In this document: piece after piece, positions 1 through 64,000 of the stretch | Position numbering within the stretch: the stretch's first letter is position 1 | Layout of the letters: every line of letters begins with the position of its first letter | NCBI GenBank assembly: GCA_001414485.1 | Contig: LLEY01000088.1 | Coordinates: 1 to 64,000 of the forward strand | DNA from: Calycina herbarum | Lineage: Eukaryota; Ascomycota; Leotiomycetes; Helotiales; Pezizellaceae | Reading direction: 5' to 3' | DNA: 64,000 bases | Made by a program: the position numbers and the translations under genes | The notes under the pieces: generated by a model | Told to the model about the DNA's origin: nothing | Databases searched by the model: none | Seen by the model: the letters and a program-made list of their open reading frames with translations, nothing else

Positions 1-2
1 CA

Positions 3-341
3 CCAAACCCATTCCCCAATATCCCTCCCAACTCCAACCCACCCATGACAGCATTACCACTCTGCCAGACCTGTCTCCTTTCCCCGCCACACACCCTCCT
101 CGCCCTCCGCACCCGTCTCAACATCCAAGAAAGGAAATACGCGGATCTCGAAAAGGTATGTCGCAATTGCGAGGGTACAAGCCTAGCGGGGGATGAGATT
201 ACATGTCGCAGTTTGGATTGTCCTGTTTTTTATACGAGGAGGAGGTTAGGCTCGAGATTGGGGATTGAGAGGGGAGTTGTGTTGCCTGTTTTGGAGGGGT
301 TGGAGGGGTTGGAGGGGGTGGAGATGGGGGAGCGTTGGTGA
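3..341 (+). CDS. REV3: 3' end of DNA polymerase zeta catalytic subunit (partial)
   Basis: The frame is open from the window edge to a TGA at 339-341, so this is the C-terminal end of a longer gene whose start lies upstream. It carries two cysteine pairs: CQTC near the first visible ATG, then a second metal-binding motif of form CRNC-x10-C-x4-C followed by PVFYTR. That arrangement is the CysA/CysB module at the C-terminus of B-family polymerases delta and zeta. In these enzymes CysB holds a 4Fe-4S cluster and contacts accessory subunits. The wording LDCPVFYTR fits Rev3 (translesion polymerase) better than Pol3. The last 25 residues contain an LEG repeat encoded by a short G-rich tandem repeat. 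Assignment to Rev3 rather than Pol delta is inferred from this motif only. Confidence 0.72.
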   Translation, partial: PNPFPNIPPNSNPPMTALPLCQTCLLSPPHTLLALRTRLNIQERKYADLEKVCRNCEGTSLAGDEITCRSLDCPVFYTRRRLGSRLGIERGVVLPVLEGLEGLEGVEMGERW

Positions 342-1080
342 TAGTTGTAGGATGGCTGCATATTTCCCCTAGAGTTTCTATATTATTACTTTAATTGGCA
401 TCATATGGTGTATATTAGCCTCCAGGCTTGATGCGATGAATCGTCGGATTTTAGTAACCTTCACAAACTTTGATAGAACCACAACTATCACTAAACAATC
501 TAGATGCTTTGATATGGTGCTTAATTAGTGACTGAGAGATTTTCTTAAATTTTCTGTTGGCTTTTGCCATTTTTCCTTAGGATTTGATCGGCTTGTCGAA
601 TTATGCATCTGGAAAATCACGAGAAAACACCCGAAACGCCCATCAAGCAGAACAACAAAGATTCCCGTACCCGTTTGGGAGGAAGCATTGGTGTTTAAAC
701 TAATTATATAATCCAACTTAGCGCATTCCTCGCTTTTTATTCTTATTAAATGTGCGCGCTAAATTAATTCTAATTTTTCTGCTAGATATGGGTTGGTAGT
801 GACCGGAAAAACCCGCAACCGACGCGTTTTAGAATAGAGCTCCTGGAACTTCACCTTGGGGGCTATCAATGCTGTCAACACATTATAATGAAACTCTCCT
901 CTTGCATCTTCAACCCGCTTAGATCGAGCTCCACTCGTCAAGCTATTCGGAGCAACGAACTCTGGCACCGTCAACAGCAAGGCTCTCGCCGGACGATGAA
1001 TGCCATGGCAATGCCCGTCTTTCGAAAGCAAAAGGATAACGGTTCGGGGAAGCTGGGGACATCCAGTTCGAGGTCCAGGA
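342..1080. other. Intergenic region, no feature seen
   Basis: I see no convincing coding sequence, RNA gene or transposon structure here. Short open frames on both strands lack recognisable motifs. The stretch contains the 3' flank of the polymerase gene and the presumed 5' flank of the broken kinase-like gene beginning near 1081. Confidence 0.5.
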
Positions 1081-2933
1081 ATGTTTTGCTCATCTCATAC
1101 CACAGAGGAAGAAATTTCAGAAGAAGAGCTTTATCGATACACTCGATACCGGTGGCTGTACAACACCGGCTATTCTCGTATGGTCAAGTGAATTAACAAC
1201 ATCTAGATGCAACGAACCTGAAAACCTTGCCATGCGTTATCGCAAATTCAAAATCTCAACCCTCGTAGGTGCCGCCGTCAACGCTGCTAGCAACTGTGCT
1301 AGATCTTGTAAGATTATATTTTCATCATGCCCAGTGAAGATTGATCCCGAAGCTGCCGCAGTTTAGAGTCGAACCTAATATTCGTATCATCTTAGGTGTC
1401 AAGCTGCTAAAATGCACCGAAGGTCAATACAACAAGGCGTTTCTTATGACTATGGATAATGGAGCAGAGGTTCTGGCAAGGATTCCTAATCCCAACGCTG
1501 GTCCGGCTTTCTACACGACTGCCTCTGAGGTTGCTACACGGCGATTTGTATGTGACTTATCACGCTGGTGTTGGTGATGAAGTTCTGACGGATATGTTTT
1601 AGCTACGTACAATCTTGAACTTGCCCGTCCCACGTATATACGCATATTCTTTGGACCCACTCAATCCAGTCGGTGCCGAGTACATTATTGAGGAGAAAGC
1701 AGGAGGCAAACCATTAGGGAGCCTTTGGCATCAGTGGCAAACAGAATCACAACTCGATCTTGTGAGTCAGCTCGTTGACTTGAGACAAAGCTGGCGTCGG
1801 TTTCATTTCGGAGACACGGTTGCATCTACTACAAGAAGGATTTGGAAAAGAAAGGTCTTCCTGCCTATGACCTGGAAGCCGGGTCTCTATCAGCTGATGG
1901 TTCTACGAGGCGGCTCAACTCTGTCCTAACAGAGGGGTTTGCGCTTGGGCCCTTGACTGAAGCAAGGTTGTGGGAACGCGAAAGAGCTACGATGAATTTA
2001 GATCGAGGTCCATGTAAGTTATTGACGCCCCTTTGAGATGAGTATTCTGCTGACCTGACAAGGGAGCACTCCTCTGTCCTACTTGGCAGCCATGGGAATT
2101 AACGAGATACAATGGGCGACGGCATACGCAAAGCCCCAAATGAACGCTTACCGATCTATTGAAACGCCCAACTCTCCCGATGACTACATTTCACTATTGA
2201 AACGGTACCTTCGACTCGTGCCCCACCTATCGCCTGGTCCGTTCGGAACATCGCTCTCGCATCCAGACCTTCACCTCGATAACATATTCGTTGATCCAGA
2301 CACGAAGAAAATAACTTGCATTATTGACTGGCAGTCGGCCTCGGTATCTGAGCCTTTCCTTCAGCACAGTATCCCGCGTATGCTTATCCCGGTTGGCCCT
2401 TGCTCCCCTGGTGAACGATTGGAGACTGCGTTAGAAGAATCTAATGCAAGAGAAGACTCAAACGGGACTGTAGATCTGGTCAGCCATTATCAAAACCTTA
2501 CCAGGCTTAAGAATGAGCAACGGTGGGCCGCAATCAACCTACCCAATCGCCAGCTTTGGACCGAACCTGTATCTTTGCTCTGTGGCGCCTGGAGCAGGAA
2601 TGACATATTTTCTTTTCGTCATGCCTTGATACACGTAGCTGCTCGATGGAAGGAAATCGCACCAGCCACGACGCCTTGTCTATACAATTCACGGAGCACG
2701 AACTAGAGCTTCACAACGGCGAGTTAGAGCTTGTAGAAGGTCTTGGAGAAGTCCTGCACCAACTTCAGAACGATAACCTGATCCCACTAGGCGGCATGGT
2801 TCTTCGAGAAAACTACGAGCAGGCTTTGCATATCAACAATAGCGTTAGGGAGATGTTTGTCGATATGGCTGAATCTGAGCCGCAGAAAGTTCTCTACTCA
2901 CGAATATGGCCCTATCAAGACCGAGATTCGTGA
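1081..2933 (+). pseudogene. APH-family phosphotransferase (AIM9-like), two frameshifts
   Basis: Five exon segments can be joined through GT-AG introns at 1158-1206, 1308-1395, 1548-1602 and 2014-2062. They give the layout of fungal AIM9/FMP29-like aminoglycoside-phosphotransferase proteins: an N-terminal YRW block, a nucleotide-binding lobe with EGQYNKAF and EVLARIP, the ASEVATRRF segment, LPVPRIYAYS, and the catalytic loop SHPDLHLDNIFVD followed by CIIDWQSA. The reading frame breaks twice, near 1780 and near 2680, each time as if one base were missing, while family-like sequence continues in the shifted frame (DLEKKGLPAYDLEA; IQFTEHELELHNGEL). The final frame stops at 2933. The substrate is unknown; this family is often linked to mitochondria. 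Either a recent pseudogene or base-call errors could explain the breaks. Start at 1081 is the nearest in-frame ATG and is uncertain. Confidence 0.75.
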
Positions 2934-4261
2934 AGATACGATTTCAGTTGTCACGATGTGTTACAGGGCAAGCAAAAGGGATAGCATAGTCTGCGGCCAA
3001 TTACAAGTCAAATTGTCAAAACAAGCTATTTCAAGTCCACGTCTACCAATCGCCCGTTATGGCGCTCATCCCTCTTAACTGCTCAGACGAATGTGTACAT
3101 GTGGAAAGAAAGCGGAAAACAACACCGAAGATATCACTTCGGATGCAGCTTCGGATGCCGCCTCGGATACCGCCGACCATTCGTAAGTTCCATCGCTTTT
3201 CATACGGTAATATCGGCCATATTCAGGGCTCCAAGTCCAACTAGATTAGGAAGATGTATCTCCAGTTGCGCTTCCCGTCGCAGCCTCACCATCGTCAACG
3301 CCTCCCTTTTCTATAGCGCTTGCAACGGCCTCAACGTTGAAGTTGCTTCCTAAAACAAAACTGATCTTTTCTCTAATAACCTGGTGTGTTCCTTTGTAGC
3401 CACCACTGCTCCCCTTGATAAAAGCTTCTCTACTACTACTATTATATATCTTATCTTTAGTTACTACTCTTCTAGTATATAGAGTCTAGTCTTCTATTAA
3501 AATAGTAAGTTAGTTAGTATCTTATCTATAGTTTAAGTAAGACGTAAGTTCTCTACTTAACTATAGAGTAGAGTATTTAGGAACCTTGTATTATTTCTCT
3601 ATTTACTCTTTATTATTAGTAGAACTTTTATCTATAGCTCTTTTAAAAGCTCTTAGATAAGTACTTAACCTAGGCTTATTCTACCGTAGAAATAGAAGCG
3701 ATTGATACTCTACTTTTTATTACAGCAGAGCGGCGAGGGGTCACGTGCGCGGTAGCTTTGGCGCGTGGTAAGAGAGAGAGGTAAGGATTAGCGCGAGATA
3801 ACAAAGCGTATATAGTAAATCTTCTTTCAGCTGAAGGAAAACATCAGCTTCTCTAGTAACCAATGTGCTATACTTAAGGCCGTTCTCAATTATATAAGCA
3901 TCCGTTTGCGTGTGAGCTGCTGCCGCACATTTAGCAACCCGCACCTTCAAGGTGTTTTGCATCACTGATTAGTTGGTATACTATAAAATTAATTACTATT
4001 CGACGCAGAGCACAACTGGTCCTTCGGACCCTATCGTAAACACTTCTTCCTCTCTCAATATCAAGATCCCCAACTGCACTCTCAATATTCCTTAATAGCA
4101 ACGAAACCCGGAGAAAAAACATGCGACGCACTATAATGTAGAATTGCAACCTGATGTGAAGTGTATGTCAGCTTGATTGATAACCAGAATATTCCGCTTT
4201 CCTACCTCTTCAGACGTGTGGAGAACGGTAGTAAACGGTGCTTTGTTCAACACGACTCTAT
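2934..4261. other. Intergenic with an AT-rich, RIP-like island (about 3400-3720)
   Basis: From about 3400 to 3720 the sequence becomes very AT-rich, with many CTA/TAG and TTA triplets and no open frame, the usual look of an old repeat degraded by C-to-T mutation. I cannot recognise the element. The rest of the stretch shows only short meaningless open frames. Confidence 0.45.
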
Positions 4262-5997
4262 CTATGAATTCACTTCAGAATGTCTGGCCTCCATAAACAA
4301 TTGTCGCAACTGTTGCTCATACTTCTTTTTGTCCTCAAGTTTTGCAGCTACGACTTCCCGCGCATCAGGAGCCCAGTAAGCTGATACCATTTGTGCAAAT
4401 TTGATATCCCGTCGTGGCTCAAATATTGGCTGGATATGCTGGACAAAAAGGTTATATAGCCCTTTAGGGCTTTTTAGCGCATGGAAGTACCAGAAGTTTC
4501 CAATCTTCCAGCCTCTCCTAATAATGTCTGCGCGGTATACAGCACTGCCGTACACAGATGGAAACGATTTCTCCTCCTCCTCGAATATGTCCATGAATTC
4601 TTCGCATACGTTCGCAAACTTGAAGCTCTTCGCCTTTAAGCTCGTCAACGCCGCGGTTGGTTATCCAATACGGAGGAGCTAGCATCTCTATAGGAAGCGA
4701 GCATGCCCACTCAAGGTCGATAATATATTTGATATGCCAATTGCTGTCTACAAAGATGTTACCTCTATGGAGGTCGGTGAGATTGAAAATAAACGGTTCA
4801 TGCCGAAGGTCGCGGGTTGTAAAGTAGGGAAGAAGCCCTCGCATTATAAATAGATTTGCCATCTGTGAAAGGCCGTCTTCCTCGTTGATTATAGAGTTGG
4901 GTTGATTTCGTATACGGCTATCATGACAACCTAAGAGATCCGTGTAGTATGTATCCGTAGTTGTGTAGGTAAGATTTCTTGGTATGTTGGTCGGAATACC
5001 TTCGTTCTCGAGAGAATGGAAATGATGCGCCAAAGGACGATTTGTTAACATGAGGACACCTCGTTCGTCTATCGTCCAGGACCCGATACGAGGCAAAGGC
5101 GACTGACTTAAGGCAAGCATAATATGAGATAGATCTTTAAAGAAGTTAGTTCTCAGGCTGCGATCGTGGCGAAGTTCGTCCCAAGACTCGGAAAGCATCT
5201 CCGCCTCTGTTGTCTCGATATAATCCATAATCAAATATCCATGTTCTACGACGCTTTGACGGTTATAGATTATATATCGACAAGGAAGAGTAGATCCAAA
5301 GAGGGATAATATAGCCCGTCGAAAGTACCAAATCATCCTCTGGCTAAAAGTTGCGTTTTCGGGCCTTATAAACTATACAGATCAGCATTGTTTTAAAAAA
5401 TCAAAAAGGGGATTATACACTCTGACCACCTGGAAATCCAAACCCCCATAAGAAAGGTATTGAGATATCTGGACAGTTATCTTGAATCCAGATAAAGGCA
5501 GCCGCTTCAGCGCGGAGCTTCTCGTTTGCATTGCCAGGACATGTTGATTCTCCGACTTTGTATGGTAGCGGTAGCCGAAGTAGCACACGTTTCCCTGGAT
5601 GCCTCCTCCAATTATCAATGTATATCGGTATGCAAACATTAAAGCTGCCATGTTTCCACTCCCTGAATTCTCCAAATCGGCATGTTTCGCTGTTGGCCAG
5701 GCCGAGATGGAGTGACAGGAGAGCCTTGAAGTCTTCGCGATGCTCATAGATCCAAAACAGGAAGTCCTCGCGTTGACTGGAATATGCTAACGGAAAAAGC
5801 ACATTGTCCTCCTCGTCGAGAGCGTCTGCCAATGTCATTTTCCCATGGAGAAGTGGAAGGGTTGCGGAGACGTTTGGGGAATGCTCAGCACCAGGAAGGG
5901 CCGATTTTGATTTTGTTGTCGCTTGATCTTCTCTGTCGAGGCTGCAACGGACATCGTTAAACAGCGATGTTGTAGAAGGCATGCTCTTGTCGTTCAT
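4262..5997 (-). pseudogene. APH-like phosphotransferase, one frameshift near the 3' end
   Basis: The gene starts at ATG 5997. Exon 1 (5997-5419) encodes residues 1-193 with the nucleotide-binding lobe (FREWKHGSFNVCIPI, VLLRLPLPYKVG, KLRAEAAAFIWIQD). A 46-nt intron (5373-5418, GTATAA...TATAG with a GCTGATC branch-like motif) leads to exon 2 with HGYLIMDYIE, the catalytic block FNLTDLHRGNIFVD and YIIDLEWACSLPIEML. This block is the variant loop typical of one fungal phosphotransferase subfamily, with T-D in place of the usual H-x-D. Near 4613-4624 the frame shifts by one base, and the family-like C-terminus (EEFMDIFEEEEKSFPSVYG) continues in another frame to a stop at 4262. If the shift is real, the protein lacks its normal C-terminus, although all catalytic motifs precede it. 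Substrate unknown. Confidence 0.72.
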
Positions 5998-6087
5998 GTT
6001 GGAAGATGATCACATCGGAATGCAGGAGATAGGATGATTGTTGAGGTTGAAAAGGAGCTACCTACAATTAAGTCGTTGCAGTGCCGC

Positions 6088-6243
6088 TATCCCCTCAGGT
6101 GCTGTAGAGGACGCAGTGGGTCCTTGTGGCTGGTGAGAGAGGAAAGAGCCAATAAGATCCTTTCCACCTTGGAGATTCACAGATTTCATTGGCTCGATTC
6201 TTTGGCACCAGCCACAAGCACCCACTGTGTCCTCGAGGGGATA
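6088..6243. repeat. Fold-back inverted repeat with about 60-70-bp imperfect arms
   Basis: The left arm starts TATCCCCTC and runs through CAGTGGGTCCTTGTGGCTGG to GAGCCAATAAGATC near 6157. The right arm (6183-6243) is its imperfect reverse complement, ending CACTGTGTCCTCGAGGGGATA. About 25 bp separate the arms. A 9-bp direct repeat TGCCGCTAT occurs at 6082-6090 and 6256-6264, close to both ends, and may be a target duplication, although it overlaps the left arm. The structure looks like an old foldback or MITE insertion. No transposase is visible. Confidence 0.6.
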
Positions 6244-7320
6244 CAAAAAATGGCATGCCGCTATATTAGCCTAACGGATGGAATTCAACCAACAAAATGA
6301 TTTCCTTGAATTTCGGCAACAGATAGACAAGAAATAAACTCTTTGCAGGTTGTCACGAAGCAAAAGATCAATCGAGACCAATTAAGAGGGCTTCAAAAGT
6401 GTACTGTGGTAGATTTTTCTTGTGCTGAGATTTGACATGGTCCACGAGTTAACGCACCCACGCCAACTTCTGACCTCCCTATCCGCATCACCAACTAGTA
6501 TCCCCTTCGCGCCCTCGCGGCATCTCCAGTGCTTGACAACTGGCGAGTTGTGGTCTCGTCAGTAAGCGATTTCGTGATGGCAGCCTTCGTCTTCCGATCT
6601 TCCTCAGCTTTTTTCGCTGCTTCAGCTTCGGCCGCACATGTCATTATTTAGCGTTGAGGGGGGAGGGGGGGGGATGGATTCTGTCACACATACTTAGTCT
6701 GATTAAGTTTTAAGAATATTTGGATAGAAGAGCGTGAATTGGTCAGAACAGGTGAGTGTGATGTTTTACTTGCAGAAAGATCGATTGATAAAGCAAGCAA
6801 AGTTCCGTCTGGACTTGGCTCGGCCCTTTCTCGAGACGCATACATACTAGGTGGTGCGTGGGCTTGCCTGGTATTGATTTCTACTTAAGGAGGAGGGCCT
6901 AAAAATCTCTTAGTATTTTCCCAAACTTCCCTTGGCTTCTTCTGAACGTAAGTCACGCCCGACTCCTGCTGAGTCTGGGTGTAGGATCAAACCGGAATAT
7001 GTACATGAACTGCACCCTGTTCACTTGGTTGAATATGTTACAGCCTGTGTAGGGTAAGACCAAAGAAGGGTAGTGGCCGAATCAAATGTATCTTTGCGAA
7101 AGCGGAGGTGAGGTTGTGAGGCTACTGAGAAGGAGGCAAGATGCCCGGCTGCCTGGTTTAGACTGGCTGCACCAAGACTAGTTAGAACGCGCTAAATTCA
7201 CGTCTCTATACTCGCCGAGCAAAAGGCGTCTAGGTCGGCCCTTCCCAACTCTATCTTGCTTGCATATACAGGGCCTCTACGGGGCCCTCTATAGTTACTT
7301 ATTTATTTACTAGAAATAAG

Positions 7321-7567
7321 ATAAATAAACAAAGTAAAGAACGTTCCTAGTAAAGAACGTTCTTAGTCTAAAAACATTATTTACTTTGTTTATTTATATT
7401 CTTAGATTCTTAGAAGCTACTCCGGTAACCGCTCCGGTTCAGCCCGAGCTAGTCCGAATTCGGCTTAAGTTACTCAGAGTAACTCAGAGTGAATAAGAGT
7501 AATTACTCTAGAGTAAATAAGAGTAACTACTGATTATTCTATTCTATTCTATTCATTGTTTACACTG
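7321..7567. mobile_element. hAT-like element fragment with GAATA subterminal repeats
   Basis: The right end is TATTC repeated four times and then CATTGTTTACACTG at 7567. Read inward on the other strand it begins CAGTGTAAACAATGAATAG, matching the CAGTG-type terminus of the complete element at 13690-14270. Subterminal sequence (TTACTCAGAGTAACTCAGAG) is also shared with that element. I cannot find a matching left end or an 8-bp target duplication (right flank GAGTTGAG), so this is a truncated copy. The 5' part contains an 18-bp inverted repeat (7321-7338 with 7380-7397) around two copies of AGTAAAGAACGTTC. Confidence 0.5.
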
Positions 7568-8090
7568 GAGTTGAGAGAGATGTTTGGACTTGCTAGGAGA
7601 ACTGGAACGGAAGGTATACGTAGACTGATATGCGACGGAAGACAGCGGGTAAAAATGAAAATTGAGAACTCGAAATTGGAAAGAGGAGGTGAATAGTCCT
7701 CGCCCGATGGCTTCTTGCATAACAAGAGATCGCTTGATCTACAGCTCAATCCAGGTTTTGCTAACTGGGAATTACGAAAAGAGATCACCCACAGGTACTT
7801 TCAAGAGCTTATTGTGCCCCGCGAAATATGGAAAATACCCAGAAGCAATATCGAATCCTTGAAACACAAATTGGAATGGAAAAAAAGTCATTTCTTCTTC
7901 ATTAGAATTTTGACATTCGGTATCTCGTCACAAACAGCAAAATAATCTTTTGGTGGTGAATTCAGCTTTCATTTTCCTTGAGAATAATGCACAAAGTCCC
8001 AATGTATCATGCAATGCTAAAACCTCCATCCATCATGATCAATATTCCCCAACCCCAAAGAAACCCAAGCAAATCCCACATGTCGAAAGC

Positions 8091-8860
8091 TTAGATGGTG
8101 GTCTCGTATGCGATTGGTACGACGGTCTCTGGTACGTTGTCCTTCATGGAAATGGTTCTCGACTCTCGTGGCATGGCTGGTTGTCTCTTCAAGTGGATGT
8201 GTGTGCCCTCGGTCTTTGCCTTCTTCTTCAACTCGGCGTTTGCCTTGACTCGTCGGACGAACTCCTCTCGCGATCGGGAAAGGGAAACGTGCTCGACACG
8301 GAGGTTGACGCGCTTCTCGATGTAACGGTGCTTGACCTTCTTGTAGATGATGACGCCGACTGCGCTCTTGGTGACATTGTAGACGACTCCAGTCTTTCCG
8401 TGGTAAACCTTGTGTGGCATACTATATTCAATATCAGCACCATTCCTTATCTCCATCTGCCAGCCTCAATTCTTTCGCATCGCTCGAGTATGTGCGATTG
8501 GCGCTCGGGAGTTGACTCACCCCTTTTGGACGGCACCGTTTGCCTTGATATCAACAATGTCTCCAACCCTGTGCGACGTTAGCGCCTGCTTTCGAGGTTT
8601 GCGCATTCGTGGTGCTTACTTGTATTGTCTGAGGTAGGTAGACAAGTTGATCATACCCTTCTTACGGAAATCCCGAGAGAAGGCATACTATCAATCGATT
8701 AGTATGGGCCATATGAATAGGCATGTTGCGACCTTCAAGAAGGTATTCGCAGATAACGTACCCGAGTACCGGCGCGAAGACCCTAGAATTTGTTAGCTAT
8801 TGTTCGTGATTTTAGTAAAAGTTCAGGAGGATTTAGGGGACCAACCGCTGGATGTCCCAT
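8091..8860 (-). CDS. RPL21: 60S ribosomal protein eL21
   Basis: Five exons join to a 160-residue protein, exactly the usual eL21 length: 8846-8860, 8762-8782, 8620-8687, 8521-8568 and 8091-8421, with introns of 63, 74, 51 and 99 nt. The protein reads MGHPA, GLRAGTR, then YAFSRDFRKKGMINLSTYL, VGDIVDIKANGAVQKGMPHK and VYHGKTGVVYNVT. These are hallmark eL21 segments. It is a structural protein of the large cytosolic subunit. Exons 1 and 2 encode only five and seven residues, which is typical of filamentous-fungal ribosomal genes. The gene is divergent from uS4, and about 0.7 kb of shared upstream DNA probably co-regulates both. A copy of its start region lies inverted in that DNA (9217-9246). 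Confidence 0.96.
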
Positions 8861-9568
8861 TTTGACTAGATTTTGGTAGAAAACGGGTTGGGAAGAGGGT
8901 GGTTGTCGAAGGGTGAAAGTTGAGGCTTTTGATAGTCTTTTGACCTTAATTTTCTCCAGCAAATTGTGCGGAGGATATTCGTATCCCACGTGATGCGAGC
9001 CCTAATCGCTTCTTTTTGCTTTTTACAAAGCGGCAATAGATCCGGTATGGCAAGACCCCACGAGGGCTGCAGGATTCCCTTCTATAATTGTTCCAACACT
9101 TCTGGGAGAACGAGGTTGACACTAATCCATTTATCCTATTCGCTTAGGATAATTGAGTCAGTTTTGCGAATCTTGCTTGAACATTGAAAAAAGAAAAGTG
9201 TGCATTCTCGAACCCCCAATCTAGTCAAATGGGACATCCAGCTGTTGGTATCCTGAGCCTCTGCCAAAATTTTGAATCATACTATGCCTATCTTCAGCAA
9301 TGAATAGAATTATCAAGCATCCACGTTTGCAAAGTTGAATTTATTATTTATAGCTCTTTGGAAATGTATCTATAAAATCTTTGTAACTATTCCTGCTCCT
9401 GAAGCTGAGGCAAGTCCAGACGTTTTTGGAGTGCCGCTTTTTAGATCGGAGCTACTGCCAAGGTTTTTCCGACTCCGTACCCGCACCACAGTTGAATATC
9501 CCAAACTTTTCAAGACTTGACCTCAAGATCTTGACAACAACCTTCGACAACCTCGCCCATACCTCAAC
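8861..9568. promoter_or_regulatory. Shared divergent promoter region of eL21 and uS4
   Basis: This 708-bp stretch separates the start codons of two oppositely transcribed ribosomal-protein genes and must hold both promoters and 5' UTRs. No TATA box or named factor site can be assigned with confidence. The notable feature is an inverted, imperfect copy of the eL21 exon 1 region at about 9217-9246 on the plus strand. Confidence 0.6.
9217..9246 (+). repeat. Inverted duplicate of the eL21 start-codon exon
   Basis: Plus-strand sequence AATCTAGTCAAATGGGACAT and the following CCAGCTGTTGG match the minus-strand eL21 start region (AATCTAGTCAAAATGGGACAT, CCAGCGGTTGG) with one single-base gap and one mismatch. 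The copy still contains ATG and codons for MGHPA but lacks the downstream exons. It is a duplication in inverted orientation, not a second gene. Confidence 0.7.
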
Positions 9569-10372
9569 ATGGCTCCGAGATCATACTCCAAGACCTACAA
9601 GGTCCCAAGAAGACGTGAGTTATAGCGACTCCCTTTCTGCCATCTCAATGGAGGCCAAATTCTGCTATGCGCCGAATTTTCCACTTATCGCGATCGAATT
9701 ATGCTAACTTCTCGTAGCATTCGAGAGTGCTCGTTTGTAAGTGGACCACTGTATATGAGCTCGTCTCTGTTCATGTCACTGATCATACCCTCATAGGGAC
9801 TCCGAATTGAAGCTCGTTGGAGAGTACGGTCTCCGTAACAAGCGTGAGGTCTGGAGAGTCCAGCTTACCCTCTCTAAGATCCGTCGTGCCGCCCGGTATG
9901 TACACACAAGGGATAAGAAGAAGGAGATTGGGGATCAGAAAGCTGATAGAATGGCAGTCAACTCCTTACCCTTGACGAGAAGGACCCAAAGAGACTCTTC
10001 GAAGGAAATGCGCTCATTCGTCGTCTCGTCCGTGTCGGTGTCCTTGACGAGTCCCGCATGAAGCTCGATTACGTCTTGGCCTTGAAGATTGAGGATTTCT
10101 TGGAGCGTCGTCTACAAACTTGTGTCTACAAGCTCGGTCTCGCCAAGTCCATCCATCACGCCCGTGTTCTCATCCGTCAAAGACATATCCGTGTTGGAAA
10201 GCAGATTGTCAACGTCCCATCTTTCGTCGTTCGTCTCGATTCCCAAAAGCACATCGATTTCGCCCTTAGCTCGCCATTCGGAGGTGGACGTCCTGGTCGT
10301 GTTCGCCGCAAGAAGGCCAAGGCCGCTGAGAAGAAGGATGGTGGTGATGATGAGGAAGAAGATGACGAGTAA
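9569..10372 (+). CDS. RPS9: 40S ribosomal protein uS4 (S9)
   Basis: Exons 9569-9614, 9718-9736, 9797-9895 and 9958-10372 encode 192 residues. The N-terminus [15 protein letters not shown] and the blocks [38 protein letters not shown] and the S4 RNA-binding domain ([39 protein letters not shown]) are diagnostic of eukaryotic uS4. It binds 18S rRNA early in small-subunit assembly and lies near the mRNA entry channel. The C-terminus is basic ([14 protein letters not shown]) followed by an acidic end. All introns are GT-AG and 60-103 nt long. The second exon is only 19 nt. The gene is intact and divergent from eL21. Confidence 0.96.
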
Positions 10373-10968
10373 ATGCATTGAAATGCATTGAAATGGCAAT
10401 GTAATTAGGTTACGGAGTGCAAATGTTTTTCTGGGGGTTATGACTGGACATCGAGTGTGAAATAAACCTCGAGGCGTTACAGATATGCATTGCATTCATG
10501 AAGGACAGCAATCTACAATTTCAAACTACCAGAAACCATCAACCTTGATATTCCATGAAAGCTTGTGACGATTGAAAAAAGCTGCTCCGCCGAATGTTCC
10601 AATTTTTTCCAGTTCTAAGGATTAGAGGTAGCTAGTAGGTGAATTCATTCTGCTTAAGTTGTGATTGCCTCCCAGGAGGGCTTCACCATGTTCCTGGTTT
10701 GGGCGCTTAATCCTAGCCATGGGACCTTGAGTTAAATAGATAGACTTAATAATGAAGACTATTCTTTAGGAGGCTATTGAGAAAAATCTGTACCTTCCAT
10801 ATCTCCCTCGAGATAAGTTTGGTGTTCTGATTTTGAGGCAACAAGGCTCGCGTTCTGATTGGTCACTTCCTGAGCAAGGCTGAATTTTAGCTTGACTCGA
10901 TATTCTGGAGCGATTGCGCATTAACTGCGACAACCTCACCCTTCGTTCCTCTCAACCAAATACCAATC
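10373..10968. other. Intergenic, no feature seen
   Basis: This contains the 3' UTR of uS4 and the promoter/5' UTR of the SF3A1 gene. I see no additional gene or repeat. Confidence 0.5.
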
Positions 10969-12686
10969 ATGGCTCCATCAGCTACGAATGGCGACGTCGC
11001 CATGGGAGGCCTTGAGGAGATCAAGGCGCCCCAGGGCGTTGTGCTTCCGCCAAAAGAAATCAAAGGTACGTCGCATCCAGCCTTTTTGTTGACCATCACA
11101 AACATTAGCTAACATCTCCTCAGCTATTCTAGAGAAAACCGCAGGTTACGTTGCGCGAAACGGAATTGTATTCGAAGGTAAATACGCGCCTTTCCTCCAC
11201 TCAAGGACACAGCAGCTAACATACACAGACCGTATCCGTGAGAAAGAAAAACACAACCCCAAATTCTCCTTCCTCAGTCCAAACGATTCATACAATGCAT
11301 ACTACCTATGGCGACTCAGCGAGATTAAGGAAGGAAGAGGAACAGCTGTGGCAGCTGGCCGAGCAGGAGAGGTTGAAGCGGAGGCAGAGAAGCCAAAAGG
11401 TCCACCTGAACCCCCAGAGTTCCAGTTCTCTGCACGAATGCCGAATATCAGCGCGCAAGACTTAGAGGTTGTTCGATTGACGGCATTATTTGTGGCGAAG
11501 AAGGGAAGACAGTTTATGACGGCCCTCTCGCAGAGGGAGACGGGGAATTATCAATTCGACTTTTTACGACCAAATCACAGTTTACACAATTTCTTCCAGA
11601 GATTGATCGACCAATACACCGCACTATTACGGGCCGGTGGCATCGATGGCAAAGGAGGGAAAGCACAGCAGGAGAGAATGAGAGAGTTACAGGCCAATGT
11701 GGACGACAAATTTAACTGTTTGGCCAGGGCGAAGCAACGCGCGGAATGGTTCAAATTTCAAGATGAGCAGAAGCAAAAGAAGGAGGAGGAAGCAGAAAAG
11801 GAGAAATTGTCATACGCGCAAATCGACTGGCATGACTTTGTGGTTGTGGAGACGGTTTTGTTCACAGAAGCTGATGATCAGACGAATCTTCCACCTCCTA
11901 CATCGTTGTCCGAGTTACAATTTGCTTCCCTGGATCAGAAGGCTATGATGTCTATCAATTCCCATAATATGCGAATCGAAGAAGCTATGCCAGAAGATAC
12001 AGACTACTATGGGTCATACCCCCAACAGCCACAGCAAATGGCGCCTCCCCCAGTACCAACACCGCAACCTGCCTATCAAAACTCGCGCGCGAGAAACGCC
12101 GAAGAAGAGGAAGAAGAGGAGCGTATCCAGGAACGAGCTGAAGCACGAAAACGTACACAGGCAGCACAGGCAGGAGCAAAGGGAGGAGCAGCCCCAATGA
12201 AGATCAAGGCGAATTACGTACCAAGAGCAGCAGCCCGTGCCGCCAACAAGCAGAATATGGTGTTGTGTCCAAATTGCAAACAGCAAATGCCAGCCGACGA
12301 GCTGGGAGAGCATATGCGAAGTAAGCATTCACCCCTGAAATTGTACGAACATAACCAGCTAACATTTCCCACCACTAGTCGAACTTCTCGACCCTCGTTG
12401 GAAAGAACAAAAGGCGAAGGCCGACTCGCGTTACGCAACAACCAATTTATCCACCCAGGATGTGGCTAATAACCTTAAGCGGTTGGCATCCCAACGTTCT
12501 GATTTGTTTGATGGCGTCACCGGACAATATGTTTCCGAGGAAGAGGTAGCGAGGAGGAAGAAGGCTGCTACGGGCTATGACGGTACTCCAGTTGAGAAGG
12601 GAGACCGAAGATTGGATATGATGCAAAATGTTAATGTGGAGGAGCAAATCAGGGCCATTCATCAGAAGTTTGGGGATAAGAAATAG
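10969..12686 (+). CDS. SF3A1: Splicing factor 3A subunit 1 (Prp21/Sap114)
   Basis: Exons 10969-11065, 11124-11177, 11229-12319 and 12378-12686 give 516 residues. Two SURP (SWAP) modules are visible: ILEKTAGYVARNGIVFEDRI with KFSFLSPNDSYNAYY, and LTALFVAKKGRQFMTALSQR with FDFLRPNHSLHNFFQRLIDQY. A conserved central stretch follows (IDWHDFVVVETVLF). The zinc-finger-like CPNCKQQMPADELGEHMR and IELLDPRWKEQKAK sit near the C-terminus. The protein is part of the SF3a complex of the U2 snRNP and helps recognise the branch point. The ubiquitin-like domain of animal SF3A1 is absent, as in other fungi. A proline/glutamine-rich and then glutamate-rich linker (YPQQPQQMAPPP, EEEEEEERIQERAEARKR) lies before the zinc finger. 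Intact. Confidence 0.92.
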
Positions 12687-12834
12687 GAGCCTTACCCCCT
12701 TTCACAACTGATGTACTTTTTTCGGAATACATGGCTGCTGGCGTTGAGGTCGGATGGGATGTGTTCTCTGTAGGTTTATATAGTCTGGTTGCTTGAGGAA
12801 GCGGGCTAATGAAAAGCTTTATCTTTCTACAATT

Positions 12835-13395
12835 TTATTCTGTCGTGCTCTCCGTCACCAAAGCTGATTTGTTAAGTATATGAGCTGTGTAGATTTTGCA
12901 CATCACGCCTGCCTTTCCTCTCAACAACTGTTCTTGACCTGAACCCATTTGTTCGATAATTTTATCTTCATTAAGGAGGCAATATTCAGGAAGTCGAACT
13001 TTTTTGAATTTTGCGCTATCTGTAGGCTGCAGACGAATAGTTGGGGGGAAAGTCCGAGTTGTTCGTGACTTACCTGTGGATAACACTGTAACGTAGCTAT
13101 TTGTAGGGAACCTACGAATAGTAACCATCAAGGCCAGAGTAGATTTCCACTTACCAAAGTCATTGCCAATTTGTTTGTAGCTGCAATTTTCTGCTTGCTG
13201 GAAAGAGAGCCAGAGGAAGGTGGAGCTTTGTCCTAGGCTGATGATTCGCATTTTTCCCGTAGCAAGGCATCCTGTCCCCAAGTGCGCAGATAGCTGAAAC
13301 CTTTCTTGTAAAGGCCATTGTAGCACACTCTTAGCTTTATGGATCGCTTGGGTGGTGATGAAAATGAGGGAAACACTAGGCAGCAAGTTGTTCAT
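12835..13395 (-). CDS. Small cysteine-containing, possibly secreted protein of unknown function
   Basis: A 186-codon frame starts at ATG 13395, but two excellent introns lie inside it: 13112-13154 (GTAAGT...TTCGTAG, 43 nt) and 13027-13073 (GTAAGT...CTGCAG, 47 nt). Splicing both keeps the frame and gives 156 residues. The N-terminus MNNLLPSVSLIFITTQ is short and hydrophobic, like a signal peptide. Cysteines occur in TGCLATG, ENCSYK, LQCYPQ, PEYCLL and VMCKIY. The second of these introns would change exon 2 from threonine-rich filler to LQIATLQCYPQ, adding a cysteine, which supports the spliced form. I do not recognise the family. A small secreted or effector-like protein is one possibility. 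The gene overlaps no other and is convergent with SF3A1. Confidence 0.5.
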   Translation of the reverse strand: MNNLLPSVSLIFITTQAIHKAKSVLQWPLQERFQLSAHLGTGCLATGKMRIISLGQSSTFLWLSFQQAENCSYKQIGNDFGKWKSTLALMVTIRRFPTNSYVTVLSTGKSRTTRTFPPTIRLQPTDSAKFKKVRLPEYCLLNEDKIIEQMGSGQEQLLRGKAGVMCKIYTAHILNKSALVTESTTE

Positions 13396-16300
13396 CTGAA
13401 TATTGCCGGATTTTGAATGATTCCGAGATTCTGGAGTGAGAGATAAGTTTCGAGTTCCAGGTTACTACTATCCTTGGCTGGGGTGAAAAATCATCTAGTT
13501 GTCTTTGTTCACCAAAACGGCTGGGACAATAAGAAACCTCGACCGAATTTCAGAAGTACGGGGGTGATGCTGGTTTTTCACTTGTTTCCATCAGCGTTGG
13601 TGCAAATGCAACTTGAACCCAAATCGGCCAGATTCCTTAGTAGGCGTTCCTAAGATGAGGGGGGCAAACACGTACTAGTCGTTTCCAAACAGTGTGAGCA
13701 CAAATTACTCAAACCTTTGGGTATTACCCAGAGTAATGTGAGTAGAGTAGAGTAATTACTCAGATTACTCAGAGTAATACTCTGAGTAATATACTATAAA
13801 TAGACAAATAGACTAAATTACAAAGTAATTATCCTCAAAGTCATTCTGTTTAGTCTCTAGATCCTTATCCTTATCCTTATTCTAGAATTATATCAGAAAT
13901 CAAGTAGTTTTCTAAGCATTTCCAAGGCTTGTAAAGCTAATTATTATATATATTATTAATTATATATATATATAATGTACATATAAGATACTCCAGATTT
14001 AATACCTAATTTATTTAAGCTGTATTAAAGAAGTAACGTAGTAAAAAGAGTGGAAAAGGAGGCTCGCTTACCTCGTTTAAGCTCCCGGAACCTTAAAAAC
14101 GCCACTCCGACACTCCGGCCCGGCCCGGACCGATTCGGCTCGACTACTCAGAGTATTACTCAGAGTTACTCAGGGTAGTAGTTGAGTAGAGTAGAGTAGT
14201 ACTTAAAATCGGTTAAGTAGAGCAGAGTAATAGCCGTTACTCTACTCTACTCTACTCATTTCTCACACTGTTTCCAAAGAAGCTTGAAGTAGTGGAACCC
14301 CAAGCTCGTGGAAATGGAGCAAAGCTGCATTCGAGATTCGAAATCTCCAGGTAGCGGAAGCCGAAACGAAGGCTCTGAACAAGATAGCTTATTCGTAACA
14401 CAAGAAACACGGTGAATATACATCAGAAAAGGAAAGAGTAATGTGGCTCAAGACCCGAAAAGCAATCCAAGTTCTCCAATGGGAAAAGTGTTGCATGCAC
14501 ATAACCTAAAGCCGAGCAGAATTCTTATTCGGGAAGCCCAAGTCTATTCTCAATGGCAAACTACAAAAATAACTACAAGACCAACCAGTTCATCAAATTC
14601 CAACAAAATTCTGACCCCAATTGCCCAAAAAGGGAAAACCCACCCAATTCGTCCGGCTCCCAAACCCACATTCAGCCCTTAAAACACCACATATCAAATG
14701 CAGTACCACACACCCTCAAAAAAATCCAACCTATAGCATAACCCTACCCAACAACAACCACCACGAAGACCTCCTGGCGCTACACGCAGAACAAGGAAGA
14801 AAAATTCTTACCTCATCCCAAATCTCCGCACACAAACCGAATATTTTCAGAAAAATCAATATTTCGCCTCGACCTTCCCCAACTTCCCGACTCTCAGCTT
14901 ACGCAAGACGAAAATCATGATACGGGAAATCAAACTCCGACCATACACATACGAAATAATTGAAACCACGATTCCGAGAAAACAGACAAAAACAGAACAA
15001 CCGCGGCACATGGCCAATCGTCTAAAATCCGTAAAATCCATGAAGGAGAGAGCTGAAAAAAGTAAAAAAGAAACAAGGCGCAAGCGCGGAGTGTGTGGAG
15101 AGATTCGGTACGTAGTATCGCGTGCTCTACACGCGCGGTGGTACTCCATAGTAAGCACCTAAATGCTCCCATCCAATCTCAGACGAGAGAAAAGGACAAA
15201 TATGCACTCCCTCCCCATGGGAACCTCCGTGCCCGCGGATTCCAAATCCTTCTCCAGAGATCTTAGGATTAAACAAGGCAGCAAGAAGAAACAAAACCGG
15301 GAAATCGGGTTGCAGAAGATACGAAGCAGACTTCTGTATAGATCCGGTACTTCGGTGTCCTACTCGGCAGGCGAACCAACTGATATCGAAGTCTAAGCCC
15401 CCTTGATCCTTGATATCTGGAAAGCTGGAAAGGAAAGCGTGGCAAAAAGAAAAAAAGAAAGGTGGGACATCCTCCTTTGCCATACTGAATGCCGGTCGCC
15501 TTGTCAGAACCTAAATGCTCCATGTTGGTTGGCATCAGATGAAATTGGGGGCCCAACATTGGACACTTATCCTTTTGACCCCACAGTGTCAAACACGTAG
15601 TAAAACTAACCGGCTCTTCCTACTCGTAAGAAATAGAGAGGTTATCTCCGTCAGCATCTCAATCCAACCTCTTCAACGGGTCGCTCAAAGTTGACCAAAA
15701 GATGGGATGCCTACTCAGCCTCACCCAAGATGCAGACCGAAGCTACAGATGTGACAGTACTCGGCCGGCCCTCATCCTCGAGAGGCATGCTATCCAGACT
15801 GCTGGGACGATGCGAGTGGGATATGAGGAGACCATATATCGGATTTCTGGGTATCTCACACCAGAGGTGACCCTATTCCAAACTGCAGTCAGCACTCAAA
15901 GTAGAAGGACCTCATCAGATCTGGAAATTTCCCACGCTTCGCCCCCCCTTCCCCACTCCTGAAGCATAAAAAACAACCCTCGATCGAGGAAATAACCCTA
16001 TGATCCAGTATCCGACCGTAGCGAGATTAACACCACCCAAGCCCTGCAAATGCACTGGAAACCCCACAAAACCCTGGCTTTTGGCTTGAATTCCCCTGTT
16101 TGTGGCTTCTGAGAGCCTTCTGAGAGCCTTGTCTGTGGGGTTAGGGACATTTTTCAATTGGATTTTGACCCTTAGTATTAAATCTCGCTACAGCTGTTCG
16201 GTCGGATACGTTGTAGACCGAAGAACCGGAAAAGGATACGCCACTTGGCAAGGGACTCAAGAGTGGTGAATCTGGTGATTCTTTTCCCCGCCTGCCCACA

Positions 16301-17039
16301 ATTCACATCTCGGCCTCTCCCGCTGAATCGTGTAAATCATGGTGAGATGATATTTCGCCTTCAAGTCAGACTTGGACGCCAGTTGGTGGTCCGCAACTCC
16401 ATCCACGCCGCAGTAACCAACACTCTGGCCTGCTAGCGTTCCATTTCCCGACCCATTACGCGACCCCAGAATCCACCATCACTTCTACCCCACGAATCAG
16501 GGCTGTAGTAAATATGCAGCTCTAACCGCACCCGCGTCTGTAAAACTACTTAGAAAATGCCCTCATGCAGCTAATCGGGTGCCTTGGAGGGAAAATTTCG
16601 CTCCGTGATTGGCTCCTGATACGAAAAAGTCTTTCTACACCGCATGATTGGCGTCGTCGGCATAGCAAATTGGGATAGCTTGCAGATGCACATCGCGGTG
16701 CATATTGTACTCGGTCTTGTCTAATAGGCCAATAATCATGCATGTGACGCTGCAGTATGCGGCTCTATGCCAGCAATGCATTGGTCTGTCGGGGCATAGT
16801 GGCTCCGCCGCAATGAAAGCCGGGCGAGTTAATTCATAAAGGTCCCCGCCTGCTAAGGACCATCCGTCAGACCGTCAGATTCAGGCTGTCATCCCGTAAG
16901 CGCCAACAAAACAACTTCGCGACCGACGACACGGACGAAACCAAAGGGGGAACGATGATTCCGTGAAGGGTGCTGCTTTGGAGACCGAGACCGCTTCGTT
17001 TGATGAGACAAGAAGAACAAGCAGCCGACTTTTAAAAGA
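13396..17039. other. Long intergenic region holding a hAT element
   Basis: Apart from the element at 13690-14270, I find no supported gene in this 3.6-kb stretch. The part from 14271 to 17039 lies upstream of the Zn2Cys6 gene and may contain its promoter and 5' leader. The open frames there are short and show no family motif. Confidence 0.5.
13690..14270. mobile_element. Non-autonomous hAT element, complete with 8-bp target duplication
   Basis: The termini are CAGTGTGAG at 13690 and CTCACACTG at 14270, a CAGTG-type hAT inverted repeat. Both flanks carry the identical octamer TTTCCAAA (13682-13689 and 14271-14278), the 8-bp target duplication typical of hAT insertion. Inside both ends are runs of GAGTA (left) and TACTC (right) and several copies of TTACTCAGAG. 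The centre is AT-rich, then has a GC-rich block (GCTCCCGGA, GCCACTCCGAC, CGGCCCGGCCCGG) that is also found in the element at 45905-46689. At 581 bp it has no transposase and must have been moved in trans. Confidence 0.88.
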
Positions 17040-20008
17040 ATGCGACAAGCACCGGTGGGCATGGTCGAGGTCAGGACCACGCCTTATCAGGGCCAGGCGA
17101 CCGGATGGCCGCAATCACAGCCAGCGAGGAGGGCGAGGAAGCGCAGAGATTCGAAGGTGATTTACCACAACAATAATTCGCGATGTTCGCCGCCGAGATA
17201 TATACCTGTGACGTCCAAGGCCGCGGTTTTCTCGAATCCAGCATATGCTTTCGATCAAATGTCTTTACGACCGACCGAAGAAATGTCTTCCCGACAGGAA
17301 ATGCAGCAACAATGCTACGATCGAAACAGTATGGGGTATCGCAACATGCAGGCGGGAATTGATGGAAGTTATGAGTTGAATCGGGTGTCTCAACAAGTGA
17401 ACCAAGCTGGACCTCCGTTGCAACCTTCTCTGGCATCTTACACGTTAGCTTCTGGCCCACCAGCATCCCCGCCATTCTACACCTGCCATAATCTGCCACC
17501 AGGACAGGATGGGTTTTACTTACATGTTGCAAATGAGGTGGGCGAGGGGTGGAGTGACGTGGGGTTAAGCAACAATGTCAACCCCGAACAGAGTGGAATT
17601 TCTGCGTTGGATATCCCTTTTGGCAGTTTTGGAAACATCGATAGTTTACCCGGGTCCACGCCAACAAGCCCCGACTCAGATGGCTACATCTATCCTTTGA
17701 TGACAACTGGTATTGAACCAAGTCAAGAATTGAATCCAGTGTCCAATTTGGACCTTTCTGGTAAGTGTATATTTTTTGGGGGGGACACATCCATATTTTT
17801 CCGGCGAATGTGGAGATGTGTTTATTTCCAATCAACCACGCTGACCTTTGTTTGTAGATGCATATTTTCAAATTGGGCAGTCAATTTGTCCTCCATCGTC
17901 TGGTCAACACGATCCGAATTCTCTGTATCAAGACGCAACATACCTTGGAAATGATGGACTGCAAGTTCGAATGGATATAAACCTCGCAAACAGTGCATTC
18001 TCAGACAGTCAATGGTCCTTGATAGACGACAACATGGCAAAGCAAAACTATAACATGCAGCCAGTCCCCATCCCACACATTCCCTGGACCCCAGAGCAAC
18101 TACCACTTAGTAGAACTCAATCCGAAGAAGGTTCCGAAACCGCTATTTTTGATCAGCAACAAATCGCTGCACAACCAATCACAGCTTGCAAATCAAACAA
18201 TACAAAAGAAGAATATGCAGATAATTATGCACTCAAAAATGAGTTTGTTTGCCATGAAAAACCGGCTACTCCGCCTGGGGAGAGTGATAACGACAGCTGG
18301 ATAATTCCTTTTGAACCGAAAAACTGCACTCCAACACATAGCTCTCCGGGTTCGTCAAGATCAGTGCGATCACAAACATCGTCGCCCCGGCAAAACGAAG
18401 TGCATAACCATGGCCATGTTTTTACTTCCTTCGCTGGAATCAGGAAGCCCAAAATATCAAAAGGACGTCAACGCAATCTAACACCACTCGAGAAGAAGCA
18501 AGCACGAGAAGTTCGCGATGCCAAAGCATGCTGGGCGTGCCATATATCAAAAACAAAGGTATGTGCAATCCAAATTCAAGAGATGAAGGTCGGGTTTTAA
18601 CATTGTATATAGTGTTCTCCGTGTTCCCCTGGTAGTCCCTGTGAACAATGTGCGAGACTGGTGGGAAAAAGGAGGTATTGCAAGTTTGACTGTTTCAATG
18701 ATCCACTTGAATCGTTGTACATCTTCCTCGTGCCAGGTATGTCTTTTGAGGCCCCCGTAATAAATTGTTGCTAAAAGTAAATAGACTATCTGAATAGCCA
18801 TTTTACTCGGCAAGACGTTGAATCTTTTATTGCTAGAAATGCAAAAGGCTGGGGAAATAAGAGGTTTTTTGTTCGAATGGATTGGGGACATCGGCGCTAT
18901 CTGGAGGCTGAAGTAGTAGCTCTCGAGCTGCGGAGTGAGAGATCAGAGATGGCATTCCACCACTCAACCAAACGAGATGGACTTGGCAGACCCTTACCTA
19001 CACTCGTCAAACAGCAGAGTCCGCCTCTTGGGATTCCGTTGGCTGCCATGGATGACCTGGAAGACACATACAGCAAATATGTTCGGGACATTGTTCAGAG
19101 CGACCTAGCTCATTACGTCCCCGTCGGATACTTTGCTGATGACTCGGAGCTTGCAAAGAGACTCCTCCAAATTGTCTCTTCTTTCTATGCGATGGGTGTA
19201 GAGGCCGATTCGGAAGTAAGTGCTCCATCAATCCACCCGCTGTATGGTTTACTGACTTCTCAAGTGTGAAATTCTTCGCCAAGCAATCGAAATGCACGTA
19301 ACTTCGATGATTTTGGAAAAGAGTCTTTCCCTCGATCGAGAATCCACAAACAGGGTCGAAAACCACCTCCAGCAAAGATATTCCGGGAAGCCCGTAGCAA
19401 GATGCGCGCAGCGACAGATCAAGCTTGCACTTTTTCAAAGCCAGCAAAAGCGTATCAATAAAGTACTCAAGGATTGGGGAAATATGATGTGGATGATCGG
19501 TAATGCTGCTGGCAACGACAACAAGTGGGCTGTCAGTTTTAGTGTATTCTTGGTTCTGACCCTCGTGATGGACAAAATCTCAGCAGCAGCTCAGATCTTT
19601 TGTGAAGACCAAATCCGGTATTATGGCGCTGAACCCGAATCGGAGAGGGCCAAATTCAGGGAGCTCATGAAAGTGACGGAAACGCAGCTCTTTGACCGCT
19701 GCAAAGAGATCTTTCACTGGAAGTTCAAGACCAGAAAAGGAGGCAAGGAGGCTTGCAACCCCATTCGAGACGGTATGGAAGCTTTCAAGGGGAGACCCGT
19801 AAGCAGGGAGATCACAAAGTTGACCGTTGCCCTACAAGCTGTGATTCGAGAATTTGGTAAGCAAATATTCCATCCCGTGTTTCTCAGATTGCTTACAGTT
19901 CGGCAGGAAAAGAAATTAGATCCCATAGCTCCTTGGGGAGAGACCAAGAAGCCCCGCCATATACCGATGTCGGTCGTTTGGCAAGTATATTTTTGGATGA
20001 TTTCCTAG
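17040..20008 (+). CDS. Zn(2)-C6 fungal transcription factor
   Basis: Exons 17040-17760, 17858-18558, 18613-18736, 18785-19215 and 19265-20008 encode about 906 residues. The zinc cluster spans residues 465-497: C465-x2-C468-x6-C475-x8-C484-x2-C487-x9-C497, with an extra C478; intron 2 splits it just before C475. Upstream is a long low-complexity region rich in Q, S, P and N, which may be a transactivation region. Downstream is a helical region (LAAMDDLEDTYSKYVRDIV, DNKWAVSFSVFLVLTLVMDK) resembling the middle domain of these regulators. The zinc cluster is unusually central rather than N-terminal. An extra GT-AG intron of 42 nt (19858-19899) could be removed without changing frame. The first in-frame ATG after the upstream stop is used; start choice is uncertain. 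Target genes are unknown. Confidence 0.82.
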
Positions 20009-20463
20009 ATCATTGAAGCAAGAATGCCCTTCCATACACTTAAACAACCTGCTTCAGGCAAGCTTTTGGGTCCGCAGAGGACCGAGTAGGCCGTTTGGAA
20101 GGGCCTATCCACCTAGATTTGGCCCCATGATACGTACAGTATGTGATGAAAACGGCCACGGTGATGCCCCAGGAACGGTCGCATATCCTAAGACAAGATC
20201 GACTCTTGACAGAATTCCAAAAAGGATCTCTTGGTCGATGTGCGGGTAGCGCGAATCATCTGGCAATACCAGGCCAGGGGCCAGGACACGTGGATGCCAG
20301 GTATGAAGATGAACCAAGTTGACTTGTCATTTTGCTGTCACTCATAGTTGAGAGTTTCGTGACTGCGGTGATGCAGTCGTCTTGGGCTCCCTGACGGTGG
20401 TGTATTCCACGACAAGCACAGCGGATTGGGTAGATAGAATAGGCAAGTTACGCCGCAAATTCT

Positions 20464-21141
20464 TCATAGGAGGATGAATGGATAGCTCTTGGGACAAATG
20501 AAGGGCAATCGGGCATCCAGTGTTGGGTTTTGACTTTCGGTGGGATCCGAATGTCCTTGGAATTGTTGAGTCTTAGAATAGACGTAGCAGGATAAAAGAA
20601 ACAAGGAAAAGTTGTGAAACCTGGAAAGGATTTTCACTGGGTATGAGTGACTACGTAGAGTATACGTATTCTTGTGCTGGATTTGGGCCGCATTCAAAGG
20701 TGTTACCCCGGATCTGCAGCCGGAGTTTCCAGCGATCCACGTTGCGCCAGGTATGACGGTAAGGTATGCTTGATTATGTTGTGTAAAAGTCTGTAACAAG
20801 GACGATGGAAACGTTGCCATTTCCCATATGTTCGCTCCATCGGGGAGCTCGGGACCATACAGATGCCGTGCGAAGTGCCCTTTACCAGTAACCGTCTGCA
20901 TGGAATCAATCCGAAAGTCGAGGATTTTTCGGGGAGAGGATGCTCTGCGAGATCGAGGCGGAGACATAGAGGAGGTGGTGATGGGCCATGTATGTTTCCT
21001 GCAGGTACCAAAGGTAAAGTCCTTCATCCGGCTCCTGGGTGATAGAGTTGGTTGCATCAGTGGCGCCCAAGCAGGCTCTGCCACACGACACGAGCCTCGC
21101 CGTAGAGAAGAGGTGCAGGAGCGCCTCGACGGGTGGAACAT
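20464..21141 (-). CDS. Unrecognised open frame of about 225 codons
   Basis: An uninterrupted frame begins with an ATG at 21141 and stops at 20464. It is longer than expected by chance at this base composition, but I recognise no domain. The middle part (MQTVTGKGHFARHLYGPELP, NIWEMATFPSSLLQTFTQHN) looks more protein-like than the ends, and an intron-containing model may be more accurate. There is no clear signal peptide or membrane segment. It may be spurious. Confidence 0.25.
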   Translation of the reverse strand: MFHPSRRSCTSSLRRGSCRVAEPAWAPLMQPTLSPRSRMKDFTFGTCRKHTWPITTSSMSPPRSRRASSPRKILDFRIDSMQTVTGKGHFARHLYGPELPDGANIWEMATFPSSLLQTFTQHNQAYLTVIPGATWIAGNSGCRSGVTPLNAAQIQHKNTYTLRSHSYPVKILSRFHNFSLFLLSCYVYSKTQQFQGHSDPTESQNPTLDARLPFICPKSYPFILL

Positions 21142-21825
21142 ATCCACTGCTGGGACAGGTCACTGGTTGTTGGAATGGCTTCCAGGTTGTTTGTTGGAGG
21201 AATTGGGTGTAATTGCAAGTGATGGTGGGATTTTGGAAAGGCGAGTGACTAGACGGGCGAAATGCATGTCCATTGAGGACCGTTTAGGAGGCCGCGGAGC
21301 CTATGGCCATAGTACGGCGCAGGTGGTTGAGGACCAGAAGATGTTGTGCTGTGCTGTGCTGCGCTTCTGAGGATGAGCGCTTAAAATAAGCGGGACGGGA
21401 GGGTATCTCGAGCCTAGGTTTGCAGTATAGTGAGATGCGTCAGGACTTGTAGGTTGTATAGGATGTTGTTGTAGGCTGCAGTAAGGTGTGTGTAAGGTGC
21501 TGCGGATTTGGAGTTGTGGTTGTGGTTGTCGTAACCATAGAAATCTTTGACCCATACTGGCGATGGTTTGATTGGCGATTGAGTTTTGAAGGAATTGGAG
21601 ATGGACGCAAGCCATACTGTCATTCTAGGGCGAAGATTTCCAACATTAGGAATAGGAGCGGATGAGGGAGGGTATTGGAAGATTAGAAGAGGAGTATCAC
21701 CTGAGTTAATTTACCTTGCTAGCCAGCGATCGTAAGGCAGAGTAGAGTAGATGAGCAAAGGCGTAGCGTAGCTACTGTGTACTTCTACTTGTACATGTAG
21801 ACAGATGGTAGCGATTTTTTAGCTG

Positions 21826-22896
21826 TGGTTGTGGTTGTGGTTGTGGCTGCATTGCAGCTCCCACAGGGTTCGGTTCCCTGGCGGCAAGGGCGTCCGCTGG
21901 TCTGGTGGAAGTCGGGCAACCACGTCCAACACGACCAACACGACCACGATCGGATCATCGCTGTCGCTTCGGTTGGTCGGCATCAATTGCCCCATTACTG
22001 GACGCTCATTTCGGCGAGAGATTCAGGACTGGACTCAGGAACGGGTTGGTGGTAGTGGTCCGGAGTTGGTTCAGATTGACGCGGTGACGCAGTGACGCAG
22101 CGACGCAGTGAACAAGAGTCAACACTCAACACTCAACACTCAACACTCAACACTCAACACCATGCCATGCGTTGGCCAGGTCGGTGGACTCACCCGTCTC
22201 TCGGGAAGTCTATTTGATACGGCAAAGGTCACTTCGTCATCGGCATCGGAGCCCAAAAATCGCCTTCTATTCCATCCTTTGGAACCCTTCTGCACCGCAC
22301 TGCACTGCACCGCGTGAAAGCCCCGACGGTCCGTTTGCTGATGACTGATGACTGATGATTCCCTCGTATACTTTGTTCTCTGTGGTGCTATTCGCCATGG
22401 TTCAAGATGATGAAACTGATGATACTGATGCAGAACGGCGAGCACAGTAAGGCGGAAGAAGACTTGAACTCTTGCGGTACCGGTACAACAATCTTCTGGA
22501 AGCCCTTTGGAAGGTCGTCACCCCTTGAAGTCCTTGAAGTCGCCCAACAGCCCGGGTCCGAGGCAAACGCTCCGTAGCCCGTCCAAGGGTCGTCTGTTGG
22601 CCATTGCTAGGCCAGATGAAACAGCTACTCCCCCCTACCCCTCGTGGGCTGTACAGTGCTGTACATCTCAACCCAAAAGACAGATGGAGGTGCGCTCTTG
22701 CTTTTGGTTGGTTCCGTTGGTGCTACCAGAAACGCACTTTTCACAACTGATCCAGTGAGTCCAGTGAGTCCAGTGAGTCCAGTGAGTCGACTGTACGGCG
22801 CAGGTCGTCCCCCAACAGGGACGTATGCAAGAAAGAGGATGGTCTTCTTCCTACAGTACGTACGTTGTTTAAGCCTGTTTAAGCCTGATTAAGCCT
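21826..22896. repeat. Cluster of short tandem repeats with different periods
   Basis: Within about 1.1 kb there are: a TGTGGT hexamer run near 21823-21848; a 9-bp GTGACGCAG-like run at 22084-22110; six perfect copies of TCAACAC (22119-22160); four perfect copies of TCCAGTGAG (22751-22786); and three copies of GTTTAAGCCT, one with a single change (22867-22896). The units are unrelated to one another. They lie upstream of the spliced gene starting at 23474. Confidence 0.75.
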
Positions 22897-23473
22897 GGGT
22901 CCAACACATGTAGGTCCACTGTTCGTCAGATGACACAACCGTAGTGCAACCAGGTTCTTCCCGTTCTTTCAGATCGCTACTCCATTAAAGTTGTCTGCCT
23001 CCAAGATGTCACCATGGAGCTTGGGCTGGGACCTACTGAAGAAGAATGTGCGACGAGGCATAACTTGGCCCTTGTCCAAATTAAGCGCCTGAATGCTCAG
23101 TGCACATTCATACCTTTGCTACCTACTACTGTATCTCCAGGAGACCAGTTCATCGACCGGGCCACCTTGATAGTCTTAGCCACTTTCTTCTTGCCTTTCC
23201 CTGGCCTTTTCACAGTCATACTTTGACTGCGACTTGCACAAAGGATCTTTGCTTCCTCAGGACTACCTTTTCTTTCCATCCCATATCCCAAATAAAGCAT
23301 CGTCACTCGTTATATAACTCCTCTCCACCCTCAAGACTTTCACAACTATCCTTCACAACATCTTCACACATCACTACCAACACATCACTACGATATCAAT
23401 ACTCTCTGCCTCTTCTACATCTTCACATTATCTCTCACAACCACTCAAAACCACTAACTCCACATTCACCAAA

Positions 23474-24167
23474 ATGTCTTCTTATACCACTTTACTATCA
23501 ACATCCACCTCTTCATCAGCTTCAACACTCAACATGTCTCGCAACTACTGTTCAACAACCACCTCTGGTATGTCTGACAGTCAATTTTCCTTCACAGTTT
23601 CACCTTTGGCTTGCCAATCTTTAAGATGCTCCGTGCTAACTTTTTCTTCCAGGCACAGAGAATTTACGGCGTGGTGATGATGATGGCCGGGACTCAGGTA
23701 GGCCTCCAACCAACATTTCCCCCATTTGACTCCACATGCTAATTAAAGATAGGCTACGGCAACTGAAAAGTGTCTACCTATTCAATGGTTCGTTCCAACA
23801 CATCTGCAAGGGTACGTTGGAGTCATTTCTGGTTCCTTTCTTTTTGGCTTGCCTGATTGGGGCGGACATTGTTATTGCATTCTCCTGGTTGTCGATCATC
23901 ATGTCTTATCCTTATCGGAAGTGGGGACGGTTTGGTTGTCACCTGATCTTAGCGAGCTACAGTCTTCATTTCATCCCTGCCAGCCATTTGCTAACCTTCA
24001 TCCTTGCAGGTTCTTCAATCCTTCCAAATTGTGATACAGCCATGGAGCATCAGTTGATGAGCCACAATCCTGCTCGCGAGGACTTTAAAAGAAGACCATC
24101 GACATCAACGATATCTTGCTGGATCACAAAATTCAGCCTTGCATCAGCCTGCGGATCTCTTCGCTAG
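23474..24167 (+). CDS. Spliced small gene of unknown function
   Basis: ATG 23474 sits in a good fungal start context (CACCAAAATGTC) after a CT/CA-rich leader. Three introns have strong signals: 23568-23652 (GTATGT, TGCTAAC branch, CCAG), about 23698-23749 (GTAGGC, TGCTAAT branch, AAAG) and about 23813-24009 (GTACGT, TGCTAAC branch, TTGCAG). Joined, they give a serine/threonine-rich start (SYTTLLSTSTSSSAS), LRRGDDDGRDS, a short RLRQLKSVYLFNGSFQHI segment and a polar tail ending at TAG 24167. If the second intron instead ends at ATAG (23753), translation stops after about 50 residues. I do not recognise the product. The splicing signals make transcription likely; the protein is uncertain. Confidence 0.4.
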
Positions 24168-27100
24168 ACTTTACCTCTCCTTCTTCGAGATCACGGACTC
24201 GGGATGGATTACGTATATTACAAATATCAATCTAGTCTGGAAAATCCGGGACCTCGGAGCATGAACCAGATAAAGGATATCGTCTTTTTACCATTGAATC
24301 TTCACTACCCTTGGTGGAGATTTCATGGGAAGGAATACGAGCGTCAACTCCAGCAAGGCACTTTTGTGGAAGACTTTAGGTCGGAGTGAAGGACTTCTTG
24401 TATACCACCTATTTTTGTTTTGTTTTGTTTGCTTTGCTTTCGTTTTCGCTTTTACTTCTGCTATTCTTCTCTTTTTAGACTTTGTTGCTTTTAGATGGTT
24501 GCTCTCGCGAGTCCTGGCTTTTTTGCTTTACATTGCATTTAGAACGTTTTGCTTTTTGGTTCTGTATTAATTACGTGTGGGGGCATTTACATCATAGATC
24601 TGGGGTTTTCTCTTTCATTTTAGCGGGTCTTGGTGTTTGCGTTGAACAAGATACACATTAGATTAGAAGGCGCAAGCCGGTACCGCAATTTCCTTTTAGA
24701 CAAGTCAGACGAATTACGATCTTGTTGTGCTTTACATTGTTTTATGGATCTGTTTTAGACTTTTAGTAGGAGGAAAATAGCTACTCACAAAAGATGATAT
24801 CATATTACAAATAGAATCAAAATCACCCTCTTTCCCTCTTCTCTCACTCCGAATTTTACGTTTCTATTTACATGTAACCACGCATTTATTTTCGATGACA
24901 CTTTTACAGAGCCACAAGAAGATTCTTCTCTACTGGCTCAGTGGTCATTGTGAAGCCAAAGAATGAAAATTCCCATCTTCTTGCACGACAAATCCAAGAT
25001 TGTTGCCCTACCTAATTATTTTGCCACCGCGTCTATAAAAATATGCCATCCAACATCCTCCAAACCATATCTTACGCACACACGCACGTAGCACCATGCC
25101 AGGAAAAAAAGAAATCCCGCACATCTCACCTGCAGCACATCCCCCCAACCTCCACGTGTGCCACTCCCGCGGCACCATCCGGAAAAGCAGGCATCCAGAA
25201 ACCTGTTCCAAAGGACGTCTAGAAGACTGTTCGCAAGATTCCCCATTCGTACAATACCACTCTCACAGTCCCCTCTAATACGAGTGAGGCTCAAGGGCTT
25301 ACGTCAAGAAAAGTACAACGGTGCGACGGTCTTTTTCTCCTCTGGCCTGGCCTGTGCTGCTGTTGTGATCTGCGCACCCAACACGTAATCCTCGTGTCAT
25401 ATGTTTAAAATCTACCGGCCTTCTCATCGGTACTGTGTAGCATTTTTTTCTCTTCATGTTGTACACCTCGGGTTGTGTTTCGTGTTACGATTTGGGGAGT
25501 GGGTGTGTGAGGGGTGGTTATTGGTTGTTTCTGGTATAGGGCTGAGTTTGTCATACTGGGAATGGGAGGTATCAGAAAGTCAAAACATTGTTGTGAGATG
25601 TCTCCCACGGGATGGTACGTCAAGTGGCTGGTATTGTGGCTATGTATACCCACCCCAATGGGAGCTTGTCATTTGCCGGAGGGGGGTAATTCTGGAGGGG
25701 ACTTCTTTCTTGGTTTTACTTCTACGCCCCGTTTCTTTTTTTCCTGTGCACTTTGAATTCTTTTGGTGATGGTTGTTGTTGGATGGGGAGGAGTTTTTCG
25801 GGGGCTAGTGAGCGGTGTTGTGACAGGGGCAGGGTTTTATTTTTAGAAGATTGGGGGGGGGGGGGGGGGGGGGGGGATTGGTTGGCAGGGGGCTGAGGCT
25901 TGTTGCTGCATGCCCTCCCTGGAGAAATGTCGCGCAGCAGTCAGTCAGCGAGGTCGGAAGAAGTGGTCGCAGCGTCGAATCCTGGTGATATATGAGGACT
26001 GGGGCGCGTGGCTCTGTTTTTGTCTTCCATTTTGGGATTGTTTTGATATCTACGGTATGTTGGTTTTTTGTTGGTGTTGATGGGGAGAAGGTTACATGTA
26101 GAAAGGTTCGTCGCATATATTTGCCGAAGTGTGAAACCGTCGGGCTTTTTTCTATTTCTGGTTTGTGTTTGGCATTTATATATATATCGGTACATTACTT
26201 ATTTTGAGACGAGATGGAAAAGTGCTATTTTGATGACATAATCGTCACGAATATACTGCCCTGGCTTCTTTCTCGGGGAATACAAACTAAATCTCAAACT
26301 CAAATTTCATCTCACCTGTAATCAGGGACCGGTGGGACCGAGTCCTTTACTTTGGCTTATTTCATCTCTCATTCTTTGAACTCGCACATGTGTTTCTATT
26401 TCTATTATAGATACTTAGTCTTGTGATTTATAAACTTGATCTACAGACTTTCAACGGAAGATGCCTCTTTTGTACGTCGCGAGATGCAAGTCATACACCG
26501 CGCACCCCCAAGGTCGGTCACAAAAAGAACTGCCGATCTATCCCGGAACGTCATCGGAAAGGTAGGGAATCGTCGTAAACAGGCAAACGTGGGAAAGAAG
26601 GTTCTTATGTTCCGTTGCGTCACTTGCGTGCTTCAGCCTCATGAATGGTTGGGTATGTGCGCATCTTCGGAAAGGGAAGAACCCAAAGTGGAAATGGAAC
26701 CCGAGGAAAGGAATTTCAAAACCAGGCAGCGTAGCTTGTATAGTATGTCGTCTCATTGCTGTAGCCAAGAAGTGAGGCTCCTCTCGGAAACTGAAAAGTG
26801 TCAAAAACCACTCCTTGGTTTCTGGTGTAACGGTAGATTTGTGTAACATTCTGAGTGGCAAAGCAAGTTACTCGCTGCCTCCTGGGCGATCAGGTAACCT
26901 CGAATGATTCGAATCTATGATCTCTTTTTGGATTTTGGGAAAGGGATGTTCGAAGCGGGTATCCCTATTTGGATGGGATGGGAGTGTTTACCGATGGGGG
27001 TAAGTGATGACGACAATTTTTCTTCCAGTTCTGGTCTTGCATGTATACCGTTTTGTTCGTATACTGGAAGAGTGGAAAACCTATCGTTTATGAGGCATCA

Positions 27101-28166
27101 TCAGAACTTTGTCGGCGGCACTGAAACATTTGGGGGAATGAGTGATATGTAACGTTTTACGTGGTTTACCTCATCGGGATTGAAATATGTTCAGAACTTT
27201 ATATTCGATCTTCGGAGTTAGCATCTAGAAGCAGGATTATAGCATTTTCTCGGACATCGGGTTTTCGAAAATTCCAGGCGTTGAAAATAATAGAAAGAGT
27301 AGTAAGTAGAGAGACTAAGCAGACGATTCAGACTCTACTAAGGTCTAAGATATTATTCTAACTATTTGAAATAATTTAAAATATTATACTTAGAAGACTT
27401 GATATCGATAATTTTAAAATATCTAGTATAATACTTTATATCTAAATAGAGTAATAAGCTAAACAGATTATTTTTTAGAATTCTGTATTTTAAACTTATA
27501 TATTTAAAAAGTATATAATAGGTATTAGAATGTACTAATTTAAGCTATTATAGCTATTAAATTAATAGTGTAGTTAACGTATTTACTCGTGGTGTTGTTG
27601 AAATTCAACATCTCGCACAGTCTAATTTCATCCCCTAAAACCGGGTACTAAATTATGAGCTCAATTTAAGAGCTATTAATATTATTTTTTTATTAAAATA
27701 CTCTACTTAACCTGTTCTACAATGCTAAGTACTAAGCTACATATACTTAGGGTTGGTTGTTGTGCTATATAGTTGCAAGAATGGAGGCTGGAAATAAAGT
27801 AGGGGTGGAAATCCGGGGTAAAAGGCTTAATTTTAAGCCTCATTTAATACAACGGTAATACCATGGTATTACTTTAAATACTACTGAGACTCGTAGTGCG
27901 TATATTTAATACCTTTGAGATTCATGCAGTATAAATAGTACGTATTAAAGTGGGTTTACAACCGTAACTTTTGGTGGTATGATATTCCAAATACTACTGG
28001 ATTCACTGCTACCATAGCAATTGGTAGACTTGTTTGCATATATTCACCGTGATTATAAGATTGGCGATGCTAGTGCCCTGGTATGTCTGGCCAAAGGCCA
28101 ACAAGATTTACTTTTTGAACATAATTTCAACCCTCTATTCTATGTACATGTTCCATGCCTGTATTT
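24168..28166. other. Long gene-free region with poly-G run and AT-rich island
   Basis: I can support no gene in these 4 kb. A run of 24 G lies at 25853-25876. From about 27300 to 27960 the sequence is AT-rich and stop-dense like a mutated repeat, but no element could be identified. Several open frames of 80-136 codons (for example 26436-26846) have no recognisable content. Confidence 0.45.
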
Positions 28167-29108
28167 TCATCCATAGTTCACGTACACATCTACTCCTGTG
28201 GCGTTCAACTCTCCCTCATCTTCTATATCGACGATCGTGATATTGTCGTGAAGAAGGGTATTGCCTCCACTCTTGCTAGTGTTGATTGTGTCTTCGTCAT
28301 TGTCATTGTCATCAGACTCATACTCAACTTCCTCCTCTTCGTCATCATTCGAACCGAAGGCAAGATGGTGAGCTTTCGCCCTTTTTGGACGGCCAATTAT
28401 GGGTACTGAGGTGACGAGCCCAGCTGAAGAAGTGAACTTGGGGGCAAGTTTCACAATGGAATATGATGCGGCAAATATTTCCTCTCCAGCAACATGCAAC
28501 TCGCGCCTGCACTCGGCCGAAGTGGATGCTTGTGGGTGAATTTCCATATCCACTAGGCCAGGAACGGGCACAGGGAGAGCCGCAGAGACAGGTAAGGCGA
28601 TATTAAAACCTGTACTCTTGCTTCGCCCTTCTTCTATTCTCCACGTGCTCTCAGTCGCTGTGAGGAAGCCGGTGACTAGATAGGCATGCCGTGGCCACAA
28701 TTTCCTCAGTAGCAACCCAACGTCCCGCGCGTAGTGCTCATTCTTCATAAGTTCTTGAAAGTAACGCTCGGGGTTTGGAAGGCTATATTTCTTCACCATT
28801 CTGCTTTCTAGGTCCCTGTTCTGCTCCGTGTTCCGTGTAATGTTTAGTCCGAGCAGCGCAGACAGTTGGAATGAGATTCCTTGTTCCTGTGTGCTGCTGA
28901 CAAACTCTGTGACTCCCGTGCATGAAGTTGGTTCAGGAAGGATAGATGGGATGATGTTGTTGCTATTGTAAGAGGGCACTTGGAGGAGCGAGAATGGGGC
29001 GAAATCTTCCGAGGGCGACGACTTCGAGCTGGTTACACGACACAGAAAGCTTTCGATCTCGGTTGCCAAGAGGGGTTCGTTCAGTAGGAAGAACCTTCGT
29101 TGGTTCAT
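28167..29108 (-). CDS. Gasdermin-like protein, candidate pore-forming partner of the CHAT-NLR
   Basis: A single uninterrupted exon encodes 313 residues from ATG 29108. After FFLLNEPLLATEIESFL (6-22) comes a beta-rich stretch, then VKKYSLPNPERYFQELMK, an amphipathic helix and AYLVTGFLTATES (142-154), followed by GFNIALPVSAALPVPVPG (167-184) and EIFAASYSIVKLAPKF (210-225). The order helix, then Y-L/V-V-T-x-x-x-T, then alternating hydrophobic strands and a second short strand resembles the second half of gasdermin N-terminal domains. Residues 240-313 form a basic patch (GRPKRAKAHH) and a very acidic tail (DDEEEEVEYESDDNDNDED). Known fungal gasdermins are often encoded beside protease genes and are activated by removal of a C-terminal segment. 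The head-to-head CHAT-NLR gene fits that arrangement. This is pattern recognition; a structure-based comparison is needed for proof. Confidence 0.5.
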   Translation of the reverse strand: MNQRRFFLLNEPLLATEIESFLCRVTSSKSSPSEDFAPFSLLQVPSYNSNNIIPSILPEPTSCTGVTEFVSSTQEQGISFQLSALLGLNITRNTEQNRDLESRMVKKYSLPNPERYFQELMKNEHYARDVGLLLRKLWPRHAYLVTGFLTATESTWRIEEGRSKSTGFNIALPVSAALPVPVPGLVDMEIHPQASTSAECRRELHVAGEEIFAASYSIVKLAPKFTSSAGLVTSVPIIGRPKRAKAHHLAFGSNDDEEEEVEYESDDNDNDEDTINTSKSGGNTLLHDNITIVDIEDEGELNATGVDVYVNYG

Positions 29109-29597
29109 CTTAAATTTGACAAAGTGATTCGCTTTTGGCAGTTGGTATATAGGCCGATAGTCGTAAGATGGTAGCTGCGATGCGATATAATAACAATTAT
29201 GTGTTACAAGCGGAGCGAGGGTGACTTGGATGGCAGATCCAAGGTCTACCGTTTAGCTACGGTTCAGGGAGGGATACTTGTAGAAGAAATATAAGGCGCA
29301 GCAGCCCTAGCAGGCCTCAGCCACGACCTCAACTATGGTGCAATGGTGCACCTCCAACATGTAAGCCACCCTGGTCTCGCTCAGGGATCGGGACAGAGCT
29401 GATACTTCCACGAAACAGTTCTCTGCGTGGCATTTGTCCTTATCACCTTGCGCGCGCGCGAATGGCAACCAACAATTAATTACCACTCCGCAGGCTCCCC
29501 GCCCGAGAAACAAATTAAACAGCTGGGGCATAAAAGAATCGTCGTATGGCAATGCTCACGTCTTGGCCGGAAATCATAACAACACTTGATCAACGCG
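29109..29597. promoter_or_regulatory. Divergent promoter between gasdermin-like and CHAT-NLR genes
   Basis: About 490 bp separate the two divergent start codons, suggesting shared control. I see no specific factor site that I can name. Confidence 0.45.
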
Positions 29598-32500
29598 ATG
29601 TCGCATATACAGGTGTTGTTGCAGCTCATCGCCCGGAAGGGCACTACCACGGGATGGGCTGTCGATGTTATCGACAATGGAACGCGGGTGCTGCGTGAAG
29701 TTTCGGTCGCAGACCCATTGACAATGGACCAGACATTGACCTGCCGCTGGTATCTCGAGCAATACGTCCAACGCTCGCCATTTTCGCTGGAGAAGGCAAA
29801 GGAAGCCGAGCTCCTTTTGGCTCGCTACCCCGAGGAGTTGCTCCGCCAATTACCGCTCAGAGAGGTTCTCTTCTCTCGACTTACAAATGTCCAGAACTTC
29901 GATTCGTATCTCGTACACGTCGACATCATTCAAGAGGCCGACGGGACACAAATATCCGAAGATGGCGACGGCAACATCCATCGACTGTTCTGGGAAACTT
30001 TGGAGGACCCAAAGCTATGGAACCACCCGAGATGGGATGTTGTGGTGCAGCGGGCCGTGGGGACCTCCATACGTGATGTACCAGCTGTCTGCGCGACTCT
30101 GGGTTCCTGGGAGCGACCCATTGGAATGACTACTTTCAACGTTCTCTTGGTGATAGCACGGGATACAAGGGAGCAGCCATCCATATATAACGACATTGAT
30201 CCGTTTCTCACGACCGACGCATTGGTGAAGATTCGGAAATGGCTAGGCAGCATGTATAACCCCATCCAGCTCAACCTGGAAATCGTCCGACCTGGGACGT
30301 TCTTCGGATTCAAAGAGCACCTGCGGCGAGCAGAAGAAACACATGGACCGGGCTATTTTCACCTCGTTCATTTTGACATGCACGGCAAAGTTGGCACTCG
30401 GAAAGGCAAAGTCTCCAAATACGGCTTCCTCTACTTCTCCCACCCAACATCTGAGGAGACTTCCCCCCAGCCAGGGCTCAAAGTTGCGAAAGTACTGGAA
30501 CAATATAAGATTCCCCTCGTCGTCTTGAACTCATGCGAATCCGCGAGGGCTTCTTGTGGTGACGATGCAAACATCGCTTCAAGCTTCATAAAGCGCGGCG
30601 TTCAGGGTGTGCTCGGTATGTCGTTCAAAGTCTCCAAAGGAGCGGCCATAATCTTTCTAGAGTCGTTTTATCATGACCTGCTGGTTAACGGTAGTTCATT
30701 TTCTGGAGCCGCTGCTGCTGGTCGTCAAGCGCTCCGCTCGGATCTTACACGCCCGGCAAGATATGGGCTGCAGCGAGACTTGAAAGACAGCTTTGTGGCT
30801 GTTACATATGGGCTTGGTTCGGACGCAGTCATCGTGGAAGCAATGGCAGATGATTTGCGACCTGGCCGGGTTTACAGGTACAGGCGTGAAGAGATGGACA
30901 ATTCTTCTCCATCACCCATCACCCCCAGGCTGTTTGGACGTGACTTCGACCTCTTGCGGCTCGAGAAGCGCCTTTCACGAGGGAACATAATCCATCTATA
31001 CGGAACTGCAGGAGTGGGTAAGACCTCCTTTCTCGACTACGCCGCTTCAGTATGGAAGTCGACGAACTTCGCTGATGCTATTGTTACCATCGAATTCGGC
31101 AGAGATATAATCCTGTCTGCTGAAGAGATACCACTGACTATGGTTCGTCAAATACTGTCCCAGGTCAATTGTCCGAAACATCAATCCCGTCTCTGGACCA
31201 TGCCATCCCGATTGCTTCAGTCATACGACAACAGTATCGTTGAGGAAATCATCAGAGATATCCTGCGTGAGATGGATCTAATCATCATCCTCGACAGCCT
31301 TGATCTTACGTTCGCGCCTTATCCCTCTTTTATGGTCCCTGGATCCGTGGATAAGGATGAGAAATTCGACATTTACCAGAAGATCAAACCATTCTTCCTG
31401 TCGGCCGAAAATGCAAACGGGAACAAAAAATGCCGTATCATATTTACCTCTCGCTGCATAAATATGGACTGGCTGGTGGAGTTCACTGGTCCCAAATATG
31501 AGCTCTCTCCATACGAGCTCAGACGGTTGGGTCTTTCTGACGCTATTGAGCTTTCGCAACATGTGCTTGCAGCTGCTGGCGAGGACATGAAAGAATGGGC
31601 TTATGAGAACATGGACTGGCTGGAGTGTATTATCGAGTTGCTGCAAGGGATACCTTCGGCTCTATTAGATGTTCTGCCCCTGCAGCGGACGCTCAAGATG
31701 CACTGGCCGGACTTCTACACTTATCTGCAGAATGAACTGTTCACATCGCGTGCGGAGCTGGAGCAGGTCGCGCTTAGAACCAGTCGTTTCGCTCAAGAGC
31801 TGCATAGCCTATCAACAGCCTTTCGCTCAGGCCATTTCTTCTTCCTATGTCTCCTGAGCAGCTACTGGTACTTTGGAGTCTCCTTGCGCGAACTCTCTCT
31901 TTTATTTTTCGGTACTGCGGATGAAGCGCTCAAGCGGGATTTCGATTCCCAACCCTGGGCTTTGGCGCTCGTAGAGTTCGCCCAACACATGGGTTATATC
32001 TGTGTCGACCAAAAGAAGACTCTCTTGTGGATCCACCCTCTGCTGACAATAACCGGGCGTGCATATCTATCCGAATTCATCCCAGCTACAAGTAGGGTGA
32101 ACCTAAAGAAATTCTTTTGCGCTACGTTGGAACGTATTTATATCCAATCCGAAGAGGGCGAAACCAACCACGTAGCTCAGAATGGCAATATCCTAACTTG
32201 CATTGAGTATTGCCTCGCAAACGTTCCACCGGCCGGATGGCCGTTGAACCTCCTCAGCATCTACAGTTCCAAGGTCTGCTTCATGTTACCCTTCCCACTG
32301 CGAATTTCACTACAGGAGAAGAAGTTGCAACTTCTGATGAACCTTTCAGAAACTTTCCCGAGACTTGGAGAAAAGGAAAAATATGCATCTTTCTTCTCCG
32401 TTGTCTTATTGCATATCTCGCTCACTAGCGAAAATTACTGCGACCGAATTCTAGAACGTATTGTTGTATTGTCAACCAAAGGACTTGCTTTGATTGAATC

Positions 32501-34511
32501 CCTGGATGAACAGGAAGTCAAAGGTAATGTTGCCTTGTACCGGGCGTGCTTACTCGTGTCACGAATCACTTCATCGCTCAGTCTAGGAAACTATGCAGAA
32601 GCGCAGAATAGTTTGCAGCGCTTGAAGCCGTTGAAGGATGAAGTGATTGGCAAGAGTTCCGTGGCTCCGCTATTATCGAATCTTCACCAGATATTGTTGC
32701 AGTCGGGTGAGATGAGCGGGATCAAATCCATTACCCCCCAACAAGATAAGATGGCTAGGGAAATGATCGCCGCATCCAACATAAGGGGGCTTGATGGGAT
32801 TCGCCTTCTACTTGCTTCCTTTTTCCAGGACCTCGAACAACTTGAAGCAAAACTCCTTCAGGAAGCCACTGGAAGTCCACCATCCAGGACGCCCAAGCGT
32901 AAACCAGAATGGGAAAGCTCCGCAAAACAAACACTCGAGCAGCGTCCGGACATCGATATTGAACAATACAAGGCAGCCATTGGATGGAAACGGCCCAAAC
33001 TTACGCAAGCTATGCTTGTCGAGGCTGATACCTATCGCCAGCACTCCGACACCTTGGAGGAATCTTACGATACTGGGGATTGGATGCGAGCTCTAGAGAC
33101 GCACAAGAGCTTAGTATTTGAAGCGCTGAAGAGCCACCATTTTGAAGAAGCAGAGGAGCATCTCGAGTCTATCAAGACTATTTGCTCCAAGACATCATTC
33201 CGAGGCGAATACGTCGAAAAATTCGACGAGTTTAGAAAAGAACTGCAAAATCTACAAAGACAATATTTGTTTCATCAAGCCTTCTATCCGAGCACGTCAG
33301 GGGACAATTCTGTTAACGTTCACCAAACATCGGACACTTCAGAGCCTTTCAAAATAGATAAAGTGCTACTGGCGAATTCAGTGCTAATCGGAGAAGAATT
33401 CACCATGGCTAATCTAAAAGAGATGAAGAACGTCTCGAAGAAATGGTGGGAATTGTGGCACATATCAAGAAGCCAAGACTCGCGGTTGATTGCGCATATT
33501 TACGAAAATGTTGACAGATACGCGGAGGAAGCAGGACTCCTAGAACAGATACCCAAAATGTATACTTCCCTGAATTTCGAAGGGGCCTCCTCTAACCTAG
33601 ATACATTGGAAGCACTATGCAGAGACGACAGTATGGCACAATACGTCGGAGACTACTCGCCGCTGCAGGGTTTGAGGGACTGTATCGAAGTCGCTGCGAA
33701 GCAACTGTCTCTTTTTGGGGAATGGTCAAAAGCGCTGGAGAAGGACGAATTTGAAACTGCTCGAGCCATTATCGACCAGCTAGATGTCTCACTGCGACCG
33801 TCGTTCTTCGACTGGCTTAGCGATAATGATATTGAGGCGATGCGCAAAGTCGGCGATAGGGAACAGTTGAACTACTTCTCCATTGGACTACACAAAGTAC
33901 CGGCGGCTGAACAACTAGAAGCATATAACAATCTATATCGAGCCTTTCTGGATACCTTTGCTACATATGCCGCAGCTTCGCTCAATCCAGACGAGTTGTT
34001 CGGTCTGAAGTCCCTGGCGCTTGGACAACTAATGCAAGGCTACGCTGGCCAGAAAATATGGGGAACCTGCATATCATTTTGCGAGGAGTACTTAACGCTC
34101 ACACAACCGAGGATAAAGGAGTTTCCCCATATACAGCATGATTGCCTAAACATTAAAGATCAGTGCGAGTGGGAACATGTCCAAGAATCCCTTGGGGTAG
34201 CCGAAATAGATATGGATTTCGAAAGGTGCCTGCGGCTACTTGACGAGATGGAAATGGTCTACCGGCGGCAAAAAGCTACGAGGGGAATATCACGCCAAAC
34301 ATTCTTCATCCTGGGAGACAAGGTAATGCCATTCCTGAAAGGGGCATATAGTGACCGATGTATGGGTTGCGCCCAGTTCGTTCGCAAACGAGCGCCGGTG
34401 CCTTGCCGACTAAAAGGAGGTCGAGGACCGAACCATGATCGGAGCATATTCAGACGGTCGCCTTTTGGTTGCGCGCATCATTGCACGGGGGAGTACTGTT
34501 TTTTTGCTTGA
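29598..34511 (+). CDS. CHAT protease - STAND NTPase (NLR-like) protein
   Basis: One intron-free frame of 1637 residues starts at ATG 29598. Residues about 180-400 form a CHAT (caspase-HetF-associated) peptidase domain: the catalytic histidine lies in HFDMHGKVG (H262) and the cysteine in VVLNSCESARA (C313), the expected His-Cys dyad about 50 residues apart. A STAND NTPase follows with Walker A GTAGVGKTS (469-477), Walker B LIIILDSLD (about 561-569), the IIFTSR motif (about 614) and a winged-helix-like end (WIHPLLTITGRAYL, about 811). The remaining 800 residues are helical, TPR-like in pattern, without a clean repeat. By analogy, ligand binding to the C-terminus would drive oligomerisation and protease activation. 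The neighbouring gasdermin-like protein is the obvious candidate substrate. The last 45 residues are unusually basic and cysteine-rich and may result from a late frameshift. No HET or NACHT-specific motif was seen. Confidence 0.85.
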   Translation: MSHIQVLLQLIARKGTTTGWAVDVIDNGTRVLREVSVADPLTMDQTLTCRWYLEQYVQRSPFSLEKAKEAELLLARYPEELLRQLPLREVLFSRLTNVQNFDSYLVHVDIIQEADGTQISEDGDGNIHRLFWETLEDPKLWNHPRWDVVVQRAVGTSIRDVPAVCATLGSWERPIGMTTFNVLLVIARDTREQPSIYNDIDPFLTTDALVKIRKWLGSMYNPIQLNLEIVRPGTFFGFKEHLRRAEETHGPGYFHLVHFDMHGKVGTRKGKVSKYGFLYFSHPTSEETSPQPGLKVAKVLEQYKIPLVVLNSCESARASCGDDANIASSFIKRGVQGVLGMSFKVSKGAAIIFLESFYHDLLVNGSSFSGAAAAGRQALRSDLTRPARYGLQRDLKDSFVAVTYGLGSDAVIVEAMADDLRPGRVYRYRREEMDNSSPSPITPRLFGRDFDLLRLEKRLSRGNIIHLYGTAGVGKTSFLDYAASVWKSTNFADAIVTIEFGRDIILSAEEIPLTMVRQILSQVNCPKHQSRLWTMPSRLLQSYDNSIVEEIIRDILREMDLIIILDSLDLTFAPYPSFMVPGSVDKDEKFDIYQKIKPFFLSAENANGNKKCRIIFTSRCINMDWLVEFTGPKYELSPYELRRLGLSDAIELSQHVLAAAGEDMKEWAYENMDWLECIIELLQGIPSALLDVLPLQRTLKMHWPDFYTYLQNELFTSRAELEQVALRTSRFAQELHSLSTAFRSGHFFFLCLLSSYWYFGVSLRELSLLFFGTADEALKRDFDSQPWALALVEFAQHMGYICVDQKKTLLWIHPLLTITGRAYLSEFIPATSRVNLKKFFCATLERIYIQSEEGETNHVAQNGNILTCIEYCLANVPPAGWPLNLLSIYSSKVCFMLPFPLRISLQEKKLQLLMNLSETFPRLGEKEKYASFFSVVLLHISLTSENYCDRILERIVVLSTKGLALIESLDEQEVKGNVALYRACLLVSRITSSLSLGNYAEAQNSLQRLKPLKDEVIGKSSVAPLLSNLHQILLQSGEMSGIKSITPQQDKMAREMIAASNIRGLDGIRLLLASFFQDLEQLEAKLLQEATGSPPSRTPKRKPEWESSAKQTLEQRPDIDIEQYKAAIGWKRPKLTQAMLVEADTYRQHSDTLEESYDTGDWMRALETHKSLVFEALKSHHFEEAEEHLESIKTICSKTSFRGEYVEKFDEFRKELQNLQRQYLFHQAFYPSTSGDNSVNVHQTSDTSEPFKIDKVLLANSVLIGEEFTMANLKEMKNVSKKWWELWHISRSQDSRLIAHIYENVDRYAEEAGLLEQIPKMYTSLNFEGASSNLDTLEALCRDDSMAQYVGDYSPLQGLRDCIEVAAKQLSLFGEWSKALEKDEFETARAIIDQLDVSLRPSFFDWLSDNDIEAMRKVGDREQLNYFSIGLHKVPAAEQLEAYNNLYRAFLDTFATYAAASLNPDELFGLKSLALGQLMQGYAGQKIWGTCISFCEEYLTLTQPRIKEFPHIQHDCLNIKDQCEWEHVQESLGVAEIDMDFERCLRLLDEMEMVYRRQKATRGISRQTFFILGDKVMPFLKGAYSDRCMGCAQFVRKRAPVPCRLKGGRGPNHDRSIFRRSPFGCAHHCTGEYCFFA

Positions 34512-35337
34512 AACGATACTGGGCATAGTTTCGTCTGATTGGCAAAAGCATCGAGCTTGACTACCTGTAGAACCCCTTTCCTTTTCGTAGGCGTTCGGCT
34601 GGGTACAAGGATTATCGACCGACAACACCATGATTTGATAACTGTGTAGCACGAAAGAGGTAAATTGGACGCAAAACACGACGCAGTCTCAGCTAGTTGA
34701 CGTTGGGTAAAAGATAGGACTCTTTGCGTATACTTCATTCAATATATTTATGGTCACTCATAATGATCCAAAATGTTGCTTAACAAAATCGGCGCACATA
34801 TTTTCGCACCTCACCAACTAAGCCTCCAGCGACAAATTAAATAATATAAGGATTTCGAATATCAAGAGTTCAACGTCAAGCGCAGCATATATTAACCAGA
34901 AATGATTATAACCAAATAGAATATATCTAAATGATCCTCACCTTTATATCTGGATAATCTCTTTCTGAATGATGCCCATCCAGATGATCCTGATAATTTC
35001 TTGAAGTGGTCCCATTGAAAAGATGTAAATGTTTGAGACAATCGTCGCATAAAACAGCAACCAAACCCGCTGAATTCGGCGGCCATCGCACCTGAACATT
35101 GCGTTTAGCTGTAAAAGCATTTGGATTCAGAGATTATTAGAGAAGCCCAAGACGAACGAAGAGAAGAAAAGGTATATTAAAAGTTTCCAGCATTTCCGCT
35201 GATCCCCCCAGGCAGAGCAGGCGGATTAATCACTAGGGAGTGAGGCAGAATACTTGCTCGGCGACTATGAATAAGTGTGGCGATATTGAGCATCTCACAT
35301 CTGATGAATCCGCTGCCATCAGGAGAGCTTGTATCCT
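34512..35337. other. Intergenic, no feature seen
   Basis: This stretch lies between the CHAT-NLR stop and the stop of the opposing Myb-like pseudogene. No gene, repeat or RNA is recognised. Confidence 0.5.
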
Positions 35338-37610
35338 TCAAACACGAACAAGCTTTACCCCGGCTTTTCGACCCCGCTTCCGAGGCTTTCTCCCTTGCTT
35401 CTTGAAGTTCTCCTTTAGTGACTGCAGCGGGTAGCCTGGAAACTTTCGTCCTATCTCTGCCCATGTCATGTCTTGTTGGACCATCTCAGCCAACCGAATC
35501 TCGATCCAGCGCGTGCGTATTGTGAGATGAGTCCTATCTGAAAACTTTTTGAAGATCCAGGACCAAGGTTTTCCCTCCTTCCATGCCACCAGGCGCTGCT
35601 CGTCTACAGGGTCCCATGGGATATCCATTTTCACGCTCAAACCGCCCTGCTTCTCGGCCTGGCTCGAACAACCGTCATCATCACTGCTGACATCAGGATC
35701 GCCGTCGCTAAAATCACCGCCGTCATCGCTGCTGGGCGGCTCACTCCCCTGCGACGTAAAAGGTTGGGCATGCATGGCTTTGCGATATTGGGGTTGGGGA
35801 CGCGTCGCATCCTTGTGAGTACTGCCTGCCTCTGCGGCAGTCAACACAGCCTTGCCACCAGACGAGAGCCGGGATGGCGTATACTGGCTGAAGCCAGTGA
35901 CGAGGAACGAATGTTGCTCCATCGGCTTGATGGTAAAGTCGCCAATCTTCCCCACATGGCCGATGCTCGCGATGAGTCGGCTAAGCTGGCCGAAAGAGAT
36001 TCCTTGCTCGGCATAGATTACTGCTGTGAGGGAGCAGCAATCCGCGGAGTGCGGGCGGAACGTAGCCTCGGCCAGCGTCGGCAGGACGGCTCTGGACGAT
36101 TGGTCGAGGTTGCCATAGTCGGGTGGCACGTCTATATCCGTGGCGTGTGGTGCAGAAGGACGAGCCTGGGGACTAGGGACTACAGCAACTCTCGAAGCCT
36201 GATCAGGTGGGGAGTGCGACTTGGGAGAGCGCCCATGAGGCTTGGAGCGTCGTCTCTGTTGACCAGTAGACCTCTGTTGCAGACGGTGCTTGGGCTTCTT
36301 GTGCATTGGGCCGTTTCCGCTTCATAAGACGTGATTCCTCATCGTCCTCATCCAACTCGGTGTTGTTGAGATCAAAGTCGCTGTCACTGTTGCATCCCGC
36401 CTCGTTATGACTAGGCTCTGGCGGCGGATTAGGGTTGGGAAGCGATTGCCGTCCGTTGGCCGGTCTTGGACTTCCACCAGCCCTCTCAGCCGTTACCACT
36501 GCTGCCACAACATTCACCTCTTGCTGCGTCCCGTTTTCCTCATCAGTCTCCTGCTTCACTTCTTGCTGCTCCCTCACCCCCCATCACTGAGGAGAGTGTC
36601 GAGCGCATGGTCAACCAGCTCGTGTTCGTCTGCTACGCCTCGACCGGTATGAAGACTACCCTCTTGACTGATCTGTGTCTCTGGCGACGCTCTACAATGG
36701 CTTGGGGGCGGGCTCGAAGAGGGGGTCGTAGCCTCGGAATCCGTACTGATGCTGTCGTGTAATGGCTCGCTTGAGAGGCGCGAAGAAGGGATGAGGAGTC
36801 AGAGGTTCTGGCGTCGAAGCTCCTTGTTTCGCAAGCTGCAAGCGCAGCGCCGTCTCGGGGAAGTCATCAATATCGTGCCATCTATCGGAACTGCGAGGAG
36901 GGGCCGGAGTTGTCGAATCGATGGCTGCCTCTGGGCTGTCGAAAAGTCCAGCGCCTGGTGCTGTTGCACTTTCGGCGCGAAGACTAACGTCATTGGCTTC
37001 GGCTTCGGAGGCACTCAAGTTGCTGTCGCCCAGGAGGACAATTGGATCATCTATACTGTGTCAGAAAATTGGCCGTCCATTTCCACAATAGAGGGTGTAG
37101 TAGGCGCGGCTCACCTGGACTCCCGCCTGAGTTATCGCTTTGCGCTGACCTGCTCTGGTCAACAGAGCCACCCTTTACATCTGTCGCTACCTACTCAGCT
37201 CCGCTGGTCTTGTCTGGCCCTCGATCCCCGGTTGTGAAGCCCTGCGCTTGTAGATTGGTCAATAGCAATTCTTCGATTGTGGGGAGGTCTTGGTCGTCGT
37301 CGTCGGTTTCGTCATTATTTGCTTTGTCGCTACCGCCGAAACCGTGCCAGTGCCTAGTCAGATTCCCACAAGTCAGTCACTGTCGCTACAAGCCAACACA
37401 TTTCCATTACATACCTCGAATTCCGAGCTTATAGCCCCTGTCATCAGCTGCCGGCCGCGAGGTGCTGAGTGATGCATTATTCGACGTAATGTGCTGGAGC
37501 GTATTAAGGATGCTGACCTGTTCCTCGGCAGGTTTGCGGTGGGTTGCTGTGCTCTTGGAGCGCGCAGCAGTTAGCTTGTAAGTATAAGGTTTGAAAGCAA
37601 GAGTGGCCAT
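35338..37610 (-). pseudogene. Myb/SANT-like DNA-binding protein, multiply disrupted
   Basis: Consecutive minus-strand segments form one protein: a start MATLAFKPYTYKL (37610), an acidic block ending DLPTIEELL, a serine-rich segment with IVLLGDSNLSASEAEAND, YGFRGYDPLFEPAPKPL, an acidic DSDFDLNNTELDEDDEESR, a basic RQQRSTGQ-like stretch, a conserved SLTAVIYAEQGISFGQLSRL block and a C-terminal Myb-like helix set (WDPVDEQRLVAWKEGKPWSW, TRWIEIRLAEMVQQDMTWAE). A TAG at 37191-37193 interrupts the frame where CAG would fit. The frame also shifts near 36700, at the C6 run near 36578-36583 and near 36310. Two introns are likely (about 37066-37117 and about 37345-37414). The Myb-like part (36306-35338) is still open. 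The gene resembles multi-copy Leotiomycete proteins of unknown role. Confidence 0.65.
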
Positions 37611-39346
37611 CTCTAGCGCGTGTAAATCACTAAAAGTATTCGAGAAGTTCTCCGCTAGCTTCTGGCTACACAAATGGACTGCAAAAAGAAATGGCAAAGA
37701 CGGGGAAATTAATGGGTTAATGTAGGCTTCTCGCAGCCCTCGCAGAACCGGAATTCGCTTCAGAGCCCGCCGTGGCATGCCATGCCATTCTCTTCACCTG
37801 CTAACGCCCTCTCCGTGAAAATGCCTCGGCATCAATGCGGCCTCTCTCGCACAGAGAGATCCGCGGCAGCTGCAAGGCCTTGTTACCGTCGATCTTGCGC
37901 TCTTATACCGGAATTTGCCTATCCGCAGCCGTTACCCCCACTTTACTATGCACCACGATCGGCCGATCTCAATATCATCTCTCGATCGTTGGCGAGGCCG
38001 TGAAAAGCTGAGTAGGAAGGAGCGAGGACCGTCGTACGAGGAGAGGTGCATGACTTCGGTTATTGCCCTCTCCGCCTGTCCAAAGGCTTTAGGCAGACTG
38101 ATAGAATGGCACATCCCAAGTCCTTCTTATCGTCCGATATCTCAGCTGCTAATCCTATAGCTAGCGCGGTCCAATTGGCGGATCCTTAGCAGATCCTCCA
38201 AAGAAATTTTCCTAGCAAAGCCCTTGTGATGATCCTACCGTTTCGAATCAGCCTAGGGCCACGCAATCAAGACGAATACAATATGTGCTGCGGCAACGGG
38301 GAAACTCACCAAGAAGCTCCCAACGCATCATTCACATACAGCACTTGGGGCACAGCTAGGCAGAAGCCAAGCCGAGTCGTCTTGACGCATTTCTGCGACT
38401 GGCTATTGTGTTGCAACGAGGGGAGGCCTTGTCCACGTCGTCTCAGTCCCCGGAGCGCGTTGCAGTGAGAGGCAGTGATGGTGCGACGACGAGGCAGATT
38501 GCGAAAGGGTCTAGACGCTGTCGAGGTCGTAACTCGGCCAATGCGAGGCGGAACTATGAGGGTATTCGCACCACAGCTACTTAGCAGCATCGAGGCTGGA
38601 GGGGGCGATCGTGGATTCTAGTTGAAGCTGCCCCGCACCTCGCTGGCGCGGTCTCCTCAGCTGCGGCATGACCATCAAGGGGGGGCAGAAGGACCGAATG
38701 CGCATGAAGAGGGAGCACCGAGCGTCGCAAGGCGGTGGTTGTTGGGTTGTTGAAAAGGAAGGAAGAAGGGAAAGGAGCGAGCGATGGAGTCGCGAGATTC
38801 TTATACCCCGCGAAAGCGGCGGCTGGCCCGTGCGCGCGCTTTGCCTGATGCGGGGTCGCGGTTTCCTAATACGGGCTTGCCGTCTGGTCGTTTACTAATA
38901 TAACCGATTATTTAATATCTATTAGATAATATAAAGCTAGTATACTTTCTAGATATATATAATAAGAAATAGTTATTTATTTTTAATAAAGTAAATAAGC
39001 TATTAGCTATAGCCGGCGGATAAATAAGTATAAATATAGAATATAGAGGAAATAGTAGAGTATTCTTAAGAAGTCGTAGTAGTTTTCTAATATTCGAATA
39101 TATAATAATTTAAATAACTCTTTTAAGAAGAAAGAGATTATAGAAATATTAGAAATTTAGACAGATAGCTATAGCAGCTGGAATAATAACAGAGATAGTT
39201 CTAAATATAAGAATAGTATAGTCTAGGATAATACTCTCTATAAAACTACTAGGCTTAAGAAAACACACTTTCGAACTATTAGATACCGAGGCAGATCTAT
39301 ACAAGTACCAAGATAGGAAGTTCGATGAGATTCAACATCTTAGTAA
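37611..39346. other. Intergenic, ending in an AT-rich RIP-like island
   Basis: The first 1.2 kb is GC-normal with no supported gene. From about 38890 to 39310 the sequence is AT-rich and full of stop codons, typical of a mutated transposon. The element is not identifiable by eye. Confidence 0.45.
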
Positions 39347-40834
39347 CTAGTCAAATAGAAAGTAAGATAGGCGCTGCCTCGCCTCCGCAGCATCCCACTC
39401 AACCAAAACTCGATCTTTCGATTCCTCCATTTTCACCTGTATCATCGGCTCCATTGCCGCCCGTTCCTCTTTACTCAGAAGATGGACCCTGGTCTTCCAC
39501 AGTTCTTCCGTAGGGACATCTTTTTCCCGCTCACCAAAGAACATCTCATCCAGATACTTCCAGTATATGGTGTCAAACGCCCAGCTCCTTCTCGCGGCAT
39601 AGTTGAGCCAGAAGCGGCCCGTAGCCCAGCTCTCTCGCATGTACGCCGAGAGTAGCAAGGAACCGGGACTCATGTCTTGCTCCGCCTCTTCGACTGCCAG
39701 AAGCCAGGACTTCAGCCGTCTTTCGTAGACGCTTGCCCAGTCCTCGATGCCTCCATCCCACATCTCGGGAACGTCAAGCAGTAACCACCAGGGCGGGTCT
39801 AAGACGAACTGCGTTGGCCCAGCATAGGCAAATTCCCAGTCGATAGCCCCAAGAACCTGGTCATTATCATTAATGAGAACGTTCGCTGGCCTAAAATCAT
39901 CAGACCAGAGGCGGAAAGAGCCCAAGCCGTCTGGCGCTGGCAACCTCGCACGAGTGTGCTTAGAGCAGGCAGACCATTTATCATCTGAAATCCCAAACTT
40001 TGATAGCCGGCCTTGCTTGGCTAATCTGCGAAATAGTTGGCGAGCGATATATTTGGTCTTGCAGTCATCCTCCGACGATACCATATCGTTATGCTGGAAG
40101 AGGAGAGTTGCCATTTGCATATCAGCCAATATAACGTACCAGTCATCAGCGGTTTGGTATGTAGTGCCTTCAGATGGGAAAATCGATTTGGGGATATTAG
40201 AAAGCTGAACCATATTGATCATGTTAAGTGTGACAGGTCTTCTTACTACACAGTAGGATCCCGGGTTTATCTCGGCGAGAGCTCCGATGTGTGGAAAAGT
40301 AGGCTGTGCAAGCTGTAGTAAACACTGTCCCATTTGGATGTACAGGCTCTTGAGCTTGCTTTCGGATATGTTGGGATGTAAAATGGGCGTCTCGTTAGGA
40401 TCCTCGCGGGGAGCCTCCAGGGCCTGGCCCATGCCTCGTCGAGAGCCAAGGTCTTGGATGATCATAAACGGCCCAATTTCAGGATCCAAACCGTGATAGA
40501 AGACTTTTGGAACTGGAAGTTGAGTTCGTTGGGTGATGCAAGCTGTCGTGGCGGCTTCAGCAAGCGTTTTCTCTTCTGGAAACACAGCCTGGTTTGGGCA
40601 GGGCAAACGAACGAGAAAGCTGTCGGAAGATCCTTCGATTCGAATGGGGTATAACACGTTGAAGCCTCCGATAATTAACGGGGTGACTAAGGTTGCGGAT
40701 TGTCCCAACATCTTCTTGGCAAACGATTCAACGTTGCGGCAGGTAGATGATAATCGGACTTGCTTCAATGCCTCCTCCCAGAGCTCGTCGCTCCGGTCCC
40801 ATGCAAGATTATCGGAGTCCTGTCGGGCTGACAT
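39347..40834 (-). CDS. APH-family phosphotransferase, intact
   Basis: An uninterrupted 495-residue protein starts at ATG 40834 (MSARQDSDNLAW); the frame is open further upstream but without another ATG. It shows the phosphotransferase (aminoglycoside/choline-kinase-like) fold: a nucleotide-binding lobe with GGFNVLYPIRIEG, FLVRLPCP and EAATTACI, the hinge GPFMIIQDLGSR, and the catalytic loop LWSDDFRPANVLINDNDQ with GAIDWEFAYAGP. The catalytic Asp and Asn are retained; the usual histidine before the Asp is replaced by Ser-Asp, as in many fungal members. The natural substrate is unknown. It is the only one of five related genes in the window without a frame break. Confidence 0.85.
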   Translation of the reverse strand: MSARQDSDNLAWDRSDELWEEALKQVRLSSTCRNVESFAKKMLGQSATLVTPLIIGGFNVLYPIRIEGSSDSFLVRLPCPNQAVFPEEKTLAEAATTACITQRTQLPVPKVFYHGLDPEIGPFMIIQDLGSRRGMGQALEAPREDPNETPILHPNISESKLKSLYIQMGQCLLQLAQPTFPHIGALAEINPGSYCVVRRPVTLNMINMVQLSNIPKSIFPSEGTTYQTADDWYVILADMQMATLLFQHNDMVSSEDDCKTKYIARQLFRRLAKQGRLSKFGISDDKWSACSKHTRARLPAPDGLGSFRLWSDDFRPANVLINDNDQVLGAIDWEFAYAGPTQFVLDPPWWLLLDVPEMWDGGIEDWASVYERRLKSWLLAVEEAEQDMSPGSLLLSAYMRESWATGRFWLNYAARRSWAFDTIYWKYLDEMFFGEREKDVPTEELWKTRVHLLSKEERAAMEPMIQVKMEESKDRVLVEWDAAEARQRLSYFLFD

Positions 40835-41286
40835 TCTAAATAGGATTGGAGGTTCTGAATGACAGGAAGAATGAAGCCGGAGAGAACATATAGGGACGCA
40901 ATGTGACGGACGTAGCAAAGGGACGGATACAAGCGATCGCCAGGTATTTGTGGCCTCTGTTAGCCGATATGTATTAGCTCCAAATTCAGTTCCAAGAGGG
41001 TGGCAGGGTTACGAAGCAACTTAACTCCACCTGGGTATGTTTCTTTCGGGCTAGTGCGTAGTCTGACGCGCTTCGTCTTAATCAATATCAACTAATTAAG
41101 AAACTGCTGACGCGGAAGAAGTACAACCTCAGCTAATTCAAACGTTTACTATTAGAGATAATAGTACTATATTTATATTTATAATAAATCGATTAATTTA
41201 TAGTTTAATAATCTGAATTCTAAATAAAAAAGTAATTTACTACTGTCTTAATATAATATTTCTTTTACTATTCTTTTTATCTACTA
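40835..41286. other. Start of AT-rich island
   Basis: Promoter side of the phosphotransferase gene, grading into AT-rich DNA from about 41150. No gene is seen. Confidence 0.4.
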
Positions 41287-43148
41287 ACGTATATGTATAG
41301 CGAATGATACAGATAAGCGAATGATACACCCGAACACACACCCTTAACAAAAATTACAATTATTCCACTACAACGCCTATAATTAATTAAAACTACTCCG
41401 AAATCTCTTCCTCAGATACTTCTCCTACAATATTACAGGTGCGCGTATTATGCCCAGTCTCTCCACAGTTGCCACAGCGCCGTACACGTGATTCTTCTCT
41501 CGGCTTCCGACCACTACTTGTCTTTATTTCTTACATTACCTGCTCTCCAACGTCTCTATTATCCTGTAGGTCCTGCGCTTCTCGTTAGCTAAGTGATCCT
41601 CCTTGCTATAGACGTGTTTTTTTTAGCTCGCCGGCGCTTACTTAGTACTTTATTTACTTGTCGAAGTCTCTAGTTCTCAGCTTTTAATAGTACTAGCTGG
41701 TATATGACTTTTAATACACCCTTTATAAACTGGTCAATAGCCTCGTAAATAGGGGTTAGAGAGCTACTTTAATAATAGGAAATTCGAGTTTTAATAAATA
41801 TAGTCTATAATAAGGCTTTAGTAGGGTTATTTAGTATCTAGGAAACCTAAGGCTAAGCGGAACTTAGAGAGGAGTTTAAAGGCGTTGACGTATTTAGCTT
41901 AAGATTAAGTATAGAAATCACACTTTCTAGGTTAAATAGAAGAATTCTAGCTCCTCGGAACTCTTCTCGAATATTGCTTTCTATTATTATAATATTAAAT
42001 ATAGCGTAGAAGGCAGAAAAGAAGTTATCCTTAGTAATATAAATAATCTAAGCCTATATTATATCTTTAATTTTTCTAACTATATACCTTTTTTAAAGAG
42101 CTAAAACAACTAATATTAAGTAGCTAAAGTATATAAGAAGAATAAGTAGGTATATAAAGAGTAATAATATTATTTTCCTTATAATATTCCTTAAACTCGT
42201 TAGAGTAGTAGCTCTTATAGCCGTCGAAGACTAATAGATAATAACTACTAATAGATCGGGACTTTATATATTTCTTAAAATATTAAATCTAATCTATATC
42301 TTTCTTATTTATTATCTAACTATTTTTAGTAATAGTAATAACCTAGTTAGGTAGAAATCTACAGTTTTAGTACTAAGAGACGAGATGATTTTTCGTAGTA
42401 ATAATTATAAATAGTAGAATATTCCAGTCTTAGATATTAACCCCCTAGATTACTATAACCTATTCTCGATTACTAGGCTATATTCTTTTTACTCTTATAT
42501 GTCCTTCTAAGCTTATAATAACTATCGTAGTTAAGATAACACCTATTATAAACCTAGTCTCGTCAAAGTTATAGATATCTATATCGTAGATTCCGTACTT
42601 CGCTATTATGTTTCGTATAAGCTTAAACCAGCTACGAATAACTTGTAAATCTTCGCACTTAGCTCTCTAGTAGTCGTATTTTCGCTGGAAGCGTGTCTAG
42701 AGTTCTAGGCAGCGCTTGACAAAGTTAGAAGCCTAACGCGTCCCGACGTATAACGCACCGTGTATATTAAGAAGTCGATTTGCTATATCCTCAACTACAG
42801 ATATCCGCGGAGGAAATCCTTTAGAAGCTAGGTCAAGGATATGTTAAATAAGCACTAATTCCTCTAGGTCGGTTATTTTTCGTAAATTAGCTAGAATATC
42901 GCGTCGTATCTATATACTACGCTTTCGTCGACTAAGCTTCTAATAATTATAAGAATAGATTTTTACTATAGCTTAGGCACTTAGCTTTAGGTCCTTTTAT
43001 ATAGTATAGAGAGCTGGAATAATATTCTTTTCGTCGTCTTTCTAGAGTATATTTTATTATAAAGAAATTCCGTATTTAGTAGAGTAGTCGCGTTTAGACG
43101 CTCGGATATATTATTCGCTTATCTATATTATTCGCTATATATATACGT
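41287..43148 (-). mobile_element. Degenerate Fot1/pogo-type DNA transposon with TIRs
   Basis: The termini are inverted copies: ACGTATATGTATAGCGAATG at the left and, on the other strand from 43148, ACGTATATATATAGCGAATA; both continue with GATAAGCGAATRATA. A TA dinucleotide flanks each side (41285-41286 and 43149-43150), the Tc1/mariner-type target duplication. The length, 1862 bp, is usual for Fot1-like elements. On the minus strand, broken frames still show pogo-type transposase pieces: IIAKYGIYDIDIYNFDET in the DDE catalytic region (around 42560-42620) and a C-terminal zinc knuckle CGNCGETGHNTRTC (around 41430-41480). The body is strongly AT-biased with many stops, as expected after RIP. The C-terminal end is the least mutated part. 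Confidence 0.8.
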
Positions 43149-43598
43149 TATTTTTTAAATATAATAGACTTTTATAAGTAGTTATATAATAATTATTTAT
43201 ATCTTTATTAAGAGTTTTATAAATAGTAAATATATTATATTATATAAAGTTATTATATAATTAAATTTTAATTTAAACCTAGTTAACTAGGTATTTTAGA
43301 ATAGTTCTTATATAAACTCTCTATTATATACTTCTAAGTAATATTTATTAGAATTTTAAACCGTCTAATAATAGTTTTTATAATCTTTTTTAAATTATAT
43401 TTACTAAATAAGTTCTTCTCGAGTTTAATAAGCTTATTAATATACTATCTAGCTACGTTAGCTCTTAAGTATTTAGAGAAGACTTTTTAAATAGTCTTCT
43501 CTTTTTTACTTTTTACTATATATAATAATATATCTATAAAAGCGTATATATTAGAATATTATTATATATTTACTTATATTATCTTCTTTGTCTAGATT
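43149..43598. other. AT-rich degraded sequence between elements
   Basis: Very AT-rich, no open frame of note; probably an older transposon ruined by RIP. Confidence 0.4.
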
Positions 43599-43892
43599 TG
43601 TAAGAGTTGGAACCTATAATAGAGGCTCGGGCTATGCTCTCGCTAAGCACTAACCAAAGTCCCTACTTAGCACTGGCTATAACCCCACTGCCAAGCAAGT
43701 CTCTTCTATTCTATACTTTTCTGTTCTATTCTTTTGACATTATATATTTGTTAAGCAGTTCTTGGAATATTCCAGAGGCTCTTCCTCTCTCTATATATAG
43801 AGGAAGAGCTTATATATATATAGTCTTCACGTACTTCTTAATTGAATATTCGAAACCACACCTTTGAGTTGTTCGAGGTCTGGCCTCTCACA
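43599..43892. mobile_element. Candidate solo LTR, not RIP-mutated
   Basis: A 294-bp block with clearly higher GC than its surroundings starts TGTAAGAG and ends CTCTCACA, giving the TG...CA ends and short inverted termini of an LTR. Both sides carry GATT (43595-43598 and 43893-43896), a possible 4-bp target duplication. The block contains a TATATATAG-rich part near 43790-43830 that could be its promoter/TATA region. No primer-binding site or coding region follows, so it would be a solo LTR. The element family is not determined. Confidence 0.5.
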
Positions 43893-45904
43893 GATTAAAT
43901 AGATTAAAGTAGTTTATATTCTTAGCTTAAGATCTATTATAATTATTATTATAAATAAAACCTATAGAGCTTTTATCTTCTACGTTTTTATAATAGTATA
44001 TAATTAGATTATCTATAAGAAGAGAAGAGTTCTCTAAGTAGAAAGACTATTTACTTAAATCTAATAGTATAAATTTCTAATTTCTAAAGAATAACTAAGC
44101 TTATTTACTAAACTTAAATCTTTATATAAGATATCTCTTTCTACTAAACGTATATACTCTCTTATAGTTTCTAAAACGCTTATAATCGTTTATTCTTAGT
44201 AGGTCTAAGCTAAGTAGAGAATCTATTCTTAAACGTATAAATAGAATTACTACTATTAATAATATTTACTAAACGTTCTTAGATATTCTTATCTTCGCTA
44301 TATCTCTACTAATAGATAAGATACTTAAGCTCTTTATTCTCTTTTTAAGAATTTACTATCTTCTTTATTACTTAAAAGGCCTAGCTATAATTACTAATAG
44401 CTACTAGTAGTAGTAGAGAGTTATTATAAAGATTTAAGTCTAGTAAATAAGCTCGGTTATTCTTTAGAAATTAGAATTCGTACTATTAGATTTAGTTAAA
44501 TAGTTCTTCTACTTAGAGAACTCTTCTCTCTTTATAAATAATCTAATTATATACTATAATATATTATCTACTATCTATATACTTATACGATTAATAAAGT
44601 TATTATATTTCTCTTATACTATTTAGCTAATAAAACTATTACTATAATATCTTATTATAATATCTATCTCTATCTTATTTAGCTTCGACGACTTATAAGT
44701 AGTATATAATACTAGCTCTGAATTCTTAAGTAACTTTATTAAATAATATAGTAATAACGTTACTACTAGCTTAGCTAGCCTTTTCTAGATTTATAACGAA
44801 TCGATAAAGCGAGAGTAGAATCGCGAAGTAGATACTTTATAAGAAGACGAATAATTTCAAGCTTAGCTTATCTACTTAATAGCTTAAATTAAACTACTTT
44901 AAACCTAGCTTACTTAAGCTTAAACTACCTAAGCTTAAGCTATTTAAACTTAAGCTTAATCTTAACCTCTATTATAACTATAAGTTATATAATCTCTCTA
45001 CTATATTAATCTCTAACGCTTTAGTAGAAGTACTTATAAGAAGACTAATAACCTTTATATATATCTTATTAATCTTAATATTAAGCTTCGAGTAAATACT
45101 AATTAGTATCTAACTAAGGAAAGTAAGATAAGCTACTTACTTAATACTTTAGAGAGTAAAGTAAGAAACTATATTAACTCTTATATATAAGAAGACAGCT
45201 CTTTTAGACCTGGTTTAACCTTTATATAAGATATATTAGATCTTTTTAAATATATCTTTAGTAATAAGTTTAGTTAAGAAGAAGTCTTTACTAAAATCTA
45301 GAATAAGAAGTAAAGTAGTAAGCTAATAGTAGAATTCTTATCTAACTATCTAGCTTTAGCTACTATCTCTAGCTCTTAAGAATTCGACTATATATACTAA
45401 CTTCTCTTAGCTATCTACTTAACGATTTATAACTAAGTAATATAAGGAATTTATTAATTTCTTAGACTTTGTAGATTAATAAATTTATCTACTAATAAAT
45501 AATTAGAGGTTATATAGTTAATCCTACTTTTTATTATATAAGCGTTTCAACTATAATATACTCGTTATCTTAGGATTTATATACACCTTTATATATAAAT
45601 CAAAATAGTTAGCTTTAAGCCTTTATCTAATTTATCTAAGAGAAGAAGGAATAAAAGAAAGCATCTTTAGAATCGGTGAGAAGGAGATAATATAGAGGTT
45701 ACTGCTGTTTAAGATAATTTAGATAGCTAATTTGCTTAAGATATAGAGTAAGAGATAAGAAGGTTAAAAAGAGTTAGAGAAAGTAAGAAGAGGGCTCTTG
45801 AGATTAGAGAAAAGAGAGTAGAAAAGAGAGGTAAGTGTACTTTAGCTGAGAAAGAATAGGTTTAGAAATAGCTTTACTTTTATTTATTAGTAGGTATATT
45901 TATT
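43893..45904. other. RIP-like AT-rich repeat relic
   Basis: About 2 kb of AT-rich DNA dominated by TA, CTA and TTA strings, with no readable frame in any of six phases. It is likely a dead retrotransposon. The hAT-like element at 45905 was inserted into or next to it. Confidence 0.45.
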
Positions 45905-46689
45905 CAGTATAAGAATAAATTAATAATTATTAATCTGATTAATATAATTAGATTAGATTAGATTATAATTAATAGGTTCCTTAATTAGATTAGATTAATA
46001 GGTTTTGATTAATTACTATATAATTATATATATATATACTAATTAATAATAAAGTAGTTATTCTTAAACTCGGGCTCTTTCTTTCCGTTCTTCTTCTCTT
46101 CTTCCTTCTTCTTTACTCTCTTCTTCTCTTTCTCTGTCTCTTCCTCTATATAGAAGCCCTAGCTCTTTAAGCTAGTAATAGCCTTAAAGGTCTCTTAAGA
46201 GAGTCTATTATATTGCTTTGAAATAATCAGAGCAGCTTAACTAAAGAGCCTCTTATTAGGAGCTAACATAGCAGGTGTTTATAGATACTTCCTAGCTAAT
46301 ATAGAGAGAATAGAATAGTTATGTCTAAGTATTTATAAGGCTTATAAAGCTTATAAAGCTTAATATTAGTAATTATATATATTTATTATTATATAATTAA
46401 TAGCTAATTAATTAAGGCTTAAAATAAAGAAGTTACGTTGTAAAAAGACTGCTTAGGAGGTCTCGCTTAAGCTCCCGGAGCGACGGAAGGCCACTCCGAC
46501 GCCACCCCGAGCATCCGACCCGTGCTCCGATGCCCCCGGGCCGGTCACGTGCCACATTAATCAATTAATCAATTATTAATCTGATTAACGTAATTAGATT
46601 AGATTAGATTATGATTAACGACTAAAAACCGTTGATTAGATTAGGTTAATAGCTATTAATCTAATCTAATCTAATCATTACTTTCGCTG
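45905..46689 (-). mobile_element. hAT element with transposase relic and GATTA subterminal repeats
   Basis: The ends are CAGTATAAGAATAAATTAAT at 45905 and, reading inward from 46689, CAGCGAAAGTAATGATTAG. The flanking octamers are TATTTATT (45897-45904) and CATTTATT (46690-46697), an 8-bp target duplication with one C-to-T change. Both ends carry runs of GATTA/TAATC. Around 46201-46318 the minus strand still shows a hAT dimerisation motif: ILARKYL, then TPAM.APNKRLFS and ALIISKQYNRL, interrupted by stops. A GC-rich block near the right end (CGCTTAAGCTCCCGGAGC, GCCACTCCGAC) matches the element at 13690-14270. At 785 bp it is an internally deleted copy. Confidence 0.82.
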
Positions 46690-46745
46690 CATTTATTAAT
46701 CCACAAAGTCCGAGAAATTGATGAATTCTTTATATAATTGGTTAA

Positions 46746-47078
46746 TTAATTAATTGTTAGATAAAATATACCAGATCCATGGGGCTCATGATCCAGCGAG
46801 CTGTGAGAGTAGATAATAGTTCGTTGAAGCATCGCAACTCATCCAAAATGTCTCACTCACGTAAGAACAACCTTGGCCAGTTGGGCCTGGATGTGAGCGG
46901 GCACCATATACATATTCTTCAACACCATCTCGGCCTTCCTTGCAACCTCTTCCTTGACGTTTGGGTCGATTGCATCCACGACACGATGAAATCCTTGATC
47001 ATTAACAGTCTGTGCTAAGAACAAAGACATTTTTCTTCCAGATGGGAATGCCAATTGTCTCAACAGTTGACCAGACAT
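46746..47078 (-). CDS. Small helical protein of unknown function
   Basis: Exon 1 (47078-46861) starts MSGQLLRQLAFPSGRKMSLF and continues with LAQTVNDQGFHRVVDAIDPN and EVARKAEMVLKNMYMVPAHI. A GTGAGT donor at 46860 and a CTCTCACAG acceptor ending at 46801 define a 60-nt intron. Exon 2 (46800-46746) adds SLDHEPHGSGIFYLTIN, giving 90 residues. The composition is protein-like and helical, but I recognise no family. The hAT element ends only about 50 bp beyond the stop codon, so the original 3' end may have been replaced by the insertion. Confidence 0.45.
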
Positions 47079-47672
47079 TTTAATGATGTGGATGGAGGTG
47101 AGCGGAGACTAGGTATGACGTCTTGAATAATAGGAATTTGATGTATTGCTGAATTGGAAATCTGAGCACAAGTGCAGAAGAGGATGGATTCTAGAGCTCT
47201 TCGGAAGGAGAATAGGAGAATGCAGAAACTAGGGGAGAAATATTGGAAATGATCAGATTTTTCTTGAAACCATACCAACCTAGATAGCTTCCAACTCGTT
47301 TGGAGTTGGATCCTCCCCGGACTCAGCATACCACTCGGCGCCTATATAATGTTGGTGTCAGGGTCAGGAGGCTAGGAAACAGTACTTGACAGCGGGCAGC
47401 AGAGAAAGGCATCGAAAGGGCGCTTTGGCGTGTTAGGCGAAGCGCCGTATGCTGTGCCTCGGGTTGGACCGAATGGCGGCTACTGTACAGCGGCATTTCA
47501 CTTTTCAGAGGGCTTATCTGACATCCAAATGGATATTCGCGGAGCAGTTTCGTGATGTCCGTTTTTGTTACTCAGCGCTTGTAGTAAGCGAAGTCCCCAG
47601 ATTTTCTGTAAGTTACCGCCCGAGCCGCCTCCCATTTTACATACCTTGACAGCAGGAGCATCGAGACCCATT
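47079..47672. other. Intergenic between divergent genes
   Basis: Shared upstream DNA of the small helical gene and the kinase-like gene. An open frame begins at ATG 47449 and could encode an upstream exon of the kinase, followed by an intron-like GTAAGT...TTGACAG, but its phase does not fit the downstream frame. Confidence 0.4.
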
Positions 47673-48963
47673 ATGACACTATCAATTGGACAGGTTTTGA
47701 GAGGTCGTGCGGCTTCCTATTATATCACCAACGTCCTCAAAGTTCCGACGGTTTTCCAAGCTAAGGTCGTGCCATTTGAGCACCCGCAATCATCACAGCC
47801 AGCACAGTTGTAGAGCAACACTCCTTTGATTATATCGTCTTTCTCTGCTAACGTTTGTCTAGAGCCGTCATCAAGCATTTCCCCGCCAACCTCAGCAAAA
47901 CCCAATACAACCGCAAACTCCATAATTACACGCTTGACAGCATCGCCCGATCTCCCTTCGTCCGCTCCATAATCGACCTTATTGGACACGATGAGCCTTC
48001 ATCCTGCCAAGGCCACCAGCAACCCAAATGCATGGTGTTCGAATGGATGGATACAGATTTGTGGCAACTGTCCTCAAAACCCTTCAGGTCGGGCCCAGAA
48101 TTACCTCGCATAGTGGCACGGTCGGTACTCGAAGCTTTAGCAGTCTTCGATGGCGAGGAAGGAGTGCATACAGATGTAAACCCAAATAACGTGTTCTTGT
48201 CAGGGGTGAATGGTCCATCGCCGGTAGTAAAACTTGGGGATCTGGGAAATTGTAAGTTCTTAGCAGCGGAATCAACATCATCTATGGTTTGGAAACTGAC
48301 TACTCATTAGTGATGGCGGCTGGTCCGATGTTAGAAACTCGATATCAGGTAAGATATTATGGTCCATTAGGCGGATCTTGGCACAACAATGTTTTGAAGA
48401 GAAGCTGACACGTCGGCTTATATAGGGTATTGTCATTCGCGCTCCTGAGGTTTGGAAGGATATCCCAATAACTCCCAAGGCTGACATCTGGAGTCTGGGT
48501 GTAACAGCAAGTCGCTATTTCTTCTTATTGCCCTTTCTATGTCTAATATAAAGTTTAGTTAGCACATTGGTTGGTTGGAAAAACTATATTTGGACCAGCC
48601 GACAGGATAGTGGAGGGTCTAACCGACCACTGGAGTATTGCTAAGCTGATGCGACTAGTTGGCCCAATAGGAACCCCAGACCCTTCTAAAACAGACATTG
48701 TCGATGAGTTTGCTCTTGCGGAGTATTTTGAAAAAGGAACTTTCGTTCACCCCCAGAGCGGCCTAGAAGAGAGCTTCATAAAGGTTGGTAGTATTAGACA
48801 GGAGTTGGAGAAAGTGGAAGGGCCCATTGAACGGGGGTGTATTGACTTTATCGAGAGTCTTCTGGTTGTCGACCCAATGAGGAGGCCGAGTGCTAGGGAA
48901 GCATTGCAACACCCTTGGTTAAAGAGTTCCTCTGAATATGATTCGGACTGGTTGGTCGATTAG
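47673..48963 (+). CDS. SRPK-like serine/threonine kinase, compact
   Basis: Exons 47673-47809, 47863-48251, 48311-48348, 48426-48506 and 48559-48963 encode 349 residues. Kinase landmarks appear in order: GQVLRGRAASYYI (beta strands 1-2), FQAKVV (probable lysine), MVFEWMDTDLWQL (hinge), HTDVNPNNVFL in place of the usual HRD loop, KLGDLGN in place of DFG, RAPEVW (the APE motif), SDIWSLGVT-like ADIWSLGVT, and RPSAREALQHPWL near the end. This pattern is that of fungal SRPK-related kinases that abound in Leotiomycetes. The last intron (48507-48558) begins GCAAGT, a GC-AG intron. The catalytic Asp and Asn remain, but the glycine loop is poor, so activity is uncertain. The start could lie further upstream. 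Confidence 0.72.
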
Positions 48964-49500
48964 AGATAGACTAGCAAAATTCCTTGTTCCCGAATCTCCA
49001 CGACTCTAGCTCGAATTGACGCCAACTCAGCTCTGTAGATACTCTCACCCAAGTGAGAGCATAGCTGCAGTTATAGGCAACACCACGTACAGGTGTGGGC
49101 CGTTGTTACCCACAAGGGGATTCTGGAAGGGGAATTTGGCAACAAGGAGGAAAAAGAAAATTGCTGTGACGAGTTGGCCCGTCGCGGTGGCAGCCCTCCA
49201 GATATTACTTTGAAGGTCTCGATACTTTCGAGCCCTGCTTGGAGTGTTGCGTTATCAATGATAGCAGGAAATCTACATGTGTGATCAAGCTACGTTCTTG
49301 CACTGCGCATTCTTATCCTGAGAAACTAGATGGGGTGTAGAAACCAGGTGAGATGTAGAAACCAGATGAGGTGTAAAAACTAGATGAGGTTTAAAAACCA
49401 AGTGAAGTGTAGAAACCGCGGGGTAGCGGGGTACGGGATGAATTGCAGTCACATGACTTTGAGCTGAACCGCGCCTCATCAATGAGTCAGCCAGTTTAGC
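48964..49500. other. Intergenic with a short minisatellite
   Basis: No gene is supported. An 18-bp tandem array lies at 49319-49418. Confidence 0.45.
49319..49418. repeat. 18-bp minisatellite, about five imperfect copies
   Basis: The unit is close to TAGAAACCAGATGAGGTG and is repeated head-to-tail with several substitutions (for example TAAAAACTAGATGAGGTT). The array is short and not associated with a transposon end that I can see. Confidence 0.75.
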
Positions 49501-49533
49501 CCACAGCCCAGATGAATCCATCAGTCACTATCG

Positions 49534-50650
49534 ATGATTATGTATCGAACCGAATCCACGTTTATTACCGAATCTACCTACAGGAAGTACCGCAACAAAC
49601 AGGACGAAGATATCCAAGGAGCATTCATGGCGCAGGCATTCTTGATCGAGAATGGCAACAAGCAGCTCCACGACGATCTCACTATCACGTTCGACACCTG
49701 GCTGTCGACTGTCCATGGCACTCTAAGCGGCAGGTTGGGCGAGCTGAATAATGAAATGGGTAGAGTCAAAACCGACTTGCCAAATTTGGAGGACGAGGTG
49801 GGCCAGGTGAAGGACGAGGTGGCTAAAGTGCAGGCCAGATTGAATCAGATGGAGGGACGGTCATTCAACAAATCAAGGATCCTGCCATATCATACCGTTG
49901 CCGTCATTTGAGTCTACCGAGACCCAATAGGGCTCAGACTGCCAGAGTACTTTCCATCAACCGTCGAGGAATTTTGGAAATTGCGAACTCCAGCTTATAG
50001 TAAGTATTCCGATCGTGCTATGCAAGGGTATGCTCAATTTAATGACCATCGATAGGGGAGAGGTTAGCCTATCTTATCCAATTTCACGACATCCAAAACT
50101 TCCAGTACTGGGGCCAAAACCACCGCAATTTTACCTCTGCGACCTATGCAGGCGATATCTCAAGTACTGAGTCAGACTCCGAAGACGATACTTCACAACA
50201 AGACTTGTCGTTGGAGAATGCCATTGAGAGACACCCGAAGTCGCATTGGACGAGCTTACGTCCTACCTAGGCTTACCTCGGTGAAATTCGTAATTTTTTC
50301 CCAAAGAGCAAGCTGAGTACCAACAACAGCTACAGCGGCCGTCGGCAATCAAGAGGCATGCAACTGCAGCTATAGCTGTGGATGATATCGCGAAGCGGCA
50401 GAAGAATTTTTTTGAGTCACAGATGCCAGTAGAGCAACTGATCATCGGTGCACCTGCCCCTGCGTCTTTGGCACAATCGACAAGGCTTTCATGGAATGTT
50501 TCGGCAAGGAACGCGGCAATGGCTGAGTTGAATCCAAAAAGGGAAGCTGCGCCAATTTCTCCCACAGGATCTTCAGATGATTTGTTAACGGATATTATTC
50601 CATCACAAGAAGTGCGAGACCTTGGAAAACCGAGATCAAATAAGGGTTGA
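49534..50650 (+). pseudogene. Coiled-coil protein of unknown function, disrupted
   Basis: The first segment (49534-49911) encodes 125 residues with heptad-like spacing (LGELNNEMGRVKTDLPNLED, VGQVKDEVAKVQARLNQMEG). A TGA follows PYHTVAVI, yet the same frame continues with VYRDPIGLRLPEYFPSTVEE, so CGA to TGA is likely. An intron (GTAAGT near 50000 to CGATAG at 50055) leads to ERLAYLIQFHDIQNFQYWGQ and an acidic segment. The frame shifts near 50232-50238, continuing as EVALDELTSYLGLPR. A final open piece (50378-50650) encodes DDIAKRQKNFFESQMPV. The family is one of the many fungal coiled-coil proteins without known function. Confidence 0.5.
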
Positions 50651-50819
50651 GGACACATACTGTTGTGCATTTTAGCCACCTAGAGAATCGAAATGCTTCT
50701 CGCTGCAAAATCTCCGAGGTCTGGTCTCCAAGTTGTAGCAATACCACCAATCAGAATCAAAGGCACAAGGACCAGGGGATTTCACCGCATCAATATTGCT
50801 TTTGGGGGGTGGTTCCAGG

Positions 50820-50960
50820 GCACAACGCAAGGAAGCGTACATCAGATGGACAGAAGAGGAGGAGACTACTGGGGTGAATATGAGGGAGAGGAAGGTTTCA
50901 TGGAAGGAGATACATGGAGCTGTGCCTTCCCATCCTTTGGGCTCCAGCAACCCTCTCCAA
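50820..50960 (+). pseudogene. Myb-like domain remnant
   Basis: One frame reads AYIRWTEEEETTGVNMRERK followed by VSWKEIHGAVPSHPLG, the shape of a fungal Myb-like (SANT) helix-turn-helix. Upstream and downstream frames are broken and I cannot extend it into a full gene. Confidence 0.4.
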
Positions 50961-52196
50961 CAACAACCACCTCACCAACAACAACATATCTCCTTTCAAG
51001 CGACCCTCTCCAGCTTTACAAATCCTACTCCATGTCGTGGTTTCGCCTGCTTGGTACCCGCCACCACGACATTACGCGCAGTCTCTTGACGAATGATAAC
51101 ACTTTGCTTGAAACCCTTTCATCCTTGGTTGCCTTGTGGGAAACAGCGACGTTGTGGGGAACATCTGGATTTCCCGACCATAACGTTTGTTGGAAATCCT
51201 TCCAAGAGCCGAGATCAGTCGAACACTTGTTCCAATCACACTTCTGGTCAATGAATGGAAATTGTTGATCGAGGTCGTCCAGCCGCTCAAGTACAAGATC
51301 GTTCTTTCTTGTGAAGATTTTCGGGATTGGTGTAAGATTCAAGACCAGTGCATCATGCGGGGCATTCGTCGCCTGGGAAATGCTATTGGCAACGAATCCA
51401 GTGAGCTAGTCGATTGTCTTGTTGACTCAATACCTATTCTCTTAGAACTTGCTTCTATGGAATGATTACAACCTACCTTCTCAACTTCAATGTAGATGTC
51501 GTTTGTCCCAGGAGAACTTTCATGGGTTGATTCGGCAGACTTCTAAAACCTCGTCTGCGTTGAGTTCGTTTTGCTTGGCAGGGTTGTTGAGGAGCATAAA
51601 TCGCTTTTGGAGATCCGTAGTTGCCTTCAGTTGATGTCATAGGGCTATCTTGTCCAAAAGAGGAAGGAGCGAGCGAATCACTTCTTCATCCCGGATCTTG
51701 GTGCCCGCTTCTTGCTCTTGCTGGGTCTTCTCCTTGGTGTCTGGCGTTGAGGTGGGATGGTCCTGTTTCCATGATTGCAGATGGGTTGGCGATGAAAGAT
51801 GTTTGATAGACGAGGATTGACGAAGGAGGATCAATGAAGGGGGTAAAGGGGGTGAAGAGGACCAAGGGGGTGAAGAAGGGTTGATGGAGGTCAGGCGCGT
51901 ACAGAGCTTCGCCGCAACCGCAAAATCCGCCGCATCTCACAATTTGATAGGTTAGGGTCAGTAGGGGGCACCATTAAATCAAACATTTGAAACTCAGGCC
52001 GTACTCGATATTTTGAACTTTATGGGAAAGCCATCGGGGGTAAATGTTACATCAACGAGAATTACTTTTCATTGACACAATAGCGCCAGGAAAATAAATA
52101 ATTCAGCCTTATATCAGCGAAGGAAAATCTCCGGAGAAAGAGCCTATCGGCGGCTCCTGATACTCAGGACACACTGGATCCACCTATAGCAGCCGG
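50961..52196. other. Gene-free, no feature seen
   Basis: Short open frames only; no motif recognised. It lies between the Myb remnant and the 3' end of the opposing phosphotransferase. Confidence 0.4.
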
Positions 52197-53083
52197 CTAC
52201 CATTCTCCCCACCCTTTATTACGCACCTTTTCCATCTCCAACTCCACAGAAAATGGATCCAAAAACTTGCTCAGAGCCTCCTCCCATTCCGTTCTCGTCA
52301 GATTGCCGTACCATGCAGAAGTGTACTCCCAGGAATTTGGAAACCAACCTGCACACTCCCAATCTATGATAGCAGCCACCTCGTCTCCACGCACAAAGAT
52401 GTTGAATGGATTGAGGTCGCCATGAGTGAAAACTGTGTCCGGCCACGGCCCATCTTGCTTGATAGCCATTTCAACAAGGTGCTGCCAGTCCTTGTCCTCT
52501 TTCTTGTCTTTGACCTCTTCGGGCCGAAAATTATCTCTAAGGAAAAGATGAAACTCTTGGATACTTTTAAAGGCCCTCCCATACGTGGAAATGGCCGAGG
52601 AATTCGAGCCTCACGAATTGAACCGTCAACACAGTTTACAACACTTGTCCCGTCCGTCGGTTTCAGTGCTCGAAGCTCTTGAAACAAGGCTTTCAATTGA
52701 CTGAATATTTCCTCTCGAGATTCCCCAAATAGATTTTTCCAGGCTGTTGGTATGGCTTCGCCTTGAATCCTCTCCATGACGATGTAAGCGCGGTTCTTGT
52801 GGAGGAAAGAGCAAAAGACTTTTGGAACGGGTAGTGAGGTGTTATCCGCCACAAATCTCATCGTTGCAGCTTCTTCGAGATGAACGTAGGGCCCGGTTTT
52901 GACGATAAGATGTTTAGATATTGGAATGCAGGTCCCATTGCTTTTAAATAAACGAGCAGTGGTTTTCAGCGCAACAAATGTGTAGATGCGACGGATGAAG
53001 GTGTTCTTGACGGCCAAACTTTCTGTTCCTTCATGCTGAGCTTTGAGGTTTTGAATGACGGTTGGCTTTTCCAGCAGGACCAT
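52197..53083 (-). pseudogene. APH-family phosphotransferase with one frameshift
   Basis: ATG 53083 opens MVLLEKPTVIQNLKAQHEG; the nucleotide lobe (HLIVKTGPYVHLEEAATMRF, LPVPKVFCSFLHKNRAYIVM, ERIQGEAIPTAWKNL) follows in frame to about 52570. There the frame shifts by one base, in a T/A run that reads as CCTTTAAAAG, where CCTTTTAAAAG would keep the family sequence FKSIQEFHLFLRDNF in frame. The shifted frame contains the catalytic loop FTHGDLNPFNIFV and AIIDWECAGWFPNSWEY and stops at 52197. This is the classic HGDLNPxN loop of fungal hygromycin/choline-kinase-like proteins. Without correction the protein would lose its catalytic loop. The homopolymer context leaves sequencing error possible. Confidence 0.72.
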
Positions 53084-53856
53084 ATTTAAAGATCTCCAAG
53101 AATGATGCCGTTTGGTAAGCAAGTATGTTGAAAAAGACTGGGGATTTGCTTCATTGGGCAGAAGCAGAGGTATAGGCAGAGAGGTGTATGTGTGCCCAAT
53201 CAACAGATTCTCGGCACGCAGGGAGAGACGTTTTATTCTGAACAATGTTGGTGTCTGATGTAAGCTTCACGTGGTGAATGCCTTCTCGCATCCCGAGTAG
53301 CTTCCATTCATTTTTGTGGTGCTGGTGTCGGTGTTGGTGTTGGTGGAAGTGGAAGTGGAAGTGCAAGTGGAAGTATCGCCTAACTTCGGCCGGTCGCCAT
53401 CTTGCATAACTAATACTATAACGTATAGCATAGCAGATTTGGATCTTCACTAAAGGAGCCCATTTTCGGGTGGTAGCATAAACTCGGCCCAATCAAAAGC
53501 CGCCGACAGCTCTGTTGGCGCATCGTGATTGGTGCTATGCTCTGAACGAGTGCCCGGTTCTGGGCCACGAATTCTGCGACAACTTTATATCGCCATATCC
53601 CAAAATCTACGTCCAGAAATTGTAGAAAGAAAGAATGGTATGATTGCCCGTCTCCATTTTTCCGCGTTCATTTGGCTTGCAAAATCGGCTTCCGGAACAT
53701 CTGCGAGCTGCATCGCTCTGTTTCTGTTTCTGCCGACAGTCTTGCACCACCATCTGCGTTCGTTCCTCCATTTATCGACAGCCTTACCTTGCGGACAGCC
53801 TTCATCCTACTACTTTCTGAATCACAGACCTTGAGATATCCGCTTCCCGACGGGCT
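53084..53856. other. Intergenic between divergent phosphotransferase genes
   Basis: Contains a short GGTGTTGGTGTTGGTGGAAG-type hexamer run near 53320-53370. No gene is supported. Confidence 0.4.
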
Positions 53857-54250
53857 ATGGAGACAGAAACCTGGAGAACTACCGAAAGAGATTACACCTT
53901 AGCAGCGGATACCTTCACGAAACGAGAGCTTCGAAGGGACGAATGGTTTACTAATATTAAAGGCAAGATTGTCGTTCCGCCGTTTTCCAGAGAACGAATA
54001 CGGAACGAGTATGCGACCCTCGACTTCATTGCCTCGAACACAACAATCCCAGTCCCAAAGGTGTTGGAATATACTGTGCAAGATGATGCCGCAACCTTGG
54101 TCCTTGAACGTATATATGGAGAGACGCTAGATTCCTTTGAAGGGGCAGAAAAGCTTCAACCTAGCTAAAGAGATCCCACAAAATGGAGAAATTAATAAGT
54201 GTGTGGCTGAGTTCGCCAAACAACTGGGGCATAATTGATATCGTATGGAG
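53857..54250 (+). pseudogene. 5' part of a phosphotransferase gene, truncated
   Basis: From ATG 53857 a frame of 103 codons encodes a nucleotide-binding lobe (GKIVVPPFSRERIRNEYATL, TIPVPKVLEYTVQDDAATLV, LERIYGETLD) closely related in style to the opposing gene at 52197-53083. It stops at 54168, but family-like sequence continues out of frame (INKCVAEFAKQLGH, up to about 54234). No catalytic HGD-type loop is found downstream. The gene therefore lacks its C-terminal half. Confidence 0.6.
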
Positions 54251-54951
54251 CAGCCTATTCACGACTTTTCTCTCGACCTGGACCGCACTCCATCTCAATG
54301 TACCTTCGCCCTACGACAGTCCTGTCAAGATCCCTTTCCGAAAAGTCAAATGGATGATTCTTACGGCTTTGATGCCGGGGATGACGATTATGTTCGCACT
54401 TGCGCAACGGGTTCAAGTAAGAAAAACTGCGGATTTTTTTAACCAAGAGTTTAGGTGTTAAGATTGGGCGGTCGGTCAAAGGTTCTATGTGGAGATGGGT
54501 AGGTTGTTTTTAGACGATTTTCCGGTTAGAACTAGACAGCTTAAGTAGCTTGCTAGGAAAGGTCATCTTGAGAAAAGAAACCATGTGAGCCTCTTCTATT
54601 CATATCTCTATCCGTAACAGCAAATGACACTGGGTTGACTCATGTACCGTCACAGGAGGGTAAAGTACACGGCTATGACATGGTCGATGCCAACAGAAGC
54701 GAGGGAAGAGTCTCCATCCCATGTCTTCCCGACATCAATCATTCCAGAATCCGTGAGGTCAGTCGTTCAGACTCTGTTCTCAAGGTGGTTTGGCTGCTTC
54801 GAGTAGCTGGATATCTCCTCCAGTGTATCGCAAGAGGCGACACAACACCTCTCCATCCCACTTCTCGAATTGAGCACAGTTGGACTCGTCATCTGTGTAG
54901 TCATACTACAAGTTCTTTGGTGGTCTAAGCCACAATATGTTCTGCCACCTA

Positions 54952-55921
54952 CGAAGGCCGAGTTTTAAAGTAATGAGCCATGCACGTGATCCAAGCGAAG
55001 TTTCGAAAACACCAAAATTATACATCGAGACTACGTCATTATTAAGGAAGCTAATGAAGCTTCCCTTCTCTGCTTCGTGTATATAAGGGTGTTTTGGAGC
55101 CATAATAGTAGAGATGTAATAGTTGTTAACTCTTAAATTTACGATGTTCACGAACTTAAGAGAGAAGTTAAAGAGACAGGGGTCAAGCTCGCGAACAAGC
55201 TTTGGCAGACAACACTCCCGGATATCTACAAGAGGCTAGGTCTTACTTCCTGGCTCTCGAAACCTAGAACTCTCCAGCTACCAAGAGAGGTCCTAGCTCG
55301 GCTCATTGCGGCTCGTACTGGTCACGGAGACTTTACAGCATACCACCTTCGATTCCACCACCTTAACACGTTACTAGAATCCGGGAATTGCAAATGCAAA
55401 AAGGCTAAAGCACAATTCCACCTACTCTTCTGCAGGCTTGCAAAGAACAAAGAGCCAAGGCTATTAGCTAAGGCAGAGGGAAATCCTCAACTTCTGTTCG
55501 GACCTGGTTGTGAGGAGCTTTTCAACAAGGTCTATTCTAAGACTAAGTTCTTTACAAAGATCTGTCCCTCGAGATAGTTAAAACTCTCTTTTCCTTTCTT
55601 TTTCTACATTTTTATATATATCTCCTTTGTCTTTCCCTGATTCTATAAACTAATTAAGGATAAGGGCTGTTCCGAAAGTGGAGCTTCTCTTTAAACTATC
55701 TCTTGTAAATTAGCTCACTCGTTTACACCCCCTGTAGCCTAGGGCACCCCCCTAGCGTCATTTGCCCTCTTTTGGGACTTTTTAGGACCTAGACCACGCG
55801 ATCTAGACTCCGCCTGACGTTAAATAGAAATAAATAAATAAATACGATGTTCACGAAGTTCGCAATTGCACGTGACTAAAAAGCATAGACCATGGCCCAT
55901 TACTTTAAAACTCGGCCTTCG
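54952..55921. mobile_element. TA-flanked MITE carrying a nested LINE fragment
   Basis: The ends are inverted copies, CGAAGGCCGAGTTTTAAAGT at the left and its reverse complement at the right, extending about 30 bp with one mismatch. TA flanks both sides (54950-54951 and 55922-55923). Without the inner insertion (55155-55842 plus one target copy) the element would be roughly 0.27 kb and has no coding capacity: a Tc1/mariner-type MITE. Confidence 0.8.
55155..55842 (+). mobile_element. 5'-truncated non-LTR retrotransposon (LINE), nested
   Basis: Inside the MITE, a 688-bp insert is bounded by perfect 15-bp direct repeats TACGATGTTCACGAA (55140-55154 and 55843-55857). The insert keeps an open frame to TAG at 55579 that encodes the end of a LINE ORF2: WLSKPRTLQLPREVLARLIA, ARTGHGDFTAYHLRFHHLNT, then a C-x-C...H-x4-C finger (CKCKKAKAQFHLLFC). 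A 3' region follows and ends in a simple tail of AAAT units. 5' truncation, a variable-length target duplication and a simple 3' tail are the marks of target-primed reverse transcription. It looks like a Tad1-group element. The frame is not RIP-mutated. Confidence 0.85.
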
Positions 55922-56330
55922 TATATCTATCCCAATTAAGTTTGAACCAGCACAATCGCAAGACTACCGCAAGGTCAATTGGACCTTTAAGGGCTCGAAG
56001 ACCGTCATACGATATAATCGGGTCAATAAAGATCCAGTGACCTCAAACAAGGCGGTTTTCGCGCTTCCCATAGTCGGCATAATTTTCGGTTCTGTACATC
56101 TACTTGCATAGAACTTCTACTTTCCAACAGTCCGCGAGGAGTTCCTCTGGCGACTTTTCGCCATCCTGGTTGCTGGAACTCCTGTGTCACTTGCTGGTGT
56201 AGAAAGACTTGGATATTGGCTGGATGTGGAAGGGGCTGATTCGCCAAGGTGGATTGGAACCCTCTTCTGGTGGTTGAAGTACATATCGATTCTGGTATAT
56301 GCGGCGTCAAGGTAGGGCTTTCTCTGAGTT

Positions 56331-56939
56331 TTTCCTACTCTGTCAGGTTGCTTTGGGAGGAGGTTGATTAAGACTCTGGAAATGACAATACTGACTCCGA
56401 CACAGAATATACCTTATAGCAATGTCATTCATAAGCTTGAGGCATCTTCCTGAGTCTCCGTGTCAGACAGTCCAATGGACAAATTACTTTCCTCATTTGT
56501 AGAATGTCATGCTGGATTTGAACATGACCAAGGGAGTAGAGAAGGAAACTTAGCTTATGTTGACGTAGCGAAAGAAAATGGATACTGGTCATGAAATTTC
56601 CAATGTGAGATGAACAGACATAATGAACAAAATCATAACATTTCTTTAACCTCCTTAAACTCCACGCGGACTCGAAATCGAGGATCCCACGTCCCCACAT
56701 GCCGACGCCAGGAAAGCATCCCAGAACAAACAAATGGCCATGCACGCCCTTGATATCCCCCCCCCCCCCCCCTATCTTGCGTGCGCTATTAAAGAATAAT
56801 CATACATGGGACTCTTGTTGAAGACTGCGAGCCATTACCATCAAGCAATACACTTCCCTGGAACTCCAAAGATGCAAAGAGAAGATCAAAAGTCTAAGCA
56901 TCCCGAAATACACAGCACACGATACCCCCCATTGCCTAT
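56331..56939. other. Intergenic with a C16 homopolymer
   Basis: No gene is supported. A run of 16 C lies at 56757-56772. The right part is the 3' flank of the SET-domain gene. Confidence 0.45.
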
Positions 56940-59444
56940 CTATTCCTCGTCGTCATCCTCGTCGTCATCGTCATCCTCGTCCGCGTCCTCGCCATCATCG
57001 CTAGCACTGACAACTCGAATGGATTTGCTGGCATTTCGAGATGGTGAGCCCTGGTCGGCAATATATGCACCTCTGGCAAGGCTCTTCTTCACCGATCGCT
57101 TTCCAACGGAAGACATCTTTTCAGGTGTACCTAGGTTGCTCTCGCTCTCGGTAGCGGTAGCGACCACTGTTAGGCCTGAGTTCCATGAAGAACCTTTGGC
57201 TTTACCATAAGTTCTCAGAGAGCTCGTCTTCATGGTCTTCTTGGTTGCTGGGGATTGTGGGCGACTGACAGCTTGGCGAGCATTGAGGATTTGGGTGGAG
57301 GCCCTTCGTCTGACAGCTTTCACGGCGCCTTTGACTGCCATCATACTTGCCGAAGATGCAGATCGTTTGAGTCCTTTGTGAGCCTTGATGATTCTCTTCT
57401 TTGGGCTTCGAGTATCCTCGGTATCTTCTCCATCAGCACCCAAGATCTCTTTAAGCTTACGCTTACCGGCTTTGACACCGGCCTTGAAAGCATCTTTGAT
57501 GGTCTCCTTGACAGGTTTCGGGTCCTTTGGCTTAGGTCCAAGTACACCACGGCAATTTTCGCTGCCACATCTGCATTCTTGGACATTTTTGGCGGAAAAT
57601 GGATCGAAGTTGTAGTCGTAAGTCAATTCATCTCCAGTCATGATGGGATTGTCTCCTGCAAATAGAGCCATTCGGGGCTTGCCTGCAACGAGCCATTTGA
57701 CCATTTTGCAATTTGGCTTGCAGGAATGATTGATGAATCGAGCAATGCTGCCTTTGGTGCCATCAAGAATCATGTTTTGGTCGAAAGACATGAGATAGTA
57801 ACACTTGAGAATTGAATTAGTTTGTACTCTTGCAATCAATAAGCATGTGACATACCTCGTTGTTTTTATAATCCTCATTCATACGTCTGTCGCATTCTTC
57901 CTCTGTGATAATCTCCCCGGTGTACTCAACAATGATTTGGTTAGCATCAAAACAGCGATTGCTCCTCACACCATAACCTCGATCAGCAGTTTTGAGAACC
58001 TCGACTCCGACTCTGTACTTTCCACCAGCCTTGCGGCGTTCTGAAAGTTCGGCAAAGGCACGATTACCGCAGTAGTTGCGACCAACCTTGCAATTGGTTT
58101 CATCACACTCGTAAAACATGAGGCGGTTTTGGCAACGTTCATCACACCCATGCTCTCTTGTGCAGACACATTTTGACGAGAAGCTGTCAAACTTTTCAGT
58201 TTTCTTCCATGAAGCAGAAGCGTTACCAATGAAGCGATCTTGAAGATTGAGTTAGTTATGATTAAATTGGCGTGTAAATGTTGGGACTTACTGCTAGATG
58301 TCTTGCGCCATTCGTCTGGTTTTGGTTGCCCTGGTGGCAGTGGGGAGCAGATATCAAATGGTAGCTTGAAATCTCTACCAAGCTCTACCAGTCGTTCTCC
58401 GTGAAACAATGGCATTGGCAGAATTGATCTGGGCTTTTCTTCCGGGGTGTCCGCATTTGAGCTATAAGGCGACTTGTAGACTTTGGGAGGGACCTTAGCA
58501 GGAGCCAACTGACCTGCGTATAATCCTTTGGGAAGCCAGGTTTTATCTCTCTTGCCTACAATCGTCTTCGGTTCCGGTGGTGCAGGCTCCTCTACTTTGG
58601 CAGCTGGTTGCTTTACAGCGGCAACTTCCGCGGCCTTCTTCTTCTTGTTTGGTCGCTCTTCTGTAACCAATTTGCCGTTGCTCCAAACCTCGTGAATCAC
58701 TGGCTTGGTCTCTATCTTTGCGAATTCGGGAGTGTCTTGTAATTTCCTAAGCTCACGGGGGACCTTTGCGAGGTTTGAGAAGCTATCGTCCAACGTTTGC
58801 CGACTGCGCTTCCCCAACACACTGATTTTTTTGACCACCTTGTCGCTTGTAGAGAGCATCGATTTGCGCCGACTGATGAATGGCTTCACGGGGATCTTTT
58901 TCGCGTCTCCGGCCAGACCAATCTGGCTCTTGGACCTAGAGAGCTTCGCGACAGACCAATCAGGGTTGAAGGCCTCGTCGGCAGCCTGTATGAGTTGGTC
59001 TGCCTCTACCAATGTGTCGCCAGAGATAGTTCGTCGGCGCGGCTTGGGCGGGAGAGGAGTGCCATCTGGATTCTTGAGATATTTCCTGGGTGCATGAATA
59101 GCTGTGCCGCTCAAGACCTTTACGTTGTATGTGCCGACACTGGCGCGAGCGCGACGACTGCGACCGGAGGGTTCGACGTGAGGATCTGGTGTCGCTGATG
59201 CTGGAGAGGGCGCAACGGCTGCTGCTGTCGTTTCGAGCTTGAGGGAGGTAGAGGAGATGCTCGCTCCATCGCCAATGCTGGTGGGAGGTGTCGAGGACGA
59301 GGAGGATGATTGCGGGTCGGAAGCGACATCGACGTCGACGGTGAGAGTGCTAACGATGGAGGCTGCTGGAGACGCACGCGTCTCAGCAGGAGGAGTAGGC
59401 TCTAAAGGAGTCGCAGGCACTCTTTCCAGAAGTGCAGAAAACAT
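56940..59444 (-). CDS. ash1: Ash1-like histone H3K36 methyltransferase
   Basis: Exons 59444-58292, 58238-57856 and 57803-56940 encode 799 residues, joined by introns of 53 and 52 nt. The first 380 residues are low-complexity and basic with no domain recognised. Exon 2 holds an AWS domain (CVCTREHGCDERCQNRLMFY, CNVGRNYCGN-like) and the start of SET (YGVRSNRCFDANQIIVEYTG). Exon 3 continues SET with FINHSCKPNC and DELTYDYNFDPF, then the post-SET cysteines CRCGSENCRG. A lysine/serine-rich tail ends in a run of Asp/Glu. There is no WW or SRI domain, which argues for Ash1 rather than Set2. In Neurospora and Fusarium, Ash1 marks poorly transcribed, often AT-rich or accessory, chromatin. The gene is intact. 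Confidence 0.85.
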
Positions 59445-62400
59445 GGTGTTGTGGTGGAAGGCAAAGGTCGCGTTGTGATGTTGTGAGGAAACGCGAGAGA
59501 CCGAAGGTTGACACCCAAGGTTGACCACGGCGGTTTGCTTTCTTGAAAGAGTTAGCTCCAACGCAGCGGAGACCGTAGTGGAGCTGACAAGCTTGAGGGT
59601 CGTCAGAAGAAGCAGGATGGAGGGTCCGGCGAGCAGCTCCTCGTCCTCTGTCTCTTAGACAACAACTCGCAATGGAGTGGAGGGTCAATTGAGAGGTGTT
59701 TGTTGCGCTGTTGGTGAGGTTGTTGTGTTGCGGGGGGACGGAGGATGTTAGTTGAAAGAGGCTGGGGCGCTGCTGGTCCAGGAACATTTCATAATCGGCC
59801 ACCTGCACACATACTACCAATCAAAAACCACCAATTTCAGATTACGTGCCTTCAGGAATCTAGAGTTCTCACTGGAGCAACAGGTCATGAGTTTATGCAG
59901 AAGCCCAATTATTGAATTAACACATAATAAAGAAATCCGCCTCTTGTTGCCCCTTGTTTCGTTAATGCCAAAACCGGATCGTTGTAGACCTAGGACAAAT
60001 ATAGCTCTCCTCCTGATATAATCTGGACATGTGGCCTTGGATCTGCGAAGGCGGAGTTGTGAGGAGGCAATTCCTCGCTTCCCTAGTCCTGCAAGAAGAT
60101 CTAACCTGTTCTGCAAAACACTGGCTCTTTAAGGCGGAAAGTGCACTCTACTTCAAAGGGTCTATGGCAATAACTCCTGAGGCATTGGCAACATGCAGAG
60201 GAGTAAGAGGAACCCAGCTTTCATATACACATATTGCTTTGCGCCGAAGTGGACACCCGATTCTGTACGCACAGGTGAAGACACTGACGACACTTCGTGA
60301 GAATTGAAGCTGGGTGGATGGACTTCACCTACAAATCCGAAATTTGAATAGCACCTGTAATTTCACACCTTTGGGTACGAAGGCGCGTGGCACATCTCAT
60401 ATCTCCTTTCAGGAGGTGGGAATTTCAGATCATTAGTAAGGTTTGAAGGTTTCATGCCACTCCTGAAGGTTCGGAACTCGTACCCTGTCTGGAGTCAAAC
60501 TGCGACACTTCAAAGAAGCAGCACAAAAATAGCGACTGAACTTCTTCATAAATACACTAAAGCTTATCCAACACAATCAGGGGGGTAGTGTATCTTTATC
60601 AAGTTAGATATCTCGTTTCTTTCCTGAAAGTTGTCCCTTTGGTCAACTCTGCGACAAGAGCCCCGCCACCCATGGCGCAACTCAAAAAGTGACAGAATTG
60701 AACACTGGCCTCAACAATCCTTTGATGTTCTTTGATGAAGTTGAATATATAATTATGTCTCCCAATTTTCGAAGCGACTACAATTTCTACCCCCATTCTT
60801 CTATTTTTGCATTAGCGTGACACCTACTCCAACCCTCCTGCAGCAAGCCTCCCCATTCGAATTTGTTACGAGATTGTGAAAGATTCATTGTAATGAGAAT
60901 CATTTTGAACATACATAGTTAAGAACCAGCCCGGCTTGCCATTGTAATAGTAGACTAAGAGCAGAGGCAGACTTACATAACAAAGTGAAATAATAGGGGA
61001 CAAGCCGGGTGAATCCGGATAATGTGCCAGACTTACGACGACTTTAGACACCTGTGATTAAACGTAGTAGGAGCATGTTCCTACAATTGGTTTTTATCCA
61101 TTCAGGTACACTGTGCCTAATAGTCATTAACTCACCTTCTACAGAAGACTTGATCATCGTTCTATGCACCACCATGAAAGGGAAACCTTAGAACAATTGC
61201 CCAGTTCCCAGAAGGCAAGGTAAAGTCTTTAAGCCAGCAAGCAACAGACAGTCAAGAAAAGGGTGACAGTGATTTTGGTTGATAGCCACGGTAACGGAAG
61301 AGTCTTCAGAAATGATGCCGGAATCTCATACATAGAGGTAATTCTCAACAACAAAACCTCAGCCTGCCTCTCACGAGGAAAATTGGAGGTTACATAGTGG
61401 AATGTTGGGGTCATCAATTCTGCTCTTCAAAGGATTGAGAGCTCTCTTGGTAAGGAAAAGCAATTCCTCTTGGAATTTCGCATAATTGATTTCATTGGTT
61501 TGAGGTACGTAGGTAAGAGCCCTGGTCATTATTCTACGGACAGCTGGGTAAAGCAATATTCTTCCTAAAGGCCTCGAACAACCAAATCAATTATGCGAAT
61601 GATTTGAAATAGTTAAATTTCGTTGCTTTCCGATATTCTAAGTCGTTAAAATCAATAAAGGTATTATTATAGCAATTCTAGGTGTGCGCGGAACGATGAT
61701 CGAGACTCTTACCTAGGTACTACCTGGAGCGACGATAGAAATTGTTCCTGTAGATGGCTCTTCTCTTTGTTTTTTTGTCGCGAGGTAATTGCAATCTTCT
61801 CACTAGATTTCGTCAAATCCACGAGATGCAGGAGGCGGGGTTTTGGCTTCCATTTAAATGCGCAAGATATCTTTGCATGTCGTAACCTTTCATTGACACT
61901 TCATACTCATTTGCTATTTTTTTTTAATTCATTTGTAGTTTCCATCGCCGCCGCGGAAGAGTCCCGAGACGCATTTTGGCTGATAAATTACAGGGCACGA
62001 AGCATGTCCAGGAAGCAACCCCACGGATGGACAATAATTCTGCCCTCAATTATTCAAGAATCCCGAGTTCCATGATCGCAATGATGTTCGATATCAATTC
62101 CTAAGAGAAAGAGTGACAGAACTGAAAGACCGGTCCACGGAGACATTACTCTGCGATCACTAATTTCTCATTCCTTGAGCTTATCTCGAAAAATTATCGT
62201 GGTGAAATGGTGACAGCCTCGGCCGACTCTAGAAGGCATCCTAAGGCTTGGCCAACCCTGAGTGGGTGGTTTTGAATAGGACGGCGAAGGGGATGGTGCC
62301 GACGGTGTAGGTATCATCGTAGATTCCCGCATTGGGGATCACAGTGTCGAGGTGAGTGAGTGATTTGGGATGATCTCGATAGCCTGGACAGAACGAATAT

Positions 62401-63412
62401 TACCCTAGAGCTTTCAGGACATTTAACGAACAATTTTTCTCATTCTCCTAGAGCTTCTCGAACAATATTTTCAATTATCCTAGTTCGTTTCGCACAATGG
62501 TTGTAAACGTAGGTGTTCGCAGAATCATGCCTACTTCTCTTACGTCAGACAGCAAGTAATTTTTGCGTGTTTTCAAATCTCACTCCTATCTCTATTCCAA
62601 AAGTTATGATTGTCTATGTACTTGGCATTTGTATGATTTAGGAAGAAATCATCTAGAAAGGAACATTTTCTCTTCGTAGGTCTATTCAACAGCAGCGTAT
62701 TAAATGAGTAGAGTAGAGCAGTACAGGTCGATTCAGACCGACGGCCGAGTAACTTAGGCCTAATATCGGGTTATAGTTATAAAGTCGGTAATTATAGAAA
62801 CTTTCTAAGGTTATATCTATTTAAAAGAGAAAGAGAGAGAGGGAGGAAGAGTTATTAGTTTCTTACCTAATTTTCAAGTATATCTTTTTTTTTACTACTT
62901 AAAGTAGAACTTTTTAGCTTATATTAATATATTACTACTATATATATACTACTCGAGTAGTAAAGAGTAGCTACTCTTCTCTACTTATTCTACTTAGAAA
63001 ACATAGTTTTATAAAAGACCTTTAGACGAGAAGCTATTACTCTTAACCTAGTTTTACTTATAACAAATTTCAAGAAACTAGGTTCTCTTAAATCTACTTG
63101 AAAAATAAAATTTCATAATAGAATATTAGATGAGAAACTGTACTTTTACTTTCTTCTTTCCTATAATTTTTTTAGTAGACACCCATCCTTCAGACCATTT
63201 TCTCGAATTTAACCGAAGTACTGCTACATTTGTAAGTATAAAACCACCTAAATTTAGACTTTTACTTACTATCCACCGCCTCCAGCAGGACAATCTCAAC
63301 GCCCTTGGCTCCAGCCGCGTTCCGCAAGTTCTTTGGTGGAGTATCTGCAACAATATGAGTAAAAATACAATGGAAAAGCAGTAAAGTGTTAGATATCTTA
63401 CCATTTGGACAA
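59445..63412. other. Long gene-free region
   Basis: The first 300 bp are the CT-rich leader/promoter of the SET gene. I find no supported gene in the next 3.6 kb. From about 62693 to 63000 there is a transposon-like stretch (listed separately). Confidence 0.45.
62693..63000. mobile_element. hAT-like element fragment with GAGTA repeats
   Basis: A left-end-like sequence CAGCGTATTAAATGAGTAGA followed by GTAGAGCAGTAC starts at 62693 and resembles the termini of the elements at 13690 and 46689. It is followed by a GC-rich block (GACCGACGGCCGAG) and then an AT-rich body with ACTACTCGAGTAGT-type palindromes. No right terminus or target duplication (left flank TTCAACAG) is found, so the right limit is approximate. 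Confidence 0.4.
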
Positions 63413-63709
63413 TTATTTGTAGAACTTCTCGATCTCCTCCAATCCTTCCTCGTAGTTGAGTTCCTCAAAAGCTGGCTTTCCAACACCAGGGAGCGACCAA
63501 ACAGCATACTCTGCTTCTGCGCAAAGTTTGACCAAAAGGTCCTTCCTCTTGGCCTCTAGGACCGCATCTTCCGCCTTCTCGGCAATTTCAGCCAAGCAGT
63601 TCTCGAGATCTTGGGCAGCCTTGGCTACCGCGTCTGGTATCTCCTGATTGGAGTGGAGGAGCTGGTTGATGAGGGTATTGGCGAGATCAATATGTCCTTG
63701 TGCGGCCAT
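63413..63709 (-). CDS. Small helical protein of unknown function
   Basis: ATG 63709 begins MAAQGHIDLANTLINQLLHS, giving 98 residues ending EEGLEEIEKFYK. The frame is open upstream, but this ATG fits best because upstream codons encode unremarkable sequence. The protein is almost wholly helical and acidic, with segments such as DAVAKAAQDLENCLAEIAEK. There is no signal peptide, membrane span or known motif. It may be a conserved small cytosolic protein. Confidence 0.55.
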   Translation of the reverse strand: MAAQGHIDLANTLINQLLHSNQEIPDAVAKAAQDLENCLAEIAEKAEDAVLEAKRKDLLVKLCAEAEYAVWSLPGVGKPAFEELNYEEGLEEIEKFYK

Positions 63710-64000
63710 TTTGGTAGGTGAAATGGCTTGATCTGGGAAGCGAGAGGGTGGTAGGTGATTGTTTGGATTTTTGGTGTGAAGAAGTGTCAAAATTGGTATG
63801 CAGAAATTGGTTGAAAGTTGTTTGAGGACGCTGTTCTTTCTTTTTCAAAGTCAGAAGCCAACAAGGTAATGGTAGATCGAAAGTCGGCTAGACTTTCCAC
63901 AAATCTTAGGTGTCGTCGTTACGCGAGAGTAAACAGAAAATTACTTCTTACATGCTTCTTTGTACCTTTCAGCATCTGTAGAAGTGTAAACTGAGAACTT
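63710..64000. other. Upstream flank of the small helical gene
   Basis: No feature recognised up to the window edge. Confidence 0.4.

Follow-up and report, generated by a model that had tools for sequence, protein, structure and literature searches.

Gasdermin genes lying beside genes for CHAT-bearing NLR proteins have already been reported in fungi (Clavé et al. 2022, cited in excerpts of PMC9815663, PMC10197012 and PMC12881547). The pair described here, found in a 64,000-nucleotide stretch of the Calycina herbarum genome (hereafter 'the window'), has the same composition, that is, a gasdermin gene (gene A) next to a gene for an NLR whose N-terminal domain is a CHAT protease (gene B), and no difference in kind was found from the clusters as those excerpts describe them. 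The novelty implied by the initial annotation of the locus therefore does not hold. The same excerpts of the three accounts do not mention the linker motif of A or a CHAT subfamily of the B type.

Several other systems can be compared, likewise from excerpts. In Podospora anserina, HET-Q1 is a protease-controlled gasdermin with a C-terminal segment of about 5 kDa (PMC12881547), against about 7 kDa in A. Its protease, HET-Q2, belongs to the subtilisins, and the two genes occur as idiomorphs of a single locus, whereas A and B are present together and gene B encodes a CHAT protease, not a subtilisin (S8) partner. In a second P. anserina cluster a TPR-bearing CHAT protease activates the adjoining gasdermin, as is predicted for B; STAND is not mentioned for that protease in the excerpt (PMC12881547), unlike what is seen in B, and a CHAT-TPR pair of this kind occurs elsewhere in the present genome (locus C144). 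RCD-1 of Neurospora crassa has no inhibitory C-terminal domain and acts by allelic co-expression (PMC11760362), whereas A has a candidate inhibitory tail. The hetB gene of Aspergillus fumigatus, likened to B by its CHAT domain, acts in heterokaryon incompatibility; no gasdermin partner is shown for it in the excerpt (PMC11138114). Bacterial gasdermins are also paired with genes for caspase-like proteases and have a short C-terminal segment; they are cut after Leu or Arg (PMC9612521), with removal of about 20 residues, compared to about 64 predicted for A.

Organization of the gene pair

Gene A (28167..29108, minus strand) is a single complete reading frame of 313 aa for a fungal gasdermin-like protein, and gene B (29598..34511, plus strand) encodes a CHAT-STAND-helical protein (NLR) of 1637 aa. 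Both frames lie where the initial annotation had placed them, in the head-to-head arrangement that it described. The start codons are 489 bp apart (29109..29597), a gap presumed to be a shared divergent promoter. Residues of B are numbered from the ATG at 29598; the first-listed start of its frame is a TTG at 29586, four codons upstream. The further claim that the pair sits in a transposon-rich accessory region is weak: one strongly RIP-like AT-rich island is present (42001-46000), but so are a PRP21-type splicing factor and a SET-domain gene in the same window.

The three motifs on which the gasdermin-like reading of A had been based (SYSIVKL among them) are present, and the fold search, specified beforehand as a check on this reading, found a gasdermin fold in the predicted structure. 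The model aligns to RCD-1 over residues 2..252 and to a bacterial gasdermin over residues 2..243, and the pore-forming domain was delimited from the structure-model alignment as residues 1-243 (28380..29108, minus strand). Sequence-only routes failed. Pfam returned nothing credible for A alone or across the 57 members of alignment A1 (57 of 64 A-family proteins; P0002, P0044, P0045, P0046, P0048, P0051 and P0053 left out), and no gasdermin came up when A, A1 and two paralogues were run against PDB sequences by phmmer and by profile search; profile A1 did not match RCD-1 there, though RCD-1 chains occur in the structure library. The identity of A is thus decided by structure comparison alone, and by its model gene A is a protein with the gasdermin pore-domain fold. 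The family counts at least 73 rows over two relative searches, the window's own protein included. Profile A1 also matches a gene beside a subtilisin gene at another locus of this genome, C40 (25.1 bits versus 4.8 for the best shuffle).

The CHAT protease domain of B (residues 4-416; 29607..30845, plus strand) scores 42.7 bits with Pfam CHAT (cut-off 24), and its fold is backed by the structure model, in which the N-terminal part is of the caspase/separase type. The catalytic dyad is found at His262 (30381..30383, plus strand) and Cys313 (30534..30536, plus strand), as first annotated. In alignment A2 (gene B with 64 of 82 B-family proteins, rows P0129-P0146 being excluded), the column of His262 holds His in 64 of the 64 rows having a residue, B counted, with 1 of 65 rows gapped, and that of Cys313 holds Cys in 65 of 65, B counted. 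The predicted P-loop STAND (NACHT/NB-ARC-like) module covers about residues 440-850 (30915..32147, plus strand), with the Walker A motif GTAGVGKT at residues 469-476 (31002..31025, plus strand), whose Gly474 and Lys475 are kept in all 65 rows of A2. Here too the structure model backs the annotated fold, residues 440-850 matching a plant NLR; Pfam NACHT-type matches of B itself fall below their cut-offs, and several B relatives carry such matches. The remainder, about residues 851-1637 (32148..34508, plus strand), is the presumed sensor. It is all-helical in the structure model, which extends to residue 1197, and its profile matches designed helical proteins; Pfam reported no repeat family for B (WD40, ANK or TPR being expected in fungal NLRs). 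The modelled folds thus support for gene B a CHAT effector at the N terminus and, after it, a P-loop STAND NTPase, which is an NLR-type architecture. A relative in Cadophora sp. MPI-SDFR-AT-0126 (P0065) has 1638 aa and 87% identity over 100% of the query.

Pairing in other fungi and at other loci

As the two-gene reading had anticipated, relatives of A and B are adjacent in other species. Adjacency was read from locus tags and equal contig size, each row showing the size of the longest contig in its 90% cluster, and pairs were counted by eye: five consist of consecutive locus tags, and 13 A/B pairs, those five included, lie on equal-sized contigs. The consecutive pairs span Leotiomycetes, Sordariomycetes, Eurotiomycetes and Geoglossomycetes. 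Among the matches listed, 12 of the 37 A-family rows on contigs of at least 10 kb have a B-family row on an equal-sized contig, a figure bounded by the size filter, the listing of best candidates and the 90% clustering, so that the absence of a partner in other rows cannot be read from it; among the remaining 25 is the protein of the window itself, for which the partner B was seen directly. Two of the relative searches scored the best 7,994 and 7,997 candidates sharing most words. The trees of A and B, built for 12 of the 14 pairs with the window's own counted, are congruent; this test left out P0044/P0070, which are partial, and the Geoglossum pair, found afterwards. Since the relatives recur as neighbours both in other fungi and at other contigs of this genome, we conclude that the adjacency exceeds chance.

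Five gasdermin-like genes were found in this genome, A included, and all five adjoin a protease gene. Those at C129, C41 and C40 came from sequence searches; that at C144 was spotted by eye, its position next to a CHAT gene having drawn attention to it. The protease is of the S8 (subtilisin) type at C40 and a CHAT-TPR protein at C144. At C129 and C41 it is a CHAT protein of the B subfamily, with a STAND remnant devoid of a P-loop at C129 and no STAND recognised in the frame tested at C41; at both loci the other flank of the gasdermin is occupied by a separate gene that combines STAND and TPR parts, and a hydrolase-like start was recognised in the one at C129. The first genome search detected the gasdermin at C41 only weakly, in two pieces with E = 0.019 and 0.66, and that at C144 gave E = 0.147 against A directly; both assignments rest on the A-family profile.

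Seven CHAT loci were seen in this genome. Around three of them (C8, C360 and C365), no A-like frame was found in the surrounding 16-18 kb each (frames of at least 40 aa; A profile; best reversed control 8.8 bits), so a CHAT gene here does not always partner a gasdermin. The CHAT match at C365 resembles a separase. The Pfam CHAT genome search missed the C41 CHAT gene, whose Cys piece scored 19.7 bits, below the cut-off of 24; genome counts are therefore lower bounds. For the CHAT genes at C129 and C41, the pieces that bear the His had no Pfam match and were recognised by the B-family profile only.

A conserved linker and an acidic tail in gene A

At the edge of the pore domain lies a conserved linker, RPKRAKAHHLAFG (residues 240-252; 28353..28391, minus strand), followed by an acidic tail (residues 253-313; 28170..28352, minus strand). 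The linker core, PKRAKAHHLA, is near-invariant, with a mean conservation of 0.84 over residues 241-250 compared to 0.57 over residues 1-239 (57 sequences); it is one of the family's two best-conserved blocks of ten residues, in at least four Ascomycota classes, and yet adjoins a disordered tail. Among the 57 sequences, Ala244 and Leu249 are kept in 55, Ala250 in 53, and Lys242, Lys245 and His248 in 52 each, while position 243 is Arg in 47, with Lys, Leu, Gln and Ile among the remainder. The linker is a candidate region for CHAT cleavage, with Leu249 as the suggested P1 residue, after which the segment has a mass of about 7 kDa. Residues 260-313 are disordered in the structure model (pLDDT < 50), and all 57 sequences carry a negative net charge from residue 255 onward (median -16). 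A short C-terminal segment beyond the pore domain, which is a trait of fungal gasdermins, is thus present, and its features make the acidic tail a candidate inhibitor of the pore domain. None of the other four gasdermins of the genome has the motif intact, and a loosely similar stretch, PRKAKPKLM, at C41 is all that they show; the linker motif is therefore a trait of the A subfamily, and could have another purpose.

A predicted two-gene cell-death switch

Computed here are a gasdermin fold, a CHAT fold with a conserved dyad, a STAND fold with a P-loop, a conserved pairing, and a conserved linker with an acidic tail. The folds of both proteins and the neighbouring relatives support the cell-death switch proposed in the initial annotation, and we think it probable that A and B form a self-contained, pyroptosis-like switch in which the protease of B cuts A in the linker and frees the pore domain. 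The helical C-terminal region of B would sense a trigger; the STAND module would then bind nucleotide and assemble, and the CHAT domains would become active. Cleavage of A would fall within residues 241-250, most plausibly after Leu249, and would take off the disordered, strongly acidic 7-kDa tail. By analogy with RCD-1 and HET-Q1, the freed and mildly basic pore domain may oligomerise in acidic-lipid membranes and kill the cell. Allorecognition is one possible use of the pair.

Other explanations concern the identity of A, the pairing and the mode of activation. Relatives of MACPF and of cholesterol-dependent cytolysins do turn up in the same fold searches, as expected of distantly similar pore folds, but they rank lower than gasdermins, and it is very improbable that A is a pore former of that or another kind. 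That chance or ordinary synteny placed A next to B is still harder to credit: congruent trees would equally follow from shared species history, and most A rows on long contigs are without a partner among the matches listed, but the consecutive pairs occur in four classes and the arrangement is repeated within one genome, where other contigs carry it with proteins about 25% identical. Proteolysis need not be the sole route to activation, since RCD-1, which requires two allelic forms, is switched without an inhibitory domain, and PMC11760362 reports that such gasdermins can be activated independently of cleavage. A might likewise act uncut, with B guarding or regulating it by binding, or cleaving something else, and the pair being kept together for inheritance; cleavage of A by B is, after all, a prediction. 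We judge this quite unlikely, because A has a separate acidic tail beyond a near-invariant linker, the dyad of B is kept in every aligned row with residues there, and every gasdermin-like gene found in this genome adjoins a protease gene (the one at C144 having been found by looking there).

Cleavage of A by B being the preferred reading, a further alternative touches its detail and not the whole: the linker might be a lipid-binding, pore-stabilising or nuclear-targeting element, with B cutting elsewhere in the tail. The linker is basic, bears a partial resemblance to the consensus of a short nuclear import signal, and lies on the border of the folded domain, in a part of the model that has middling confidence. 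Position 243, which that consensus requires, is more variable than Lys242, Ala244, Lys245, His248, Leu249 and Ala250, which disfavours a role in import. Cutting after Leu or Arg by the caspase-like proteases of bacteria also favours the linker as cut site, and we regard the alternative as unlikely, if less so than activation without cleavage.

The loci of this genome may also be brought under one scheme, which we offer as possible but doubtful. An ancient CHAT-gasdermin cassette would exist in a fused form, with NTPase and protease in one protein as in the window, and in a split form, as at C129 and C41. The inhibitor in all five gasdermins would be an acidic tail of unrelated sequence, with no folded domain, masking the basic pore domain by charge, and the CHAT proteases would release it at a family-specific linker, of which PKRAKAHHLA would be one. 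If true, sensing could be separated from cutting, in the manner of animal inflammasomes.

The linker motif, the acidic tails and the distinction between fused and split cassettes are possibly new. The pair adds a well-resolved case of a pyroptosis pathway in contracted form, a single protein uniting the receptor and the caspase-like protease, with the gasdermin adjoining. The linker of A provides a concrete candidate cleavage site and, if it is the cut site, would open the specificity of fungal CHAT proteases to direct testing. Inhibition by charge, should the acidic tail work in that way, would explain how microbial gasdermins can be restrained by short, dissimilar tails.

A divergent gasdermin-like and CHAT-NLR gene pair

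The window sits within a 261-kb contig of a genome totaling 68.8 Mb. Gene A, the gasdermin-like gene, is a single open frame of 313 amino acids on the minus strand (28167-29108). Gene B, which encodes an NLR with an N-terminal CHAT protease, a STAND module and a C-terminal helical region, runs on the plus strand from an ATG at 29598 to a stop at 34511 (1637 amino acids). The two are divergent, with 489 bp between start codons, which confirms the head-to-head arrangement proposed in the initial annotation. The gene model of B is supported by a relative in Cadophora sp. MPI-SDFR-AT-0126, since the match covers the whole query at near-equal size (1638 amino acids, 87% identity). Its relatives mark the genome as fungal, and this close match may point to a Helotiales-like host. 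The reading of the pair as a gasdermin with an NLR-type CHAT protease is supported.

The surroundings had been described as accessory and transposon-rich. An AT-rich island at 42001-46000 (GC 0.24-0.28), with a strong RIP-type dinucleotide bias (TpA/ApT 1.46-1.64), is probably a mutated transposon block. A PRP21-type splicing factor gene (11093-12466, plus strand) and a SET-domain gene (56943-57878, minus strand) make it unlikely that all of the window is accessory. The window also holds two APH-family phosphotransferase genes (2059-2703, plus strand, Pfam 32.0 bits; 39350-41008, minus strand, 30.6 bits).

The initial annotation had proposed as a check whether homologues of the two genes are neighbors elsewhere. 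Such adjacency was found: relatives of A and B carry consecutive locus tags in Cadophora malorum (IFR04_012657/012658), Fusarium proliferatum (FPRO06_13103/13104), F. tjaetaba (FTJAE_3611/3612), Aspergillus wentii (MW887_006712/006711) and Geoglossum umbratile (M1839_003060/003061), that is, in Leotiomycetes, Sordariomycetes, Eurotiomycetes and Geoglossomycetes. With these five, 13 A/B pairs lie on contigs of identical size in both lists of relatives. Contigs of at least 10 kb carry 37 of the A rows; counted by eye, at least 12 of these have a B partner on a contig of the same size, a lower bound because relatives were length-filtered, clustered and restricted to the best candidates. The window's own A is among the 25 rows without a listed B, yet its partner is seen directly. 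The B relative of G. umbratile (M1839_003061, our protein P0105), whose tag adjoins that of the A relative, is a 1939-residue protein with an extra protein-kinase domain.

Trees of A and B were congruent over 12 pairs (r 0.78; none of 9,999 permutations was as high). This agreement fits joint inheritance, but also a shared species history.

Protease neighbors of the other gasdermin-like genes

Four more gasdermin-like genes were found in this genome. Those on contigs C129, C41 (weak at first, E 0.019) and C40 came from sequence searches, while the one on C144 was spotted by eye beside a CHAT gene. Against a profile built from the A family, the C129 piece scored 94.3 bits, the C41 pieces 48.9 and 16.6, the C144 piece 42.3 and the C40 piece 25.1 (best of 1,000 shuffles, 4.8). 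Over 2,224 frames from 16 fetched loci and the window, the profile matched only gene A and these four genes, the best reversed control reaching 8.8 bits.

A protease gene adjoins all five gasdermin-like genes found, gene A included, since a CHAT gene is present at the window, C129, C41 and C144 and a subtilisin gene at C40; the C144 case carries an ascertainment bias, and genome counts are lower bounds, because only the best candidates were scored and the CHAT search overlooked C41. The gasdermin-like gene is head-to-head with a B-type CHAT gene on C129 (L004:1900-8352) and on C41 (L025:2-9999 and L026:108-1617), where it apparently contains an intron. It is head-to-head with a CHAT-TPR gene on C144 (L019:6318-9550), a pair resembling the TPR-CHAT pair of Podospora cited in PMC12881547, and in tandem with a subtilisin (S8) gene carrying a DUF7580 domain on C40 (L030:5825-9558), which is reminiscent of HET-Q2/HET-Q1. 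The converse rule fails: seven CHAT loci were seen, and around three of them (C8, C360 and C365) the A profile found no A-like frame in the 16-18 kb examined.

With 101-122 bits against the profile of B's CHAT subfamily, the CHAT pieces at C129 and C41 fall into that subfamily; C144, the next match, scores only 6.8 bits (best of 900 shuffles, 4.3). In Pfam, the Cys piece of C41 fell below the cut-off and the His pieces of both genes went unrecognized. The region after the C129 CHAT weakly matches B's STAND profile (17.4 bits; best shuffle, 9.0) and has no P-loop, FHGPNYELNQ standing at that position; the later C41 frame tested matched no Pfam family. On the other flank of the gasdermin-like gene, both contigs have separate frames resembling one NLR gene each, with STAND above the cut-off at both and TPR above it at C129 and weak at C41. 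The C129 flank NLR has a hydrolase-like start, barely at the cut-off. At C41 the STAND domain is NB-ARC, alongside TPR, and the gasdermin-like gene is separated from the NLR by a vWA domain and a kinase-like frame. We infer that these arrangements may represent, in split form, what the window encodes as one fused CHAT-STAND protein.

A candidate cleavage linker and an acidic tail

By analogy with HET-Q1 and bacterial gasdermins, B would cut A between the pore domain (residues 1-243) and the tail: HET-Q1 loses about 5 kDa, with the cut likely at F238 (PMC12881547), and in bacterial gasdermins the cut follows a Leu or Arg and removes about 20 C-terminal residues (PMC9612521). The strongest candidate would be residues 241-250 (PKRAKAHHLA), with a mean conservation of 0.84; residues 1-239 average 0.57 and residues 255-313 average 0.37, and among ten-residue blocks only 141-150 exceeds the candidate (0.86). 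Of 57 A-family rows, 55 have Leu249 and 53 have Ala250. A cut between them is computed to leave 27.7 kDa with a pI of 8.4 and to release a tail of 7.0 kDa with a pI of 4.05. The motif was not found intact in the other four gasdermins of the genome, C41 having a loosely similar PRKAKPKLM.

The tail of A is net negative in all 57 rows (median -16), and the remainder of the protein has a median charge of +4 (range -4 to +14). Each of the four further gasdermins likewise has a strongly acidic end (-10 to -14 over the final 50 residues of its open frame), of unrelated sequence. A charge of -10 or less in the last 50 residues was found in 54 of 73 A-family proteins, fragments included, versus 1 of 82 B-family proteins. 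Since these ends are acidic and the pore part is mostly basic, we propose that the tail may act as a charge-based mask over the membrane-binding domain. RCD-1 of Neurospora crassa binds acidic lipids (PMC11760362).

Relation to known systems

The novelty implied for the pair is reduced, and it is not new in kind, because fungal CHAT-NLR/gasdermin clusters are already published. According to a review (PMC10197012), about 80% of fungal gasdermin genes are clustered with protease genes (about 63% S8, 19% CHAT), and dozens of the proteases are CHAT-bearing NLRs or NLR-like proteins; PMC9815663 and PMC12881547 contain similar statements. PMC12881547 also cites a TPR-CHAT protease that activates a gasdermin in P. 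anserina, and hetB of A. fumigatus is a CHAT gene acting in incompatibility (PMC11138114). The window pair is thus a further example of an already known kind. Among the open-licence literature, a scope outside which the original paper on these clusters (Clavé et al. 2022) and its supplement fall, we found no paper on the PKRAKAHHLA linker, and among the titles and abstract openings listed none dealt with acidic tails or segments in fungal gasdermins; the linker motif and the acidic tails are possibly new.

The pair is a clean, well-supported example of the CHAT-NLR/gasdermin kind. There is a hint that the cassette occurs in fused and split forms, and the linker of A offers a directly testable cleavage prediction.
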